Shown here: positions 1-64,000 of the stretch, piece by piece
Position numbering within the stretch: the stretch's first letter is position 1
Layout of the letters: the number at the start of each line of letters is the position of its first letter
Source: Gaiella sp.
GTDB lineage: Bacteria; Actinomycetota; Thermoleophilia; Gaiellales; Gaiellaceae
NCBI GenBank assembly: GCA_027493885.1
Contig: JAOSJZ010000001.1
Coordinates: 2,598,622 to 2,662,621, forward strand
Reading direction: 5' to 3'
Length of the DNA stretch: 64,000 bases
Translations under genes and position numbers: made by a program
The notes under the pieces: generated by a model
Told to the model about the DNA's origin: nothing
The model's database searches: none
The model's input: only the letters and a program-made list of their open reading frames with translations

Positions 1-341
1 TCAGGGAGCTCTACGACAGGGGCGAGAGCATGGACGACGCGATCTCGAACGGGATCAAGCGCACCGCGGGCGTCGTCACCAGCGCGGCGGTCGTGATGGT
101 GCTCGTGTTCTCGATCTTCGCGACGCTCTCGATGCTGTTCTTCAAGCAGTTCGGCGTCGGGCTCGCCGTGGCGATCCTGATCGACGCGACGATCGTCAGG
201 GCCGTGCTCCTGCCGGCGACCATGAAGCTGCTCGGAGAGTGGAACTGGTACCTGCCCCGGTGGCTCGAGTGGCTGCCACGGCTCGAGCCCGGAGAGCCGG
301 AGCCCGCGCGGGACGCGGCGCCGGCAGCCACCTCTGCGTAG
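1..341 (+). CDS. MMPL/RND-type transporter, C-terminal end (partial)
   Basis: Only the last ~112 codons are in the window; the frame is open from base 3 and the gene begins upstream. The visible part has two hydrophobic membrane segments around a LAVAILIDATIVRAVLLPA stretch, typical of the last helices of MMPL-family exporters (lipid or hydrophobic-compound export driven by proton flux). A short Pro/Ala/Glu-rich cytoplasmic tail follows the last helix. Family assignment is from this C-terminal pattern alone, so substrate is unknown. A strong hairpin lies 16 bases after the stop. Confidence 0.75.
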   Translation, partial: RELYDRGESMDDAISNGIKRTAGVVTSAAVVMVLVFSIFATLSMLFFKQFGVGLAVAILIDATIVRAVLLPATMKLLGEWNWYLPRWLEWLPRLEPGEPEPARDAAPAATSA

Positions 342-357
342 AAGCGCTGGGCTCATC

Positions 358-393
358 GGCCCCCGGCACCGATCTCGATCGGAGCCGGGGGCC
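358..393 (+). terminator. Hairpin after the MMPL gene
   Basis: Perfect 10-base arms (GGCCCCCGGC at 358-367, GCCGGGGGCC at 384-393) enclose a further CCGATC/GATCGG pairing. There is no T-run, as is common in high-GC actinobacterial terminators. It lies 16 bases past the stop and before the next gene's ribosome site, so a terminator is the best reading. Confidence 0.6.
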
Positions 394-526
394 AAGCGCG
401 TTTCGCTCCTACCGCAGGAGGACACGGAATCGTCGCCGGGTGCGAGCGCGATTCCGGCCTGGCGACGAGGCCGGCGGGGCGCACGCCTCCTAGCGTCGAG
501 GCATCGACCTCTGCGAAAGGATCATC

Positions 527-2560
527 ATGAAATCTCCGTACCGCGCCTTCACGCCCGCGCGCATCGTCGCCCTCGCCCTGCTCGGGCTGACGGTGCTCAC
601 GCTCGGCTATCTCCGGCTCGCGCCCGACGACCGCGTCTCCGTCCCGGCCGGGGCGACGGCCGGCAACCTCGAGCTCGAGCCGTGCACCTACGCGACCGAG
701 GACGGCGGCTACGCCGCCGACTGCGGCACGCTCGTCGTGCCCGAGAACCGCGACGACGCCGCCTCACGGCTGATCGCCGTGCCGGTGACCCGCGTCCGCG
801 CCCGCTCGGCGCATCCGAAGGAGCCGGTCTTCCGCCTCGAGGGCGGCCCCGGCGTCACCAACATGCACTTTCCGTACGCGAGCAGATTCGCCGGCGACCG
901 CGACGTCGTCGTCGTCGGCTACCGCGGCGTCGACGGCTCCTCCGTGCTCGACTGCCCGGAGGTCGAGTCGGCTCTCGGGCACTCGACCGACCGTCTCGGG
1001 GCGAAGTCGTTCCACGCGTATGCCGGCGCCTTCCGGGCGTGCGCGGCGCGGCTGACCGGCGAGGGCGTCGACCTCGACGGCTACAGCATGTCCCAGCAGG
1101 CCGACGACCTCGAGGCGGCGCGGAAGGCGCTCGGCTACGAGAAGATCGACCTGCTGAGCGAGAGCGCCGGGACGCGCCTCGCGCTGATCTACTCCTGGCG
1201 CTACCCGCGGAGCGTCCACCGCGCGGTGCTGGTCGGCGCGAACCCGCCCGGCCATTTCTTCTGGGAGCCGAAGACGACCGACGCGCAGATCGGCCGCTAC
1301 GCGAAGGCGTGCGCGAGCGACGCGAGCTGCCGCGGGCGGACTGACGATCTCGTCTCCTCGATGCGGTGGACCTCCGCCCACATTCCCGACCGCTGGTGGT
1401 TCCTTCCGATCGACGAGGCCGACGTGCGGATCGCGTCCTTCTTCGGGCTGTTCGAGACGACACCGGAGGCGGCGCCCGCCAACGGGCCGCTCACCCTCGT
1501 GTCGTGGCTCGCCGCCGCCGACGGCGACGCGAGCGGCCTCTGGCTCGCCTCGCTCGCCGCCGACCTCATCTTCCCGAAGATGTTCACCTGGGGCGAGTAC
1601 GCCGCGATCGGGACGCAGGACGCCTGGGCCGTGGACGCCTTCTACCGGCAGGGCGGCGACCGGGGCTCGATCCTCGGCAACCCGGGGACGGACTTCGCCT
1701 GGGGCGGAGGGCGGCTCGGCGACGCCTGGCCGACCAGCCCGGACGACGCGAGGTACCGGCACATGCGGCGCTCCAGCGTCGAGACGCTCCTCGTGGGCGG
1801 GGAGCTCGACGTCTCGACCCCGCCGCAGGTGGCGACGAAGGAGCTGCTGCCGTACCTGCCGAACGGCCGGCAGGTCGTGCTACCCGGTTTCGGCCACTCC
1901 CTCTCGTTCTGGACGCAGCAGCCGGAGGCGGGGACCCGGCTCGTGAACCGCTTCCTCTCGACAGGCCGCGTCGACGACTCGCTCTACGAGTCGCAGCGCG
2001 TCGACTTCACGCCGAGCGTGAGCCAGGGCGGGATCGCGAAGATCGCGCTCGGCTCGATCGTCGCGCTGGCGACTCTGACGGTGCTCTCCCTGCTCGCGAT
2101 GGCGCTCCGGGTCCGCTGGCGCGGGCCGTTCGGGCGCAAGGCGGGCGCGGTGCTGCGCTCTCTCTACGCGATCGTGCTCGGCCTCGGCGGCTGGCTCGCA
2201 GGCGTCCTGATCGCGCTGACCGCGCTGCCAGGCGTCCCGCTCGACGACGAGCTGCTCGCGGCGCTGTCGATCGGCGTCCCGGTCGGGCTCGCTGTGTACC
2301 TCGCCTGGGTGAACGGCGAGCGGCCTGCCGGCGCCCGCGCGACCGGCTTCGCGGCGGCGCTCGCCGGAGCGCTCGCCGGCGGCTGGCTCGGCTTCAACGC
2401 GACCGAGGGGATCGCCGCGATCCTGACGACGGTTGCCGGCGCAGTCGCGGGCTCGAACCTGATCCTGCTCGCTTTCGACATCGCCTGGGACCGCCAGGCT
2501 CACGACCGCCTCGTCGAACGCGAGGCGGCTTCCGCCGAGGCCCGGCCGGCGGCGGGCTGA
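527..2560 (+). CDS. Membrane-anchored alpha/beta hydrolase (proteolytic-type) with C-terminal membrane domain
   Basis: 677 residues. A single N-terminal hydrophobic segment (about 11-30) is followed by a secreted-peptidase-like alpha/beta hydrolase: the GGPGV oxyanion segment near residue 107, nucleophile elbow LLSESAGT near 225 (the first small residue is Ser instead of Gly), Asp in GGELDVSTPP and His in GFGHSLSFW. The family resembles the SlpD/E tripeptidyl-aminopeptidase type. After residue ~500 come about five hydrophobic helices, an unusual C-terminal membrane domain that suggests the catalytic domain is held outside the cell between two anchors. ATG start is preceded by AAAGGA at a good distance. 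It appears monocistronic, with hairpins on both sides. Substrate unknown. Confidence 0.8.
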   Translation: MKSPYRAFTPARIVALALLGLTVLTLGYLRLAPDDRVSVPAGATAGNLELEPCTYATEDGGYAADCGTLVVPENRDDAASRLIAVPVTRVRARSAHPKEPVFRLEGGPGVTNMHFPYASRFAGDRDVVVVGYRGVDGSSVLDCPEVESALGHSTDRLGAKSFHAYAGAFRACAARLTGEGVDLDGYSMSQQADDLEAARKALGYEKIDLLSESAGTRLALIYSWRYPRSVHRAVLVGANPPGHFFWEPKTTDAQIGRYAKACASDASCRGRTDDLVSSMRWTSAHIPDRWWFLPIDEADVRIASFFGLFETTPEAAPANGPLTLVSWLAAADGDASGLWLASLAADLIFPKMFTWGEYAAIGTQDAWAVDAFYRQGGDRGSILGNPGTDFAWGGGRLGDAWPTSPDDARYRHMRRSSVETLLVGGELDVSTPPQVATKELLPYLPNGRQVVLPGFGHSLSFWTQQPEAGTRLVNRFLSTGRVDDSLYESQRVDFTPSVSQGGIAKIALGSIVALATLTVLSLLAMALRVRWRGPFGRKAGAVLRSLYAIVLGLGGWLAGVLIALTALPGVPLDDELLAALSIGVPVGLAVYLAWVNGERPAGARATGFAAALAGALAGGWLGFNATEGIAAILTTVAGAVAGSNLILLAFDIAWDRQAHDRLVEREAASAEARPAAG

Positions 2561-2572
2561 CCTCCCGTCTCA

Positions 2573-2600
2573 CCCGCGCCGGCGGCCGTGCCGGCGCGGG
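2573..2600 (+). terminator. Strong GC hairpin after the hydrolase gene
   Basis: Perfect 11-base arms CCCGCGCCGGC (2573-2583) and GCCGGCGCGGG (2590-2600) with a 6-base loop, 12 bases past the hydrolase stop; flanking GTCTC/GAGAC can extend the stem. No T-run. Confidence 0.6.
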
Positions 2601-2672
2601 GCGAGACGACACGGGCCCGCGACCGTAGACTCGGGAGTTGCAGCGGGCGACGACGACCCGGAGGAGAGACGC

Positions 2673-3317
2673 ATGAGCTACCAGGTTGCGCACCTCGACG
2701 AGATCGACGAGCTGAGCGACGGACGCCAGCCCTACCGTCCCGTCAGGCATCACTTCGGCATCACGTCGTTCGGCATCACCGCCTGGACGGGCCGGGAGAC
2801 GGGAGACAGGATCCTGAACGAGCACGACGAGGCCGACAGCGCCGACGGGAGCGAGGAGCTCTACGTGGTGCAGCAGGGCCGCGCGGCGTTCGAGCTCGAC
2901 GACGAGCGGGTCGACGCGCCCGCCGGGACGTTCGTCCTCGTGCCGCCCGGCGTGAAGCGCACCGCGTTCGCCGAAGAGCCGGGGACGACGATCGTCGCGA
3001 TCGGCGGCGTGCCGGGGAAGGCGTACGAGCCGGTCGGCTGGGAGCTCTGGATGCCGCTCGGGCGGCAGTACGAGGCGGGGGAGCACGAGGCGGTTCTCGA
3101 GCGCCTGCGTCCGGTCGTCGAGGCCAACCCGCAGTACCCGCTCCTCGCCTACAACCTCGCCTGTCTCGAGAGCCTCACCGGCCGCAGCGACGATGCGCTG
3201 CGGCACCTCCGCGAGGCGATCGACGGGTCGGAGCGCTTCCGCGACTACGCGAAGGGCGACAGCGACCTCGACCCGATCCGCGGGGAGCCGGAGTTCGCCG
3301 AGATCGTCGGCGACTGA
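2673..3317 (+). CDS. Cupin domain protein with C-terminal TPR-like segment
   Basis: 214 residues. Residues ~55-110 form a cupin barrel (EELYVVQQGRAAFELD, then an APAGTFVLVPPGVKRTA turn), the fold of many small-molecule binding or metal-dependent proteins. The usual cupin metal histidines are not obvious. Residues ~130-205 look like one or two TPR-type helical repeats (NPQYPLLAYNLACLESLTGR). The start is clear: GGAGGAGA lies just upstream of the ATG, and a TAGACT -10-like box lies at 2626-2631. Function unknown; binding or regulatory roles are possible. The 174 bases after it hold nothing I can identify. Confidence 0.75.
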   Translation: MSYQVAHLDEIDELSDGRQPYRPVRHHFGITSFGITAWTGRETGDRILNEHDEADSADGSEELYVVQQGRAAFELDDERVDAPAGTFVLVPPGVKRTAFAEEPGTTIVAIGGVPGKAYEPVGWELWMPLGRQYEAGEHEAVLERLRPVVEANPQYPLLAYNLACLESLTGRSDDALRHLREAIDGSERFRDYAKGDSDLDPIRGEPEFAEIVGD

Positions 3318-3491
3318 CGCCGACGCTCAGTCGGGTATGGGCGTTCTGCTGGTCGAGCAGGAGCTCACCGAGCGACGGCTCCCTGCCGCTGCCGCCCCGA
3401 GGGGGCTGCCGCGGCGACGCGATCCGCCCGTGCAAGCGCGTTGCGGGTGCGGCGCTCGTTGGCCGATGCGACGTGACGTAGGCTCCACTGC

Positions 3492-5718
3492 GTGACGTCG
3501 AGACGCGCCGACGTGCTCGCCTGGGCGGCGACGGCGAGCGCAGCGGTGGCGTTCGCGGCGTGCCTGGCAGCGTGGCTGGCCGGCGGAGGCGCGGTCGTGC
3601 TCGACTGGGCGCCGACGCTCGACCTGCGGATCGATCTCGCGTTCGACGGGCTCGGCGCGCTCTACGCCCTCCTCGCCACGGGTATCGGCGCCCTCGTCTT
3701 CGCCTACGGGGTCGCGTACCTCCCGTGGCACCTCGAGCACCTCCGCCGCCCGACGGGCGACGCGTGGCGCTTCTGGCCCTGGATGGTGGTCTTCATGGGC
3801 TCGATGGTGGGGCTCGCCTGTGCCCGCGACCTCGTGCTCCTCTTCGTCTTCTTCGACCTGACGGCAGTCGCGTCGTACTTCCTGATCGGCTTCGACCGCG
3901 ACCGGGACGCGCGTGGCGCCGCGCTGATGGCCCTGCTCGTGACGGGAGTGAGCGCGGTGGCGCTGCTCGTCGGCGCCGTCCTCCTCTACGACGCGCACGG
4001 CACGTTCTCCCTGCCGGAGCTCTTCGAGCGCGCGGGCTCCGGGCCGACGACCACGGCCGCCGGCGTGCTGATCGCCGTCGCCGCGCTCGCCAAGAGCGCG
4101 CAGGCGCCGCTGCACTTCTGGCTGCCGCGCGCGATGGCCGCGCCGACCCCCGTCTCCGCGTACCTGCACTCGGCGGCGATGGTCGCCGCCGGCGTGCTCG
4201 TGCTCGGGCGGGTGCACCCGCTGCTCGCGAGGAGCGACCTCGTCCTCGACGGGCTACTCGTCGTCGGGGCTGGTCTCGATCGCCGTCGGCGGTGTGCTCG
4301 CGCTCGCGCAGGACGAGCTCAAGCAGATCCTCGCGCACTCGACGATCTCGCAGTACGGCTACGTCGTGACGCTCTACGGGATCGGCGGCGCGACAGCGGC
4401 CGGAGCGGCGACGCTCTACGTGCTCGCCCATGCGATCGCAAAGAGCGCCCTCTTCATGACGGCGGGTGCCGTGACGGTGGCGACGGGGGAGTCGAAGCTC
4501 TCTCGACTCGGCGGCCTCCGCCGACGGATGCCCGCGCTCGCGGTGGCAAGCGGCGTCGCGGCGGCGACGCTGGCGGCGCTCCCGCTGACGCTCGGCTTCT
4601 CCAAGGACGAGCTCTTCTTCGCGGCCGCGACCGAGCACGGTCGCGCCGTCCAGCTGCTCGCCGTCGGCGCGGCGGCGCTGACGGTCGCCTACATCGGGCG
4701 GTTCTGGCTCGGCCTCTTCACGGGGCCGCTGCAGACGCAGCCGAGCGCCCCGGTGCCTCCGCTCCTGCTCGCGCCGATCGTCGTCCTGGGCGCGCTTGCC
4801 GTCGTCGGCGGCATCGTCGTCGAGCCGTTCGCACGGCTGGCCGAAGACGCGGCCGCGGCCACGTACGCCGGCCCGCTCGAGGTGGCGCCCGCCTACCACG
4901 CGGAGCTCGGCAGCGAGAACCGGATGGCGCTCGCGGCGTGGGCGCTCGGCGCGCTCATCCTGGTCGTGCCGCGCGTTCGCGCGCCGCTCGTGGGCGCCTT
5001 CGCCCGTGCGGGGGAACGTGCCGGCCCGCGCCGCTGGTACGCGCTGTCGCTTCTCTGGCTGAACCGCGTCTCCGACTGGGCGCACGATCGAGAGGTGCGC
5101 GACCTGCGCAACAGCATCGCCGCCGTGCTCGTGCCGGCGGCCGTGCTGATCGCGATCGCGTTGGCGGTCACGCCGACCCGGGGCTCATACGAGGTCGGGC
5201 CGGTCGCGCTGGGAGACCTCCCCATCATCGTCCTGCTCGGGCTCGGGGCGCTCGCGGCGGTGACCGCCGCGCGCGACCGCGGCCGGCTGCAACCGGTCCT
5301 GGCGCTCTCCGTGCTCGGGTTCGCGCTCGCGGGCGTCTACGCGATGGTCGGGGCACCCGACGTCGCGCTCGTGGCGGTCCTGGTCGAGACGGTTCTCGCC
5401 TACGTGTTCGTCGGCGTCTTCGCCCGGCTGCCGCCGGCAACCGTGCGGCGGCCGCGCCGGCGTGCCCGGAACGCCGTGATCGGCGCCGCCGCCGGCGCGT
5501 CCGCGTTCGCGGCCATCTGGGGCGCGCTCTCGCGCCCGACGGCGACAACAGGCGTCGCCGCCGAGCACATCGAGAGGGCGCCCGAGGCGCACGGCGGCGA
5601 CGTCGTCACCGTGATCCTCGCCGACTTTCGCGGTCTCGACACGATGGTCGAGGTGACCGTTCTCGCCGTGGCCGTCGTCGGCGTCGCCAGCCTGCTCAGT
5701 CGCGGGAGGGCCTGGTGA
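3492..5718 (+). CDS. mrpA: Na+/H+ antiporter subunit MrpA (one-base frame break)
   Basis: Large membrane subunit of the Mrp multisubunit monovalent cation/proton antiporter, homologous to complex I subunit NuoL. The GTG-started frame carries the first ~9 helices (KSAQAPLHFWLPRAMAAPTP, the proton-channel signature). The rest (DELKQILAHSTISQYGY, KDELFF) and a C-terminal MrpA-specific domain (ALVAVLVETVLAYVFVG) lie in the +1 frame. Dropping one G from the GGGG at 4266-4269 joins them into 741 residues, close to the family's ~770-800. Ends GTGA, overlapping mrpB by four bases. No ribosome site is evident before the GTG, so leaderless translation is possible. Either a base-call error or a recent mutation. 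Confidence 0.88.
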
Positions 5719-6152
5719 GCGTCATCCTCGAGGTGGTCTGCCCCCGCCTGCTCGGCCCGGCCGCGATGGTCGCGGCCGCGATCATCGTCAAGGGCTACAG
5801 CGACGTCGGGGACGGCTTCAGCGCGGGCGTCGTCGTCGCCCTCGCGGTCGCGCTCCGGTACGTCACGCTCGGCGCCGAGCGAGCCGAGCGGAGCCTTCCC
5901 GTCCTCCGTCATGCACCCGTGCTCGCCGTCGCCGGGCTCCTGCTCGTGCTCGCGATCGGCTTCTTTCCAGTCGCCTTCGGCGAGCCGCCCCTCACCCACT
6001 TTCCCCGAGCCGGCGAGCCGGTCGTCGAGATCGGCGCGCTCGAGCTGACGACCGCCGTCGCGCTCGACGTCGGCATCTTCCTGCTCGTCGCGGGCGCGCT
6101 CGTGGAGACGATTCACCAGATCGCGCGGCTGGTCGAGGAGCGCCGCGCGTGA
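5715..6152 (+). CDS. mrpB: Na+/H+ antiporter subunit MrpB
   Basis: 145 residues with four hydrophobic helices. The motif IIVKGYSDVGDGFSAGV near the N-terminus is the typical MrpB/MnhB signature. GTG start overlaps the mrpA stop by four bases, indicating translational coupling. Part of the seven-subunit complex needed for cation export and pH homeostasis. Confidence 0.9.
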   Translation: MSVILEVVCPRLLGPAAMVAAAIIVKGYSDVGDGFSAGVVVALAVALRYVTLGAERAERSLPVLRHAPVLAVAGLLLVLAIGFFPVAFGEPPLTHFPRAGEPVVEIGALELTTAVALDVGIFLLVAGALVETIHQIARLVEERRA

Positions 6153-6547
6153 GCCTCCTCTTCGCCCTGGCCGCCGCCGTCCTGTTCGGCACCGGGGCCT
6201 ACCTGTTGCTCGACCGGGATCTCGTGCGGGTGGTCTTCGGCGTCGTCCTCGTCTCGCAGGCCGCGGTCCTCACGCTCGTGGCCTCGGGATTGACGCGCGG
6301 CGCCGCGCCCATCTACCCACTCTCGAGGGGCCCCGTCAGCGACCCCTTGAGCCAGGCCATGGCCCTGACGGCGATCGTGATCGGGCTGGCGGTCACCGCG
6401 CTGCTGCTCGTGCTCGTCCTCCGGGTCGTCCAGGCCTATCGCTCCGAGGAGCTGGCCGAGGTGGCAGTGCGCGAGGCGGAGCGCGAGGCCCGTCTCGAGC
6501 GCCTCCACGAGCGCGAGCACGCGGAGGAGGAAGCCGCCGCGCGATGA
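6149..6547 (+). CDS. mrpC: Na+/H+ antiporter subunit MrpC
   Basis: 132 residues, NuoK-like: three helices with DPLSQAMALTAIVIGLAVTALLL, the MrpC/MnhC signature. GTG start overlaps mrpB by four bases. The C-terminus has an unusually long charged helix (about 25 residues rich in Glu, Arg and Ala after residue ~105), longer than in most MrpC proteins. Confidence 0.9.
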   Translation: MSLLFALAAAVLFGTGAYLLLDRDLVRVVFGVVLVSQAAVLTLVASGLTRGAAPIYPLSRGPVSDPLSQAMALTAIVIGLAVTALLLVLVLRVVQAYRSEELAEVAVREAEREARLERLHEREHAEEEAAAR

Positions 6548-7913
6548 CGGCGCTCTCGCTGTCGCTCGTCGTCCCCTGGGCCGCGGGGCTCGTGCTCGCG
6601 CTGCTCGACGGCCGACGGCGCCTGGTCGGCTGGGTCGCCGTGTGCGTCCTCGGGGCCAACCTCGGCGCACTCGTCGTGCTGGCCGCCGCGGTGCTGCCGG
6701 ACGACCCTGTCGTCGTCACGACGGGCAACTGGCCGGCCGGTGTCGGGATCACGCTCCGGGCGGACGCCCTCGGCGTCCTGTTCGCGCTCCTCTCGTCGCT
6801 GGCACTCCTCTCCGCGACCGTCTTCGAGGTGCTGGAGGGAGTGCGCGAGCGGACGTTCCCGGGCCTCGTCGTCCTGCTCGCCGCCGGGCTGACGGGCGTC
6901 TTCGTCACGGGCGACCTGTTCAACTTCTACGTCTTCTTCGAGCTCGCGATGACTGCGGGCTACGTCCTGGCGACGTACGGCGGCGGGCGCAGGGAGCTCG
7001 GCGCCGCGCTCGTCTTCACGACGGTCAACTTGCTCGGCACCTTCATCTTCCTGCTCTCGGTGGCGGGCGTCTACCACGTCACCGGGACGCTCGAGATGTC
7101 CGGGATCGCGGCGCGGATGGACGAGGTCGACGCGAACGCAGCCGTGCTGCTCGCGGCAGGCTTCTTCGTCGCGTTCAGCGTCAAGCTCGGGTTGTTTCCC
7201 TTCCACTTCTGGCTGCCGACCGTCTACACGGGCGCGCGCCCCGCGGTCGCGGCGATCCTGAGCGGCGGCCTCGCGAACATCGGGGCCTACGGGCTGCTCC
7301 GGTTCGGCGGGGAGTTGCTGCCGGGCGAGCTCGACCTCGCCGCCGGCGCGCTGATCGTCATCGGTAGCGCCTCGATCCTCTACGGCGGCGTGCTTGCCGT
7401 CTCCCGGCGCACGGCGAGCGAGATGCTCGCGTACTCGGCCATCGGACAGGTCGGCTACGTCCTCGTCGCGATCGGCGTGGGCGGGCCGGTCGGCTTCGCC
7501 GCCGCAATCCTCTACACCGTGGTCAACGCGCTCAACAAGACGCTGCTCTTCCTGACCGCGCAGATGCGCGGCGCGCTCGCGGGGGCCACGTTCGCGCTCG
7601 GTGCCCTGAGCGTCGCCGGCGTCCCGCCAGCCGCCGGGTTCGTGGGCAAGCTCGAGCTCTTCCGCGCCACGGCCGGGAGCCCGGCGCTCGTCGCACTGTT
7701 CGTCCTCGGCAGCGCACTCTCGTTCGTCTACGCATTCCAGACGTATCAGTACGACTTCTGGCGCGGCGAGCGAAGGGGCCGGCGCAGCTCCGCCCCCAGC
7801 AGGGCGTCGTCGCCGCGCTCGCGCTCCTCGTCCTCGCGATGGGCGTGTGGCCGGAGCCGTTGCTCGCGCTGAGCCACGACGCCGCCGAGCTCCTCGCCCG
7901 GGGGGGCCGGTGA
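6544..7913 (+). CDS. mrpD: Na+/H+ antiporter subunit MrpD (frame break near the end)
   Basis: NuoM/N-like proton-pumping subunit, about 14 helices. VKLGLFPFHFWLPTVYTGA (lysine helix) and EMLAYSAIGQVGYVLVA are diagnostic. ATG overlaps mrpC (ATGA). After YQYDFWRGE the frame turns to Arg/Ser-rich nonsense. The continuing protein (GPAQLRPQQGVVAALALLVL, then MGVWPEPLL) is in the -1 frame and stops at 7911-7913, where it overlaps mrpE's GTG. Adding one base within AAGGGG (7772-7777) repairs it to 456 residues. Strong evidence for a one-base deletion in the sequence as given. Confidence 0.9.
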
Positions 7914-8383
7914 GCACCGTCCTCATGCGAGCGGTCGCGCTCGCGGTCGTCTACCTGCTCGTGCTCACGAGCCTTGCGCCCGGTGACGTGCTCGTCGGGC
8001 TGGCGCTCGGGCTCGCGGTCGCGCTGGCGCTGCGGCCGCGCCGTCCGAAGGAGCCGCCGGCTCCCTTGCCCGAGCGTCTCGCAGCCGCGGCGGCGGTCGC
8101 GGCGCAAACCGCCGCCGAGATGGTGCTCGGCAGCTGGCGGGTCGCCCGCTTCTGCGTCGGGCGTCCGGCCAGGCCCGGCTTCGTCGAGATCCCGCGCGGC
8201 AGTCGCTCGCGGTACGAGACGGCTCTCTGGGGAGTCCTCACCGGGGAGGCGCCCGACGAGGTCGTCGTCGATGCCGGGCGCGAGACGCTCGTCGTCCATC
8301 TCGTCGACGCAGGCGATCCGGAGGCGGTCCGTGCCCGGCATGCGGCCGCGCACGAGCGCTGGCAGCGGAAGGTCGTGCAGTAG
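7910..8383 (+). CDS. mrpE: Na+/H+ antiporter subunit MrpE
   Basis: 157 residues: two N-terminal helices, then a cytoplasmic domain ending in a charged tail, as in MrpE. GTG start at 7910 overlaps the repaired mrpD stop by four bases; ATG at 7925 is an alternative. Accessory subunit for complex assembly. Confidence 0.85.
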   Translation: MSTVLMRAVALAVVYLLVLTSLAPGDVLVGLALGLAVALALRPRRPKEPPAPLPERLAAAAAVAAQTAAEMVLGSWRVARFCVGRPARPGFVEIPRGSRSRYETALWGVLTGEAPDEVVVDAGRETLVVHLVDAGDPEAVRARHAAAHERWQRKVVQ

Positions 8384-8387
8384 CGCC

Positions 8388-8655
8388 ATGCCCGAGGTCG
8401 TCGCCGCCGTCGGGCTCGCCTGGGCGACGCTCCTCATCCTGGCGGGGGGGCGTCGTGCTGCTCCGCTCGCGCGACACGCTCCAGCGCGTCCTCGCGCTCG
8501 ACGTGCTCGTCTCGATCGTCGTTGCGCTGCTGACGATCCTCTCGTACCTGCGGGACGTCTCGTACTACGTCGACGGCGCTCTCGCACTGGGGCTGCTGTC
8601 GTTCGTCGCGACCCTCGTCGCCGTCAGGCACGTGCTCCGCGGAGAGGGTCGGTGA
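8388..8655 (+). CDS. mrpF: Na+/H+ antiporter subunit MrpF (frame break in a G7 run)
   Basis: Small three-helix subunit (about 88 residues once repaired). ATG frame reads MPEVVAAVGLAWATLLILAGG, then the frame breaks in the seven-G run at 8444-8450. With six Gs it continues VVLLRSRDTLQRVLALDVLV to the stop at 8653-8655. RDTLQRVLALDVL is the MrpF family signature. Overlaps mrpG by four bases. Confidence 0.87.
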
Positions 8656-8983
8656 TCGACACCGCGGTCGACGTGCTCGGGGCGGGGTTGCTCGGGCTCG
8701 GGCTCCTCCTCGCGACCGTCGGCCTCTACGGCGTCCTGCGGATGCCGGACATCTTCAACCAGCTCCACGCAGCGGGGCTCGTCACCGGCCCGTCCGTGCT
8801 CGTGATCCTCCTCGCCTCGCTCACCACGCGGAGCGCCGACATCGTGACGAGCGCGGCGCTGCTGTTCGTCTTCGTGCTCATCACCGCCCCGCTCGCGGGA
8901 CACGCGATCGCGAGGGCAGCCTGGCACCGGCCGGACGTCGACGGGAAGGAGGAGCCGGAGGGGCCGCGGCGCCGTGCCGATAG
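8652..8983 (+). CDS. mrpG: Na+/H+ antiporter subunit MrpG (stop apparently lost by one base)
   Basis: Three-helix subunit; GLYGVLRMPDIFNQLHAAG is the MrpG signature. As read, the frame has no stop and runs on into the stress-protein gene as one 403-residue polypeptide. If the GGGG at 8960-8963 were GGGGG, a TAG at 8981-8983 would end MrpG at 110 residues, the normal family length. Given similar single-base errors in mrpA, mrpD and mrpF I annotate the shorter protein; a true MrpG-UspA fusion is the alternative. GTG start overlaps mrpF. Confidence 0.75.
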
Positions 8984-8999
8984 CCTGATTGGCGAGGGT

Positions 9000-9863
9000 A
9001 TGCGAACGCTCGTCGCCTACGACGGATCGGAGAGCTCGAAGCGGGCGCTCGAGCTCGCGGCCGAGGTCTTCGGCCCGGCGGGGAGCCTCGCAGTCGTCCA
9101 CGTGGCGCCCCCGCTCGGCGAGCCTGATTTCGCGGGCTCGCCCGAGGTGGAGGATCCCGAGCAGGAAGAGCTCCTCGCCGAGGCGCGCACCGCAGTCGCC
9201 CGCTCCGGCACCCCGGCGGTCACGCTGCGCCGGCGAGGCGACGTCGCGAGGGAGCTGATCGCGGCCGGCGCCGAGCTCCACGCCGAGTTGATCGTGGTCG
9301 GCTCTCGAGGCCGAGGGCCCTTCAAAGCCGCGCTCCTCGGCAGCGTGTCAGCGGCAGTCGCAGGAGGCGCGCAGGCCCCGGTCCTCGTCGTCGGTCCCGA
9401 CGTCGTGCTGGGCGAGGGGCCGATCGTCTTGGGCGTCGACGGGTCTGACGCCTCGCTGGAGGCCGGTCGCGTCGCCATCGCGCTCGACCGCCGCCTCGGA
9501 CGCGGGCTACGTGTCGTGCACGCGTACACCTTGCGTCGGATTCCCGGCGCCTCCGCGGTGCCGGAGGCCAGGGAGGAGTTGGCGGAGGTGGACGAGCGGC
9601 GTGCGGCGGAGGTTCTCGCCGGGGTCGCCGACGTGCTCCACCTCCCCGGCGACGCGATCGAGACGGTGCGGGACGGCAGCGAGCCCGCAGCGCTCGTCGC
9701 GCTCGCACGCGATCTCGACGCGGCGCTGATCGTCGTCGGCTCGCGCGGCCTCGGAGCGGTGCGCGCGGCACTCCTCGGGAGCTTCTCGACGAGCGTCGTC
9801 GCCGAAGCGCCCTGCCCGGTCATAGTGGTACCGCCCGGCGCCCGGGCCGAGTCGCTCGACTGA
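9000..9863 (+). CDS. Tandem-domain universal stress protein (UspA family)
   Basis: 287 residues with two UspA domains (about 1-137 and 140-283). Each ends in the ATP-binding pattern: GSRGRGPFKAALLGS and GSRGLGAVRAALLGS. Domain starts are TLVAYDGSESS and IVLGVDGSDAS. Cytoplasmic, ATP-binding stress proteins of this tandem type are common in Actinobacteria. ATG at 9000 follows GCGAGGG. The position directly after mrpG suggests co-expression with the cation antiporter under salt or pH stress (inference). Confidence 0.88.
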   Translation: MRTLVAYDGSESSKRALELAAEVFGPAGSLAVVHVAPPLGEPDFAGSPEVEDPEQEELLAEARTAVARSGTPAVTLRRRGDVARELIAAGAELHAELIVVGSRGRGPFKAALLGSVSAAVAGGAQAPVLVVGPDVVLGEGPIVLGVDGSDASLEAGRVAIALDRRLGRGLRVVHAYTLRRIPGASAVPEAREELAEVDERRAAEVLAGVADVLHLPGDAIETVRDGSEPAALVALARDLDAALIVVGSRGLGAVRAALLGSFSTSVVAEAPCPVIVVPPGARAESLD

Positions 9864-9966
9864 CCACCGGGGTCGATCGCGCCCGTGTCACGGACGCGAG
9901 GCGATGCGGTGCATCCACGCGAGCCCGGGCTGGTGGCTCGTCCCCAGGCGCAGCTCGGATCGAGGC

Positions 9967-11208
9967 TCAGCCGACCACGCCGCGAGCGCGAAGCTCGGCG
10001 ATTCCGGCGTCGTCGAGGCCGGCCTCGCGCAGCACCTCGTCGGTGTGCGCGCCGAGCGTGCGCGTGACCGGCCGTGAGGCCGTCGGGGTGCCGCCGAACC
10101 TCGGCGCGGCGCCCGGCTGCGTCAGGCCGCTCTCGTCGACGTCGTAGGTCCCGCGCGCGACGTTGTGCGGGTGCGACGCCGCCTCCGCCAGGCCGAGCAC
10201 GGGCGTCACGCACGCGTCGCGCCCGGCGAAGACGGCACTCCACTCGTCGCGCGTCCGCGTTGCGAACACCTCCTCGAGCCGCGCGCTCATCGCGGGCCAG
10301 CGGTCACGGTCGTGCTGGACGGCGAAGAGCGGATCGTCGGCCAGCCCGAGCCCGACGAGCAGCGCTGCGTAGAACGCCGGCTCGAGTGACCCGACCGCGA
10401 CGTGCCCGCCCTCCGCGCAGCGGTAGGTGCGGTAGAAGGGGGCGGCGCCGTCGAGCAGGTTGGAGCCGCGGCGGTCGACCCAGAGCTCCCGGTCGATGAG
10501 CCCGTAGGTGCCCGCGAGCTGGAGCGCGACACCGTCCGTCATCGCGGCGTCGACGACCTGGCCCTGACCGGTCCTCCCGGCGTGGACGAGCGCGGCTGCG
10601 ATCCCGAGCGCGAGCAGCATCCCGCCGCCGCCCATGTCGGCGACGAGGTTGAGGGGAACGACGGGATCGCAGTCCGCCGGGCCGATCGCCCCCAGCGCGC
10701 CGGCGATCGCGATGTAGTTGATGTCGTGGCCCGCCTCCTGCGCGAGGGGCCCATCCCGGCCCCAGCCGGTCATGCGCCCGTACACGAGACGCGGGTTGCG
10801 GGCCAGGCACGTCTCGGGCCCCAGGCCGAGCCGCTCCGTGACGCCGGGACGGAAGCCCTCGATCACGGCGTCGGCGGCGTCGATCAGTCGCAGCACGAGC
10901 TGGGTACCCTCGTCGCGCTTCAGGTCGACCGTGACCGAGCGGCGGCCGCGGAGCAGGATCGGCATGAGGCTCTGCGTGCCGGCGTCCGAGGGGCGATCGA
11001 CGCGCACGACCTCCGCGCCGAGGTCGGCCAGGAGCATCCCGCAGAACGGCCCGGGCCCGATCCCGCCGAGCTCGACGACACGATGCCCAGCGAGGGGGCC
11101 ACTGCCGGCGTCGGCCGGCGAGACATCCGGTTGCTCTCGGGACATGGGTGCACTGCTGATTCTCTCGTCCATCCGCGGTGTGTGTTGAACGAGCATTCGC
11201 GCGCGCAA
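9967..11208 (-). CDS. CoA-transferase family III / alpha-methylacyl-CoA racemase-like
   Basis: About 392 residues from the first conserved block ([18 protein letters not shown]). The [13 protein letters not shown] segment carries the His and ADMGGGGM the Asp that act as the acid-base pair in alpha-methylacyl-CoA racemases, so racemisation of 2-methyl-branched acyl-CoAs is more likely than CoA transfer. Start is uncertain: ATG codons at 11208, 11172 and 11145 are all in frame, and 11145 leaves the shortest leader before the conserved domain. Converges with the mrp/usp operon; the 103 bases between hold nothing recognisable. Confidence 0.85.
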
Positions 11209-11234
11209 GCCCCGCGCCCGACCGTGCGCATTCG

Positions 11235-11576
11235 TCAGCGCAGCAGCTCTGCGAGCACGATCGCCCCGTTGTGCTCGGTGTCGCGGGCGCCGTAGACGAG
11301 CGTCAACGCCTCGCTCCGGGCTCGCTGTCGCAAGGCATCCAGCTCCCGGTCGCGCTCGGCGAGCTCAGCGCGGTAGCGGCGCCGGAACTCCTCGAACCGG
11401 GAGGGGTCGTGGCCGAACCAGCGGCGCAACTCGGTCGAGGGGGCCAGCTCCTTCGCCCACTCGTCGAGATGCGCCGCCTCCTTCGTCACCCCTCGCGGCC
11501 ACAGCCGCTCGACCAGGACACGGTAGCCGTCGCCCGGCTCGGCCGGCTCGTACGCGCGCTTTGTCTGCACCGACAT
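11235..11576 (-). CDS. DUF488 family protein
   Basis: 113 residues. [25 protein letters not shown] and the [19 protein letters not shown] / [15 protein letters not shown] blocks match the DUF488 (YeaO-like) family, cytoplasmic and of unknown function. I chose the ATG at 11576 rather than an upstream in-frame start because a clean AAAGGAG lies eight bases before it. Upstream of the racemase-like gene on the same strand, 26 bases from its farthest possible start. Confidence 0.85.
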
Positions 11577-11740
11577 CGTTGCTCCTTTCGCTGTCCTCGG
11601 CCACCTCGATCCCGGCGGTGGGTCGGCACGCCGTCTCCTTCGCCGCTCACCGGCGGTACCGGTGAGCGGCTTTGTCACGTAGATACCTTGACCGATCCCG
11701 GCCGCCGACAGCGTCCGAAGACGGTCGCAGCAGAAAGCTC

Positions 11741-12834
11741 GGGGCGCGCCCGCGCCCGCCTCGGGCCCTCTACCGCTCCTACCTCGAGCAGAGCGACGCT
11801 TTCGTCGGTGTTTACTGGCAGCGTTACGGCTGGGTCGCGCCCGGGATGGACGTCTCGGGGCTCGAGGACGAGTACCTGCTCGCGGGCTCGCTGCCGAAGC
11901 TCGTCTACCTCGAGGAGCCCTCCGAGCAGCGCGAGCCCGGTCTCACGGCGCTGCTGGATCGCATCTCGGCCGACGACGTGTCGTACCGTCGCTTCGCGAC
12001 CGCGCAAGAGCTCGCCGACTTGCTGGGTGACGATCGCGCCGTGCTCGTCTCCGAGCGCTTCGCGCACGCGTCGAGCCGTCGCCGGAGCCGGCGCGCGTCG
12101 ATACCCGCCCCGGTGAGCGGCTACGCGCCTCGCGCTGGAGGTCGCCCGGAACGTGAGGGACGACTTCGACAGCGGCGTGGCGGTCGCCCTGCTCGCATCC
12201 GTCCAGGACGCCGACGGCGTCGTGGCCGTGATCGCCGAGGCTGTGGGTGTCCTCGGCGATTCGAGCACACCGCTCCTGGACACGCTCACGAGTCGCCTCG
12301 CCGAGCACGAGCTCTCGTGCTCGACAACATGGAGCGGGTGCTCCGCGCCGCGCGGGCGGTGGGAGAGCTGGCCGCCGCGACGCCCGGCCTCACGGTGCTC
12401 GTCACGAGCAGGGCCCGGCCCGACCTCACCGGCGAGCACTGCATCACGGTGGAGCCGTCCCGCGCGACCGGCGTGCGTTTCGAGATGCTCGAGACGCTCC
12501 GCGAGTTCGCAAGCGAGAGGCTCGACGAGAGGGGCGGAGCCGCCGGCGCACGCGAGCGGCATCTCGCGTACTTCGCCCAGCTCGCCGACGAGGCCTACGA
12601 TGCGCCTCCGGAGGGAAGGGCGCTCGTACGCTCGCGGCTCGACGACGAGCGCGAGAACCTGTCGGCGGCGTACTCGGAGGCCAGCGGGCGACGCCGGCCG
12701 AGGCCGTCCGCCTGGCCGGTGCGCTCGGGATGTTCTTCTCGCAGCGTGGCCTGAACCGCGCCGGACGCGACGCGATCGTGAACGCGCTCGGCGGCACTGA
12801 CGGACCGGGTGATCGGCAAACGACGGAGAGTTAG
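11741..12834 (+). pseudogene. Decayed DUF4062 / NB-ARC ATPase (STAND-like) gene
   Basis: Pieces of one protein are spread over three frames. First comes the C-terminal half of a DUF4062 domain (ARPRPPRALYRSYLEQSDAF, VYWQRYGWVAPGMDVSGLED). Then an NB-ARC stretch (ALEVARNVRDDFDSGVAVAL) in another frame, LVLDNMERVLRAARAVGELA (Walker B) back in the first, and a winged-helix/TPR start (MLETLREFASERLDERG). The N-terminus of DUF4062 and the whole Walker A region are absent, so decay involves deletions and not just base-call errors. Intact relatives couple a DUF4062 sensor to an ATPase. The last part resembles the intact regulator at 33845-36565. Confidence 0.75.
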
Positions 12835-12952
12835 AGGACAGGCTGCCCCGCGCGGTGTGCACGGTTGTGACGCGCAACGCGAGCGATGGGTAACGACCTC
12901 GAGCCCGTCACGCGCAGCTCCGACTCGGCTGCGCACGAGAATCCTCGGAAGC

Positions 12953-13872
12953 GTGGCGACTAGGCCGGAGAATCTCGAACAACGCGTCGTCGATGCGGCC
13001 GAGGCGGCTCTGGTCGAGCGGCAGGTGGTGGGCGCAGTCGACGTGCTCGTTGGTCTCGGCTGGCTGGCGCCCTCCCAGGTGGCCGCCTGGCGCCAGGGAC
13101 GGATCGAGACGCTCGAGGGGGTGCTGACCGTGAGCCCGGCGAAGCTCTCGGCCGCGCGCCGCCTGTTGGAGCAGTGGGCGCACGCTCGGGGACTCTCGGC
13201 GAGCGACGCCGCGTACGTCGCGCGGACTCCCGACCGCCGGGCGCTTCGCTTCAGTGAGAGCGGCGACCCGGGCATCGAGCGCGCTTACCGAACGCACTGG
13301 CTCTCACCGGAGCTCCCCGCCGGCGCGCGGGAGCGGCTGACAGAGCGACAGAGGCGTCCGCCCGAGCTGGTCGTGATCGCTCCGCTCAACGACTGGGCGT
13401 GCACTGCGTGTGGGGGAACGGGCGACCTGTTGATCATGGACACGCCCGGCCCGCTCTGCCTCGACTGCGCCGACCTCGACCACCTCGTCTTTCTGTCCGC
13501 CGGCGATACGGCGCTCACCCGGCGCGCGAAGCGTGCGAGTCGCCTGTCGGCAGTGGTGGTGCGCTTCAGCCGCACCCGCAGGCGCTACGAGCGGCAGGGC
13601 ATCCTGGTCGAGGAGGAGGCGCTCGAGCGCGCGGAGCAGGAGTGCCTTGAGGACGAGGAGCGCGCGCCCGTCGGCGTGAACGGGAAGTCGAGCGTCGCGG
13701 ACGCGAGGACGCCGATCTGCGCGAGCGTTTCTCGGCGGCGATCGTCCGCTTGTTTCCGGGCTGTCCCACCGACTACGACCAGCTGCTGATGGCCGGGATC
13801 GAGCGCGCAGAGGCGCGGGAGCGCGTCCATGGCAAGGTCGAGCACGTACTGGAGCGCTGGCGCCGTCCCTGA
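12953..13872 (+). CDS. DUF2293 family protein (one-base frame break)
   Basis: About 306 residues when repaired. Centre has WACTACGGTGDLLIMDTPGPLCLDCADL (shown here as its Cys pairs: CTAC and CLDC), then VVVRFSRTRRRYERQGILVEE, typical of DUF2293 proteins. The frame breaks at about 13660-13675 (GCGCGCGCCC). In the next frame the expected tail RERFSAAIVRLFPGCPTDY runs to a stop at 13870-13872. GTG at 12953 is the likely start, just before the conserved N-terminus. Function unknown; the paired Cys suggest a metal site. Confidence 0.75.
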
Positions 13873-13900
13873 CCCGGCGGGGCAGTAGGCTGGCGACCCC

Positions 13901-14446
13901 ATGGCACGTACCTGGCTCTCGATCCGGGTCGATCTGGTGTCCGGCCACGGAGAGGACTTCTGGCCGCGGCCGGGCCGCATCTTCGCCGCCGCGCGTCGTC
14001 ACACGTTCGCGCAGCTTGCCGAGGCGATCGACGACGCTCTCGCCCGCTGGGACCGCTCGCACCTGCACGACTTCACGCTCGCCGACGAGACGCGGCTGAC
14101 GACTCCGTACATCGACTGGGAGGACACGGGGCCGGCGCTCGACGACCGCCGCACAACGCTCGCCCGCCTGCGCGCGGGCGAGCAGTTCGTGTACGTGTTC
14201 GACTTCGGCGACGACTGGACGCACCTGTGCACGGTCGGCCCGGAGCGAATCGATCCGCTCGACGAGCTCGGGATCGTCCCCGACCGGCCGCTCCCCTACT
14301 GGGGCTGGGGTTGGATCCCCGACCAGTACGGCCGTCGCTTCGACAACGACGACGGCGAGGCTCCGGTGCCCGAGAACCCCGGCCTCGCCAGTTTGCCGCC
14401 GCTTCTGCCCTGGTGGGGGCGGCAGGAACGCTGGGAACGCGGGTAA
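13901..14446 (+). CDS. Plasmid pRiA4b ORF-3-like protein
   Basis: 181 residues. The block FVYVFDFGDDWTHLCTV is the hallmark of the pRiA4b ORF-3-like family (also seen as a passenger of IS1096-type elements); the N-terminal LSIRVDLV strand also fits. No transposase or terminal repeats are visible near it. Function unknown. Its presence beside a pseudogene supports an accessory region. Confidence 0.8.
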   Translation: MARTWLSIRVDLVSGHGEDFWPRPGRIFAAARRHTFAQLAEAIDDALARWDRSHLHDFTLADETRLTTPYIDWEDTGPALDDRRTTLARLRAGEQFVYVFDFGDDWTHLCTVGPERIDPLDELGIVPDRPLPYWGWGWIPDQYGRRFDNDDGEAPVPENPGLASLPPLLPWWGRQERWERG

Positions 14447-14482
14447 CCGTGGACGCGGCGCACTGTCGTTGAGCGCGCCGGG

Positions 14483-15346
14483 TCAGGCCTCCAGAAGCGA
14501 GGTTTGCGCCTCGCGGGGCTCCGGGTTGGGCGGTTGCCAGCGGCGGACTGCGGCGTTGGCGTCGGCGCGCGCCCGGCGACATGCTGTCTCGGGGCCGTCG
14601 AGCTCGCATAGCCGATCGAGCGCCGCGCGGCGCACACCCGCCTGCGCGGACTTCAGGCCACGCCGAACGAGGCTCCGCCGCCGCTTCTCGTCGAGCACAT
14701 CGGCGGCATCGAGCAGCCCGTGGGTGAGCGCGTCACGATGGCGCGGCTCGAGCCTGGAGGCGGCGCTCAGCAGGTCGTCGAATCGCTCGGGATCGCCGCG
14801 CAGCGCACGTCGCGCCGCCCAGCGATGCAGGGGCGGCTCGAGCGAGGGGCGGTGCTCGCCGAGCGTGTTCTGGTCGACCGTGTAGATGCGGCCGGCGCCA
14901 TCGTCGAGATCGACGTCGAGCCACTGCGGAGAGACCCAGGCGAACGGGTAGGAGATCACCAGCTCGTCCGCAAGCAACGACTCCGCCAGCTCATCCAGCT
15001 CGTCATCGCCGAGCAGGCCGCTCGTTTCGATCCCGGCGATCAGCCTGGCCGTCACCCGATCCCAGCGACGGCAGGTGCACAAAAGCAGCGCGACGAACGA
15101 CCCTGGCAGGTCGCCCGTGCCGTGCACCCGGGCGAGCAGATCGACAGCCTCCCCGTGGCGCGTGCTCGACCTGCACCCGCACGGCGAGGCCAAAAGCCGC
15201 CGGCAGAGCTCCTCCGCGTCGCCGGCTGCGGCAAGCTCCTCGAGCGACGCATCATCGTCCCACAGCACGACGAGAGCGTAGAACCCCGCCCGGACGCTTG
15301 CGTCAAGGCGCCAGGTAGGGGGCAGCACCGAGCCGCTCCGAGACAC
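14483..15346 (-). CDS. Hypothetical protein, alpha-helical repeat-like
   Basis: 287 residues, no family recognised. The sequence is mostly amphipathic helices; the last third (LDEKRRRSLVRRGLKSAQAG, then RRAALDRLCELDGPETACRR) looks like HEAT-type repeats. A Cys cluster (SPCGC, LLCTC) lies in the first third. Converges with the pRiA4b-like gene with 36 bases between stops. Codon use is typical of the surrounding genome, so it is probably a real gene. Confidence 0.6.
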   Translation of the reverse strand: MSRSGSVLPPTWRLDASVRAGFYALVVLWDDDASLEELAAAGDAEELCRRLLASPCGCRSSTRHGEAVDLLARVHGTGDLPGSFVALLLCTCRRWDRVTARLIAGIETSGLLGDDELDELAESLLADELVISYPFAWVSPQWLDVDLDDGAGRIYTVDQNTLGEHRPSLEPPLHRWAARRALRGDPERFDDLLSAASRLEPRHRDALTHGLLDAADVLDEKRRRSLVRRGLKSAQAGVRRAALDRLCELDGPETACRRARADANAAVRRWQPPNPEPREAQTSLLEA

Positions 15347-15616
15347 TCATGTCCCCGCAGCGATCACCAGTCATGAGCCCGCCGGCGGCTCGAACTGGCC
15401 GGAGGTCATCCGTTGCCTCCACAGACGAAGAGACCGCCACAGGGCGCCTTCTTCAACCCTCGATAGCAGATCAGCTAACGGGAAGGCCATTTTGCAGGAG
15501 TTTATGACTGTGGTACATGGCCTCGCCCTGGCGAGTGCTGCCCGTTTGCTGCCCGACCTCGGGCACACTGAGCCTACCCAGGCAACGAAAACGCCGACTA
15601 CCAGGGACTTCGAAAA
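15347..15616. other. Gene-free left flank of the island
   Basis: No convincing coding region. The last 16 bases (15601-15616) match 14 of 16 bases at 28270-28285, just inside the other island end, so similarity extends past the tRNA-derived core. Nearby in-frame text resembles the end of an integrase like the one at the other boundary, which could mean an older element's remnant. Confidence 0.45.
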
Positions 15617-15662
15617 CGGGAGCGACGGGACTCGAACCCGCGACCTCCGGCGTGACAGGCCG
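15617..15662. repeat. attL: 46-base copy of the tRNA-Asp 3' end
   Basis: Identical to 28286-28331, covering the discriminator base, acceptor 3' strand, T arm, variable region and anticodon stem side, then diverging. The fragment lacks the D arm and 5' acceptor strand, so it is not a functional tRNA. This is the displaced target sequence left by site-specific integration. Confidence 0.9.
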
Positions 15663-15828
15663 ATCAAGGGCTTCCACGACCTTCCCTGGCTCGGCCCGGA
15701 AAGGCCCGATTAGCAGGAAGTTCGCTTAGACGCACGGGCGGCGAATCCACGGCCTTCCATGGGGGTTCCGGCGGGTCCCGCCCCATCCACACCCCATCGC
15801 TGTAGTGCCTTCTGAGACAACGGGTTTC
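15663..15828. other. Left end of the island (no gene)
   Basis: 166 bases between attL and the first gene's stop. Apart from the repeat at 15781-15800 no coding or structured element is evident. Confidence 0.5.
15781..15800 (+). repeat. Candidate integrase arm-binding site, left
   Basis: Twenty bases identical to 28207-28226, in the same orientation. The unit holds CCCCATC twice with CACA between, a typical look for arm-type sites of tyrosine integrases. It lies 118 bases inside the left core. Confidence 0.5.
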
Positions 15829-17937
15829 TCAGGCAAGCTGCGCCGCAGGCGCTGCCCAGTGCGACTTGATGTATTCGCTCGCCTCCTTGACGCCGAGAGG
15901 GCGGCTCGTGTTTCCGGCCCTCACGTAGAACTCTGACCGGTCGCCGTCCTCGACGAATACCGGCGACGGGTAGCGCTCGCAGGCGGCGACGGCGACCGTC
16001 TTCCCGTCGATTTCGCTAAAGGTCAACTCGACGCCTGGGTTCTTGTCCTCGCCGAGGTACGAGCCGATTGCGTTCCGGAACGTCAGCTCGAACCCGTCAC
16101 GGTTTCCCTTGGCACCGAGGCTTTCGAAGTCCTTGTCGAGTCCGAGCACCTCCCCGTCATCGGCGACGCCGATCAGGAGTGTGCCCCCCTGGCTGTTCAT
16201 GAAAGCGGCGAGCGTCTTTGCGACGACCTTGGTGAGCGCCTTGTTCACCTGGTTCTCCCGGTAATCCCAGCGAAGCGAGGACTTGTACTCGACCCCGAGG
16301 CTCTCGCCGCGGGCGATCAGGTCGTCGATCGTCGTGAGCGGCTCCGGCTCCTCGGCGATCAGGCTCTCCATGAACTCGTTGATCCCGTCTGCGATCAGCC
16401 GCCGTCGCTCGGCCAGGAAGTCCTCGAACCGGTCAACGCTCCAGAGTGACTCGTCCATCGGCACAAACTGCTCGGCAAGAGCGCCAGGGAAGCGCTCTTC
16501 GACGTCGCGGAGGTAAGCAAGCGGGTCGGAGTTCGAGATCTTCAGGTTCGCCTGCTTGGTAAGGAAGGCGAGGTTCGCGATCTGGTTGACGATCTGCTTG
16601 TGCGTGTTGTCGGTCGAGGTGTAGCCGGACTTGTAGAGCACCGACTGCGGGAAGATGTGGTGCGCCTCCAGCCCGAAGATCGCGCCGGCTCCTTTGGAGT
16701 AGAGCGGTGCGCCGTTGAACCAGTCACGGCCCCCGCGTGACCGGGCGACGATGTAGGTCATCGGGTAGAAGGTGCTCATCTGACCGGCGCGGTCGAGGTC
16801 GGCCGCCTGGACTTTGATCCGTCCGCGCTCGCGCACGAGGTTCTCGCGGAGCCGCGACGGAGGATCAGGCTCCGAGAGCGCCCCGAGGTCGGCGTTCAGC
16901 TTCGTCTCCGAGGAGCCGCTGTAGCGGCCCCACATCAGCGCTGCGTACATCCAGTGCAGGAAGTCGCGCTTCTCGCGCTGGGAACTGAAGGTGCCGCCGT
17001 TACGGGCAACATGCACGATCAGCGGGTAGAGCGGGAAGGGCGTCTTCAGGTGGCGGCTCTGGTCGATGTAGGCATCGCCGCGCAGGACGTTCACCAGGTA
17101 TTCGAGCGCCTGCTTCCCTTTCGCCCACGACTCCTGCACGGTCTCGATCGGTGTCGTGTAGAGCGAGTCGTATGTCCCCGAGCCGGTCGCGACGGTCGCG
17201 GCGATGCGGGTGTAGACATCGAGCTTGAAGTCGAAGTGATGCTGGGCAAGCTCGGCCTCGGCGGCCCTGAAGCTCTGCCGGGCCTCTGGCCACGAGGCGC
17301 AGATGTGGGCGAGCGCGAGGTCGGAGGCGCTCAGGCGCGTTCCCTTCGAATTCACGAGATTGAAGATCTCGACCGCTCGGTTGATGTCCTCCTCGGCGAT
17401 CGTGTCGATGTAGTAGGAGTAGCCGGTGATCGCGTCGAGCTTCTGGAGCTTGTCGAAATTGGCGAGGTACACCTCGCTCTCGGCGTTGTGCGCCGCGAAG
17501 AAGGCGGCGACGCCCTGCCTGAAGAAGTCGGTGACCGGGATCCACTCGGCGCGGCCGTTCATTGCCTGCTTCTTGTAGTACGCGAACTCCTCGCTCTGGA
17601 GGTTGAAGTAGAGGTTGAAGAAGAGCTTCTCGCCCTCGTAGAAGGGCGGCGCCTCGCCGGTGACGAGCGTGTAGATACTCGTCAGGCGCTGCTGTCCGTC
17701 GAGGATCAGGTTGAAGTACTTGCTGTCATCGCCGACCGGAGCGCCAGCTCTGACGAGGCCCGGATCGGGTGTCTTCCAGATCAGGAAGCTGCCGGTCGGG
17801 TAGCCGCGGTAGAGAGAGCGCATGAACTCGCGCACCTGAGTCTGGCTCCAGACGTAGCCACGTTGGAACTCGGGAAGGATCATCTGCCGCTTGTCGATCT
17901 CCGAGATCAGGTCGCGGATCGTGAGCTGTCCCTGCAC
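15829..17937 (-). CDS. DUF262 (GmrSD-type) / HNH / AlbA_2 (Schlafen-type) fusion protein
   Basis: 702 residues. Residues 1-250 are a DUF262 (ParB/Srx-like fold) domain: LPEFQRGYVW near 21 and LDGQQRLTS at 79-87, the nucleotide-binding motif of GmrS-like proteins. Residues ~400-480 hold a GmrSD HNH nuclease part (EAHHIFPQS at 424-432 and NQIANLAFLTKQANLKIS). Residues ~540-665 are an AlbA_2/divergent AAA-4 domain (GVEYKSSLRWD, AFMNSQGGTLLIGV). Related DUF262 nucleases cut modified phage DNA; adding the AlbA_2 domain, found in Schlafen-like proteins, suggests nucleic-acid binding or RNA targeting. ATG start at 17937, single gene, first of the island cargo. Anti-phage function is inferred. Confidence 0.88.
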   Translation of the reverse strand: MQGQLTIRDLISEIDKRQMILPEFQRGYVWSQTQVREFMRSLYRGYPTGSFLIWKTPDPGLVRAGAPVGDDSKYFNLILDGQQRLTSIYTLVTGEAPPFYEGEKLFFNLYFNLQSEEFAYYKKQAMNGRAEWIPVTDFFRQGVAAFFAAHNAESEVYLANFDKLQKLDAITGYSYYIDTIAEEDINRAVEIFNLVNSKGTRLSASDLALAHICASWPEARQSFRAAEAELAQHHFDFKLDVYTRIAATVATGSGTYDSLYTTPIETVQESWAKGKQALEYLVNVLRGDAYIDQSRHLKTPFPLYPLIVHVARNGGTFSSQREKRDFLHWMYAALMWGRYSGSSETKLNADLGALSEPDPPSRLRENLVRERGRIKVQAADLDRAGQMSTFYPMTYIVARSRGGRDWFNGAPLYSKGAGAIFGLEAHHIFPQSVLYKSGYTSTDNTHKQIVNQIANLAFLTKQANLKISNSDPLAYLRDVEERFPGALAEQFVPMDESLWSVDRFEDFLAERRRLIADGINEFMESLIAEEPEPLTTIDDLIARGESLGVEYKSSLRWDYRENQVNKALTKVVAKTLAAFMNSQGGTLLIGVADDGEVLGLDKDFESLGAKGNRDGFELTFRNAIGSYLGEDKNPGVELTFSEIDGKTVAVAACERYPSPVFVEDGDRSEFYVRAGNTSRPLGVKEASEYIKSHWAAPAAQLA

Positions 17938-18030
17938 TCGCCCTCCTTGGTCGCGTTCGATCTGAAGCTATCGGCTGGAAGGGGAACAAGTGGAACTGGA
18001 GGGGTGAGCGTCGCGCTGTAGTCGCCTACC

Positions 18031-18618
18031 TCATCCGTCGGGGAGAAGGATTTCGAGGACGCGCGGCTTTCGTTGGCGTGCGGCCTCCTGCTCGAGTTGC
18101 CGGCGCGTGAGCAACCCGAGGTGCAGCGCTTCCCGGGCTGCCATCGCTGCCTGGTCGGGTTGGATCCTCTCGGCGATGTCGACGAGCGTCCGCGGCGGTG
18201 CTGTGACGGGCATAGCGTCTCCCCAAACCGAGGCGACTCCCTCCTCGTCCGAACGGGTGTGGATGACGACACCTGGCGGCCGACGGAGCCCCCGGTGCCT
18301 GCGGGCGACAAGCAAGTGGACCTCGTCAGGGACGTTGTTGCTGAGGTCGAGTAGCAGGAGGGCGCTCTCGTGCGAGACGATTGCTTTGTCCATTCCGACC
18401 GCCATCCACTTCTCGCGAATGTCGTCGAACTGGGAGCGTGGGAATCCCCAAACGCGGTAGAGCCCTCGCCGCACGCGCTCGAATCGTCCCTGCCGGACGT
18501 GATGGTTCAGGAGCTGCGAGCTGACCCCGTACCCGCGCGCCTGCCGCGCGGTGAAGTAGCCGCTCTGCTGGTAGGACTCGGCCTCGAGGCCGCGCACGTT
18601 CGGGAGAGTGTCATGCAT
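18031..18618 (-). CDS. AbiEi-family (type IV antitoxin-like) protein, orphan
   Basis: 195 residues. N-terminal wHTH (GYFTARQARGYGVSSQLLNH, residues ~20-40; RRGLYRVWGFP) followed by the AbiEi-type C-terminal domain (SHESALLLLDLSNNVPDEVH; RTLVDIAERIQPDQA). AbiEi normally represses and counteracts an AbiEii nucleotidyltransferase encoded next to it; here no such gene is adjacent. The nearest nucleotidyltransferase is 7 kb away with its own XRE partner. A TATACT box six bases before the ATG suggests a leaderless transcript. Confidence 0.82.
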   Translation of the reverse strand: MHDTLPNVRGLEAESYQQSGYFTARQARGYGVSSQLLNHHVRQGRFERVRRGLYRVWGFPRSQFDDIREKWMAVGMDKAIVSHESALLLLDLSNNVPDEVHLLVARRHRGLRRPPGVVIHTRSDEEGVASVWGDAMPVTAPPRTLVDIAERIQPDQAAMAAREALHLGLLTRRQLEQEAARQRKPRVLEILLPDG

Positions 18619-18621
18619 AGA

Positions 18622-18634
18622 ACAAGTATAACTT
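18622..18634 (-). promoter_or_regulatory. -10 box for the AbiEi-like gene
   Basis: On the minus strand TATACT ends six bases before the ATG at 18618, putting the transcription start at or next to the start codon. No consensus -35 hexamer is evident. The surrounding AT-rich stretch stands out from the genome. Confidence 0.5.
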
Positions 18635-18687
18635 TATCTTTGCGGACATGAGCCGTCGTGACGGCTTCCCACGAAGGGGGCGCTGAG

Positions 18688-18930
18688 ATGGGAGTGACCG
18701 ATAACCCCATGCATCTGCTCTTGGAGGTGACAGGTGAGGAACTGACGCTTCTCTGCGAAGCGCTCGACTCACATGTCTACTGGCAGCTTTCCGACCGTTA
18801 CTACCGGAATGACGGATACGTGCGGGAGCCCGGTTCGGACGATGCTGAAGCGGTTGCCGCGATCAGGGCGACGAGTGCGCTCGAAGAAAAGCTTCGGGCG
18901 ATCGAACGTGGGATCAGCCTGCCGACGTAG
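18688..18930 (+). CDS. Small acidic protein of unknown function
   Basis: 80 residues, no family recognised. It has the composition of a real small protein: LLLEVTGEELTLLCEALDSH then SDRYYRNDGYVR and a helical C-terminus. ATG at 18688 is preceded by GAAGGGGG at a good distance; GTG at 18658 is a less likely start. Divergent from the AbiEi-like gene with a shared AT-rich spacer, so the two may be co-regulated. Stop is 140 bases before the methylase start. Confidence 0.6.
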   Translation: MGVTDNPMHLLLEVTGEELTLLCEALDSHVYWQLSDRYYRNDGYVREPGSDDAEAVAAIRATSALEEKLRAIERGISLPT

Positions 18931-19070
18931 TGCGCCGCTCCTCGCCGGTGTCGGAGATGACACGCGCCCTCGACTGTCCGGCGAGAAACAGGTCGAGGAA
19001 CTCGGCTGCGCCCGCGAACGCCTTGCGCCTCCTGCGACTGTCGACCGGTCCCGATTCTAAGATCGCGACA

Positions 19071-19985
19071 ATGGCCCAACAGGCATCGCCGCTGCATGTC
19101 CGGGGATCCGGAACCGGTCACGTCCTCGACCGGAAGCTCCTGCTAGACGGCGCCGCGAGGAGTCTCTCCGCGGTTCCGAGACCGTTCTTACGCTGGGCCG
19201 GTTCGAAGCAGCGCGTCCTGCGGCAACTCGTTCCTCATCTGCCGGCCTCCTTCGATCGCTACTTCGAGCCGTTCCTCGGCGCCGGGTCACTGTTCTTCTT
19301 GCTGCGTCCGACGCGAGTTGTGCTGGCTGACGCCTGCGTCGAGCTCGTCGAGACCTACCGCGCTGTCGCGAGCGATCCCAACGCCGTATTGGATTGGCTC
19401 AGCGGCTTGAATCCGCTGGACAAGGACCTCTACTACCGGGTTCGCGCAAGACGCTCGGAGGATCCAGTGCGCCGGGCGGCCGAGTTCATCTTTCTGAACC
19501 GCGCGGGGTGGAATGGCCTCTACCGTGTCAACTCGCGCGGCGAGTTCAATGTGCCCTACGGAGCGCCGAAGACCGCCAACCTGATCGATTCGACGAATCT
19601 CCTGGAATGTTCGCGGCTGCTCGCTCAGCGTCACATGACGATTACGGCGGGTGATTTCGAGCGTGTTGTCGAGGATTGCGAGCCCGGTGACTTCGTTTTC
19701 TTTGATCCTCCCTACGTCACGAGCCACAACAACAATGGCTTCATCGATTACAACGAACGGCTCTTCTCTTGGAAGGACCAGATTCGTCTCGCGGAAGTTG
19801 TGCGGCATCTTGCGGCTAAGAATGTGAACGTGCTCGTTACGAACGCGAACCATAAGGGCGTGCTTGATCTGTATGCCGATTTCGTGACGAGCCCGATCTC
19901 ACGTGCAAGCACGCTCGCAGGAAGCAGGGCTGCCCGCCGTCCAGTCACCGAAACAGTTATCCGGACGTACGACGTCCCCTCGTGA
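19071..19985 (+). CDS. DNA adenine methylase (Dam/D12 class)
   Basis: 304 residues. FLRWAGSKQR near residue 40 is the AdoMet-binding FxGxK-like motif of D12-class N6-adenine methyltransferases, then FEPFLGAGSLFF, and the catalytic DPPY in FVFFDPPYVTSHN. ATG at 19071 is the likely start, since the upstream in-frame region is Arg/Ser-rich and unlike the family. Target sequence cannot be predicted. Followed after 10 bases by the ParB-like gene; no restriction nuclease is directly adjacent. Confidence 0.88.
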   Translation: MAQQASPLHVRGSGTGHVLDRKLLLDGAARSLSAVPRPFLRWAGSKQRVLRQLVPHLPASFDRYFEPFLGAGSLFFLLRPTRVVLADACVELVETYRAVASDPNAVLDWLSGLNPLDKDLYYRVRARRSEDPVRRAAEFIFLNRAGWNGLYRVNSRGEFNVPYGAPKTANLIDSTNLLECSRLLAQRHMTITAGDFERVVEDCEPGDFVFFDPPYVTSHNNNGFIDYNERLFSWKDQIRLAEVVRHLAAKNVNVLVTNANHKGVLDLYADFVTSPISRASTLAGSRAARRPVTETVIRTYDVPS

Positions 19986-19995
19986 GAGGCGCGGA

Positions 19996-20958
19996 GTGAA
20001 CTCGTCCGGAACGCTCGCGAGCATCGAACCAGAGTCGATCGAGCGGAATCCGCGCAACCCACGCCGCTACTTCAACGAAGAGCGGCTCGACCTTTTACGG
20101 ACATCGATCCAAGAGGTAGGCATCCTCGTTCCGCTGATCGTCTACCAGCAGAACGGAGCGGCGGCAACCGCTGCCGAGCCCAGGTATGTCCTGATGGATG
20201 GCGAGCGTCGGTGGCGGTGTGCACTCGATCTAGGGCTTGACGCCGTTCCCGCAAACGTCATTCCCGCGCCAAGTGAACTCGACAACCTGCTCCGGATGTT
20301 CAACATCCACAACGTCCGCGAGGACTGGCCACTGATCTCGGTGGCGCTCTCGCTCAACGATGTGATCGAGTTGTCCGGGGAGTCCGGCGAGAAGCGACTC
20401 GCCGAGATGACGGGCCTTACTAGGTCAACGGTGCGTCGAGCAAGACGGCTTCTGAGCATACCGCCGGCTGAGCTGCAACTCATCCAAGAAGAGGCTCACC
20501 TCGAGCGTACGCAGCAAGTGCATCGCGAGGACCTTTACCTTGAGATCGAAGCGGCTGAGTCGGTACTCCGTAGCGAACTCCCCGAGATCGCAGCAGAGTT
20601 CAGCCGCGACCAGGTCATCAGGCAGTTCGCTGCGAAGGCCGAGGTCAAGAGCCTCCGAGCCGTCACGGACTTTCGCTACGTGGGGCGGCTCGTGAAGGCC
20701 GCTGATGAGGACGTGGTGACCCGAGACGCGGTCGTTGACGCCGCGCGCACGCTGATTACCCAGCCCACGATTTCCCCACACGAGGTGTTCGATGAGGTCG
20801 CCGCGCTCGCGTACCGGCAGCACACGATCCAGCGCAAGGCAGAGTTGCTGGCAGACGACCTTCGCGAGCTGTTCTCAGTGACGACGCTCTCTCCGGGGCT
20901 GCTCGACCGTCTGCGGGAACTCCGAGACCTCATCGACAGGCTCGGGGGAGAGGAGTAG
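19996..20958 (+). CDS. ParB/Srx-fold protein (ParB-like N-terminal domain)
   Basis: 320 residues. Residues ~8-90 are a ParB N-terminal domain: NPRNPRRYFNEERLDLLRTS, QEVGILVPLIVY and the VLMDGERRWRCALDLG signature (the GERR nucleotide-binding box). Residues ~125-160 hold an HTH (RLAEMTGLTRSTVRRARRLL). The C-terminal half (LRAVTDFRYVGRLVKAADED on) matches nothing I know. No parA is present, so partitioning is unlikely. GTG at 19996, 10 bases after the methylase stop. Next gene overlaps at TAGTG. Confidence 0.85.
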   Translation: MNSSGTLASIEPESIERNPRNPRRYFNEERLDLLRTSIQEVGILVPLIVYQQNGAAATAAEPRYVLMDGERRWRCALDLGLDAVPANVIPAPSELDNLLRMFNIHNVREDWPLISVALSLNDVIELSGESGEKRLAEMTGLTRSTVRRARRLLSIPPAELQLIQEEAHLERTQQVHREDLYLEIEAAESVLRSELPEIAAEFSRDQVIRQFAAKAEVKSLRAVTDFRYVGRLVKAADEDVVTRDAVVDAARTLITQPTISPHEVFDEVAALAYRQHTIQRKAELLADDLRELFSVTTLSPGLLDRLRELRDLIDRLGGEE

Positions 20959-21668
20959 TGGCTGACCCCTTCGAGGAGCCTGCAAAGACGGAGATGCGGG
21001 CCAGTTGCGAGATCGCTATAGACCAGGCCGGGCACGAGCGTGTCGAGAAACCACTAACCGTTGATCTCCCCACGGGCTCGAGTCTTCGCGGACGCCTGAA
21101 GGGAGACCTCCAGAGCCTCGATGGTGAGGGTAGCCGCTACTGCTACTACCTTCGACCTCGCGCGGGAGACGCGCTCCCCGAGTGGCTTGCAAACCTGGCG
21201 ATGGCCGCACACGAGCTCGCTGACATCAAGGTGTATGTCGTCGTGAATGAGGCGACACCGCTCTTCGAACGATCGTGCAAGGCGGCAGGGGCTGGCTTGC
21301 TCCTTATCAACGACGACAACGAGTTTGAACGCGTCCTCGATTTCGACACGACCCTCCCAGAGATGCTTGAGGCGGACCTTAAGTCGAAGATCGACGGTGC
21401 GCGACGCGCTTTGGAAGCGAAGCTCGACCTAAATCGGAACGACCTTAGGGGTCGCTTTGAGCGAGTCGGCGAACTGACTCGCGGAATGGATCCGGCGGTA
21501 GCGGACAAGTATCAGGAGAATGTCGAGCGGCAGTACAAGATCTGGACCGAGTGGGGAGATCGAACTTCTGCGCGCCTCGATGCGGCACTTGCGGCGCGCG
21601 ATCTGCACGACCTGGAGGTGATCGCGCAGGTGATCGACGAGGGACCCGTTCTAGACGAGGACGTATGA
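20958..21668 (+). CDS. Unknown soluble protein linked to the ParB-like gene
   Basis: 236 residues, no family recognised. Residues ~60-125 have an alternating strand/helix pattern (YCYYLRPRAG, KVYVVVNEATPLFERSCK, AGLLLINDDNEF) as in small Rossmann-like or nuclease-like folds, but no catalytic motif is clear. Residues ~130-235 are charged helices, possibly coiled-coil (DLKSKIDGARRALEAKLDLN). GTG start overlaps the ParB-like stop (TAGTG) and its end overlaps the next gene (ATGA), so it is translationally coupled to both. Confidence 0.65.
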   Translation: MADPFEEPAKTEMRASCEIAIDQAGHERVEKPLTVDLPTGSSLRGRLKGDLQSLDGEGSRYCYYLRPRAGDALPEWLANLAMAAHELADIKVYVVVNEATPLFERSCKAAGAGLLLINDDNEFERVLDFDTTLPEMLEADLKSKIDGARRALEAKLDLNRNDLRGRFERVGELTRGMDPAVADKYQENVERQYKIWTEWGDRTSARLDAALAARDLHDLEVIAQVIDEGPVLDEDV

Positions 21669-22027
21669 CTTCTCGCGGCGTCTTGAACGTCCTCGCGCCG
21701 AGTGTCCGGTTTCATCGGTCGATGCTCGTGGGCGGCACTATCGGGCTTTCGGTCGGCACGTCACGTGTTGCGACCGATCCCGGCGAGCTGGGGAGCTGGC
21801 TTCTCCTGGCGGGGTGCGGCGTATTGATCGTTGTGGCTGACCTTTCGCGCGACGTCGAAGAGGACGCCCGAGCGCTTGCTGCGTCCTCTGGGGTATCGGT
21901 CCCGGAGGCGCGGCACGACGTCTATGCGGCAGGACATTCGGTGCCGATGTCGCTGGCTTTCGCCGCCGCAATCGCCCTCACGATTGCCGCTTTCGTTGTA
22001 TACGCCACCACCTCCATAGCCAAGTGA
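21665..22027 (+). CDS. Small membrane protein of the ParB-like cluster
   Basis: 120 residues with three hydrophobic segments (about 19-32, 41-57 and 95-115), a basic N-terminus and a charged middle (LSRDVEEDARALAASSG). No family recognised. ATG overlaps the previous stop by four bases. As the last gene of the methylase/ParB-like/unknown cluster it could be a membrane anchor or effector (inference). The 190 bases after it hold no gene. Confidence 0.65.
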   Translation: MTSRGVLNVLAPSVRFHRSMLVGGTIGLSVGTSRVATDPGELGSWLLLAGCGVLIVVADLSRDVEEDARALAASSGVSVPEARHDVYAAGHSVPMSLAFAAAIALTIAAFVVYATTSIAK

Positions 22028-22219
22028 CGCAACGTCCGGAAGGCCGAAGTTTTCCGGTTCACGCTCCCCTCCCCGAGGCCTTACGGCTCTCGCCAGCGTG
22101 ACGCTCGAGGTTGCATTCACGTTGCCCGATGTCTCGTGATGCGCCGGAGACTCGGCGTCGAGGCCGGCCCACCGGGTGCGGCGGGTGGCAGCCGAACCGG
22201 GCGCCGCTGAGAGGATGGT

Positions 22220-22708
22220 TTGGACACGCTCGTTCCTCTCACGTCCAATACAGACAATCTGAAGCTCATGACCGCTCGTATCGCCCCAGCTCCCGAAGCG
22301 ACTTCCCCCGAAGTCCGCCAGCGGATGCAAGTACAGCGTCGTCGCGACACGTCCTGCGAGATGGAAATCAGATCACTGCTTCACGCGGCGGGCCTGCGCT
22401 ACCGCGTCGATGCGCGCCCCCTTTCGGAGTGGCGGCGCCGCGCGGACCTCGTCTTCCCGCGTTCTCACACGGCGGTCTTCGTCGATGGTTGCTTCTGGCA
22501 CGGGTGTCCCGATCACCGCACCCCGCCGAAGGCGAACGCGTCGTGGTGGCGGGCGAAGATTGCACGCAATCGTGAGCGCGATGCCGAGACTGACGAGCAC
22601 CTCCGCGCAGCAGGGTGGACAGTCATCCGGGTCTGGGAACACGAGGATCCGGCGGAAGCCGCTGCCCGCATCGCGGAAGTGGTGACGCAGCGGCGCCACG
22701 ACGGATGA
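22220..22708 (+). CDS. vsr: Very short patch repair endonuclease
   Basis: About 146-162 residues. TSCEMEIRSLLHAAGLRYRV, ADLVFPRSHTAVFVDGCFWHGCPDH and WWRAKIARNRERDAETD are the Vsr signatures; the ADLVF Asp and FWHGCPDH His residues are catalytic/zinc sites. Vsr nicks next to T:G mismatches made by deamination of 5-methylcytosine, so it accompanies C5-methylases such as the one at 24062-25278. Start: TTG 22220 has GAGAGGA upstream; ATG 22268 is an alternative. Overlaps the next gene (ATGA). Confidence 0.9.
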   Translation: MDTLVPLTSNTDNLKLMTARIAPAPEATSPEVRQRMQVQRRRDTSCEMEIRSLLHAAGLRYRVDARPLSEWRRRADLVFPRSHTAVFVDGCFWHGCPDHRTPPKANASWWRAKIARNRERDAETDEHLRAAGWTVIRVWEHEDPAEAAARIAEVVTQRRHDG

Positions 22709-23178
22709 CGGAGCGAGCCAGTGCAAACCTCGGTGAAGAGGCCGAGCGGTTCGTCGTCGAGCACGTACGGTGCCCGAGCTGCGGGAGCTCATTGCAGCAG
22801 CTTCCGCCCGGTTATCCGCTTTTCGACCTTCAGTGCTCGCGGTGTCTGTTCCGGGCGCAAGTGAAGCGTGTGCAGGAGAAGCCGCGCAGCCGACTCCGAG
22901 GCGGGAGCTGGAGCGTGGTCAGCACGTACCTGCGCACCGGGCAGCTCTTGCCGCCGATGTTCGTCTGCTTCGACTGGCCGCGGTCGCGGACCGAGCCGGG
23001 TTCTGTCTACTTCTTCCCGCTCGTTCCGGCGAAGAACGTGGCCAAGCGCGTGCTGAGCGACCAGCACAAGACTGATGCCGGGCGTGCGATGGCCGAGTAC
23101 CGCGACATGTTGTCACTGCCATATCAGGTCGTCGTCGGGGGTGACGTCGCGAACACTGCCGTCAAACGGCTTCGTTGA
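22705..23178 (+). CDS. DpnI-like PD-(D/E)XK nuclease, catalytic domain only
   Basis: 157 residues. A zinc-ribbon pair (CPSC near 25, CSRC near 45) encloses LFDLQC...FRAQVKR: the DpnI-type arrangement of catalytic Asp followed by (E/Q)xK, with Gln instead of Glu. SYLRTGQL-like and VYFFPLVPAKNVAKRVL blocks fit the DpnI catalytic domain. DpnI itself (about 254 residues) has a C-terminal winged helix that reads methylated DNA; this protein ends before it. Coupled to vsr by ATGA. Its 3' end overlaps the convergent XamI-like gene by 17 bases. Assignment by motif; activity not certain. Confidence 0.65.
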   Translation: MTERASANLGEEAERFVVEHVRCPSCGSSLQQLPPGYPLFDLQCSRCLFRAQVKRVQEKPRSRLRGGSWSVVSTYLRTGQLLPPMFVCFDWPRSRTEPGSVYFFPLVPAKNVAKRVLSDQHKTDAGRAMAEYRDMLSLPYQVVVGGDVANTAVKRLR

Positions 23179-24058
23179 CGAAGTGCACGAGCGCGCTGAG
23201 ATCGTGCTCCCAGAAGAGCGCGACGCTTTGGTCGTCCTGCCCGGCGACGAGACATGAAAGGTCGTAGACGCCCGCGAGGACGGCCGCCGTAACGACCTGT
23301 GTGCCGAACGTTCCGCGCCAACGCTCTGCTTTGCCCCCAACTTCGCGGTTGAGACGCTTCCACGAGTTCTTCGGGCCGTTCGAGACCTTGCACTCGATCG
23401 CGAGGAGGCGGCCGTCGCGCAGGCGCACGGGCACGTCGCACTTCGCTCCCGCAACCTTCCGTTCGCGGGAGAAAGAACCCCGTGCGAGCGTGTCGAGGAC
23501 GTTGATCGCCGCACGTCCCTCATCGAAGTCGAACGCTGACGCCGTCAAGATGGCTGCGACCGCTGCTTCCTGCCGAACCGAGACCTGTCCGCGGCGTCGG
23601 GTCCCCGTCATGACCGAGGCGTACATCGCGGTTGTCGCGAGGAGCGACGCGTCCCGCTCGATCTGGGTCGGGCTTCGATCGAGCTCGAGCCACGGGAATC
23701 GGATCGGGTCGAAAAGAGGCTGCACCGCTTCGGCCGTGTCGTCGGCTATGTCGGAGGTGACCCGTCGGAACTTCCGTCCGACCATCGTCCAGAGGTCCTC
23801 CTCCGAGATCGGGGGCGCGCAGCAGTAACGGAGGACCTGCCAGAGCAGCGGGTCGGCCAACAGAGCCTTGCCGGTCACCGACCTAAGGTCGTCCGTGAGC
23901 TCGAAGGCAGCACGAATCCGAGGCTCGAGCTCGGCGTAGACCGCGGCGTAAGCCTTCGGCCCTTCGTCGCGGCGTTGCTCCGTGAAGAGAGCCTCTGCTT
24001 GGACGCGATGTGCCTGTAGCTCCTCGCGAGTCCACCGCCGCGGCTGCGCGAACGCCAC
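23162..24058 (-). CDS. XamI-family type II restriction endonuclease
   Basis: 298 residues. The C-terminal block CDVPVRLRDGRLLAIECKVS holds the PD-(D/E)XK core (Asp, then ECK), followed by KRLNREVGGKAERW and ALFWEHDLSAL, as in XamI-like enzymes. XamI itself recognises GTCGAC; whether this homologue does is inference. GTG start lies three bases after the stop of the C5-methylase on the same strand, so the pair forms one methylase-first operon, the order that protects host DNA. Confidence 0.85.
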   Translation of the reverse strand: MAFAQPRRWTREELQAHRVQAEALFTEQRRDEGPKAYAAVYAELEPRIRAAFELTDDLRSVTGKALLADPLLWQVLRYCCAPPISEEDLWTMVGRKFRRVTSDIADDTAEAVQPLFDPIRFPWLELDRSPTQIERDASLLATTAMYASVMTGTRRRGQVSVRQEAAVAAILTASAFDFDEGRAAINVLDTLARGSFSRERKVAGAKCDVPVRLRDGRLLAIECKVSNGPKNSWKRLNREVGGKAERWRGTFGTQVVTAAVLAGVYDLSCLVAGQDDQSVALFWEHDLSALVHFVNEAV

Positions 24059-24061
24059 GAC

Positions 24062-25278
24062 TCAGACGGAGGCGCGGACGCGCACGCGGTGTTCGCCGTT
24101 GACGCGATGCTCCGAGACCGTGTAGCGCACGCGCCGATGGAATTCCGCAGGCCAGGGAGGCGAGGAGGGCGGCTGATCGGCGGGTCCGGTCGCGAGAGCC
24201 GTCAGCAACGCCCTACCCATCGCTTCCGCAAGGTTCGTCTGCACGGCGTTGCCGATCTGCCGGAACCGCGACGCGAGGGTTCCTGCGAACCGCCACCCCT
24301 GAGGGAATCCCTGCAACGCGGCACACTCGCGCCAGGTGAGACGTCGGAGGCTGCCATCGGACTCCTTGATCCAATCGGGAGTGCTCGCGGCGCGAATAGT
24401 CCGCGACGGGAGCGAAAGGTCGGCGACGAAGCAGTCCTGTCGGTAGCCCCAGTGTCCACCTGGTCGGTTCGATTCGACGCGGCCCTGAGTGCGAAGGCCG
24501 CTGCCCGGCTCAAGCGCTGCGAGTTGCCGTGCGCGCTCCCCCTTCGGTCTCACGACGTTCTCGGGCTCGGGTGCGGGGAGCGTCCCGAGCAACGTGCCGA
24601 GCGACACCCAGGGCACACGGCTCTCGAGAAGTGTGATCTCGCCCGTGGATTGGTGGGTCGGCTCCGGGAAGGTCGGGAGTTCGTGGTCCGACGAGGCGAC
24701 GAGGAAGAGTCGGACGCGCCGCTGCGCAGCGCCGTAGTCGGCGGCATTGAGTAACGCCACGGCACTCGCGTAACCGATGTTCTGCAGCTCACGCTGGATC
24801 AGCTGTAGGGCCTCGCCGGGTTTCCCATTCGGCCCGACTGCGGTGACAAGGCCGCGAACGTTCTCCATGAGGACGAAGTGGGGGCGGAGGTCGGCGACGA
24901 GGCGGATGAAGTGGTCGACGAGCTGGCCGCGCGGGTCGGAGAACCCCTGCTGCAGTCCCGCGGACGACCACGGTTGACATGGCGGCCCCCCGGCGACGAG
25001 GGCGGGGCGCCAAGTCGACGGCGCATCGACCGGACGTAGGTGTTCGGGGCCAAGATCAGCGATGTCAGCGTGGACGATTGCAGTGCGGGCGAGGAATGTC
25101 CGGTCGATCCCCGCCCTCACCGGCTGCCGCGCGTCGCGGCTCTCGGAGAGCGTGGCAATGCAGTCGGCGTCGAAGTCCGTTGCGACGACCGTCTCCCAGC
25201 CCGCGCGTTCAAGCCCGACGTCCAGACCCCCGCTCCGGAAAACAGGGACACAACAGTTGCCGGTCGGACGGCGGCCAT
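24062..25278 (-). CDS. DNA (cytosine-5) methyltransferase (one-base frame break at motif I)
   Basis: 405 residues when repaired. Motif IV GGPPCQPWS carries the catalytic Cys; motif VI MENVRG, motif VIII AAQRRVRLFLV and motif X QIGNAVQTNLAEAMG are clear. The true ATG is at 25278 (MAAVRPATVVSLFSGAG = motif I); the frame then breaks in a five-C run at 25227-25231 (plus strand), and one more base restores SLFSGAGGLDVGLERAGW. Partner of the XamI-like nuclease downstream; its product, 5-methylcytosine, explains the nearby vsr. If the break were real the host would lack protection against its own nuclease, which argues for a sequence error. Confidence 0.9.
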
Positions 25279-25327
25279 GAGTCGAGGCTAGCGAGGGGCT
25301 CGGCTGACGCACTCCAAGCGGGTCAGG

Positions 25328-25816
25328 CTAGAGCGGGCTTGTCCGGGCAAGAATCGCGAGCACCGTGGACGGCCACCATTGCCGTCCGCCTTGGCCGGTG
25401 GGGATGCCGTCGCGGTTGAGCTGCTCAGCGATGTCGGCGAGGCTTCGTCCTTGCGCTCGTTCGTCGCGGATACGCGCGACGACGTCGGCGGGGAGGGTCG
25501 ACTTGCGGCCGGAGCGCGATTGTCGGCGTCGTGACGCGCGCGGCTCCTGGGTGCGTTCGAAGAGGTAGCGGTCGAACTCGGCGGCTGGGATCAGGCGCCC
25601 GCCCCATTCGGTCTTGATGGTCGCGACCATCGGGATGACGCGGCGGTCGAGGGTGGCGAGGCTGATGCCGAGCGCCTTCGCCGCTTGCTCGCGCGAGTAC
25701 ACGAGACGCTCGACCGGGCCGTCAGGCTCGGTGTCGTTCAGTATCGACACGCGCACGGGCTTCGGAGCGTGCCGCTGCTCCTTCTCGCGTCTGCGTCGCT
25801 GCCGGTGCTTCGCCAC
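25328..25816 (-). CDS. DNA-binding protein with recombinase-type HTH
   Basis: 162 residues. A basic N-terminus is followed by an excisionase/MerR-like HTH (YSREQAAKALGISLATLDRR, residues ~40-60). The C-terminal part (GRKSTLPADVVARIRDERAQ, then SLADIAEQLNRDGIPTGQGG) matches the HTH linker seen in serine-recombinase C-termini. No catalytic recombinase domain is present. Possibly an accessory regulator of the island. GTG start; an inverted repeat lies 47-62 bases upstream. Confidence 0.65.
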   Translation of the reverse strand: MAKHRQRRRREKEQRHAPKPVRVSILNDTEPDGPVERLVYSREQAAKALGISLATLDRRVIPMVATIKTEWGGRLIPAAEFDRYLFERTQEPRASRRRQSRSGRKSTLPADVVARIRDERAQGRSLADIAEQLNRDGIPTGQGGRQWWPSTVLAILARTSPL

Positions 25817-25862
25817 GGCTCAACGCTCGCCGTACACCCGTACAGCAATCGCGCGGCGGGGT

Positions 25863-25878
25863 TGCACTGCAAAGTGCA
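25863..25878. promoter_or_regulatory. Inverted repeat upstream of the HTH gene (possible operator)
   Basis: TGCACT-GCAA-AGTGCA, perfect 6-base arms, in the 122-base spacer between two genes on the minus strand. Placement upstream of an HTH gene suggests an autoregulatory site; not proven. Confidence 0.4.
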
Positions 25879-25938
25879 TCTGTGTCCCCCCTGCTATTGG
25901 GGTGAGTGGTTGCTGTATGTGAGCGGTCATCGCGGGAG

Positions 25939-26463
25939 TCAGATGTCGATGCCGGGACTGCGGCCGAAGTCATGGCCGAGGTTGTGCTCGAGGTTCATGA
26001 GGCGGCGCAGGCGGAGGAGTCGGTCGATGTCCTGGTCGCGGTCGAGCGCGCCGAGCATGCGGCCGAGGTCGTCGAGCGAGGCGACCCGGGGGCGGAGGCC
26101 TCGCCCGAGCGGCTCCTGCGTGGCCCGGCGGCGGAGGTCGTCGTAGCCGCGGGTGCCCGCTGGTTCGGGGACGAGCCCGAGCGTGCCGGCGCGTGTCTCG
26201 AGGTCGACGACCGGCTCCTCGAGGTTGCGGAGGTCGACCGTTGCTCCGTCGATGCGGCGGGCGTCCAGGTCCTCGAGAGCCTGCTCGAGCCGGATCAGGT
26301 TCTCATCGCGCATCGAGGGAGTGATGTCGATCCCGTCGGTCAGCTCACGAGTGCCGCGGACGACGCGGGCGAAGGCGCCGATCACGACGAAGCTGACGTT
26401 TCGCGCCTGGAGGGCGCCGATCAGCTCATACGGGTCGAACACCGCGGATGCCCGGCCGGCCAC
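25939..26463 (-). CDS. Nucleotidyltransferase-fold (AbiEii/MNT-like) protein
   Basis: 174 residues. VSFVVIGAFARVVRGTREL is the start of a polymerase-beta-type nucleotidyltransferase. The expected GG[ST/FA] loop is GAFA and the metal motif reads TDGIDI instead of T.DIDI, so the Asp pair is one residue farther apart than usual and activity is uncertain. The rest is helical (VASLDDLGRMLGALDRDQDI). GTG start has an excellent GGGGAGGG site and lies 10 bases after the XRE gene, as in toxin/antitoxin pairs. Confidence 0.75.
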   Translation of the reverse strand: MAGRASAVFDPYELIGALQARNVSFVVIGAFARVVRGTRELTDGIDITPSMRDENLIRLEQALEDLDARRIDGATVDLRNLEEPVVDLETRAGTLGLVPEPAGTRGYDDLRRRATQEPLGRGLRPRVASLDDLGRMLGALDRDQDIDRLLRLRRLMNLEHNLGHDFGRSPGIDI

Positions 26464-26473
26464 GACCCTCCCC

Positions 26474-26782
26474 TCAGCGCCCCGCGCGGCCACGCTTCTG
26501 CCCGCGCTCTTGGAGGAGCCACTCGACCCGCTCGCTCGGGGTCGCCAGGAGCGCATCGCGGAGCTCTTCGTCGGCGCTCTTGTCGACCGGCATCAGCGTC
26601 AGGGGGAGGTCGAAGCCGCAGGCGTGGATGATCTCCATCAGGCTGTCGATCGGCGGGGAGATCGCCCCCTGCTCCCAACGGGCGATCACCGAACGCTCCC
26701 GTCCGGTCAGCTCCGACAGCTGCTTCTGGGTGAGGCCGGCCCGCAGCCGTGCCTCTCGGATCAGCTCACCTCCACGACGCAC
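26474..26782 (-). CDS. XRE-family HTH regulator/antitoxin
   Basis: 102 residues. Residues 5-60 are a Cro/C1 HTH (LIREARLRAGLTQKQLSELT, RERSVIARWEQGAISPPIDS); the C-terminal tail (DEELRDALLATPSERVEWLL) is a helical segment typical of partners of nucleotidyltransferase proteins. GTG start, with TACACT four bases upstream suggesting a leaderless transcript. Likely controls itself and the downstream nucleotidyltransferase. Confidence 0.8.
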   Translation of the reverse strand: MRRGGELIREARLRAGLTQKQLSELTGRERSVIARWEQGAISPPIDSLMEIIHACGFDLPLTLMPVDKSADEELRDALLATPSERVEWLLQERGQKRGRAGR

Positions 26783-26880
26783 ACCGGAAGTGTACAGCCC
26801 AGAGAGAGAACGATACTCATTCTTGCTCTATGACTCATATATGCTATCCTTCGCTCTTCGATTCCGAGAAGGGAGCAGGG
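26783..26880. promoter_or_regulatory. Divergent promoter region between XRE and excisionase genes
   Basis: 98 AT-rich bases. On the plus strand TTGCTC (26823-26828) and TATCCT (26845-26850) with 16 bases between form a plausible promoter for the excisionase/integrase genes. ACTCAT occurs twice across this span and may be a regulator site. On the minus strand TACACT lies just before the XRE start. This arrangement lets the XRE protein switch integration genes (inference). Confidence 0.5.
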
Positions 26881-27156
26881 ATGGAGTCGATGATGACCGT
26901 CCGCCAAGTCGCAGAGCTGCTCGGGGTGCACGAGAACTGGGTCTACGACCACGCCGCGTCAGGCGACCTGCCCAGCTACAAGATCGGCGGCACCCGCCGG
27001 TTCGTCCGCGAAGAGATCGATCTTTGGGTCGAGCAACACCGCGAGAACGGACGCGGGCCGAAGGCGACCCGGCGGCGAAAGCGCACGGAACGAAAACCGA
27101 ATCGCGCGAAGGCGAATCGACGCCCGGACGAGGGTCAGCCTAGGCTGTTCGAGTAG
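26881..27156 (+). CDS. xis: Excisionase-like MerR/HTH_17 protein
   Basis: 91 residues. MTVRQVAELLGVHENWVYDH, GDLPSYKIGGTRRFVREEID is the HTH_17/excisionase fold; the tail after residue 60 is strongly basic (RRRKRTERKPNRAKANRR) for DNA bending or binding. ATG at 26881 follows AGGGAGCAGGG. Two bases before the integrase ATG, so the two are one operon. Confidence 0.85.
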   Translation: MESMMTVRQVAELLGVHENWVYDHAASGDLPSYKIGGTRRFVREEIDLWVEQHRENGRGPKATRRRKRTERKPNRAKANRRPDEGQPRLFE

Positions 27157-27158
27157 CG

Positions 27159-28359
<1,201 letters not shown>

Positions 28360-28408
28360 AGCGAGGCGAGATTGTAGCGGCGGCCGGGGGCGCGGGCAGA
28401 CTTGCGAG

Positions 28409-29538
28409 GTGAACATCGTCGACTGGATCGCGGTCGTCGTGATCGCGCTCACCGCGGTCAGCGGCTTCCGGCGCGGGCTCGTCACCGGCGTGCTCTCGCT
28501 CGCCGGGCTGGTGCTCGGGGCGGTCGTCGGCGCGCGGTTCGCGCCGAGCCTCGTCGGCGACGCGAGCCCGTACGTCCCCCTCGTCGCGCTCGGCGGAGCG
28601 GCGCTCGGGGGATGCTCGGGCAGGCGGCGGGCGGCTTCGTCGGCCGTTCAGCGCGGGGGATGCTCTCGATCCTGCCCCCGCTCCGCTGGCTCGACTCGGC
28701 CGGGGGGAGCGCGCTCGGCCTCTTCACCGGGCTGGCGATCTGCTGGACGGTCGGGGCGGCGCTGCTCTACCTGCCGGGCCAGACCGAGGCGCGCCGGCTC
28801 GTGCAGCAGTCGCACGTCGTCTCGGCGCTGACCGGTGCGCTGCCGCCGGGTCGCGTGATGGACGCCGTCGCACGCATCGACCCGTTCGCGGCGATCGTGG
28901 GACCGGCGGCAGGGGTCGACCCGCCCGACCCGGCAATTCTCCGCGCCCGCGGCGTTCGCGCCGCCCGTCCATCCGTCGTGCGCGTCCGCGGCTATGCCTG
29001 TGGGCTCGGGGTGGAGGGCTCGGGCTGGGTCGTACGACCCGGGCTCGTCGTGACGAACGCTCACGTCGTTGCCGGAGTCGAGCGGCCGTCGATCGATCGG
29101 CACGGTGGGAAGAGCTTCAGCGCGCGTGTCGTTTCCTTCGACGCGCGCAACGACGTTGCCATCCTCCGCGTCCGGGGTTTCCGGGCGGCACCGCTACGGA
29201 CGGCCGAGCCGGACACGGGGGAGCCCGCGGCGCTGCTCGGCTTTCCCGAGAACGGGCCGTACCGCGCCACTCCTCTCCGCATGGGCCGGAAAGCGGTCAT
29301 CGGCACGCGAGACGTCTACGGGCGGGCCCAGTTCGGCCGGCCGATCGTCGCCGTTCGAGGCAACGTGGCGCCGGGGAACTCGGGCGGCCCGGTCGTCGAT
29401 GCGCAGGGCCGCGTCGTGGCAACGCTGTTCGCGCAGCGGCGCGGTTCCGACGACGGCTACGCGGTGCCGAACGTGCAGGTCGCGAACGCGCTCGCGAACG
29501 CCGGCCCCCCGCTCACCACGGCGTGCGCCGCCCGGTAG
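28409..29538 (+). CDS. MarP-like membrane serine protease (CvpA + trypsin domains; frame break)
   Basis: 376 residues when repaired. Four N-terminal helices of the CvpA type (VDWIAVVVIALTAVSGFRRG), then a trypsin-like periplasmic protease from ~190: His in VTNAHVVAG, Asp in DARNDVAILRV, Ser in APGNSGGPVV. This is the layout of mycobacterial MarP, an acid-stress protease. The frame breaks in the five-G run at 28607-28611; one more G restores GGMLGQAAGGFVGR. GTG start 50 bases from the tRNA on the opposite strand. Confidence 0.88.
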
Positions 29539-29648
29539 GCCTCGGAGGCGGCTTGTAACAGTCTGTTGCTTGCGGGGTTTCCAGCGCGGTCTCAGGCCCG
29601 GACTCGGCGGCTTCGGCGGCGTGGGCGGCTTCGGGAGCGTTGCCGGCG

Positions 29649-31517
29649 TCAGTCGCCGGGGACGATCCGCGCGACCGACTCGGGCCTCGGCGAACCGCTC
29701 CCGACCGCTGTCTCCGCGTCGGCGGCGCGCTCGCCCGCCTCTGCGAGAAGCTCGGTGAGCGTGAGCGCGAGAGCGCGCTGCGCGTCCGTGGCGAACCGGT
29801 ACCCGCCGGGTCCGACGTCGTCGCCCCGGTCGACGAGCTCGCGATACGACCGCTCGCCGGCTGGCACCTCGCGCCACGCGCGCCCGAGGCGCTCGAGCTG
29901 CTCGGCGATGGCCGTGAGCGCGCTGCGGTAGCGCACCCAGCGGTGGTTGTCCCACGAGAGCCCGGTCGCCGTGCCGGGTGTCTCGGCGAACCGCTCGACG
30001 AGGGCGCGGCCCGCCGCCTGCCCGCGCAGGCTCAGTGCCTCGATCACGTGCGGGGGCATCGTCAGGTTTATCCCGCCCTCGTCGGGCGCCGTGAGGACGT
30101 GGACGATCCGGTCGCGGTAGCCGGGCTGGTGCGTGAGCGCCGCGTCGACGTGGTTCTGCATCGTGCGGACGATCCCCGTGACGAAGCCTGCGAGGCCCCT
30201 GAGGCCCGGCTTCGGATCGATCCGGTGCCAGCTGTCGAGTAGGCCGCCTGCATTGGAGGCCGGGAGATAGACGTTCTCCGCCTCGTTCGCGACCCGCGGG
30301 TGGTCGGGATGAAAGCCGTCGAGGTCGATCGCGAACGTCGGGCGCGTCGGCAGCGGCGTGTCGAAGAAGTGCACCGGGAAGTTGCTCGCGATGCCGCCGT
30401 CGGAGAACCAGCAGACGTCGGCCACGAGCGGGTGCGCGGGCGGCCGGCCGTCCTCGACCGCCTCGACGGCGTCGCGCACGGCGCGGCTCGTCAGGTCGAG
30501 CGCCCGCAGCGGGACGGCGCTGATCAGGAGGGGAAAGCTCAGGCTCATCCGGGCGGCTACGACCACCGGCAGGTCGTCCGGGGCGGGGAAGGGGCGGAGG
30601 GGCGCGAGCGCCTCGAGCCGGCGTCGCGCCCGCTCGGCCCCACGGCTGTCTCGAAGCCGCGGCGGGTGCGCCTCGAGCCACGACACGATCCGCTCCGGGA
30701 ACAGCCGCCGCAGCTCGTCCGGCTCGAACAGGAGCTCCCGGTCTCGCCAGGGCATCCGGTGTGGCCGACGATGTGTGACGTTCGTCGTCATCATCTGCAG
30801 GTCGATCCCCTTCGCGCGGAGGTCGCCAAAGGTCAGCGGGCCGTTCTCCTTGCCCGCGAGGTCGTCGACGAGGTCGGCCAGCCATTCGGTGAGCGCGGGC
30901 GTCGTCCCCTCGCCCGAGCCGAGGCCCGAGCAGAGGCCGAACATGTTCCCGCCGAGCGCCTTCGGCAGGCCGGCGACAAGGCGGACGCCGAGCGCGAGCG
31001 CCAGCCCGAGCAGCGCGAGCACGACCCCGGCGATCGCAGCGCAGACGGCCAGTGCGCCCGACCCCGTCCCGACCGCGAGCACCGCGAGCCCCATCCCGGG
31101 CGCGAGGCCCAGCGCCGCCGAGAGCGGGAAGCTCCTGAGCGCGGCGCCCGCGACGCACGGCCATCTGCCGGGGCCCGTTCGCCCGAGGCCCGACGCGAAG
31201 AGGCGGAAGAACGGCCGCGTGCCGGGTTGCGGCTGGAAGAGCCGGACGAGGTTGTCGTCCGAGCCGATCCACCGGGGCAGCCCGGCGAGCTTCTCGAAGC
31301 CTCCATGCTCGCGCCCGTGCTCGGCCGCGGCCGCCGCCGCGGCGGCGATCGCGCCGGCCGAGGTGCCGCCCACGCTCGCGAAGCTGTACGTCCGCGCGAG
31401 CTCGCAGAGGGCGTGCGGGTAGACGACGCCGCTCGTGATGCCGCCCTTCATCACGACGTCGCACGCGCGGGTCGGGGCCGAGTAGTCGTAGGTGCGCGGG
31501 TCGCCGGCGTCGGTCAC
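29649..31517 (-). CDS. Patatin-like phospholipase with internal membrane hairpin
   Basis: 622 residues. Oxyanion loop KGGITSG near 24-30, nucleophile Ser53 in GGTSAGA and catalytic Asp373 in SDGGIASNF form the Ser-Asp dyad of patatin lipases (acyl hydrolysis of lipids). Residues ~130-183 form two strongly hydrophobic segments between the Ser and Asp, so the catalytic domain is probably bound to the membrane through an insertion. The C-terminal ~200 residues are helical and unassigned. GTG start. Its neighbours do not suggest a shared pathway. Confidence 0.85.
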   Translation of the reverse strand: MTDAGDPRTYDYSAPTRACDVVMKGGITSGVVYPHALCELARTYSFASVGGTSAGAIAAAAAAAAEHGREHGGFEKLAGLPRWIGSDDNLVRLFQPQPGTRPFFRLFASGLGRTGPGRWPCVAGAALRSFPLSAALGLAPGMGLAVLAVGTGSGALAVCAAIAGVVLALLGLALALGVRLVAGLPKALGGNMFGLCSGLGSGEGTTPALTEWLADLVDDLAGKENGPLTFGDLRAKGIDLQMMTTNVTHRRPHRMPWRDRELLFEPDELRRLFPERIVSWLEAHPPRLRDSRGAERARRRLEALAPLRPFPAPDDLPVVVAARMSLSFPLLISAVPLRALDLTSRAVRDAVEAVEDGRPPAHPLVADVCWFSDGGIASNFPVHFFDTPLPTRPTFAIDLDGFHPDHPRVANEAENVYLPASNAGGLLDSWHRIDPKPGLRGLAGFVTGIVRTMQNHVDAALTHQPGYRDRIVHVLTAPDEGGINLTMPPHVIEALSLRGQAAGRALVERFAETPGTATGLSWDNHRWVRYRSALTAIAEQLERLGRAWREVPAGERSYRELVDRGDDVGPGGYRFATDAQRALALTLTELLAEAGERAADAETAVGSGSPRPESVARIVPGD

Positions 31518-31621
31518 GGCGACGCACCCGTCGCGGGGGTGCCTGCCGCAGCGTCAGCGGGTCGATGCATGCGGCTCCCTCCGAACGCTGCCGGGAGCCT
31601 AGAGCACCGCCGCGGCGCTTT

Positions 31622-33429
31622 CTAGGCCAGGAGCTCGAGCGCCGCGAGCGGCTGCTTGAACGGGGGATCACGTAGATGCCCGCGGCCCTCGCACGCGAGC
31701 GCTCGACGAGCTCGCGCGCGAGCTCGAGCCCGACCGTGGGAGCATCCGGGCCGGCGTCGTGGAGGGTGGCGAGCACGCGCTCGGGGACGCTGATCCCCGG
31801 AACCTCGTTGTGGAGGCGGAGCGCCATGGCGTGACTGCGGAGCGGCCACACGCCGACGAGCACCGGGATCGGCCATTCGCCCCCCAACCGCTCGACGAAC
31901 CGGTCGAGCAGCTCGACGTCGAAGAGCGCCTGCGTCATCGCGAAGTTCGCGCCCGCGTCGACCTTGCTGCGGAACCGCTCGAGCTCGAGCGCGAGGTCGT
32001 CGGCGGACGGGTTGACGGCGACCCCGACGAAGAACGACGTCGGCGCGTCGAGCGCTTTGCCGACGTAGTCCTCGCCCCGGTTGAGCGCGGAGAGCAGCCG
32101 GACGAGGCCGATCGAGTCGACCTCGTAGACGCCGCGCGAGCCCGGGTAGTCGCCGACGTGCGGCGGGTCGCCCGTCACCGCGAGCACGTTCCGGACGCCC
32201 TCGGCGTGGGCGCCGAGCAGCACGCCCTCGAGCCCCATCACCGTCGTGTCGCGCGGCGTTACGTGGGGGATGGTCTCGATTCCCGCCTCCCGCTGGAGCG
32301 CCGCCGACGTCATCAGCGCGTTCATTCGCGCGCGGGCCATCGGGTTGTCGTTGACGTCGACGAACCCGGCGTGCCCCGACGCCCGGATCGCGCGCGCGGT
32401 CTCGACGAGCCCCTCGAGCGAGCCGCCCTTCGGCGGGTCGAGCTCGACCGACACGACCCAGTCGCCCTCGCGAAGGGCGCGGGCGAGACCGGTCTCCTCC
32501 GCCTGCGCAACCGGCTCCAGCGCCAGCGCGGGCTCGTCGATCTCGATCGCCGTACGCGGCACGCGACCGGCGTCGAATGCTCCCCGGATCGCCTCGATCT
32601 GCGCCGGCGTCGTGCCACAGCAGCCGCCCACGATCCGTGCGCCGAGGCCGACGGCCTGGACGGCGAACTCGGCGAAGTAGTCGGGTGTCGAGTGCGGGTA
32701 GACGACCCGGCCGCCGGCGAGGCTCGCGAGACCGATGTTGGGCAGCGCGGCGAGGGGGACGCCCGCGTCGCGCATCCCCCGTAGCGCTCGCAGGGCGACG
32801 GTCGGTCCGGCGCCGTGGTTCGTCCCGATCGCCGCGACGTCGAGCTGGGCGAGCCTCTGCGCGGCGGCGCCGGCACCGACACCGCCGGTGGTCTCCGCCT
32901 CGTCGTCGAAGGTCAGGAGGGCGACGATCGGCAGCGACGAGACGCCACGCACCGCCTCGACCGCGACCACGAGCTCGTCGAGGTCGAAGAACGTCTCGAC
33001 CATGAAGAGGTCGACGCCACGGCCCTCGAGCACCTGTGCCTGCTCGGCATAGAGTGGGCCGTGCTCGGCGGCGTCGAAGACCTCGAGCTCGCCGAGGGGG
33101 CCGATCGAGCCGGCGACGAAGACGTCGCGACCAGCAACCTCTCGCGCCTCGCGGGCGAGCCGGACGCCGGACGAGTTGAGCTCCTCGAACGAGCCGTCGA
33201 GCAGCATGCGGGCCAGCTTGCGCCGGTTGGCGCCGAAGGTGTTCGTCTCGATCAGCTCTGCCCCGGCCGCGATGTAGCTCGCGTGGACGGCGACGACGCT
33301 CTCCGGGGCGCGGAGGTTCGCCTCCTCGGGGCAGCGGAGCCCGTGCACCGCCTGCGAGACGAGCGCGCCCATCCCTCCGTCGGCGACGAGCGGCGGGCCG
33401 GTACGAAGGCGGTCGAGAAAACGGCTCAA
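31622..33429 (-). CDS. Bifunctional homocysteine S-methyltransferase / methylenetetrahydrofolate reductase (frame break at the end)
   Basis: About 602 residues. Residues 1-290: homocysteine S-methyltransferase (ADGGMGALV, IETNTFGANR, zinc ligands in GGCCGTTP). The usual first zinc Cys is His here (AIGTNHGAGP). Residues ~310-600: MTHFR barrel (VSVELDPPKGGSLEGLV, NVLAVTGDPP). The fusion supplies methyl groups to methionine from 5,10-methylene-THF. The last ten residues (PFKQPLAALELLA) are out of frame: a five-G run at 31662-31666 needs one more base. TTG at 33429 is the likely start, directly before the conserved SRFLDRLRTGPPLVADGG region; no ribosome site is seen. Confidence 0.9.
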
Positions 33430-33844
33430 GGCCCGGCCACTGTAGTCCCGAAGCGTCGGTGATCGGGCAGAGCGGGGCTGCCGCCGAAGCCCCGCTCCGA
33501 GCCGACCGGCTCCGAACGATGGGAGCCGGCCCCCCGCGCGCCCGAAGCGGCGTCCGGTGAGCGAACCGGTCATCGGCGCTCGCCGCCGCCCGGCGCATCA
33601 CCTTTCCGGGGCATTCCTGTCCGCGGTGTCCGCCGTCGGGCACAAGGGACACGGTTCGCCCCGAGAAACGGAGAGGGGCGGCCCTCGCCGCCCCGTTCTC
33701 CACTCCCTCGGCCGCGGAATGATTGCCGTCAGTTCCCGACCAGGAGCTGGTCTCTCCATCGGCAACGCGGCGGAAACCTTGAAGGCGCCGGCTGTCGACG
33801 CCGCCACTTCCGATCGGCGGACCGGCGTCGTACGCTCTCGACTC
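33430..33844. other. Divergent intergenic region
   Basis: 415 bases with no supported gene. A hairpin at 33675-33694 (GGGGCGGC-CCTC-GCCGCCCC) may be a regulatory or termination structure. A weak TACGCT at 33831-33836 may be the -10 of the cyclase gene. Confidence 0.4.
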
Positions 33845-36565
33845 GTGAACGCTGCTCTTCCGAGCGGGACCGTCACGTTCCTCTTCACGGACGTCGAGGG
33901 CTCGACGAGGCTCCTGGGCGAGCTCGGTGCCGCGCAGTACGGGGCAGCGCTCGAGGAGCACCGCGAGATCGTCCGCAGAGCCCTCGCCGCCCACGGTGGC
34001 GCGGAGGTCGACACGCAGGGGGATGCCTTCTTCTGCGCCTTTCGCTCAGCGCGCTCCGCGGTCGCGTGCGCGCGGGACGTAACCGAGGCACTCGAGGCGA
34101 CGCCTATCCGCGTCCGGATCGGCATCCACACGGGCGAGGCGCTCGTCGCTGGCGACCACTACGTCGGGATGGACGTGCACAGGGCGGCGCGGATCGGCGC
34201 CTGCGGGCACGGCGGCCAGGTCGTGCTCTCGCCGACGACGGTTGCGCTGCTCGAGCCCGCCGACTTCGCGCTCGCGGACCTGGGAGAGCATCGGTTGAAG
34301 GATCTCTCGGCGCCGATCCGGATCCACCAGCTGGGGAACGGACGGTTCCCGGCGCTGAAGACCCTCTACCGCACGAACCTTCCGATCCCCGCGACGGCGT
34401 TCCTCGGGCGCGAGGAGGAGCTGCGCGAGCTCGTCGGGCGCGCCGTCGGCCCCGGCGTACGTGTGCTCACGCTCACCGGTACGGGCGGAACGGGGAAGAC
34501 CCGGCTTGCCGTCCAGCTCGCGGCGGAGATCTCCGAGGGCTTCCCGGACGGAGCCTGGTGGGTGCCACTCGCACCGCTCGGCGACGAGACGCTCGTGGCG
34601 TCGTCGCTCGCGAACGTGCTCGAGCTCGAAGACGAGTCCGGTCGCGACGTCACCGGCTCGATCGTCGCGGCGCTCGAGCACCAGAAGGCCCTGATCCTCC
34701 TCGACAACTGCGAGCATCTCGTCGATGCGGTGGCGGCGCTGGCCTCGGCGGTCGTGGCCGGGTGTCGTGGCGTGCTCCTGCTCGCGACGAGCCGCGAGGC
34801 CCTCGCCATCGGCGGCGAGCACGTGTTTCCGGTCGAGCCGCTCGCAGGGCACGACGCCGCCCAGCTGTTCGGCGCGCGCGCTCGCGCGGCCGGCGCGACC
34901 CTCGGCCAGGATGACGAGGAGGTCGTCATGCAGCTCTGCCGCCGGCTCGACAACCTTCCGCTGGCGGTGGAGCTTGCGGCTGCGCGTGCCGCCGCGCTGC
35001 CGCCGGCGGCGCTGCTCGAACGCCTCTCGTTCGGGCTGGACGTGCTCAAGGGGCCACGCGACGTCGAAGAGCGCCAGCGCACGTTGCGTGCCGCCATCGC
35101 GTGGAGCCACGGCCTGCTCGAAGAGCCCGAGCAGGCCCTCTTCCGGCGTCTCGGCGTCTTCGTCGGCGGCGCCTCGCTCACGGCCGTCGAGGAGGTCTGC
35201 GAAGCCGACCTCGAGCACCTGCTCTCGCTCGTCGCGAAGAGCCTCGTCCGCCACATGCGCGTCGACGCCGAGGAGCCGCGGTACTGGCTGCTCGAGACGA
35301 TTCGCGAGTTCGCGGCCGAGGAGCTCGCGTCGACGGGCGAGCTGGAAGATCTCCGGGGGCGGCACCTGGCGTTCTACGCCGAGCTCGCGGCGAACGCCCG
35401 TGCGGGGCTCGAGGGGCCGGGCTCGGGTGCCTGGCTCGTCCGGTTCGAGGACGACCTCGCGAACGTCCGCACCGCGTTCGCGCACGCGGTCGCCGGCACG
35501 CGTCCCGAGCAGGCCGCGCTGCTCGCCTCCGCGCTCACGGCCCGGCACTTCCTCCGCGGGCGGTACTCCGAGGCCGAGGCCGTCATCAGGGAGGTGCTTG
35601 CCTTCGATCTCGCCCCGTACGCGTCGGCCGAGCTCCACGACCGGCTCGCGCGGGCACTCCGTGTGCAGGGTCGACCGGACGCGGCGCTCGAGGCGTTCCG
35701 TGCCGCCGAAGCGGCTCTCGAGAGCGTTGCGGAGCGCGATGTGGAGTGGTGGCGACGTTGGATCGACCTGAGGCTGGACGAGGCGACCTTCTTCTACTTC
35801 GAGAACGCCCTGGTGGAGCTCGGCGCCCTCGCCGAGGAGCTCGAGCCGCTCGTCGGTGTGCGCGGAACGCCGCAGCAGGGCCTCGAGCTCCTGCACCTTC
35901 GCGCGCAGCACGCGTACCGCCTGGAGCGGTATACGCCGTCCGACGAGACGGAGGCGCTCGTCCGCGAGACGTACCGGCGGGCGGCCGAGCTCGGCGACGT
36001 CTCGGCGGACTTCCTGCTCGGCTTCTGCCTGCTCTGGCGGGGCAACCCCGACGAGGCCGAGCGGTGCTTCGCGCGCGGCCGCGATGCCGCACGCGACCGC
36101 GGTGTCGCGATCGTCGAGACGCGCTGTCTCGTCTACGGCGCGCTCGCTCGGCGGCGCCGCGGCGACGTCGAGGGTGCACGCGAGTGGATCCGCGAGCTGG
36201 ACGCTCAGGACGAGCTCCACGGGTATCGGGGACTGACCGCGGCCGGCGCAGCGTGGGTCGCCTGGCGGGACGGCGACCTCGACCACGCGAGGACGCGCGG
36301 CGAGGACGCGCTCGCCGACTGGCAGTCCCGGGGCCTGCGCGGCTCACGCGTGTTCGAGTGGACGGCGCGATTCCCACTGCTCGGGGTCGCTCTCGCTTGC
36401 GGGGCGGTCGAGGAGGCTTTGAGCCACGCCCGCGCGATGCTCGACGAGTCGCAGCAGCAGTTGCCGGACGAGCTGCGGCGGCTCCTGCACGAGGCTGTTG
36501 TCTCCGGCGGCGTCGGCTCCCTCGAGGAGGCGCTCGAGGTCGCGCGCCCGCTCGGCTACGCGTAG
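33845..36565 (+). CDS. Class III nucleotidyl cyclase / NB-ARC ATPase / TPR regulator
   Basis: 906 residues from GTG 33845. Residues 1-165: class III cyclase domain; VTFLFTDVEGSTRLL holds one metal Asp and VDTQGDAFFCAF the second. Residues ~190-480: STAND/NB-ARC ATPase with Walker A TGTGGTGKTRLA and Walker B ALILLDNCEHL. Residues ~480-560 winged helix (LLETIREFAAEELAS), then TPR repeats to the end. This architecture is common in Actinobacteria; ligand and output unknown. Longer in-frame starts upstream lack coding character. The NB-ARC/winged-helix part is like the decayed gene at 11.7-12.8 kb. Confidence 0.88.
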   Translation: MNAALPSGTVTFLFTDVEGSTRLLGELGAAQYGAALEEHREIVRRALAAHGGAEVDTQGDAFFCAFRSARSAVACARDVTEALEATPIRVRIGIHTGEALVAGDHYVGMDVHRAARIGACGHGGQVVLSPTTVALLEPADFALADLGEHRLKDLSAPIRIHQLGNGRFPALKTLYRTNLPIPATAFLGREEELRELVGRAVGPGVRVLTLTGTGGTGKTRLAVQLAAEISEGFPDGAWWVPLAPLGDETLVASSLANVLELEDESGRDVTGSIVAALEHQKALILLDNCEHLVDAVAALASAVVAGCRGVLLLATSREALAIGGEHVFPVEPLAGHDAAQLFGARARAAGATLGQDDEEVVMQLCRRLDNLPLAVELAAARAAALPPAALLERLSFGLDVLKGPRDVEERQRTLRAAIAWSHGLLEEPEQALFRRLGVFVGGASLTAVEEVCEADLEHLLSLVAKSLVRHMRVDAEEPRYWLLETIREFAAEELASTGELEDLRGRHLAFYAELAANARAGLEGPGSGAWLVRFEDDLANVRTAFAHAVAGTRPEQAALLASALTARHFLRGRYSEAEAVIREVLAFDLAPYASAELHDRLARALRVQGRPDAALEAFRAAEAALESVAERDVEWWRRWIDLRLDEATFFYFENALVELGALAEELEPLVGVRGTPQQGLELLHLRAQHAYRLERYTPSDETEALVRETYRRAAELGDVSADFLLGFCLLWRGNPDEAERCFARGRDAARDRGVAIVETRCLVYGALARRRRGDVEGAREWIRELDAQDELHGYRGLTAAGAAWVAWRDGDLDHARTRGEDALADWQSRGLRGSRVFEWTARFPLLGVALACGAVEEALSHARAMLDESQQQLPDELRRLLHEAVVSGGVGSLEEALEVARPLGYA

Positions 36566-36593
36566 CTGCCCTCGCAACGGCGTTTTGATGCGA

Positions 36594-36609
36594 TGATGCG
36601 GTAGCATCA
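36594..36609. promoter_or_regulatory. Inverted repeat before vapB (operator)
   Basis: TGATGC-GGTA-GCATCA, perfect 6-base arms, ending four bases before the antitoxin ATG. RHH antitoxins repress their own operon by binding such repeats. Confidence 0.55.
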
Positions 36610-36613
36610 GTTC

Positions 36614-36835
36614 ATGCGCACGACGCTCGACATCGACGACGACGTCGTCGCCGCGGCGCGGGAGCTCGCGGCCGGCGAGCGGCGCTCGCTCGGCTCCGTC
36701 ATCTCCGAGCTCGCGCGACGCGGCCTGACGCCCGCACGCGTGGAGGCGGACGGCGACCTTCCCGTGATCCGCGTCCCCGCGGGGGTCGCGCCGATCACCC
36801 CCGAGATGGTGCGGCGCGCGCTCGACGAGGACTGA
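36614..36835 (+). CDS. vapB: VapB-type antitoxin
   Basis: 73 residues: MRTTLDIDDDVVAAARELAA is the RHH-type strand and helix, followed by RRSLGSVISELARRGL; the C-terminal tail would wrap the toxin. Starts directly after an inverted repeat with no ribosome site, so a leaderless start is possible. Stop lies three bases before the toxin's likely start. Confidence 0.85.
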   Translation: MRTTLDIDDDVVAAARELAAGERRSLGSVISELARRGLTPARVEADGDLPVIRVPAGVAPITPEMVRRALDED

Positions 36836-36838
36836 CCG

Positions 36839-37255
36839 CTGCGGCTCCTCGACGTCAACGCGCTCGTTGCCCTGGCGTGGGATTCACACGTGCACCACTC
36901 GGCCATCCGCGCCTGGTTCGCGGAGCGAGCGGCGGACGGATGGGCCACCTGCCCGCTGACCGAGAGCGGGTTCGTCCGCGTTTCCTCGAACCCCAAGGTG
37001 CTTCCTGCCGCGATCGGGGTCGAGGAGGCTCGTGGCGTGCTGGCCGCGCTTCGGCGAGTCGACGCCCATGCCTTCCTCGTGGACGACGTCTCGATGGTGG
37101 ACGCGGACGTCCCTCGCTTGGCAGGGCACCGGCAGGTCTCCGATGCGCACCTGCTTGCGCTCGCCCGGCGGCGCGGCGCGGCGCTCGTCACCTTCGACCG
37201 CGGAGTCTTCGAGCTCGCCTCGGGTCGGGACGTCGAGCTCCTTCAGGCGCTGTAG
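36839..37255 (+). CDS. vapC: VapC-type PIN-domain toxin
   Basis: 138 residues. PIN acidic residues: Asp in LLDVNALVALAW, Glu in LTESGFVRV, Asp in VSDAHLLALA and Asp in VTFDRGVF; a metal-dependent RNase. The conserved first strand needs a start upstream of the GTG at 36890; the only candidate is CTG at 36839, three bases after vapB, an unusual start codon. Stop is two bases before the convergent permease gene. Confidence 0.82.
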   Translation: MRLLDVNALVALAWDSHVHHSAIRAWFAERAADGWATCPLTESGFVRVSSNPKVLPAAIGVEEARGVLAALRRVDAHAFLVDDVSMVDADVPRLAGHRQVSDAHLLALARRRGAALVTFDRGVFELASGRDVELLQAL

Positions 37256-37256
37256 G

Positions 37257-38043
37257 CTAGTACGTCTCGAGCGAGGCGCGGCGGCGGCCCTCGGACTCGA
37301 AGACGCGAAAGAGGACGTACGCCGCGGTCGCGTAGAGGACGCCGATCAGGGCCTCCGTCCAGAGCAGGCCCGCGACGTCGCCGAGCGCCGACCCCGATAC
37401 GATCTCGCGCGCCGCCTCGATCCCGTGGGTGAGCGGGAGGCCGCTGCCGATCGCGGCGAGCCAGCCGGGCAGGTCGTCGCTCGCGACGTTGACCCCGCAC
37501 ACGAGAAGCATCAGGAAGTAGACGAGGTTCGCGCCGAAGAAGACGTCGCGGGCGCGGAGGCCGATCGACCCGATCAGCATCCCGAGCGAGACGCACGAGC
37601 AGGTCGTCACGAGCACGGCGAGGGCGAGAGCGGGAACGCTGCCCTCGGCGGGCCGGAAGTCGAGGAGGAGCCACGACACCGCGAAGCCGAAGGCGGAGAC
37701 GGCGAGCCCGTTGGCGACGTACGGCAGCGCGCGCCCGGAGAAGATCGCGAACCGGTTCGCCGGCGTGGCGAGCAGCGGCTGCAGCGTCCCGTACTGGCGC
37801 TCGTTGGCGATGCCCATCGTCATCCCGTAGATCCCCGACATCGCCGCCACCTGGATCGCGTTGCCGACGATGAAGAACGCGTCGTCCTGCGAGCCCGCGT
37901 AGCGCCCCAGATAGGTGAAGAAGAGGATCTGGAAGAGCGGCGCGCCGAGCATCGTCGGGATGTAGATCCGGGGGCTCATCCAGTTGAAGAGAGCGCGATA
38001 CGAGATCGCCCCCGATCGCGAACACGCGGAGCGACGCGGTCAC
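37257..38043 (-). CDS. ABC-2 type permease B2 (frame break)
   Basis: About 261 residues, six helices, ABC-2 fold (IYIPTMLGAPLFQILFFTYL; LPLTHGIEAAREI). GTG at 38043 overlaps the upstream permease by four bases. The N-terminal piece TASLRVFAIGG is out of frame with YRALFNWMSPRIY; the five-C run at 38009-38013 must lose one base or gain two. The paralogue at 38863-39648 has the continuous version (VRIFFVGGLISFRALFSF), which proves the join. Confidence 0.85.
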
Positions 38044-38807
38044 GTCAGCGACAGGGTCGCGCGGCTCCGGGCGAGCCGCTCGAAGTTGCCGAGCGCGAGC
38101 GCACCGAGGCCGAGGTAGACGGCCCCCAGGCCGAGGCAGAGCGCGATCTCGGGCCAGGGGTTCCCGCCGAAGGCCGACTCGCGGATCGCGCGCATCCCCC
38201 ACGTCGGCGAGAGCACCCAGCCGATCGGCGCGACCCAGCCCGGGAGCAGCGCGAGCGGCACGAGCAGCCCCGTCGCGAGCCAGACCGGGTACTCGAGCAG
38301 GTTCGAGAACGCGTTCGCGTTCCGGTAGAGGACGAACGTCGAGGCGAGCAAGAGCCCGAGCATGCCGAGGCTCAGGATCGTCGCCGGCAGCGCGACGGCG
38401 AGCTCGAGCGGGTGGACGAAGTCGAGCGGCGCGCCGAAGAAGACGCGGCCCCAGACGAGCGTCGCGACCACGGAGTAGATCCCGATCGTCGCGGTCGCCA
38501 CGGTCAGCGGCAGGAGCACGGCGACGAACGGGGGCGGCGCGCCGACCATCAGCTCGAGCGTCCCCTGCCAGCGCTGCCACTGGATCGCACCGCCCGAGCC
38601 GAAGAGCGTCGCCGACCAGATCCCCATCAGCCCGGCGCCGAGCGCGACGTAGAGAAGCGTCCCCGAGCGGCTCCCCGACTCGACCATGAAGAACGCGATC
38701 GACGCGAAGATGACCGGCTGCAGCACGGAGACGAGGACGAAGAAGAGCGAGTTCGACAGCGTCTTCAGGTGGAACAGCCAGCCCATCCAGAGGAGGCGGA
38801 GGGTCAC
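38040..38807 (-). CDS. ABC-2 type permease A2
   Basis: 255 residues, six helices. QRWQGTLELMVGAPPPFVAV is the ABC-2 cytoplasmic loop; EYPVWLATGLLVPLALLPGW a conserved membrane block. Clear paralogue of the permease at 39645-40466 (RERWHGTLELLVSAPVHF). Half of the duplicated permease pair. 55 bases after the preceding gene in the operon. Confidence 0.87.
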   Translation of the reverse strand: MTLRLLWMGWLFHLKTLSNSLFFVLVSVLQPVIFASIAFFMVESGSRSGTLLYVALGAGLMGIWSATLFGSGGAIQWQRWQGTLELMVGAPPPFVAVLLPLTVATATIGIYSVVATLVWGRVFFGAPLDFVHPLELAVALPATILSLGMLGLLLASTFVLYRNANAFSNLLEYPVWLATGLLVPLALLPGWVAPIGWVLSPTWGMRAIRESAFGGNPWPEIALCLGLGAVYLGLGALALGNFERLARSRATLSLT

Positions 38808-38862
38808 GACGCCAACCTAGCCCTCGCCCACGGGGTCGAGGGTGCGGCAGGCCGCACCGCCG

Positions 38863-39648
38863 CTACGCACGGTCGAGCGTCGCGTAGCGGAGGCTCAGCC
38901 GCTCGGTGTTCCGGATGAAGACGTACCCGACAGCGCCGTAGACGAGCCCGAGCGCGACCTCGGTCGCGAGCAGCCCCGAGACGTCCGACAGGCTCGCGCC
39001 GTCCGCGACCTGCCGCGCGGCGTCGATCCCGTGCGTGAACGGAAGCGCGTTCGAGATCGGCTGCATCCACCCGGGAAGCGCGTCCACCGGCACGTTCGCG
39101 CCCGTGAAGATCAGGAGCACGCCGAACATGATGTTCGCGAGCACCGCCTGCTCCCGCAGCAGGAGGCCGATGCCGGCACCCGTCAGCCCGAGGCCGGTGC
39201 AGGAGAAGGCGCAGATCGCGGTCGCGAGCGCGAGCGGGGCCACGGAGGAGGCGGGCACGTGGATGCCGACGATCAGGCCGCCGACGGCGAGCGAGAACGC
39301 CGCCACGAAGAACCCGTTGACGACCACGGGCAGTGCCCGCCCGAGGAACAGGGGGAGCCGCGGCGCGGGGCTCGAGAGGATGTACCCGAGCGTGTGCTGG
39401 AACCGCTCGCCGCCGATCGTGAAGGTCATCGCGAAGAGGCAGGGGACGGCCGCGTACTGCACCGCGTTGCCGATCACGAAGAACTCGTCGGACTCGAGGC
39501 CCGCCGACCGTCCGATGTAGACGAAGAGGAGGATCTGGAAGAGCGGCGCCACGAGCATCGACGGGATGTAGACCTCCGGCCGCAGAAACGAGAAGAGGGC
39601 CCGGAAGCTGATCAGGCCGCCGACGAAGAAGATGCGCACCGACGTCAT
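38863..39648 (-). CDS. ABC-2 type permease B1
   Basis: 261 residues, six helices. VYIPSMLVAPLFQILLFVYI and LPFTHGIDAARQVA are shared with permease B2. ATG overlaps permease A1 by four bases. Confidence 0.88.
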   Translation of the reverse strand: MTSVRIFFVGGLISFRALFSFLRPEVYIPSMLVAPLFQILLFVYIGRSAGLESDEFFVIGNAVQYAAVPCLFAMTFTIGGERFQHTLGYILSSPAPRLPLFLGRALPVVVNGFFVAAFSLAVGGLIVGIHVPASSVAPLALATAICAFSCTGLGLTGAGIGLLLREQAVLANIMFGVLLIFTGANVPVDALPGWMQPISNALPFTHGIDAARQVADGASLSDVSGLLATEVALGLVYGAVGYVFIRNTERLSLRYATLDRA

Positions 39649-40466
39649 GCGAGGGCCAGGCTCCCCGCGCGGCGGGCGCTCGCGAGCACGGTCTCGAGGA
39701 CTGCGATCGCGACGGCGAGGTAGGCGGCGCCGAGCGTGAGCGCCAGCGCGATCTCCGGCCAGGCGCCGCCTCCCGACGCCGCCTCGCGGATGGCGTCGAC
39801 GCCCCACGTCGGGGCGAGCACCCAGGAGAGCGGCCGCACCCAGCCGGGGAGGAGAGCGAGCGGCACGAGGAAGCCCGCGATCAGCCAGACCGGGTACTCG
39901 AGCAGGTTCCCGAGGGCCCAGGCCGTGCGGTAGCGGACGAAGGACACCGCGAGCAGGAATCCCATCGCTCCGATCGAGACGACGGTCGCGACGACGGCGA
40001 CCGCGAACGAGACGGGGTGCTCGAACGGGAGGTCGACGCCGAACAGGAAGCGGCTCAGCAGGAGCGTCGCGATCATCGAGTAGAGGCCCATCGCGGACAT
40101 CGCGACCGTCACCGGGAGCAGCACGGTGGAGAAATGGACCGGGGCGGAGACGAGCAGCTCGAGCGTGCCGTGCCAGCGCTCGCGCTGCATCGCCGACCCG
40201 GCCGACGTGCTCGTCGACGACCAGATCCCCATCACCGCCGCGCCGAACGAGGCGAAGACGAGCGCCTCGCCGCCGCCGCCGGCGCGGAACATGAGAAACG
40301 CGATCGTGGCGAAGAAGAGCGGCCAGAGGACGCCGAGCAGCCCGTCGAACGACGAGCGCATCATCATCTTCAGGTGGAGCGCGAACCCGCGCCAGAGGAC
40401 GCGCACGATCCGTCTCGACGGCCTGGCCGTGTGCGGCCGGCCCGACGCTCGCCCGCCGTCAGCCAT
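39645..40466 (-). CDS. ABC-2 type permease A1
   Basis: 273 residues with a ~20-residue basic N-terminal extension, then six helices; paralogue of permease A2. Start overlaps the ATPase gene by eight bases. Together with B1 a likely heterodimeric exporter. Confidence 0.88.
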   Translation of the reverse strand: MADGGRASGRPHTARPSRRIVRVLWRGFALHLKMMMRSSFDGLLGVLWPLFFATIAFLMFRAGGGGEALVFASFGAAVMGIWSSTSTSAGSAMQRERWHGTLELLVSAPVHFSTVLLPVTVAMSAMGLYSMIATLLLSRFLFGVDLPFEHPVSFAVAVVATVVSIGAMGFLLAVSFVRYRTAWALGNLLEYPVWLIAGFLVPLALLPGWVRPLSWVLAPTWGVDAIREAASGGGAWPEIALALTLGAAYLAVAIAVLETVLASARRAGSLALA

Positions 40467-41448
40467 CCACCGCGACCGGCTCCTCGGTCACGAGCGCGAC
40501 GTAGGCGTCCTCGAGGGTCGGCTCGCGCGTCGTCACCCGCCCGAGCGAGACGCCGTCGAGCCGCGCGAGCACGTCGTGCGTCGGCTCCCGGCCCGCCTCG
40601 GCCTGGACGACGACGACCTGCGCCTGGTCGCGGTCCTCGACCGCGACGGAGGTGACGCCATCGATCGCTCGCAGCGACTCGACCTTGCCGTTCTCGATCC
40701 CGTACACCTCGATCTCGACCACGACCCCGTCCGAGACCCGCGCCTTCAGGTCGCGCGGAGTCCCCTCGGCGACGATCTTTCCGCGCGTGACGACCGCGAT
40801 CCGGTCGCAGAGCGCGTCCGCCTCGAACATGTAGTGCGTCGTCAGGAGCACGGTCTTGCCCGCCGCCTTCAGGCCGAAGATCGTCTGCCGCAGCTCACGC
40901 GCGCCGACGGGGTCGACGCCGATCGTCGGCTCGTCGAGGAAGAGCACCGGCGGGTCGTGCAGCAGCCCGCGCGCGATGTGGAGGCGCTGGCGCATCCCGC
41001 GCGAGTAGCCCTCGACCCTCTCCTTCTCGCGGCTCTCCAGCCCGACGAGCTCGAGCAGCTCCCCGATCCGCGCGCGCTGGCGGCGCGGCTCGACGCCGTA
41101 GAGCTCGGCGAAGTAGCGCAGGTTGTCGAGCGCCGAGAGTCGCTCGTAGAGGCCCCGGTCGCCGCCGAAGACGTAGCCGATCCGCTCCCTGACCCAGTGC
41201 GCGTCGTCGACGACGTCGTGCCCCAGCACAAGCGCCTGCCCGGCGGTGGGAATGAGGAGCGTGATCAGCATCTTGATCGTCGTCGTCTTGCCGGCGCCGT
41301 TGGGGCCCAGCAGCCCGAAGAGCTCGCCCTCCTCGATCGCGAAGCTGACGCCGCGCACCGCCTCGACCTCGAGCGAGCGCCGGCGGAAGGTGCCCGTCGT
41401 CGTCCGGTAGGTCCGGTGGAGGTCGATCGCTTCGACGACGGGCGGCAC
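40459..41448 (-). CDS. ABC exporter ATP-binding protein (DrrA-like)
   Basis: 329 residues. Walker A GPNGAGKTT, signature YSRGMRQRLHIARGLL (RGMRQ in place of SGGMR), Walker B VLFLDEPTIGVDP, and a C-terminal DrrA-type domain (VEVYGIENGKVESL...). GTG start. First gene of a five-gene operon with two permease pairs; it would energise both. Such exporters move drugs, lipids or polysaccharides; substrate not predictable. Confidence 0.9.
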   Translation of the reverse strand: MPPVVEAIDLHRTYRTTTGTFRRRSLEVEAVRGVSFAIEEGELFGLLGPNGAGKTTTIKMLITLLIPTAGQALVLGHDVVDDAHWVRERIGYVFGGDRGLYERLSALDNLRYFAELYGVEPRRQRARIGELLELVGLESREKERVEGYSRGMRQRLHIARGLLHDPPVLFLDEPTIGVDPVGARELRQTIFGLKAAGKTVLLTTHYMFEADALCDRIAVVTRGKIVAEGTPRDLKARVSDGVVVEIEVYGIENGKVESLRAIDGVTSVAVEDRDQAQVVVVQAEAGREPTHDVLARLDGVSLGRVTTREPTLEDAYVALVTEEPVAVDG

Positions 41449-41514
41449 AGCCGCTCCACGCTAGCGCCGGCGGGACGCCGCCGAAGGGCGGGGAACCGCA
41501 CCTTTCGGTCGTCG

Positions 41515-41520
41515 TTGACA
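41515..41520 (+). promoter_or_regulatory. Possible -35 box for the liv1 operon
   Basis: TTGACA, within the palindrome TGACATGTCA. No good -10 at 17 bases; GAGTAT is 20 bases on. Weak evidence. Confidence 0.3.
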
Positions 41521-41651
41521 TGTCACCCGTCCGGCTGTGAGAGTATCGGGCCTGCGGACGGGTCGGAGACTGCGCGACGATGCAGGAGAGGACAACCGAC
41601 GCTCATTTCCGACGTCCAAGTCGATACGTGAATCAACCAGGAGGAGACCGG

Positions 41652-42845
41652 ATGAACAAGCGAGGAGGGCTCGTCATCGCCCTCGTGGCACTCGGCGCCG
41701 CGGCGCTCGCGTCGACCGCCGGTGCGGGGTCGTCGTCGGCCGATCGGCTTGCGGCGGTCGATTGCAGCAAGACGATCACGCTTCCGATCTTGACGCCGCT
41801 CACCGGCGGTGGGGGCCCGATCGGCAACGAGCAGCTCTCGTGGGCGAAGTACGCCGCGAAGACGCTCGGCCCGCGATTGAAGCTCAAGGTCCAGATCGTC
41901 GGCGGTGACACGCCCGTCGAGAAGGGCCCGGGCGAGGCGCTCAAGGTCGCCCAGAAGTTCATCTCCAACTCGCAGGTCGCAGCGGTCATCGGGCCGGCGA
42001 CGTCGGGCGGTGTCGCCTCGGCCAGCACGGCGCTCGCAAAGGCCGGTCTGCTGCACGTCTCGCCGTCAGCGACCGACACGGCGCTCGCCGCGGGGCCGAA
42101 GGCGAAGCGCTCGGCGTCGCCGGCCGCGTTCTTCCGAGTCGTCGGCGGCGACTACGTCCAGGGCCCGACCGACGCCAACTTCATGGTCTCGAAGCTCAAG
42201 GCCAAGAAGGTCGTGGTCGTCGACTTCCAGGAGCCGTACTCCCTCGGTCTCGCTCGTGCGGCGAACGCCACGCTCAAGGCCAAGGGCGTCCAGACGGTCC
42301 GGCTCTCGACCTCGGTCGACACGACCGACTTCTCGTCGCTCGTGACCAAGGTGCCGAACGACGCGAACGTCGTGTTCTTCCCGACGCAGCAGCCGGAGGA
42401 CGCGCAGACCTTCGGCCAGCAGCTGCTCGAGCAGGGCAAGCGGGCGAAGATGTTCGGCGCAGACGGGACGAACAACCCCGCGGCGTTCAAGATCCCGGGG
42501 TCGTACCTCTCGAACTTCGCGCCGGACATCAGCGGCATCAAGGGCAACGCAGCCCGCATCGCCGGGTGGAAGAAGGACAACCCGAAGGCGAACCTGGGCT
42601 CGTTCGGCCCGCCGACCTACCTCGCGACGCAGGTTGCGATGATGGCGATCGCCAAGGCCTGCAACGCCGGTGGCGGCACCCTGCAGAACCGCGCGGCCGT
42701 CCTCAAGCACGTCCGCGGGACCGTCGTCCCGAACTCGATCCTCGGCGGCACGTTCCGGTTCTCGAGGTCGAACAACGAGCCGGTGAACCCGAAGTTCTAC
42801 ATCTTCCAGATTCAGAAAAACGGCTCGTACAAGCTCGTCGGCTGA
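41652..42845 (+). CDS. livJ: Branched-chain amino-acid-type ABC substrate-binding protein 1
   Basis: 397 residues with an N-terminal signal peptide (LVIALVALGAAALASTAGAG). Type I periplasmic-binding fold: LPILTPLTGGGGPIGNEQLS, AAVIGPATSGGVASAS, VVVVDFQEPYSLGLAR. Exported ligand receptor for the liv1 importer downstream; ligand could be a branched amino acid, amide or other small acid. ATG with a strong AGGAGG seven bases upstream. Two hairpins separate it from livH. Confidence 0.9.
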   Translation: MNKRGGLVIALVALGAAALASTAGAGSSSADRLAAVDCSKTITLPILTPLTGGGGPIGNEQLSWAKYAAKTLGPRLKLKVQIVGGDTPVEKGPGEALKVAQKFISNSQVAAVIGPATSGGVASASTALAKAGLLHVSPSATDTALAAGPKAKRSASPAAFFRVVGGDYVQGPTDANFMVSKLKAKKVVVVDFQEPYSLGLARAANATLKAKGVQTVRLSTSVDTTDFSSLVTKVPNDANVVFFPTQQPEDAQTFGQQLLEQGKRAKMFGADGTNNPAAFKIPGSYLSNFAPDISGIKGNAARIAGWKKDNPKANLGSFGPPTYLATQVAMMAIAKACNAGGGTLQNRAAVLKHVRGTVVPNSILGGTFRFSRSNNEPVNPKFYIFQIQKNGSYKLVG

Positions 42846-42867
42846 GAACAGAGAAGCATCCCCCTCG

Positions 42868-42894
42868 AGCGGCCCGGTCCCAGACCGGGCCGCT
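42868..42894 (+). terminator. Hairpin after livJ (terminator/attenuator)
   Basis: Perfect 12-base arms AGCGGCCCGGTC / GACCGGGCCGCT with a 3-base loop, 22 bases past the stop. Likely limits readthrough, giving more binding protein than permease. Confidence 0.6.
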
Positions 42895-42922
42895 CTGCTG
42901 CGCGGCGGTCGCCGTTGTCCTA

Positions 42923-42956
42923 GGCTCTAGCGCGGCCGAACGGCCGCGCTAGAGCC
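42923..42956 (+). promoter_or_regulatory. Perfect hairpin abutting the livH start codon
   Basis: Two 16-base arms (42923-42938 and 42941-42956) are perfectly complementary; in practice a 15-base-pair stem with a GAAC loop. The stem ends one base before the livH ATG and leaves no room for a ribosome-binding site. It could be a second terminator, an operator, or a translation control. Confidence 0.6.
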
Positions 42957-42957
42957 C

Positions 42958-43880
42958 ATGGACACCTTCATCCAGCTCACGCTCAACGGGCTGACGCTCG
43001 GGAGCGTCTATGCGCTGATCGCGCTCGGCTACTCGCTCGTCTACGGAATCCTCAAGCTCCTCAACTTCGCGCACGGCGACGTCGTCACCGTCGGCTCGTT
43101 CATAGGCTTCGGGGCGCTCCAGCTCCTCGGCGGCTCGGCCGACCCGGTCGTGCCGATCTGGCTCCTGCTCGTGCTGATCACGGGCGCGGCCATGGCCGGC
43201 TGCGCCGTGCTCGGTGTCGTGATCGAGCGCTTTGCGTACCGGCCGCTTCGGGATGCCCCCGGATCGCGCCGCTCATCAGCGCGCTCGGCGTCTCTTTCTT
43301 CCTCGCCTACTCGCTGCAGCTCCTGTTCGGCTCGGCGCAACGCGACTACGACACCTTCTCGATGGGCGAGGGGGTTCTCTACTTCGAGGGTTTCAACATC
43401 GGCAACGTCAGCGTCCCGCTCCTGCGGATCGTGATCATCGTCTCGGCCTTCGCGCTGATGGTCGTCCTGTGGCTGCTCGTCAACAGGACGAGGACGGGGA
43501 AGGCGATGAAGGCGACCTCGTACGATCGCGAGGCCGCAGCGATGATGGGCATCGACGTCGACCGCGTGATCGTGTTCGCCTTCGTGCTCGGCTCGGCGCT
43601 CGCGGGGGCCGCCGGCGTGCTCTTCGCCCTGCGGGTGCCGACCTTCGCGTCGATCGGCTTCATCACGGGGTTGAAGGGTTTCACCGCGGCGGTGATCGGA
43701 GGGATCGGCTCGATCCCCGGTGCGATGGCCGGCGGGCTGATCCTCGGTTTCGCGGAGGCGTACACGCAGGGGTACGTCTCGACGAAGTGGTCCGATCTCG
43801 CCGTGTTCGTGATCCTCATCGCCTTCATGCTGTTCCGCCCGCAGGGGCTGTTCGGCCGACCCGACATCAAGAAGGTGTAG
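42958..43880 (+). CDS. livH: Branched-chain amino-acid-type permease LivH 1 (frame break)
   Basis: 307 residues when repaired, about eight helices. LTLGSVYALIALGYSLVYG and LLNFAHGD near the start, the EAAAMMGID loop (coupling region) and FALRVPTFASIGF are family hallmarks. The frame breaks at the five-C run 43256-43260; one more C joins ERFAYRPLRDAP to RIAPLISALGVSFF. First permease of the liv1 importer. Confidence 0.9.
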
Positions 43881-43883
43881 GCG

Positions 43884-45398
43884 TTGCCCGGGCCTCTCGA
43901 CGACGATCTGACCCGCCCGCTCGAGGGCGCCGCCGAGGCGGCGAGCGCGGAAGGGCCGACGGGCCCCGCGGTCGGACGCGACGAATGGGTCGCACGGCAC
44001 GGCGAGCGCATCACCCGTCGCTCCGGCGTGGCGGGGACGCTCGAGGCACGGCTTGCCGCGGTCCCGTGGTGGGCCTGGCTGACGCTGCTCGTCGCGGCCG
44101 CGTGCCTCGTGCCGGTCGTCTCCGACAGCGGCTACGTCCGCCGGGTCGCGTTCGACACCGTCGTGTTCATGCTGCTGGCGCTCGGGCTGAACATCGTCGT
44201 CGGCTGGGGCGGCCTGCTCGACCTCGGCTACGTCGCGTTCTTCGGGATCGGCGCCTACGCGTACGCGATGCTCGCCTCCGACCAGTTCGGGGTCCATCTG
44301 CCCTCGATCGTGGCGATCCCGCTCGTTGCCCTCATCGGCTTCGTCGCGGGTTGGCTCGTCGGGCTCCCGTCACGACGGCTCACCGGGGACTACCTCGCCA
44401 TCGTCACGCTGTTCTTCTTCCAGATCTTCCTCACGTTCACGAACAACGGCGACGATGTCTTCGGCCGTAGCCTCACCAACGGGCCGAACGGCATCCTTGA
44501 TCTCGACGCGTTCTCGTTCTTCGGCTGGACGCTCTCGACGACGACCGCCCAGGGCCAGTTCGGGATCGCCTACCTCTACGCCGCGATCGTCGTGTTCGGG
44601 ATCGTGTACGTCGCGCTCCGTCTGTTGAACGACTCGAGAACGGGGCGTGCATGGCGGTCGCTACGGGAGGACCCGCTCGCCGCGGAGCTCATGGGCATGC
44701 CGGTCAACTGGCTGAAGCTCCTCGCGTTCGCCTTCGGCGCGTCCGTCGCTGCGCTGACCGGGACGCTGACGGCAGCGCTCAACGGCAGCGTCTTCCCGCA
44801 GGACTTCGCCTTCCCGCTCTTGATCGCGGTCTACACCATGGTGATCCTCGGCGGCGCCGGCAGCCAGCTCGGCGTCGTGATCGGCGCGATCCTGATCAGC
44901 GTGCTCCTCGAGGTGCTCCGCGACCCGGGCGACTCCCGTTCGATGTTCTACATGCTCGCTCTCCTCGCCCTCGTCGGCGTGTTCCGCCTGTCGCGGCAGC
45001 TCGCCGTCGTGCTCGGAGGGACGATCGTGCTCGGCTTCGCGGCTCGTGCGGTGGCCGGGGCGATCGACGACCGCTGGACAGAGGGAATGCAAGGCAGCGG
45101 CAGGGTCGCGGACTGGTCGTCGGAGTGGGTGATCGTCCCCACGCAGCTTGCGAGCTGGATCGCACCGGTCACGTACATCGGCCTGATTGCGCTCGTCCTC
45201 ATGCTGTCGCTGCTCCACGGCTGGGTGCGGATCGCCGTGCTCGTCCCGACGCTCTACCTCGCTGCGTTCGTCTGGGAGAACGTGATGCTCGCGAAGCCCG
45301 AGCCGACGCGCTACGTCGTCCTCGGCGCGATCCTCGTCGCCGTGATGATCGTGCGGCCCAACGGCCTGCTCGGCGAGCGCCGCGTGGAGATCGTCTGA
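43884..45398 (+). CDS. livM: Branched-chain amino-acid-type permease LivM 1 (long form)
   Basis: 504 residues from TTG 43884, longer than usual LivM (about 320-420). A ~45-residue charged N-terminus precedes the helices; LGLNIVVGWGGLLDLGYVAF and FGIGAYAYAML are signatures; LREDPLAAELMGMPV is the coupling loop. The last ~110 residues add further helices (VPTQLASWIAPVTYIGLIAL). Three bases after livH. Confidence 0.88.
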   Translation: MPGPLDDDLTRPLEGAAEAASAEGPTGPAVGRDEWVARHGERITRRSGVAGTLEARLAAVPWWAWLTLLVAAACLVPVVSDSGYVRRVAFDTVVFMLLALGLNIVVGWGGLLDLGYVAFFGIGAYAYAMLASDQFGVHLPSIVAIPLVALIGFVAGWLVGLPSRRLTGDYLAIVTLFFFQIFLTFTNNGDDVFGRSLTNGPNGILDLDAFSFFGWTLSTTTAQGQFGIAYLYAAIVVFGIVYVALRLLNDSRTGRAWRSLREDPLAAELMGMPVNWLKLLAFAFGASVAALTGTLTAALNGSVFPQDFAFPLLIAVYTMVILGGAGSQLGVVIGAILISVLLEVLRDPGDSRSMFYMLALLALVGVFRLSRQLAVVLGGTIVLGFAARAVAGAIDDRWTEGMQGSGRVADWSSEWVIVPTQLASWIAPVTYIGLIALVLMLSLLHGWVRIAVLVPTLYLAAFVWENVMLAKPEPTRYVVLGAILVAVMIVRPNGLLGERRVEIV

Positions 45399-45400
45399 CC

Positions 45401-46189
45401 ATGCCGGCCCTGCTCGAGCTCGACAACGTCTCGATGGCCTTCGGCGGGCTCCGCTGCGTGTCGGGGCTCGACCTGCAGGTGGACGAGGGTGAGATCGTCT
45501 CGGTGATCGGCCCGAACGGCGCCGGGAAGACGACGCTCTTCAACCTCGTCACCGGTGTCTACGAGCCGATCGAGGGCGACATCCGCTTCGCCGGCGAGAG
45601 CATCACCGGCCTCGACCCGCACAGGATCACGAAGAAGGGAATCGCGCGCACGTTCCAGACGCTGCGGCTGTTCCTCAACATGAGCGTCCGCGAGAACGTG
45701 ATGGCCGCGGCGTACGGCCACACGCGCGCCGGCGCGCTCCGGGCGATGCTCCGCACCCCCGGGCAGCGGCGCGAGGAGCGCGAGATCCGCGCGCTCGCCG
45801 AGGAGCGGCTCGCCTTCTTCGGCGAGCGGCTGATGGGGTACCGCTGGGACCAGCCCGCGTACTCGCTCTCGTACGCGAACCGGCGCCGGCTCGAGATCGC
45901 CCGCGCCACGGCGACGAACCCGCGGCTGCTTCTGCTCGACGAGCCCGCCGCCGGGATGAACCCGAAGGAGACGCAGGAGATCACCGAGCTGATCGAGAAG
46001 CTCCGCACCGACGGCGGCTACACGATCCTCGTGATCGAGCACGACATGCACGTCGTCGAGGGGATCTCCGACCGCGTCGTCGCGCTCGACCACGGGGTGA
46101 AGATCGCCGAGGGGTCGTTCGAGCAGGTCGCCACCGACCCGCGCGTGGTCGAGGCGTACCTCGGGACCGGAGGGATGGCGCGGAAGTGA
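45401..46189 (+). CDS. livG: Branched-chain amino-acid-type ATPase LivG 1
   Basis: 262 residues. Walker A GPNGAGKTTLFN, signature LSYANRRRLEIARA (LSYAN instead of LSYGQ), Walker B LLLLDEPAAGMNPKE, H-loop VIEHDMHVV. ATG two bases after livM. Overlaps livF by four bases. Confidence 0.92.
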   Translation: MPALLELDNVSMAFGGLRCVSGLDLQVDEGEIVSVIGPNGAGKTTLFNLVTGVYEPIEGDIRFAGESITGLDPHRITKKGIARTFQTLRLFLNMSVRENVMAAAYGHTRAGALRAMLRTPGQRREEREIRALAEERLAFFGERLMGYRWDQPAYSLSYANRRRLEIARATATNPRLLLLDEPAAGMNPKETQEITELIEKLRTDGGYTILVIEHDMHVVEGISDRVVALDHGVKIAEGSFEQVATDPRVVEAYLGTGGMARK

Positions 46190-46920
46190 GCGTCGCGACC
46201 GAGACCGCCACCCCGCAGCTTCTCCAGCTCGAGGGGATCAACACCTACTACGGGCAGATCCACATCCTCCAGGACTCGAACCTCGTCGTCCGCGAAGGCG
46301 AGCTCGTCTGCCTGCTCGGGGGCAACGCATCGGGCAAGTCGACGACGCTCAAGACGATCCTCGGGATCGTGCGGCCCCGCACGGGGCGCGTCCTGCTCGC
46401 CGGCGAGGACGTGACGCGGATGCCGACCGCCCACCGCATCCGGCGCGGCCTCGCGATCGTGCCCGAGAACCGGCGTCTGTTCGGCCCGATGACGGTCCTC
46501 GAGAACCTCGAGATGGGCGCGTACCTCCGGCCCCGCTCCGACCTGAAGGCGGAGTTCGAGCGCGTCTACACGCTCTTCCCGCTCCTCTACGAGCGCCGCT
46601 CGCAGCTCGCGGGGACGCTCTCCGGCGGCGAGCAGCAGATGGTGGCGATGGGGCGCGCGCTGATGTCGAAGCCGAAGCTCCTGCTGATGGACGAGCCCTC
46701 GATGGGCCTCGCGCCGGTGCTGGTCGAGCGGAGCTTCGAGATCATCCAGCAGGTCAACGAGGCGGGCGTCGCGATGCTCGTCGTCGAGCAGAACGCGAAC
46801 GTCTCGCTCTCGATCGCCCACCGCGGCTACGTCCTCTCCACCGGCCGCATCGTCCTCGAGGGCAAGGCCGCCGACCTGCTCGAGAACCAGGACCTCCGCA
46901 AGGCCTACCTCGGGCGGTAG
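46186..46920 (+). CDS. livF: Branched-chain amino-acid-type ATPase LivF 1
   Basis: 244 residues. Walker A GGNASGKST (Ser where Ala is usual), signature LSGGEQQMVAMGRAL, Walker B LLLMDEPSMGLAP. GTG start overlaps livG. Last gene of liv1. Confidence 0.92.
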   Translation: MSVATETATPQLLQLEGINTYYGQIHILQDSNLVVREGELVCLLGGNASGKSTTLKTILGIVRPRTGRVLLAGEDVTRMPTAHRIRRGLAIVPENRRLFGPMTVLENLEMGAYLRPRSDLKAEFERVYTLFPLLYERRSQLAGTLSGGEQQMVAMGRALMSKPKLLLMDEPSMGLAPVLVERSFEIIQQVNEAGVAMLVVEQNANVSLSIAHRGYVLSTGRIVLEGKAADLLENQDLRKAYLGR

Positions 46921-46977
46921 GCCGCGAGGACGAGCGCCCCCGGGGTGTGCTGAGGGGCGGGTAAGCACTGTCGCCGC

Positions 46978-47007
46978 TTGACACTCGGGCGCGGCGCAGC
47001 GTTGAAT
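46978..47007 (+). promoter_or_regulatory. Promoter for the liv2 operon
   Basis: TTGACA (46978-46983), 18-base spacer, TTGAAT (47002-47007). The transcript would start about 6-8 bases before the ATG at 47020, a nearly leaderless message. Supports the 47020 start. Confidence 0.6.
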
Positions 47008-47019
47008 CCCGGTCCTAAC

Positions 47020-48033
47020 ATGTCACCGGGCACATCCTCTTTCGCTGCTGACGGGCCTCACGAGGGGTTCGTCGACCGCCTCGGCAGCCGTCCTGGAACG
47101 ATCCTCGTCGGCGTGCTCGCCGTCACCGGCATCGCGCTCGGGCTGGCGGAAGGTTGGCGCGAGTTGGGACAGGTCACCCTCAACGGGATCGTCGCCGGCA
47201 ACTACTTCGCCCTGGGGGCGGTGGGACTGACGCTGATCTTCGGCGTGCTGCGCCTGATCAACTTCGCACACGGCGAGTTCCTCACCTTTGGCGCGTACAT
47301 GATGGTGCTCGGCAACTGGCTGGGATTTCCGCTACCGGTCTCGATGGTCGTCGGTGTCGCGACGACGGCGGTGCTCGGCGTTGTCCTGGAGGTGGGACTG
47401 TGGCGTCCCGTGCGCCGGAAGCGTGTCGGGGAGCTCCAGCTTCTGCTGCTCGCCCTCGGACTCGCGTTCTTCATGCGCAACGCAATCGCGTTTGTCGCGG
47501 GACCAGAGGATCGCGCCGCAGGAGGCAACATCACGGCGGGCGTCGACCTCGGGCCGCTTCGCATCGGACGGACAGAGCTGATCGCCACCGCGATCGGGCT
47601 CACGGTCATTCTGGTCGTTGCGCTCGTTCTCAGGTACTCGTCTCTCGGGCGCCAGACACGGGCGCTGGCCGACAGCATCCAACTCGCGGAGACCACCGGG
47701 ATCGACACCGACCGCATCGTCCTCGTGACATGGGCTGCGAGCGCGGGGCTCGCGGGCCTTGCCGGAATTCTCTATGCCCTGCCCGCAGGGTCGGTCAATC
47801 CGAACCTCGGGTTCTCGCTCATTCTGAGCATCTTCGCGGCCGTTATCGTGGGTGGTGTCGGCAACGCGTACGGCGCGCTGCTCGGCGGGTTGCTGATCGG
47901 GCTTGTCCAGGAATGGTCGACGCTCGTCATCGATCCGGCGATGAAGGTCGCTGTCGGGTTCGCGGTCCTGATCGCAGTGCTCCTTCTCCGACCACAGGGG
48001 CTCTTCGGGCATGGAAGGCCGGTTGATCGATGA
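47020..48033 (+). CDS. livH: Branched-chain amino-acid-type permease LivH 2
   Basis: 337 residues. A ~30-residue hydrophilic N-terminus, then helices with LNGIVAGNYFALGAVGLTLI, LINFAHGEFLTFGAY, coupling loop ADSIQLAETTGID and IVGGVGNAYGALLGG. ATG 47020 preferred because the promoter overlaps the longer reading. Overlaps livM2 by four bases. Confidence 0.9.
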   Translation: MSPGTSSFAADGPHEGFVDRLGSRPGTILVGVLAVTGIALGLAEGWRELGQVTLNGIVAGNYFALGAVGLTLIFGVLRLINFAHGEFLTFGAYMMVLGNWLGFPLPVSMVVGVATTAVLGVVLEVGLWRPVRRKRVGELQLLLLALGLAFFMRNAIAFVAGPEDRAAGGNITAGVDLGPLRIGRTELIATAIGLTVILVVALVLRYSSLGRQTRALADSIQLAETTGIDTDRIVLVTWAASAGLAGLAGILYALPAGSVNPNLGFSLILSIFAAVIVGGVGNAYGALLGGLLIGLVQEWSTLVIDPAMKVAVGFAVLIAVLLLRPQGLFGHGRPVDR

Positions 48034-49008
48034 CGTTCGCGGCGGCACTCGGTGTGTCCCTCTCGTTCCTGGAGAACGTCGACTTCTGGATCAACGTCGG
48101 CGTGCTTGCGACGACCTACGGCGTGTTCTCGCTGGGGATTCAGCTGAACGTCGGCACGACGGGCATCTTCAACTTCGGCCAGGCGGGCTTCATGGCGGTG
48201 GGCTCGTACACGATGGGCGTGCTGGTCGTCAAGTCGAACGTCTCGTTCTGGCTCGCGATGCTCGCAGGAATCGGCGTTGCGGTGATCGCCGCGCTCCTCG
48301 TCGGGCTGCCGTCACTACGCCTTCCGGGCCGACTACTTCGCCATCTCGACGCTGGCCTTCAGCGAGATCGTTCGCTACGTCGCCGACAACTGGGACGGGC
48401 TGACCGGCGGCAATCTCGGGCTCTTCGGCTACTCGGACTCGTGGAACGCCGTGTCGGCTCGGATCGACGGCTGGCTGGAGCACGTCGGCATCGCCCCGCA
48501 TTTCCTCCTCCCGCTCTTGGTCGTAAACCTCGTGGTCCTCCTCGTGCTCGCTGCCTTCACTGCCCTGCTCGTGCAGTCGCCATGGGGCCGCGTCCTCAAT
48601 GCGATCCGCGAGGACGAGGACGCGGCGCGAGCACTCGGCAAGAACACCTTCGTTTACAAGCTCCAGTCGCTGTCGCTCGCCTCGGGCTTGGCCGCGGTCG
48701 CGGGTTACATGCTCGCGATCAACATCTCGATCCTGTCACCGGCGAACTTCGATCCGATCCTGACCGCGTATGGGTACGTGATCGTGATTCTCGGCGGGCT
48801 GGGAAGCTACCTCGGCGTTGTCGTCGGTTCGTTCGTCCTGATCTTCATCCTCGAGGCAACGAGGTATCTCGAGCTGCCGCTGTCGGATGCACGCGTCGCG
48901 GCTCTGCGCTTCATGATCGTCGGCGCGGTCCTCATGGCCCTCGTGATCTTCCGTCCCCAAGGCCTCTTCGGAAAGCGAGAGGAGCTGTCGCTGCGTGCCA
49001 GAGGCTGA
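48030..49008 (+). CDS. livM: Branched-chain amino-acid-type permease LivM 2 (frame break)
   Basis: 325 residues when repaired. QLNVGTTGIFNFGQAGFMAV and FWLAMLAGIGVAVIAALLVG lie in the ATG frame. After LPSLRL the frame breaks within CTTCCGGG (48321-48328); dropping one base gives RADYFAISTLAFSEIVRY and the rest, with coupling loop IREDEDAARALGKN. ATG overlaps livH2 by four bases. Confidence 0.9.
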
Positions 49009-49792
49009 GATCCCGCTTCTTCGGGTCCGTGAGCTCACGAAGCGGTTCGCCGGTGTCGTGGCCGTCGATCGGGCGACCTTCGACGTGGCGCCGGGAACGA
49101 TCACGACGCTGATCGGACCGAACGGCGCCGGAAAGTCGACGCTCTTCAACGTCGTCACGGGCTTCGAACGAGGTGACGGAGGAGAGGTGCGGTTCGACGG
49201 AGAGTCGATCCTCGGTCGTCCGCCGCACGCGATCGCCCGTCGCGGGATGGTGCGGACGTTCCAGCTCACGAAGGCGCTGGCGGTCATGTCCGTGCTCGAC
49301 AACATGCTGCTCGCTGTGCCCAATCCTGGCGAGCGGCTCGTCTACGCTCCGCTTCGGCCGCTGTGGCGCGGAGCGGAGCGAGAGGCGCGGGCGCGGGCGG
49401 ACGAGCTCCTCGAGGTCTTCGGCCTCGGGGCGAAGGCGATGGACTACGCCGGGACGCTGTCCGGTGGCCAGCGAAAGCTGCTCGAGTTGGCGCGCGCTCT
49501 GATGCTCGAGCCCAGGATGCTTCTGCTCGACGAGCCGCTCGCCGGGGTGAACCGGACGCTTGGACGGACGTTGCTCGAGCACATCGAGCGACTTCGTGCC
49601 GACCGCGGCTTGACGATCCTGCTCGTGGAGCACGACATGGACGTCGTGATGCGGCATTCGGACACGGTCGTGGTGATGGGTGAGGGGCACGTGATCACGA
49701 GCGGAGCACCCGAGGATGTCAGGAGCGACCCGCGCGTGATCGAGGCCTATCTCGGCGCCGAGCACACACGTGAAGGGCATACCGATGTCTGA
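48995..49792 (+). CDS. livG: Branched-chain amino-acid-type ATPase LivG 2
   Basis: 265 residues. Walker A GPNGAGKSTLFN, signature LSGGQRKLLELARAL, Walker B LLLDEPLAGVNRT, H-loop LVEHDMDVV. GTG start inside the end of livM2 (14-base overlap); GAGAGGAG lies about 13 bases upstream. Confidence 0.92.
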   Translation: MPEAEIPLLRVRELTKRFAGVVAVDRATFDVAPGTITTLIGPNGAGKSTLFNVVTGFERGDGGEVRFDGESILGRPPHAIARRGMVRTFQLTKALAVMSVLDNMLLAVPNPGERLVYAPLRPLWRGAEREARARADELLEVFGLGAKAMDYAGTLSGGQRKLLELARALMLEPRMLLLDEPLAGVNRTLGRTLLEHIERLRADRGLTILLVEHDMDVVMRHSDTVVVMGEGHVITSGAPEDVRSDPRVIEAYLGAEHTREGHTDV

Positions 49793-50510
49793 GACAGACA
49801 GCTCGTTGCTTACGATCGAAGGCGTTCGGGCGGGCTACTTCCCCGATGTTCCGATCCTCGAGGGCGTCGCGCTGACGCTCTGGCCTGGTGAGATGGTGAC
49901 CATCGTCGGGCCCAACGGTGCAGGGAAATCGACGCTCATCCGGGTCGTGATGGGGCTCCTGGCGCCGTGGACGGGGACGGTACGACTTCGCGGCGATGAC
50001 GTCACCGCAAGGAAGCCGCATCAGATCGTCGCACGCGGCGTCGGGTACGTCGCTCAGAGAGACAACGTCTTCGCGAACATGTCGGTCGAGGAGAACCTCG
50101 AGCTCGGGGCGCTTCCGCTCCGTTCGGGCGACCCGGCGCGACGTCTTGCCGAGATGTTCGAGCTCTTCCCGAGACTGGACGAGCGGCGGCGGCAGCCGGC
50201 CGGGACGCTATCGGGCGGTGAGCGCCAGATGCTTGCACTGGCTCGCGCGCTGATGGCCGCCCCTGACGTACTGGTGCTCGACGAGCCGTCGGCTGGGCTC
50301 TCACCGATCGCGGTCGATCTCATATTCGAGAAGATCGGCGAGATCAACGCGTCGGGGATCGCCATCCTCATGGTCGAGCAGAACGCCCGCCGCGCGCTCG
50401 GGATGTCGCACCGCGGGTACGTCCTCGACGGCGGGCGCAATCGCTTCGAGGGCGCTGGCCAGGACCTCCTCCGCGATCCAAAGGTCGTAGAGCTCTACCT
50501 CGGCGGTTAG
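49785..50510 (+). CDS. livF: Branched-chain amino-acid-type ATPase LivF 2
   Basis: 241 residues from ATG 49785, chosen over GTG 49770 because GAAGGG sits properly before it. Walker A GPNGAGKSTL, signature LSGGERQMLALARAL, Walker B VLVLDEPSAGLSP. Last ATPase of liv2. Converges with a small minus-strand gene 26 bases on. Confidence 0.92.
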   Translation: MSETDSSLLTIEGVRAGYFPDVPILEGVALTLWPGEMVTIVGPNGAGKSTLIRVVMGLLAPWTGTVRLRGDDVTARKPHQIVARGVGYVAQRDNVFANMSVEENLELGALPLRSGDPARRLAEMFELFPRLDERRRQPAGTLSGGERQMLALARALMAAPDVLVLDEPSAGLSPIAVDLIFEKIGEINASGIAILMVEQNARRALGMSHRGYVLDGGRNRFEGAGQDLLRDPKVVELYLGG

Positions 50511-50536
50511 GGCGGGTGAGGCGCCGCCGCCGCCGA

Positions 50537-50890
50537 TCACCGATCGAGGACGAACAACCGGCGTCCCACGCGGGCTTCCAGCCGCAAGTACCGCGAGAGC
50601 GTCGACGACCGGAGGCGGTGGACGAGCGAGACGACTACGGTCAGGTCGTCGACGTCGTACAGGACGAAGATCGTGTACGGCAAGGGAGCCGGCTGTCCTG
50701 TCAGGAAGAGGTCGTCGTCGAAGGACGAGAGGAGTCGGGCACCGTCCTGGTCCGCCCTGCGGAGGACAGCGCCCAGCTCGTCGATCGCGCTCGCGCGTAC
50801 GTCCGGTGCGGCTTCGTACCACCCGTCCGTCGCGGCGATGAGGACGAGCACGCGAAACGGTGGGCCGAATTCGGGCGGTGGGTACTCCAC
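50537..50890 (-). CDS. Small protein of unknown function (possibly darcynin-like)
   Basis: 117 residues; LVLIAATDGWYEAAPDVRAS, then LLSSFDDDLFLTG, TIFVLYDVDDLTVVVSLVHR has the length and strand/helix pattern of darcynin-type proteins, but the match is from memory and weak. GTG start; divergent from the binding-protein gene, sharing its promoter region. Confidence 0.55.
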   Translation of the reverse strand: MEYPPPEFGPPFRVLVLIAATDGWYEAAPDVRASAIDELGAVLRRADQDGARLLSSFDDDLFLTGQPAPLPYTIFVLYDVDDLTVVVSLVHRLRSSTLSRYLRLEARVGRRLFVLDR

Positions 50891-50926
50891 GGCCAGCGAG
50901 CCTACCAGCGCGGCAATTCCGACATA

Positions 50927-50955
50927 TTGAATCGGACTTCAAGATCTTGTATGGT
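50927..50955 (+). promoter_or_regulatory. Promoter with overlapping inverted repeat before binding protein 2
   Basis: TTGAAT (50927-50932), 17-base spacer, TATGGT (50950-50955). The repeat TTGAA-N6-TTCAA (50927-50942) overlaps the -35 box and looks like an operator. Transcript leader would be about 110 bases. Confidence 0.6.
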
Positions 50956-51073
50956 CGTGCGCACTGCGCCGAGCGCCCTCGGAAGCGGTCGAGGTGGGTC
51001 CAAGCGACCGTCTTGCGTGCGGGAGGCAGCCAGTCCCTTGCATCGGGCCAGGGGCGTCCAGACAGGAGGGTTC

Positions 51074-52339
51074 ATGAAGGGCACAAGGGCGATACGACGG
51101 GTTGCGGCTCTCGCGACCGTCGCCATCCTCGCCGCTGTCGCGGGTCTCTCGACTGCCAGCGGGGCTCGGCAGGCCGCGTTCACCATTCACATCGGTGCCG
51201 TCGTCCCGTTTACCGGGGTTCAGGCGGTCTACGGCCCGTCGTACTCCAAGACCGCCGGCCTCGCTGTCCAGCAGGCGAAAGCCGCCCTGAGGCGTGCAGG
51301 GGTGAACGACGTCCAGATCAAGATCGAGTACGCGGACGACGGCTCGACCCCCGAGGGCGCCGTCAACGCAGCCCGGAAGATGATCTCGAAGGGGGCGGAC
51401 TGCATTCTCGGCGCCCTCACGTCGTCAGCTTCGATCGCGATCGCTCAAGCCGCGACCGTGCCGGCGAGAGTGCCGCAGATCGGGCCCAACAACTCGTCCC
51501 CGGCACTCACCGACCTCAAGGACGACGGCTACTTCTTCCGGACGATGCCCTCGGACACGCTCCAGGCGCCGATCCTCGCGCGCCTCATCAAGGAGGAGAT
51601 GGGAGCAGGCAAGCTGATCTCGCTCGCCGGACGCAACGACGCGTTCGGAACGGGGTTGCTTCCCCCCTTGAAGAGGTCGCTCGAGCGACTCGGGATGAAG
51701 ACGCAGGGGCCGCTGCTCTACGATCCGACGGCCGCGAGCTACAACTCCGAGGCCGACGACATCGTGAAGGGCAATCCCGACGCCTACGTCGTCCTCGACT
51801 TTCCGGCGAACTACGCGAAAATCGGGTCGGCGCTGCTACGCACCGGCAGGTTCAACGGGCGGAAGCTCTTCGTCGCCGGCGGCTGGCCCAGCACGATCCC
51901 GTCCTTCATCCCGACCGCCTCGCTCGAAGGGGCGCGCGGCACCGTCGCAGGCTCGCCGACGGGTACGAAGGCTGCCGAGGCGTTCGACACGCTCTTCAAG
52001 TCGAAGCCTGGGACGAAGGACCGTCAGACGCTGGACTCGAACAACTTCGACGGGGCGATGATCTGCATCCTCGCGGCGGTTGCTGCTGACTCGGGGAAGG
52101 GCTCGGACATCGTCAAGCAGATCCAGCGTGTGGCGTCCGCCCCAGGGCGAACGTACACGTACCTCAACCTCGCGGCGGCGATCAGGGCGATCAAGGCCGG
52201 CAAGGACATCAACTACGAGGGCGTCGGCGGGCCGGTCGACTTCGACAAGAACGGCGATCTCAACGCTGCCCTGTACAACGTGTACCAGTACAGGGACGGC
52301 AAGCAGGACGTCGTCCGTCAGCTGAAGATCAGGAAGTAA
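51074..52339 (+). CDS. Branched-chain amino-acid-type ABC substrate-binding protein 2
   Basis: 421 residues; signal peptide (VAALATVAILAAVAGLSTASG), then the type I binding fold: HIGAVVPFTGVQAVYGPSYS, CILGALTSSASIAIAQAATV, LISLAGRNDAFGTGLLPPLK. ATG at 51074 has AGGAGGG six bases upstream. Encoded after the liv2 importer genes, which otherwise lack a receptor. Ends with a strong hairpin. Confidence 0.9.
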   Translation: MKGTRAIRRVAALATVAILAAVAGLSTASGARQAAFTIHIGAVVPFTGVQAVYGPSYSKTAGLAVQQAKAALRRAGVNDVQIKIEYADDGSTPEGAVNAARKMISKGADCILGALTSSASIAIAQAATVPARVPQIGPNNSSPALTDLKDDGYFFRTMPSDTLQAPILARLIKEEMGAGKLISLAGRNDAFGTGLLPPLKRSLERLGMKTQGPLLYDPTAASYNSEADDIVKGNPDAYVVLDFPANYAKIGSALLRTGRFNGRKLFVAGGWPSTIPSFIPTASLEGARGTVAGSPTGTKAAEAFDTLFKSKPGTKDRQTLDSNNFDGAMICILAAVAADSGKGSDIVKQIQRVASAPGRTYTYLNLAAAIRAIKAGKDINYEGVGGPVDFDKNGDLNAALYNVYQYRDGKQDVVRQLKIRK

Positions 52340-52355
52340 CCCGGGACGTGCCAAC

Positions 52356-52378
52356 GGGGGCGCCCACGTGGCGCCCCC
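52356..52378 (+). terminator. Terminator hairpin after binding protein 2
   Basis: GGGGGCGCC / GGCGCCCCC arms, 5-base loop, 16 bases past the stop. Confidence 0.65.
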
Positions 52379-52394
52379 GCCTCATGCTGCGACC

Positions 52395-52832
52395 GTGACC
52401 ATCACCGACCACGTGCACTCTGTCTCGGCGTTCTGCGCCGCTACCGCCGCCGACGCCTTCGCATTCGTCGCGGATGCCAGCCGCCTCGGTGAGTGGGCAT
52501 TGGGGTGCTGGAACACGGTCGAGAGTTCGGCGGGCGTCGTGGAGGGGACGTCCCTCTTCGACGGTGGCCTGACGTACGCCCGTGCCGATCCGGATCGCTC
52601 TCGCATGATCGTCGACTTCGACGTGGGCGACGAGCCCACCGCGCTCGTGCGTCGGATCACCGTGCGCGTCGTCCGCGGGGACGACATCGGGCGCCCGGCG
52701 GAGACGAGTCTGCTTGTCCTCACCGGGTGGCGTACCGCGTCGATGGATGACGAGCGTTGGCGCCGACTCGCCGTCGCTCACGAGGCGGAGATCCTGCTGC
52801 TCCGTCACCGAATCGAGGCATCGTCGGGATGA
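52395..52832 (+). CDS. SRPBCC/START-like small protein
   Basis: 145 residues. ATAADAFAFVADASRLGEWA is the first helix and turn of the SRPBCC ligand-binding fold; VRVVRGDDIGRPAETSLLVL and a long C-terminal helix complete it. GTG 52395 is preferred over GTG 52368, which lies inside the hairpin. Overlaps the next gene (ATGA). Confidence 0.7.
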   Translation: MTITDHVHSVSAFCAATAADAFAFVADASRLGEWALGCWNTVESSAGVVEGTSLFDGGLTYARADPDRSRMIVDFDVGDEPTALVRRITVRVVRGDDIGRPAETSLLVLTGWRTASMDDERWRRLAVAHEAEILLLRHRIEASSG

Positions 52833-53431
52833 CGAACGTCGATCGCGAGTCGGGCGCGGAGCTGCTCGACGGGCGTGAATCGACGACGAGCGACCTCGGG
52901 TCCAGGCTCCGAGCGCTTCGGCGGTCACGCGGAGTCTCGCTCGCGGACGTCGCCGAAGGGACGGGCATCTCGCCGTCGTTCCTCTCCATGGTCGAGAAGG
53001 GCAAGAGCGACATCACGATCAGCCGGCTCATGCGCCTCGTCCACTGGTTCGGTGTCAGCGTCGCCGATCTCGTCCAGGAGCCGAACCTCGCACCTGTCCA
53101 GGTTGTCCGAGCGGACAGTCGAAGGTCGCTACGGCTCGTGGACGAGAAGATCTCGGTCCAGATGCTGACCGCAGACGGGCATCACGCGATGATGCCGGTG
53201 ATCAACATCTACGACGAGAGCGGCGGCATGACCGATCCGACGCGCCACGAGGGGGAGGAGTTCGTCCACGTGATCGAGGGGTGCGTGGAGTTGACGGTCG
53301 CCGGAACGGATCCCGTTCTTCTCGAGCCTGGAGACAGCGCCTACTACAGATCCGACGTTCCGCACTCCTTCCGGAACGCCGGACGGGGCGTGGCGCGATT
53401 CTTCGGCGTGACCACTCCCCCGAATCTCTAG
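52829..53431 (+). CDS. XRE-cupin transcription regulator
   Basis: 200 residues. HTH at ~22-78 (LRALRRSRGVSLADVAEGTG, SPSFLSMVEKGKSDITISRL) and a C-terminal cupin at ~125-195 (EEFVHVIEGCVELTVAGTDP, LLEPGDSAYYRSDVPHSF) that would bind a small effector. Such regulators often sit beside amino-acid or amine catabolic genes. Followed by an aminotransferase 13 bases on; likely controls that run and perhaps the liv2 promoter. Confidence 0.9.
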   Translation: MTNVDRESGAELLDGRESTTSDLGSRLRALRRSRGVSLADVAEGTGISPSFLSMVEKGKSDITISRLMRLVHWFGVSVADLVQEPNLAPVQVVRADSRRSLRLVDEKISVQMLTADGHHAMMPVINIYDESGGMTDPTRHEGEEFVHVIEGCVELTVAGTDPVLLEPGDSAYYRSDVPHSFRNAGRGVARFFGVTTPPNL

Positions 53432-53444
53432 GAGGCAACCGACG

Positions 53445-54611
53445 ATGGCCAGCATGCAGGGCGTGGAAATGAAGGTCGGCGCGGCGGTTCGGGGCGAGTT
53501 CCCGATCTTCGAGACGGCGACGTACCTCAACTCGTGCTCGCAGGGGGCGCTCTCGCACCGCGTTCGCGGCGCGGTGGAGGAGTGGCTCGCGGGATGGGAC
53601 GCAAACGGCGCCGAGTGGGGCTTCTGGGTCGAACGGAACGAGACCTTCCGCGCGGCGATGGCCAGGCTGCTCCACGCCGAGCCGGACGACGTCGCCGTGA
53701 CGACCTCGGTCTCGCAGGGAGTCAGCGCGCTGGTCTCTGCGCTACCGCTCGACGGGGAGCGAAACCGGATCGTGATCTCGGAGTACGAGTTCCCCACGGT
53801 CGGGCAGATCGCGCACGCGCAGGAGCTGCGCGGGGCGGAGATCGTCCACGTCCGCCCGGATCCGGACGGGTCGATCCCTGCGGAGCGCTTCGCGGAGGCG
53901 ATCGACGAGCGGACGGCGCTCGTCTGCTGCACGACGCTCTCGTACCGCTCGGGCCACCGGCACGACGTCGCCGCGATCGCCGAGGCTGCGCACGCGGCCG
54001 GCGCGCTCGTGCTGGCGGACAGCTACCAGGCCTGCGGTGCGCTCGAGCTGGACGTGCGTACGTTCGGCGCCGACGCGGTCACCGGCGGGACGGTGAAGTA
54101 CCTGCTCGGGACGGCCGGGCTCGGCTTCATGTGGGTGCGGCCGGAGGTGCGGGAGCGGCTGGTCCCGACGCAGACGGGCTGGTTCGCGGACGAGGACATC
54201 TTCGCGATGTCGATCGCCGACTACTCGCCGCACGCGAGCGCACGACGGTTCGACTCGGGGACCCCTCCCGTGCCGTCGCTCTATGCAGGGGTCGCGGGTA
54301 TCTCGCTCGTCGCCGAATCCGGTGTACCTGCGATCGAGGAGCACATTCAGGGGCTCGTCGGCCGGCTCCAGGAGGGGCTCCACGAGCTCGGCGCGACGGT
54401 CGTCACCCCGCGTGAGCCGAAGCGGCGCGGCCCGCTCGTCTGCGTCCGCTCGACGGACGTCGACACCCTCGTCGCTGCGCTCGCCGCCGAGCGGATCATC
54501 GCATCCTCGCGCGAGGACAAGCTCCGCGTCGCGCTGCACCTCTACAACGTCGAGGACGACGTCGACACGCTGCTCGAGGCGCTCGCTCGCCACAGGGCGC
54601 TGCTCGCCTGA
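53445..54611 (+). CDS. Class V aminotransferase-fold PLP enzyme
   Basis: 388 residues. Fold type I: TSVSQGVSALVSAL (phosphate loop), DSYQACGALELDV (PLP Asp), and Lys in GGTVKYLLGTAGLGFMWV. Closest in pattern to the cysteine-desulfurase/isopenicillin-epimerase/kynureninase group; reaction uncertain. AGGAGG is well placed before ATG 53445. Confidence 0.85.
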   Translation: MASMQGVEMKVGAAVRGEFPIFETATYLNSCSQGALSHRVRGAVEEWLAGWDANGAEWGFWVERNETFRAAMARLLHAEPDDVAVTTSVSQGVSALVSALPLDGERNRIVISEYEFPTVGQIAHAQELRGAEIVHVRPDPDGSIPAERFAEAIDERTALVCCTTLSYRSGHRHDVAAIAEAAHAAGALVLADSYQACGALELDVRTFGADAVTGGTVKYLLGTAGLGFMWVRPEVRERLVPTQTGWFADEDIFAMSIADYSPHASARRFDSGTPPVPSLYAGVAGISLVAESGVPAIEEHIQGLVGRLQEGLHELGATVVTPREPKRRGPLVCVRSTDVDTLVAALAAERIIASSREDKLRVALHLYNVEDDVDTLLEALARHRALLA

Positions 54612-54615
54612 GCTC

Positions 54616-55389
54616 GTGTCGAGCCCCCACAGGGCGCCGCCGGCGCCGTGCGTGGCGTACGGCGACCATCCCGATCAGGTCGCGAATCTCCACCTCCCGG
54701 CCGGCGACGGCGGGTCGTGGCGCTGCGTCGTGCTGATCCACGGCGGGTTCTGGCGGACGGGGTGGGACCGGACGCTCATGACCCCGCTCGCAGTCGACCT
54801 GGCACACCGCGGGATCGCGGCCTGGAACGTCGAGTACCGCAGGGTCGGGCAGGACGGTGGCGGCTGGCCGGGGACGTTCGCGGACGTCGCGGCGGCGATC
54901 GACCACCTCGCGGGCGTCGAGGCGGTCGACGCCAAGCGGGTCGTCACGTGCGGCCACTCGGCGGGCGGGCAGCTTGCGCTCTGGCTCACCGCGCGGCGCC
55001 GTCTGCCGGCGGGGATGCCAGGTGCCGCTCCGCGCGTTCTACCAGTCGCCGCGGTCGCGCAGGCGGGAGTCTGCGATCTCGAGGCTGCGTGGCGGGACGA
55101 CGTGGGCGACGGCGCGGTGCGTGACCTGCTCGGATCGTACGACGAGAGGCCCGACCGCTACGCGGTTGTCTCCCCGGCCGCGCGCACGCCGCTCGGCGTG
55201 CCGCAGCTCCTCGTGCACGGCAACGAAGACGACATCGTGCCGCTCGCGCAGAGCCGCGACCACGCGGCTCGGGATCCGCAGGCCGAGCTCGTCGAGCTGG
55301 ACGGCACCGACCACTACGGCGTGATCGACCCCTGCAACGAGGCGTGGGCGGCCGTCGTCGCGCGCCTCCCGGCGCTGCTCGACGGCTGA
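54616..55389 (+). CDS. Alpha/beta hydrolase (kynurenine-formamidase-like)
   Basis: 257 residues. HGGFWRTGWDR (oxyanion), nucleophile GHSAGGQLALWL, Asp in HGNEDDIVPL and His in GTDHYGVID. The HGGFW motif is typical of the esterase/formamidase branch. GTG start four bases after the aminotransferase stop. With a kynureninase-like enzyme before it, a kynurenine-type step is possible but unproven. Confidence 0.83.
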   Translation: MSSPHRAPPAPCVAYGDHPDQVANLHLPAGDGGSWRCVVLIHGGFWRTGWDRTLMTPLAVDLAHRGIAAWNVEYRRVGQDGGGWPGTFADVAAAIDHLAGVEAVDAKRVVTCGHSAGGQLALWLTARRRLPAGMPGAAPRVLPVAAVAQAGVCDLEAAWRDDVGDGAVRDLLGSYDERPDRYAVVSPAARTPLGVPQLLVHGNEDDIVPLAQSRDHAARDPQAELVELDGTDHYGVIDPCNEAWAAVVARLPALLDG

Positions 55390-55401
55390 CATACTCGCGG
55401 C

Positions 55402-55791
55402 GTGAGCGGATCCGACGCTGCGGCCGAGCTCGAACGGACGATCGAGCGCTACAACGACGCCTGGAACGCCCAGGATCTCGACGCGATCGTCTCCTTCCAC
55501 GCGCCGGGGATGGTGTTCGAGAACCACACCGCCGGCGAGCGTGCGGAGGGTGCGGCCGTGCGCGGCCACATTGCCGCGATCTTCGCCAAGTGGCCCGATC
55601 TCGTCTTCCGCGGCCGGCGCCTCTACGCCCGCGAGGGGCTCGTCGTCAGCGAGTGGACGGCGGCCGCGACGGACGGCGACGGGCGTCGGCTCGAGTGGGA
55701 CGGGATCGACGTCTTTCCATTCGAGAACGGGCTGATCCTGCGCAAGGACGTCTACTCGGCCGGCCACCGGCCGCGCGTGCTCTCCGGCTGA
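55402..55791 (+). CDS. SnoaL/NTF2-like protein
   Basis: 129 residues. ERYNDAWNAQDLDAIVSFHA and GHIAAIFAKWPDLVFRGRRL are the SnoaL-like cone fold used by isomerases and small-ligand binders. GTG start, 12 bases after the hydrolase. Confidence 0.8.
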   Translation: MSGSDAAAELERTIERYNDAWNAQDLDAIVSFHAPGMVFENHTAGERAEGAAVRGHIAAIFAKWPDLVFRGRRLYAREGLVVSEWTAAATDGDGRRLEWDGIDVFPFENGLILRKDVYSAGHRPRVLSG

Positions 55792-55798
55792 TCGCCGA

Positions 55799-56684
55799 GT
55801 GTCGCGGCCCCGCGTCCACGTGACGGCTCCCGTGCCCGCCGAGGTCGAGGCGGCTCTGCGACGCGACTTCGAGCTCGTGCCCGGCCCCGAGGGCGCGGAC
55901 GGGATCGTCGCGATGCTGACCGTACGGGTCGACGGCGATTACCTCGACCGGGCCGGGCCGCAGCTCCGGGTCGTCGCGAACTATGCCGTCGGCGTCAACA
56001 ACGTCGATCTCGAGGAAGCTGCCCGCCGCGCCGTGGTGGTCGCCAACACGCCGGACGTCCTCACGCAGGCAACCGCCGAGCTCGCGGTCGGGCTGATGCT
56101 CGCCCTCCTTCGCCGGATCGCCGAGGGCGACCGTTTCGTGCGCCGACGCGCCGCGTGGGAGTTCTCGCTCGAGTTCATGCTCGGCTCGAGCCTCGCCGGC
56201 AGGCGGCTGCTGATCGTCGGCCCGGGCCGGATCGGCCGGGAGACGGCGCGGCTCGCGGCGGCGTTCGGCTCCGCCCCGGCGTACGCGGGGCGCGACGCCG
56301 ACCTCCGTGCCGCGCTGGCGGCTGCGGACATCGTCAGCCTGCACGTGCCGCTGACGGCAGCGACGCGCCACCTGATCGACGCGGCGGCGCTCGAGGCGAT
56401 GCCCTCGTCGGCGGTGCTCGTCAACACCTCACGCGGGCCGGTCGTCGACGAGCGCGCGCTCGTCGAGGCGCTTCGCTCGGGAGGGATCGCGGGCGCCGCG
56501 CTGGACGTCTTCGAGCGCGAGCCCGAGGTCGAGGAGGGGGCTGCTCGAGCTCGAGAACGTCGTCCTCACGCCGCACCTCGGCAGCGCCACCCGCGACACC
56601 CGCGTCGCGATGGGGCTGCTCTGCGTCGAGGCGCTGCGCGCCGTGCTGCTCGAGAGACAAAGGCCGGCGAACGCGGTCGGGTAG
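55799..56684 (+). CDS. D-2-hydroxyacid dehydrogenase (frame break)
   Basis: 294 residues when repaired. NAD site IVGPGRIGRETARLAAAFG; catalytic Arg in NTSRGPVVDE, Glu in DVFEREPEVEE and His in LTPHLGSATRDT. The frame breaks in the five-G run 56536-56540; one fewer G restores LLELENVVLTPHLGSA up to TAG 56682-56684. As read, the frame runs on through the next gene. GTG start at 55799. Likely glyoxylate/hydroxypyruvate-type reductase. Confidence 0.87.
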
Positions 56685-56695
56685 CCTCCGGCGCC

Positions 56696-57547
56696 GTGGA
56701 CGGCTACGGCAGCGCGTCGATGTGGGGTGAGCTGCGGCGAGTGCTCGTGCGCCGGCCGCTCCCCGAGGACGCGGCGGCTTGGGAGGCATACGGATGGCGC
56801 TCGGCGCCGGACGTCGCGATGGCGCACCGCGAGCACGAGGCATTCTGCGCGCTCCTCGAGGACGCCGGTGCCGAGGTCGTCGTCTCCGAGCACGATCCGG
56901 GGAACCCGGATGCGATCTACACGTACGACCCGACGCTGGTGGGGCGCGACGGCGCGGTCCTGCTGCTGCCTGGGAAGGAGGGGCGGCGGCGAGAGCCGGA
57001 CGCGACCGCTGCGGCTCTGGAGGCGGCCGGCGTCCCCGTCGCGGCCAGGATCGAGCCTCCGGCCACGGTCGAGGGCGGCGATACGGTCTGGCTCGACGAC
57101 GAGACGCTGCTCGTCGGGATCGGCTACCGGACAAACCCGGCCTCGGTCGAGGCGCTGCGCGCGGCGTTCGCGGGCGTGGACGTGATCTCGTTCGACCTCC
57201 CGCACTAGAACGGAGCGGGCGAGGTGATGCACCTGATGTCGCTCCTCTCGCCGCTCGACCGCGACCTGGCGCTCGTCTATCCCCGGATCGCGCCGACGCG
57301 ACTCATGTGGCTGCTTGCCGATCGTGGCATCGAGGTCGTCGCGGTACCCGACGAGGAGTTCGCGTCGATGGGCACGAACGTGCTCGCCCTCGGGCCGCGG
57401 CGCGCGCTCGCGCTCGAAGGGAACGGCGAGACACGGCGGCGCCTGGAGCGAGCGGGCGTCGACGTCGTCACCTACCGCGGCGACGAGATCTCCCGCAAGG
57501 GCGACGGCGGGCCGACGTGCCTGACGCGCCCGCTGCTCCGCGCGTAG
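56696..57547 (+). CDS. Dimethylarginine-dimethylaminohydrolase/arginine-deiminase-family protein (in-frame TAG)
   Basis: 283 codons with an internal TAG at 57206-57208. LRRVLVRRPLPEDAAAWEAY, PPATVEGGDTVWLDDETLLV (substrate Glu/Asp) come before; GEVMHLMSLLSPLD (catalytic His) and GPTCLTRPLLR (catalytic Cys) after. The residue at the stop is normally Trp (TGG), so one G-to-A change explains it. The truncated 170-residue product would lack both catalytic residues. Sequence error, nonsense mutation or readthrough. Last gene of the run. Confidence 0.8.
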
Positions 57548-57552
57548 TCGCG

Positions 57553-58614
57553 CTACAGGCCGTCGAAGGTCAGCTGCCGCGCTGCCGTCAGGCCCGAGAC
57601 GCCGACGCCGACGAGGCGGAGCGCACCCGGGCGGTCGTGCAGGCCGCGGTCGAGGAGCCTGCACGCGAGCTCGCCGATGCGGTCGGGCTCGTCGACCGGC
57701 GTCGGCAGAGTCGTCGACCGCGAGCGGATGGAGAAGTCGCTGTAGCGGAGCTTTGTCGTCACCGTTCTCGCCGAGAGCCCGTCGCGACGGAGGTGCGCCG
57801 CGACGTCTTCCGCCATCCGGCGCAGCTCGGCATGGAGCGCGCCGCGGTCGGAGAGATCGCGCTCGAACGTCTCCTCGGTCGAGATGGAGACCCGCTCGAC
57901 GTCGAGCTCGAGCTCGCGCGGGTCGATCCCGCGCGCCCGGTCGCGGAGCAGCCGCCCGACCTGTCCCGGCAGCACCGCACGCAGCTCGGCGTCCGTCAGC
58001 GCGGCAAGCCCGCCGATCGTCGCGACACCGGCCGCGGCAAGCCGCTCCTCCGCGCGCGGACCGACGCCGGGGAGAACCCGGGTCGCGAGCGGTGCCAGGA
58101 AGGCCGCCTCACGGCCGGGCGACACGACCGTGATGCCACCGGGCTTCCGCCGGTCTGACGCGACCTTGCAGACCACCTTCGAGGTCGAGACGCCGAGGGA
58201 GCAGGAGAGCGCCGTCGCCCCGCGCACCGCGACCTGGACTGCCTCGGCGAGCCGCCGAGCGCCGGCGAAGGAGTCGAGCACGCTCCCGAGATCGAGGTAG
58301 CCCTCGTCGATTCCCGTCCGCTCCACGCGCGGCACGACCTCTTCGACGCACGCCCACACCGCCTGTGAGTACTGGCGGTAGAGCGCATGGCGGGGACGGA
58401 CGAACACGACCTCCGGGCACCGCCGCAGCGCCTCCGCGGAGCTCATCGCCGACCGGATGCCGAAGCGCCGGGCGACGTAGTTCGCGGTGGCGACCACGCC
58501 GCGGCCGTGCGGGTCGCCGCCGACGACGAGCGGTCTCGTGCGAAGCGAGGTGTCCTCCAGTTCCTCGACGGCGGCGAAGAACGCATCGAGATCGAGATGG
58601 GCGAGTATCGCCAC
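57553..58614 (-). CDS. dinB: DNA polymerase IV (Y family)
   Basis: 353 residues. LDLDAFFAAVEEL (first metal Asp), GIDEGYLDL (second Asp/Glu pair; SIDEA is GIDEG here), STSKVVCKVASDRRKPGGI, thumb HhH LPGVGPRAEERL. Error-prone lesion bypass. ATG start; divergent from the beta-lactamase-like gene with 26 bases between. No C-terminal clamp motif is obvious. Confidence 0.92.
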   Translation of the reverse strand: MAILAHLDLDAFFAAVEELEDTSLRTRPLVVGGDPHGRGVVATANYVARRFGIRSAMSSAEALRRCPEVVFVRPRHALYRQYSQAVWACVEEVVPRVERTGIDEGYLDLGSVLDSFAGARRLAEAVQVAVRGATALSCSLGVSTSKVVCKVASDRRKPGGITVVSPGREAAFLAPLATRVLPGVGPRAEERLAAAGVATIGGLAALTDAELRAVLPGQVGRLLRDRARGIDPRELELDVERVSISTEETFERDLSDRGALHAELRRMAEDVAAHLRRDGLSARTVTTKLRYSDFSIRSRSTTLPTPVDEPDRIGELACRLLDRGLHDRPGALRLVGVGVSGLTAARQLTFDGL

Positions 58615-58640
58615 GGCTTGCTCAAGGCTACGGTTCGTGC

Positions 58641-59783
58641 GTGATCGACACCCCGCCTCCGGCCGCGTCCGCCCTGCCGCCGCCGGTGATCGAGCGGCCC
58701 GCCGCGTACGAGGTGTCGTACGGGATCGTGGCGGGACGTGCCGCGCGAGGCGCCGAGCGGGTGATCGTCAGGATCGACGGCAAGGTCGCACGCAAGCTTC
58801 GTCTCACGCAGCGGGTGTTCCGGCTCGACGTCGACCTTCCGCCGCGCGAGGTCGAGGTCCGCGTCGAGACGGTCGATGCGGCCGGGCGCCGCGCGGGGCG
58901 CACGGTCGCACACGTCTTCGGGCTACCCCGCTCGGCGCGGCCGAGGCTCCGCCTGCTGCGACCCGACGTGCGGCTCCAGGCCGCGGTCGGCAGGCTCGCA
59001 GGCGGCTTTTCGGGCACGGCCGGTGCGTATCTCGAGAACCTGGGAACCGGTGCCGGCGCGGCGTGGAACGCACGAGCGACCTTTCCCGCCGCCTCGACGC
59101 TAAAGCTCGCGATCGCGGTCTCGGTGCTCACGCGCACGCAGAGCCCTCCGGCCCGCGGCTCGTCGCTCGACCGGCTCATCCGCACGATGCTCGACGCGTC
59201 CGACAACGAGTCGGCGAACCGGTTGCTGATCGGGCTCGGCGGCTCGACGAGCGCCGGCGGGCATCTCGTCGACGCCGTGATGCGGTCCATCGGTCTCGAG
59301 CGGACGGTGATGTACGGCGGCTACGTCCTCGGCACCTCGCTCGCCTCCGATCGCGGCATCGCCGCACGCGGCGTGCCGCTCGGCGTCCTTGAGCAGCCCG
59401 CCTGGGGCGTGGGCAAGGCGACGACCGCACTCGATCTCGCGCGGCTGCACCGTGCCGTCTGGCTCGCGAGCGGAGGGCTCGGGCCGCTCGTGCACGGCCG
59501 GTCGGGGGTCAGCCCGGCCGAGGCGCGATACCTCCTCTACGTGCTCGCCCACGTGGGCGACGGTCGCAAGCTCGGGCGGTTCGTCGGCGCCCGCCCCGGG
59601 CTCGTCGTCCTCCACAAGGCAGGCTGGATCGATCCCGCGCGGCACGATGCCGGAATCGTCGTGTGGCGCGGTGGGATCTTCGTCGCGGCGGTGATGACCT
59701 ACGACGGCGGTGGCGCAGGGACGCGCTCGGACGTCTTCGCGGGTCGCGTCGCGCTGGCCGCCCTGCGCGCGTTCAGCGGGTAG
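58641..59783 (+). CDS. Class A beta-lactamase-like serine hydrolase
   Basis: 380 residues. An Ig-like N-terminal domain (~20-100; REVEVRVETVDAAGRRAGRT) and then a beta-lactamase fold: STLK in AASTLKLAIAV (nucleophile Ser and Lys), SDNESAN motif and KAG in LHKAGWID. No signal peptide is evident from GTG 58641, so its location is unclear. Could be a beta-lactamase or a D,D-peptidase-like protein. Confidence 0.83.
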   Translation: MIDTPPPAASALPPPVIERPAAYEVSYGIVAGRAARGAERVIVRIDGKVARKLRLTQRVFRLDVDLPPREVEVRVETVDAAGRRAGRTVAHVFGLPRSARPRLRLLRPDVRLQAAVGRLAGGFSGTAGAYLENLGTGAGAAWNARATFPAASTLKLAIAVSVLTRTQSPPARGSSLDRLIRTMLDASDNESANRLLIGLGGSTSAGGHLVDAVMRSIGLERTVMYGGYVLGTSLASDRGIAARGVPLGVLEQPAWGVGKATTALDLARLHRAVWLASGGLGPLVHGRSGVSPAEARYLLYVLAHVGDGRKLGRFVGARPGLVVLHKAGWIDPARHDAGIVVWRGGIFVAAVMTYDGGGAGTRSDVFAGRVALAALRAFSG

Positions 59784-59784
59784 G

Positions 59785-60008
59785 CGGTGTCAGACACCGT
59801 TCTTGTCAACCCCGGCGCGGTGCCGATTTCGTGCCAATCGCTCCACAACCGGCGACGCTCCTATCCATCCCGAACGGCGCGCGTGGGGGTCTACCGCCGG
59901 TGGGCATGACCGCCGAGCCTTCGCCGAGCCGGGCCCGGTCCGCGCCTCGAGCTGTGGATGAATTGGTACGGAAGCGGCACGAATCGCCCTTGACGGTGTC
60001 TGACACCG
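59785..60008. repeat. Palindrome-bounded intergenic element (REP/MITE-like)
   Basis: CGGTGTCAGACACCG at 59785-59799 and CGGTGTCTGACACCG at 59994-60008 are each near-perfect palindromes and reverse complements of each other, giving a 224-base unit with inverted ends. No coding. It fills most of the 492-base gap before lon. Confidence 0.55.
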
Positions 60009-60033
60009 CGCTCCGCCGCGCGTCGAGTGAGGC

Positions 60034-60059
60034 GCGAGGGCGCCGCACGGCGCCCTCGC
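60034..60059 (+). terminator. GC hairpin between bla-like gene and lon
   Basis: GCGAGGGCGCC / GGCGCCCTCGC, 4-base loop. Likely terminates transcription before lon. The next ~215 bases hold only a possible TATCTACT promoter element at 60243-60250. Confidence 0.5.
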
Positions 60060-60275
60060 AGCGGGTCGGCGTGCGCCCTCGGAGTGCGCTGCCGTCCCAT
60101 CCGGGAGATCCCTGGGAGGCGGAGTGGGATCGCGGATTCGCCTCTCGGATATTCGAGCGGCAGCCTGCGAAGGGTTTGTGAGGGTTCGGTACGAGCGCGA
60201 TCAGGATTTCGACGGACGAAGACGTAGCAGCTACATTTCTTGTATCTACTACCGCCGAGGAGCGTGATTCGACCT

Positions 60276-62558
60276 GTGACCAAGCTGCTGCTCGTTCCCC
60301 TCGACGACATCGTCGTCTTCCCGAACATGAACGTCACGCTGACGGTCGACGTCGGCGACGAGGACCGGGTGCTGCTCGTGCCCAAGCACGAGGGCGAATA
60401 TGCCGCCGTCGGCACCGTGGCGCGTGTGACCGATCGCGTCCGCCTGCCGGGCGGCGCCGTCGCGGTCGCGATCGAAGGCCTGCACCGGGGTGTCGCGGGT
60501 GCCGCCGAGACGGACGCCCAGGGGCGCCTGCTCGTGGAGGTGGAGGAGCGCAAGGACGGCGTCCCCACCGACGAGCGCACGCGCGAGCTCGAGACCGAGT
60601 ACCGCGCGGTCGTGGAGGAGATCCTCGAGTTGCGCGGCGACGACGGGCGCATCCAGTCGTTCGTCCGCTCGATCACCGACCCCGGCCCACTCGCGGACAC
60701 GTCGGGCTACTCGCCCGACCTGAGCTTCACGCAGAAGGTGCAGCTGCTCGAAGAGGTCGACGTGACCGAGCGGCTCGAGCTCGCGCTCTCGTTCCAGCGC
60801 GAGCGGCTCTCGACGCTGCAGATCCGGCAGCGGATCCGCGAGGACGTGAATGCCGGCATGGAGAAGCAACAGCGCGAGTATCTGCTGCGCCGGCAGATGG
60901 ACTCGATCCGCAAGGAGCTCGGTGAGGACGACGCGTCGGTCGTCGACGAATACCGCAAGAAGATCGACGCGGCGGGCATGCCGGACGCCGTGCGCGAGCA
61001 GGCCGACAAGGAGCTCGCCCGCTTCGAGCGCATGGGCGAGAGCTCGCCCGAGTCGCAGATGATCCGCAGCTACCTCGACTGGCTGCTCGCCGTGCCGTGG
61101 GGCGTCCGCTCCGACGAGGTGCTCGACCCCGAGCACACGCGCGAGATCCTCGACGCCGACCACGCCGGTCTCGACGACGTGAAGGACAGGATCGTCGAGT
61201 ACATCGCGGTCGCGAAGCTGCGCAAGGAGCGCGGGATCGAGCCAGACAAGCGCGCGGGCGCGATTCTCACCCTGATCGGGCCTCCCGGCACGGGCAAGAC
61301 GTCGATCGGCGAGTCGGTCGCGAAGGCGCTGAACCGCGAGTTCGTGAGGATGTCGCTCGGCGGCGTCCGCGACGAGGCGGAGATTCGCGGCCACCGCCGG
61401 ACGTACATCGGCGCGCTCCCTGGCCGCCTCGTGCGCGCGCTCCGCGACGCGAAGACGATGAACCCGGTCATCCTGCTCGACGAGGTCGACAAGGTAGGGG
61501 CCGACTGGCGCGGCGACCCGTCCGCGGCGCTCCTCGAGGTGCTCGACCCGGCGCAGAACTCGACGTTCCGCGACCACTACCTCGATGTCGAGGTCGACCT
61601 CTCCCAGGTCTTCTTCATCGCGACCGCGAACATGGCCGAGACGATCCCCGGGCCGCTGCTCGACCGGATGGAGGTCATCCGCTTCGACGGCTACACGACG
61701 GACGAGAAGGTCGCGATCGCACGAGGCTACCTCTGGCCGCGGCAGCGCGAGCGCGCGGGCCTCGAGGAGAGCGAGGTCTCGATCGCGGACGGCGTGCTCG
61801 AGACGGTGATCTCCGAGTACACGCGCGAGGCCGGCGTCCGCCAGCTGGAGCGCGAGCTCGGCTCGATGCTCCGCAAGACGGCGACGAAGATCGTGACGAA
61901 CGAGGTCACGCCTCCGGTCGAGGTCGACGTCGAGGCGGTGCGCGACGCCCTCGGACGCCAGAAGTTCTTCCGCGAGGCCGCCGAGCGGACGGCGGTTCCC
62001 GGCGTCGCGACCGGGCTCGCCGTGAACGCGACCGGCGGCGACGTGCTGTTCGTCGAGGCGACCGCCGTGCCCGGCGAGGGTCTCCTGCTCACGGGGCAGC
62101 TCGGCGACGTGATGAAGGAGTCCGCGCAGATCGCGCTCTCCGCCGTGCGCTCGCAGGCCGGGCGGCTCGGGATCGAGCAGGAGGCGTTCGAGCGCAAGTT
62201 CCACGTGCACGTCCCGGCGGGAGCGATCCCGAAGGACGGCCCGAGCGCGGGCATCACGATGGCGACCGCGCTCGCGTCGCTCCTGAGCGGCCGGCCGGTG
62301 AAGCACACGGTCGGCATGACCGGCGAGCTGACCCTGCAGGGCCGGGTGCTGCCGATCGGCGGCCTCAAGCAGAAGGTGCTCGCCGCACACGCGGCGGGGC
62401 TGACAGACGTCGTGATCCCGGAGCGCAACCGCGCCGACCTCGACGACGTGCCGGAGCACGTGCGCGAGGAGCTCCGGTTCCACCCGGTCATGTCCCTCGA
62501 CGAGGTGCTCGGCATCGCCCTCGAGCCGGCGTCGTCACGCCCCCACGTTGCGGCATGA
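60276..62558 (+). CDS. lon: ATP-dependent protease Lon
   Basis: 760 residues from GTG 60276. LON substrate domain (LVPLDDIVVFPNMNVTL), coiled middle, AAA+ with Walker A GPPGTGKTSIGE and Walker B VILLDEVDKVG, then the Ser-Lys protease dyad: Ser in KDGPSAGITMATAL and Lys in GGLKQKVLAAHAAG. GAGGAG lies 13 bases upstream. Cytosolic quality-control protease. ATGA overlap couples the next gene. Confidence 0.95.
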   Translation: MTKLLLVPLDDIVVFPNMNVTLTVDVGDEDRVLLVPKHEGEYAAVGTVARVTDRVRLPGGAVAVAIEGLHRGVAGAAETDAQGRLLVEVEERKDGVPTDERTRELETEYRAVVEEILELRGDDGRIQSFVRSITDPGPLADTSGYSPDLSFTQKVQLLEEVDVTERLELALSFQRERLSTLQIRQRIREDVNAGMEKQQREYLLRRQMDSIRKELGEDDASVVDEYRKKIDAAGMPDAVREQADKELARFERMGESSPESQMIRSYLDWLLAVPWGVRSDEVLDPEHTREILDADHAGLDDVKDRIVEYIAVAKLRKERGIEPDKRAGAILTLIGPPGTGKTSIGESVAKALNREFVRMSLGGVRDEAEIRGHRRTYIGALPGRLVRALRDAKTMNPVILLDEVDKVGADWRGDPSAALLEVLDPAQNSTFRDHYLDVEVDLSQVFFIATANMAETIPGPLLDRMEVIRFDGYTTDEKVAIARGYLWPRQRERAGLEESEVSIADGVLETVISEYTREAGVRQLERELGSMLRKTATKIVTNEVTPPVEVDVEAVRDALGRQKFFREAAERTAVPGVATGLAVNATGGDVLFVEATAVPGEGLLLTGQLGDVMKESAQIALSAVRSQAGRLGIEQEAFERKFHVHVPAGAIPKDGPSAGITMATALASLLSGRPVKHTVGMTGELTLQGRVLPIGGLKQKVLAAHAAGLTDVVIPERNRADLDDVPEHVREELRFHPVMSLDEVLGIALEPASSRPHVAA

Positions 62559-62869
62559 CGCGCTGCCGGACGTGCAGTCCCGTTCCCGAGGAGGTCCGTC
62601 GCGCGGCGGGCCTCCTCGAGGGGCGCTGGACGGTCTCGATTCTCTGGGCCTCCGCGGAGGGCGCGAGCCGCTTCAACGAGCTGAAGCAGGCCGTCGGGGA
62701 GATTCCGCCCCGCACGCTCGCTCAGCGGCTCGTCGAGCTCGAGTCGGCGGGCTTGCTCGAGCGCAGCGTGATCGACGCGCGACCACCGCGCGTCGAGTAC
62801 CGGCTGACCGCAGACGGCCGGCGTCTCCGCGCGGTCCTCGACGCGCTGGCCGCCTACGCGGGCGCCTGA
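62555..62869 (+). CDS. HxlR-family regulator
   Basis: 104 residues. LLEGRWTVSILWASAEGASR, FNELKQAVGEIPPRTLAQRL, ESAGLLERSV is the HxlR winged helix. N-terminal CRTC could be a redox or metal pair. Start overlaps lon by four bases, an unusual pairing. Confidence 0.87.
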   Translation: MTRCRTCSPVPEEVRRAAGLLEGRWTVSILWASAEGASRFNELKQAVGEIPPRTLAQRLVELESAGLLERSVIDARPPRVEYRLTADGRRLRAVLDALAAYAGA

Positions 62870-62934
62870 GCGTCAGCCTGGGATCGTCCTCGAGGACGAC
62901 GCCGACATTGCCGGGGTGGGCTACCGTCCTCGGC

Positions 62935-63666
62935 ATGGAATCGGGCGATCCACTGGCACGCCTCCACGGTGACGGCCGCGCGCGGCGCAGACGCAACGAG
63001 CTCCAGGTGAAGCTCGAGGCGGCCCGCACGGCCGCCGCCGAGCGCGCGGTTGCCGAGGAGCGCCAGCGGATCGCACGCGAGCTCCACGACGTGATCGCCC
63101 ACTCCGTCTCGGTGATGACGGTGCAGGCAGGCGCGGTCCGGCGGCTCCTGCAGCCCGAGCAGGAGCGGGAACGGCTCGCCCTCGAGGCGATCGAGGCGAC
63201 CGGGAGGGAGGCGCTGACCGAGATGCGCCGGCTGGTGGGGCTCCTCCGTGAGCAGGGCGCCTCCGCCGAGTTCTCGCCGCAGCCGTCGATGCGCGCCGTG
63301 GACGTGCTCGTCGGCACGGTCCGCGAGGCCGGGTTGCCGGTCGAGCTTGCGGTCGAGGGCGAGCCGGCGGAGCTGCCGCCCGGCGTCGATCTCGCCGCCT
63401 ACCGCATCATCCAGGAGGCTCTGACGAACGCGCTGAAGTACGCGGGCCCTGCGAAGGCGTGGGTCACCGTTCGCTGGCGTGACCGCGAGCTCGAGGTCGA
63501 GATCGCGAACGACGGGCGCTCGGGGAGCGGCGGCGACGGAGGCGGCCACGGGCTGGTCGGCTTGCGCGAGCGCGTTGCGCTCGTCGGCGGCACGATCGCC
63601 TCGGGGCCCCGCCCCGGCGGCGGCTTCGTCGTGACGGCTCAGCTACCCGTCCGGAGCGGAGCCTGA
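62935..63666 (+). CDS. NarL-type sensor histidine kinase lacking a membrane sensor
   Basis: 243 residues. HisKA_3 H-box ERQRIARELHDVIAHSVSV (phospho-His), N-box IIQEALTNALKYA, G-box GGHGLVGLRERVALVGG. Relatives have N-terminal helices; here ATG 62935 leaves only ~35 residues before the H-box, so the protein seems soluble. Paired with the regulator that follows. Confidence 0.88.
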   Translation: MESGDPLARLHGDGRARRRRNELQVKLEAARTAAAERAVAEERQRIARELHDVIAHSVSVMTVQAGAVRRLLQPEQERERLALEAIEATGREALTEMRRLVGLLREQGASAEFSPQPSMRAVDVLVGTVREAGLPVELAVEGEPAELPPGVDLAAYRIIQEALTNALKYAGPAKAWVTVRWRDRELEVEIANDGRSGSGGDGGGHGLVGLRERVALVGGTIASGPRPGGGFVVTAQLPVRSGA

Positions 63667-64000
63667 CCACGAAGGTCCTCATCGTCGACGACCAGTCGCT
63701 CGTGCGGGCGGGCTTCCGCATGATCCTCGAGTCCGAGCCCGAGATCGAGGTCGTCGGGGAGGCCGCGGACGGCCTCACCGCGGTGTTGGCCGCACGCGAG
63801 ACGGAGCCCGACGTGATCCTGATGGACGTCCGCATGCCGAACGTCGACGGGCTCGAGGCGACGCGGCGCCTGCTCGAGGGAAAAGCCCACGGGCCGCGCA
63901 TCCTCATCCTTACGACCTTCGACCACGACGAGTACGTCTACGAGGCGCTCCGGGCGGGGGCGAGTGGCTTCCTGCTCAAGGACACGCCGCCGGAGCAGCT
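63663..64000 (+). CDS. NarL/FixJ-type response regulator (partial, runs off the window)
   Basis: First ~112 residues: acidic pair in VLIVDDQSLVRAG, phospho-Asp in VILMDVRMPNVDG, Thr in ILTTFDHDE, Lys in FLLKDTPPE. The DNA-binding half is outside the window. The only start that keeps the first strand is CTG at 63663, overlapping the kinase stop. Confidence 0.87.
   Translation, partial: MTTKVLIVDDQSLVRAGFRMILESEPEIEVVGEAADGLTAVLAARETEPDVILMDVRMPNVDGLEATRRLLEGKAHGPRILILTTFDHDEYVYEALRAGASGFLLKDTPPEQ

Follow-up and report, generated by a model that had tools for sequence, protein, structure and literature searches.

A four-gene module in a tRNA-Asp island

We analysed a window of 64,000 nucleotides from Gaiella sp. 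(contig JAOSJZ010000001.1), in which a DNA methylase, an orphan ParB, a 236-residue protein and a small membrane protein are encoded in this order, separated by a 10-base gap, a 1-base overlap and a 4-base overlap (Table 1). The original prediction had described four packed genes with a 10-base gap and two overlaps, and all four open reading frames were found on the plus strand; its division of the set into a modifier, a DNA binder, an unknown and a membrane part is right as anatomy. The module is small (3 kb), and the GC content of its genes is 61.8%, against 72.6% and 70.7% in the flanks.

Table 1. Positions in the window of the module genes, the island edges and neighbouring genes
Feature	Position	Strand	Evidence
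attL-like copy of the tRNA-Asp end, left edge of the island	15617..15662	.	46/46 bases identical to the intact tRNA-Asp of the same-genus locus L036
Separate GmrSD-family gene	15829-17937		GmrSD_N match
Gene 1, D12/Dam-family N6-adenine DNA methyltransferase, 304 aa	19071..19985	+	PF02086, TIGR00571, PADLOC, motifs
Gene 2, orphan ParB, 320 aa, GTG start	19996..20958	+	ParB_N PF02195, TIGR00180
Gene 3, 236-aa protein, GTG start	20958..21668	+	Predicted PD-(D/E)XK fold and helices
Gene 4, small membrane protein, 120 aa	21665..22027	+	Hydropathy, homologue at the same position in L002
Vsr mismatch endonuclease, neighbour outside the module	22220..22708	+	TIGR00632, 116.1 bits
Island tyrosine integrase	27159..28340	+	PF00589, 1.8e-23
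tRNA-Asp, right edge of the island	28284..28360	-	tRNA call, comparison with same-genus loci

At the left edge of the island, ARAGORN also called a tRNA (15617-15686). In two same-genus genomes, covered over 18.3 kb (L036) and 5.9 kb (L037) to the left of the tRNA, tRNA-Asp is intact near an orthologous flanking gene and no island genes were found beside it in these stretches; the module ParB was detected in 0 of 6 same-genus genomes. The tRNA-Asp, the integrase, the copied tRNA end and the two loci without the island bear out the tRNA-integrated island proposed earlier. The island holds other restriction genes too. The Vsr gene starts 193 bases past the end of gene 4 and is followed by a DpnI-like gene at 22705, and neither was seen among the open reading frames of the Agrococcus insert described below. 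With these two genes downstream and a nuclease fold predicted for gene 3 itself, the earlier statement that no nuclease is adjacent to the methylase holds only loosely.

The module proteins were searched against Pfam, NCBIfam and PADLOC-DB 2.0.0. Gene 1 matched PF02086 (1.7e-44), TIGR00571 (215.9 bits for a cut-off of 114.85) and the PADLOC model MTase_II (1.2e-80), and its catalytic motifs DPPY and FxGxG (FLGAG in the window copy) are intact in both the window and Agrococcus (L002). In PADLOC-DB 2.0.0 we found no model for a specific component of the module: gene 1 matched methylase models, genes 2 and 3 gave weak matches and gene 4 gave none. The original prediction had proposed a profile search and a structure prediction for the unassigned proteins; genes 3 and 4 fell below every curated cut-off of Pfam and NCBIfam, partition and housekeeping families included, and the structure prediction, run on gene 3, returned a PD-(D/E)XK fold with long helices.

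The ParB, the predicted nuclease fold and the membrane protein

Gene 2 matches ParB_N (PF02195, 3.3e-17) and TIGR00180 (69.9 bits for a cut-off of 58.45), and more weakly HTH_ParB and PADLOC models (best 8.9e-5, MTase_II). Its predicted layout, a CTPase-fold N-terminal domain followed by a helix-turn-helix and a helical C-terminal part, corresponds to the ParB/Noc fold; GmrSD_N and HNH domains were not matched. We compared its residues with those whose roles in CTP binding are described for Caulobacter ParB (PMC8367383), using the Caulobacter numbering. The window protein has N21 at the position of Q58 and H105 at that of E135, and among the best 120 of 450 ParB matches these positions are N in 119/119 and H in 120/120, with the third hydrolysis residue, E102, kept in 120/120. 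Most CTP-binding residues are retained: the positions R60, S74, G79, R103 and R104 are conserved in these sequences (117 to 120 of 119 to 120), the N136 position is N in just 96 of the 120, and the R139 position of gene 2 was aligned via a one-residue gap. V45 of gene 2 is invariant and distinct from the Q58 position.

In Caulobacter ParB, the Q58A and E135A variants are reported to bind CTP, to be defective in its hydrolysis and to close prematurely, and their trapping of closed parS DNA is also impaired (PMC8367383), so the loss of hydrolysis residues need not improve a clamp. The original prediction had invoked a ParB/Srx fold that binds or cleaves nucleotides; cleavage is weakened by the replacement of two CTP-hydrolysis residues throughout the best 120 of 450 matches. 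It had also stated that ParA is missing, and indeed none was found among the scanned island genes and none was seen in the Agrococcus insert. The ParA-binding motif is present in 0 of the best 120 of 450 matches.

No relatives of the ParB were found in viral contigs, and its matches in plasmids (328 records) and phages (20) all have less than 60% identity, with none covering 80%. Near-palindromes number 13 in the stretch compared from the window and 13, 16 and 18 in three other loci, against shuffled means of 10.7, 8.85, 8.2 and 10.9 respectively. Perfect palindromes near the gene were found in L008 (two) and L019 (one), and none with 8-base arms in the window stretch or that of L002. The four loci compared share no upstream word of at least 10 bases, and we claim no parS-like site.

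Residues of about 8-128 of gene 3 are predicted to form a PD-(D/E)XK fold, and residues 135-213 two long helices. In a structure comparison, residues 9-128 of the predicted model matched 2okf, 2inb, 1y88 and the repair endonuclease 2vld, and the model core has the alpha-beta-beta-beta-alpha-beta order of solved PD-(D/E)XK members. The other half of the protein matched long-helix proteins at similar Z (9.6 and 9.4), which means that Z by itself does not prove the fold. The assignment comes from this separate comparison, as Foldseek returned nothing below 1e-3. Weak profile matches were obtained to RecC_C (17.0 bits for a cut-off of 22.6, residues 23-156) and to PADLOC AbiEii (14.5 bits, E 0.0063, residues 110-157), and the gene 3 profile found nothing usable among PDB sequences.

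We mapped the catalytic E-x-K positions on the predicted model. In the gene 3 family they read [Y/F/H]-x-R, with E in 0/64 and K in 0/64, and the predicted nuclease fold thus looks degenerate; with E-x-K lost, cleavage by gene 3 is doubtful and the module may be without a nuclease. Several positions, the altered ones Q52, Y63 and R66 among them, are strongly conserved among relatives down to 36% identity: D22 in 62/62, D50 (the motif II D) in 61/63, Q52 in 62/63, Y63 in 63/63 and R66 in 64/64. Plasmid and phage collections yielded no relative of gene 3, and 50 pattern-matching stretches in viral contigs and 25 in genome contigs (with A2) gave no confirmed case.

In the window, gene 4 encodes two clear hydrophobic segments, at residues 42-60 and 95-113, and no third above the hydropathy threshold used; the Agrococcus copy has about three. 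The earlier description of a three-helix membrane protein is therefore right about membrane segments and overstates their number in the window. A database search with gene 4 returned three matches, itself included, from which no co-occurrence could be obtained; its membership in the module comes from two loci, the window and Agrococcus.

Occurrence of the module and of related ParB-methylase loci

Agrococcus lahaulensis (L002, 9006-11984) carries all four genes, likewise in this order, with a 4-base overlap at each junction. Identity between the window and Agrococcus proteins is 48.5% for gene 1 (51% over 280 aa), 64.8% for gene 2, 37.3% for gene 3 and 34.9% for gene 4 (36% in a separate comparison), which makes the ParB the most conserved part of the module. 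The Agrococcus block is a clean, free-standing insert that is missing from a close relative, L015: positions 8678 to 12314 of L002 (about 3.6 kb) correspond to 5871 to 5902 of L015 (30 bases). Its GC content is 60.2%, whereas the flanks have 74.0% and 72.5%. The copy is probably chromosomal, as its contig is 659 kb long and its neighbours are UvrA-like and transporter-like genes.

Linkage of genes 2 and 3 was assessed by comparing the sizes of 62 contigs carrying the gene 3 family with 118 contig sizes from the best 120 of 450 ParB matches. Thirty-five of the 62 were equal in size to a contig listed for the ParB, against 0-3 in shifted controls; because the comparison covered the best 120 of 450 matches, the 27 unmatched contigs are no evidence of absence. 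The survey of co-occurrence suggested in the original prediction thus found all four genes together in Agrococcus and genes 2 and 3 linked by matching contigs as well, an association that exceeds chance. The two outcomes named in the original prediction as refuting it, absence of co-occurrence and membership of ordinary partition or housekeeping families, were both looked for and neither applies. The system is rare, with 2 of 379 sampled genomes in the class of the window and 1 of 398 in the Agrococcus family, each count including the seeding locus.

A ParB gene lies directly 3' of a DNA methylase gene in five loci (the window, L002, L003, L008 and L019). The methylases are of three or more kinds, and all five ParBs have N at the Q58 position and H at the E135 position. 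The ParBs of L003, L008 and L019 show 30-35% identity. In L003, a type II restriction endonuclease (DUF6996/6997/7226; PADLOC, 3.1e-107) is followed by an N6_N4 methylase and then by the ParB. L008 and L019 have D12 methylases that are 50% identical to each other. In L008 the methylase has an integrase as its neighbour, and in L019 an integrase is found 0.85 kb beyond the third gene. Likeness to gene 3 is weak in the third gene of L008 (hhalign E 3.6e-4, probability 37%) and absent in that of L019; neither third gene found anything usable among PDB sequences. By eye, the third gene of L019 has the look of a nuclease (E-x-I-D, then A-K-N), with no library support. In L003, L008 and L019 we identified no gene 4. 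The L019 methylase matched 23 records; the six plasmid loci viewed among them have no annotated ParB, so a methylase of this type does not need the ParB.

Interpretation and comparison with known systems

We favour the reading of the module as a restriction-modification-like defence with a ParB clamp at its centre, which we give an even chance of being correct. It brings together computed features (the gene order, the clean insert, the methylase and ParB families and the residue patterns) and predicted ones (the gene 3 fold and the gene 2 clamp architecture), and from it we infer an anti-phage role. The methylase would mark host DNA and the ParB clamp would load onto unmarked DNA, with methylation blocking or redirecting the loading. 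A ParB that binds CTP without readily hydrolysing it would stay closed on DNA once loaded. Gene 3, with its E-x-K lost, may serve as a partner that binds DNA or as a nuclease of an atypical kind brought in by the clamp. Gene 4 may anchor the complex to the membrane or damage the membrane; the response would fall to these two proteins. The original prediction had compared the layout to abortive defence systems, and the evidence favours a restriction-modification-like system more, given five methylase-ParB loci of which one follows a type II restriction endonuclease.

Two other readings concern the role of the ParB. It could be a KorB-like CTP-dependent repressor timing a mobile methylase operon, with genes 3 and 4 as accessories, in which case the whole would be a selfish, self-maintaining element and not a defence. 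Operator-bound regulators usually drift along with their operators, whereas among the four proteins conservation is highest in the ParB (64.8%), its DNA-binding part included; moreover, the lack of a shared upstream word of 10 bases or more in the four loci, and of a perfect palindrome with 8-base arms in the window and L002 stretches, speaks against a repressor, which we consider rather unlikely. Alternatively, the ParB could serve in partition and so stabilise the island, an option already named in the original prediction, with the methylase as a passenger. The ParB/Noc fold and the island setting would suit such a role. A partition or centromere function was nevertheless dropped, as ParA (among the scanned island genes and in the Agrococcus insert), the ParA-binding motif (0/120 among the best 120 of 450 matches) and two hydrolysis residues are all missing; the probably chromosomal Agrococcus copy on its 659 kb contig also argues against partition, and we judge it very improbable.

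Gene 3 raises two further alternatives. It could be an active nuclease with an atypical site (D22, D50, Q52 and R66), which would make the module a type II restriction-modification system of an unusual kind whose specificity subunit is the ParB. Some restriction families have altered catalytic residues, and the four residues are nearly invariant (62/62, 61/63, 62/63 and 64/64) on the predicted PD-(D/E)XK scaffold; an acidic residue at the E position and a lysine at the K position, however, occur in 0/64 each, which leaves this reading improbable. Conversely, gene 3 could be a former endonuclease without its active site and the methylase an orphan of a decayed restriction-modification system, as the retained motif II D (61/63) beside the lost E-x-K and the link of a ParB relative to a restriction endonuclease in L003 might suggest. 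Yet the altered positions are conserved (R66 64/64, Y63 63/63, Q52 62/63) in relatives down to 36% identity, which points to selection for a changed function; decay was dropped on this ground and appears most improbable.

Within the favoured restriction-modification-like reading, a bolder version is possible, which we put forward only tentatively. The module would belong to a new class of CTP-clamp restriction systems in which a hydrolysis-less ParB locks onto foreign DNA that carries no methylation and, as a one-way sensor, slides along it and brings in a pseudo-nuclease and a membrane effector, with methylases and effectors being interchangeable. ParB clamps are known for roles in chromosome and plasmid segregation and in some gene regulation. 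If this version is true, a chromosome-segregation machine has been turned into a surveillance arm of bacterial immunity. A ParB clade tied to methylases, in one locus beside a restriction endonuclease and with two hydrolysis residues replaced throughout, would bring the CTP switch into the discrimination of self and non-self DNA. In Agrococcus the module is self-contained and directly testable.

As a defence system, the module is likely undescribed so far. According to a 2025 survey of the ParB-CTPase fold, orphan ParBs occur, as do fusions with methylases; in the accessible part of its text no description of a methylase-ParB-nuclease operon was found (PMC12704722). ParB-like genes beside restriction genes have precedents: in Halobacteria, a survey counts a ParB-like nuclease family with the restriction-modification genes (4 genes, GATC predicted for 75%; PMC6471742), and in Thermus taqIIRM lies 3' of parA and parB on a plasmid (PMC5587805), the latter being, unlike here, an ordinary parAB pair. 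A ParB/Srx superfamily protein serves restriction in the type IV system GmrSD (PMC5512222), which differs in having an HNH domain; gene 2 matches ParB_N, and the GmrSD_N match belongs to the separate gene in the window. ParB-methylase fusions, such as BCE_0392, for which nicking has been reported (PMC5512222, PMC3459991), and the ParB-N6_N4 methylase fusions that are frequent in phages (PMC12704722), resemble the module in that a ParB fold acts together with an adenine methylase. The module encodes the two as separate proteins, with two more genes in the operon, and lies in an integrated island or insert, whereas BCE_0392 lies in a prophage region. The ParB, Noc and KorB CTP-dependent sliding clamps differ from gene 2, for which no ParA was seen and which has N and H at Q58 and E135, with the ParA-binding motif in 0/120 (best 120 of 450 matches). 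Type II restriction-modification with a D12 methylase shares with the module a linked methylase with intact motifs, a partner with a predicted restriction-endonuclease fold and mobility, and a relative of the module ParB sits beside a restriction endonuclease in L003; the module differs in its 320-aa ParB between the two genes, the loss of E-x-K and the added membrane protein.

Gene content of the cluster and its tRNA-Asp island

The original prediction of a four-gene cluster was confirmed in its positions, with the genes closely packed on the + strand. Gene 1 encodes an adenine methylase of the Dam/D12 type whose motifs are intact, and gene 2 a ParB, while genes 3 and 4 gave no match above the curated cut-offs of Pfam and NCBIfam. 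Gene 3 scored 17.0 bits against RecC_C (cut-off 22.6), and gene 4 had no PADLOC match. Two clear hydrophobic segments were found in the window copy of gene 4 and about three in its Agrococcus copy (34.9% identity). Because few database relatives of gene 4 were found, it is either fast-evolving or variable; two loci support it as a module member.

Features of the island in the window
Feature	Position	Strand	Remarks
Left edge	15617-15662		46-base copy of tRNA-Asp end
GmrSD-family protein	15829-17937	-	702 aa; GmrSD_N, GmrSD_C, C-terminal Schlafen AlbA_2
AbiEi-type antitoxin gene	18031-18618	-
Gene 1, methylase	19071-19985	+
Gene 2, ParB	19996-20958	+
Gene 3	20958-21668	+	236 aa
Gene 4	21665-22027	+	small membrane protein
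Vsr gene	22220-22708		opposite strand to XamI-type gene
DpnI-like gene	22705-23178	+	zinc-ribbon look; 24.5 bits (cut-off 26.7)
XamI-type restriction endonuclease	23162-25312	-	adjoins C5-cytosine methylase
Serine-recombinase-type domain (PF07508) protein	25328-25816	-	162 aa; HTH-like stretch; short versus full recombinase
Right edge, tRNA-Asp	28284-28360		beside integrase

Among the genes scanned there was no clear AbiEii partner for the AbiEi-type gene, the sole match to PADLOC AbiEii being a weak one by gene 3 (E 0.0063). The XamI-type endonuclease, the C5-cytosine methylase and Vsr probably form an ordinary type II system within the island. The DpnI-like gene lies 3 kb from the Dam-family methylase. 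Production of GmATC by the methylase would be at odds with cleavage of methylated GATC by the DpnI-like protein, so probably one of these two labels is wrong.

In stretches from two same-genus genomes (L036 and L037), tRNA-Asp is intact near the orthologous flanking gene and the window's island is absent, the L037 stretch extending only 5.9 kb left of tRNA-Asp. In L036 the tRNA-Asp end occurs once more, about 2.9 kb away from the intact gene (L036 15476-18386); this genome therefore probably holds another insert, and tRNA-Asp is probably a repeated insertion site. The window-type ParB was found in none of the six same-genus genomes.

Co-occurrence of the four genes

Database searches returned 65 proteins for gene 3 (its own included) and 450 for gene 2, of which the best 120 were used, with scoring limited to the 7999 candidates sharing most words. 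With the window's own entry removed from both lists, along with the rows lacking a size (two and one), 35 of the 62 longest-contig sizes in the gene 3 list were identical to one of the 118 in the gene 2 list, against 0-3 when sizes were shifted by 1-20 bases in either direction. When the ParB alignment was used to scan genome contigs, 28 stretches matched, which led to two loci. One of these, in Agrococcus lahaulensis (L002), carries genes 1-4 in the same order with overlaps of 4 bases; the four genes are linked and conserved.

The L002 flanks are 95.5% and 88.9% identical to the aligned sequence in locus L015 of a close relative (G1512), and L002 positions 8678 and 12314 map only 30 bases apart in L015; the Agrococcus module is therefore a self-contained 3.6 kb insert, with a GC content below that of its flanks. 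This insert is the strongest evidence for the four genes as one unit.

Carrier genomes were rare: with the seeding locus included, gene 3 was found in 1 of 396 sampled genomes, and ParB in 1/396, 1/398, 2/379 and 2/376 at E limits of 1e-60, 1e-50, 1e-50 and 1e-40 respectively, in overlapping samples with the top few candidates scored per genome.

Related ParB loci and a candidate defence role

Three further loci (L003, L008 and L019) encode ParBs with 30-35% identity to the window ParB and the same N and H at the Q58 and E135 positions (Caulobacter numbering). L008 reads integrase, D12 methylase, ParB, then a protein (271-aa stretch) weakly resembling gene 3 (hhalign E 3.6e-4, probability 37%). 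About 1 kb past this third gene, positions 12465-13388 encode a possible counterpart of gene 4, a 307-aa protein that contains hydrophobic stretches and weakly matches 8xMP (E 0.035). In L019, a D12 methylase sharing 50% identity with the L008 enzyme is followed by ParB, a 306-aa protein that does not resemble gene 3, a repressor-like gene and an integrase. L008 and L019 both belong to the window's class. The L003 row (3095-7068) comprises a type II restriction endonuclease (DUF6996/6997/7226, PADLOC 3.1e-107), an N6_N4 methylase, ParB and a PRTase-CE protein, the last matching the PADLOC model PRTase_III-A (1.7e-27). Common to all five loci is a methylase gene directly followed by ParB; the third partner differs.

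Our favoured reading, held at about even odds, is that the four-gene module is a restriction-modification-like defence. With the folds of the module proteins predicted, we infer the CTP state, methylation gating and effector steps as follows: the methylase would label self DNA, the ParB clamp would load onto unmarked DNA and, for want of ready CTP hydrolysis, would persist there, and genes 3 and 4 would act on the trapped DNA or on the cell. In the main rival, which we consider unlikely, the methylase operon is selfish and ParB regulates it in the manner of KorB. Against a constant methylase-ParB pairing count six plasmid loci, out of 23 matching records, whose methylase is related to that of L019 and in which no ParB was annotated; in three of the six, a restriction endonuclease was annotated adjoining the methylase or one gene off.

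In the literature listings and passages searched, which left most subscription journals and preprints outside their scope, we found neither an operon of this methylase-ParB type nor a paper combining "ParB", "CTPase", "anti-phage" and "restriction". The same literature yielded fusions and ParB/Srx members of other systems, and ParB-like genes of Halobacteria are already catalogued among restriction genes (PMC6471742).
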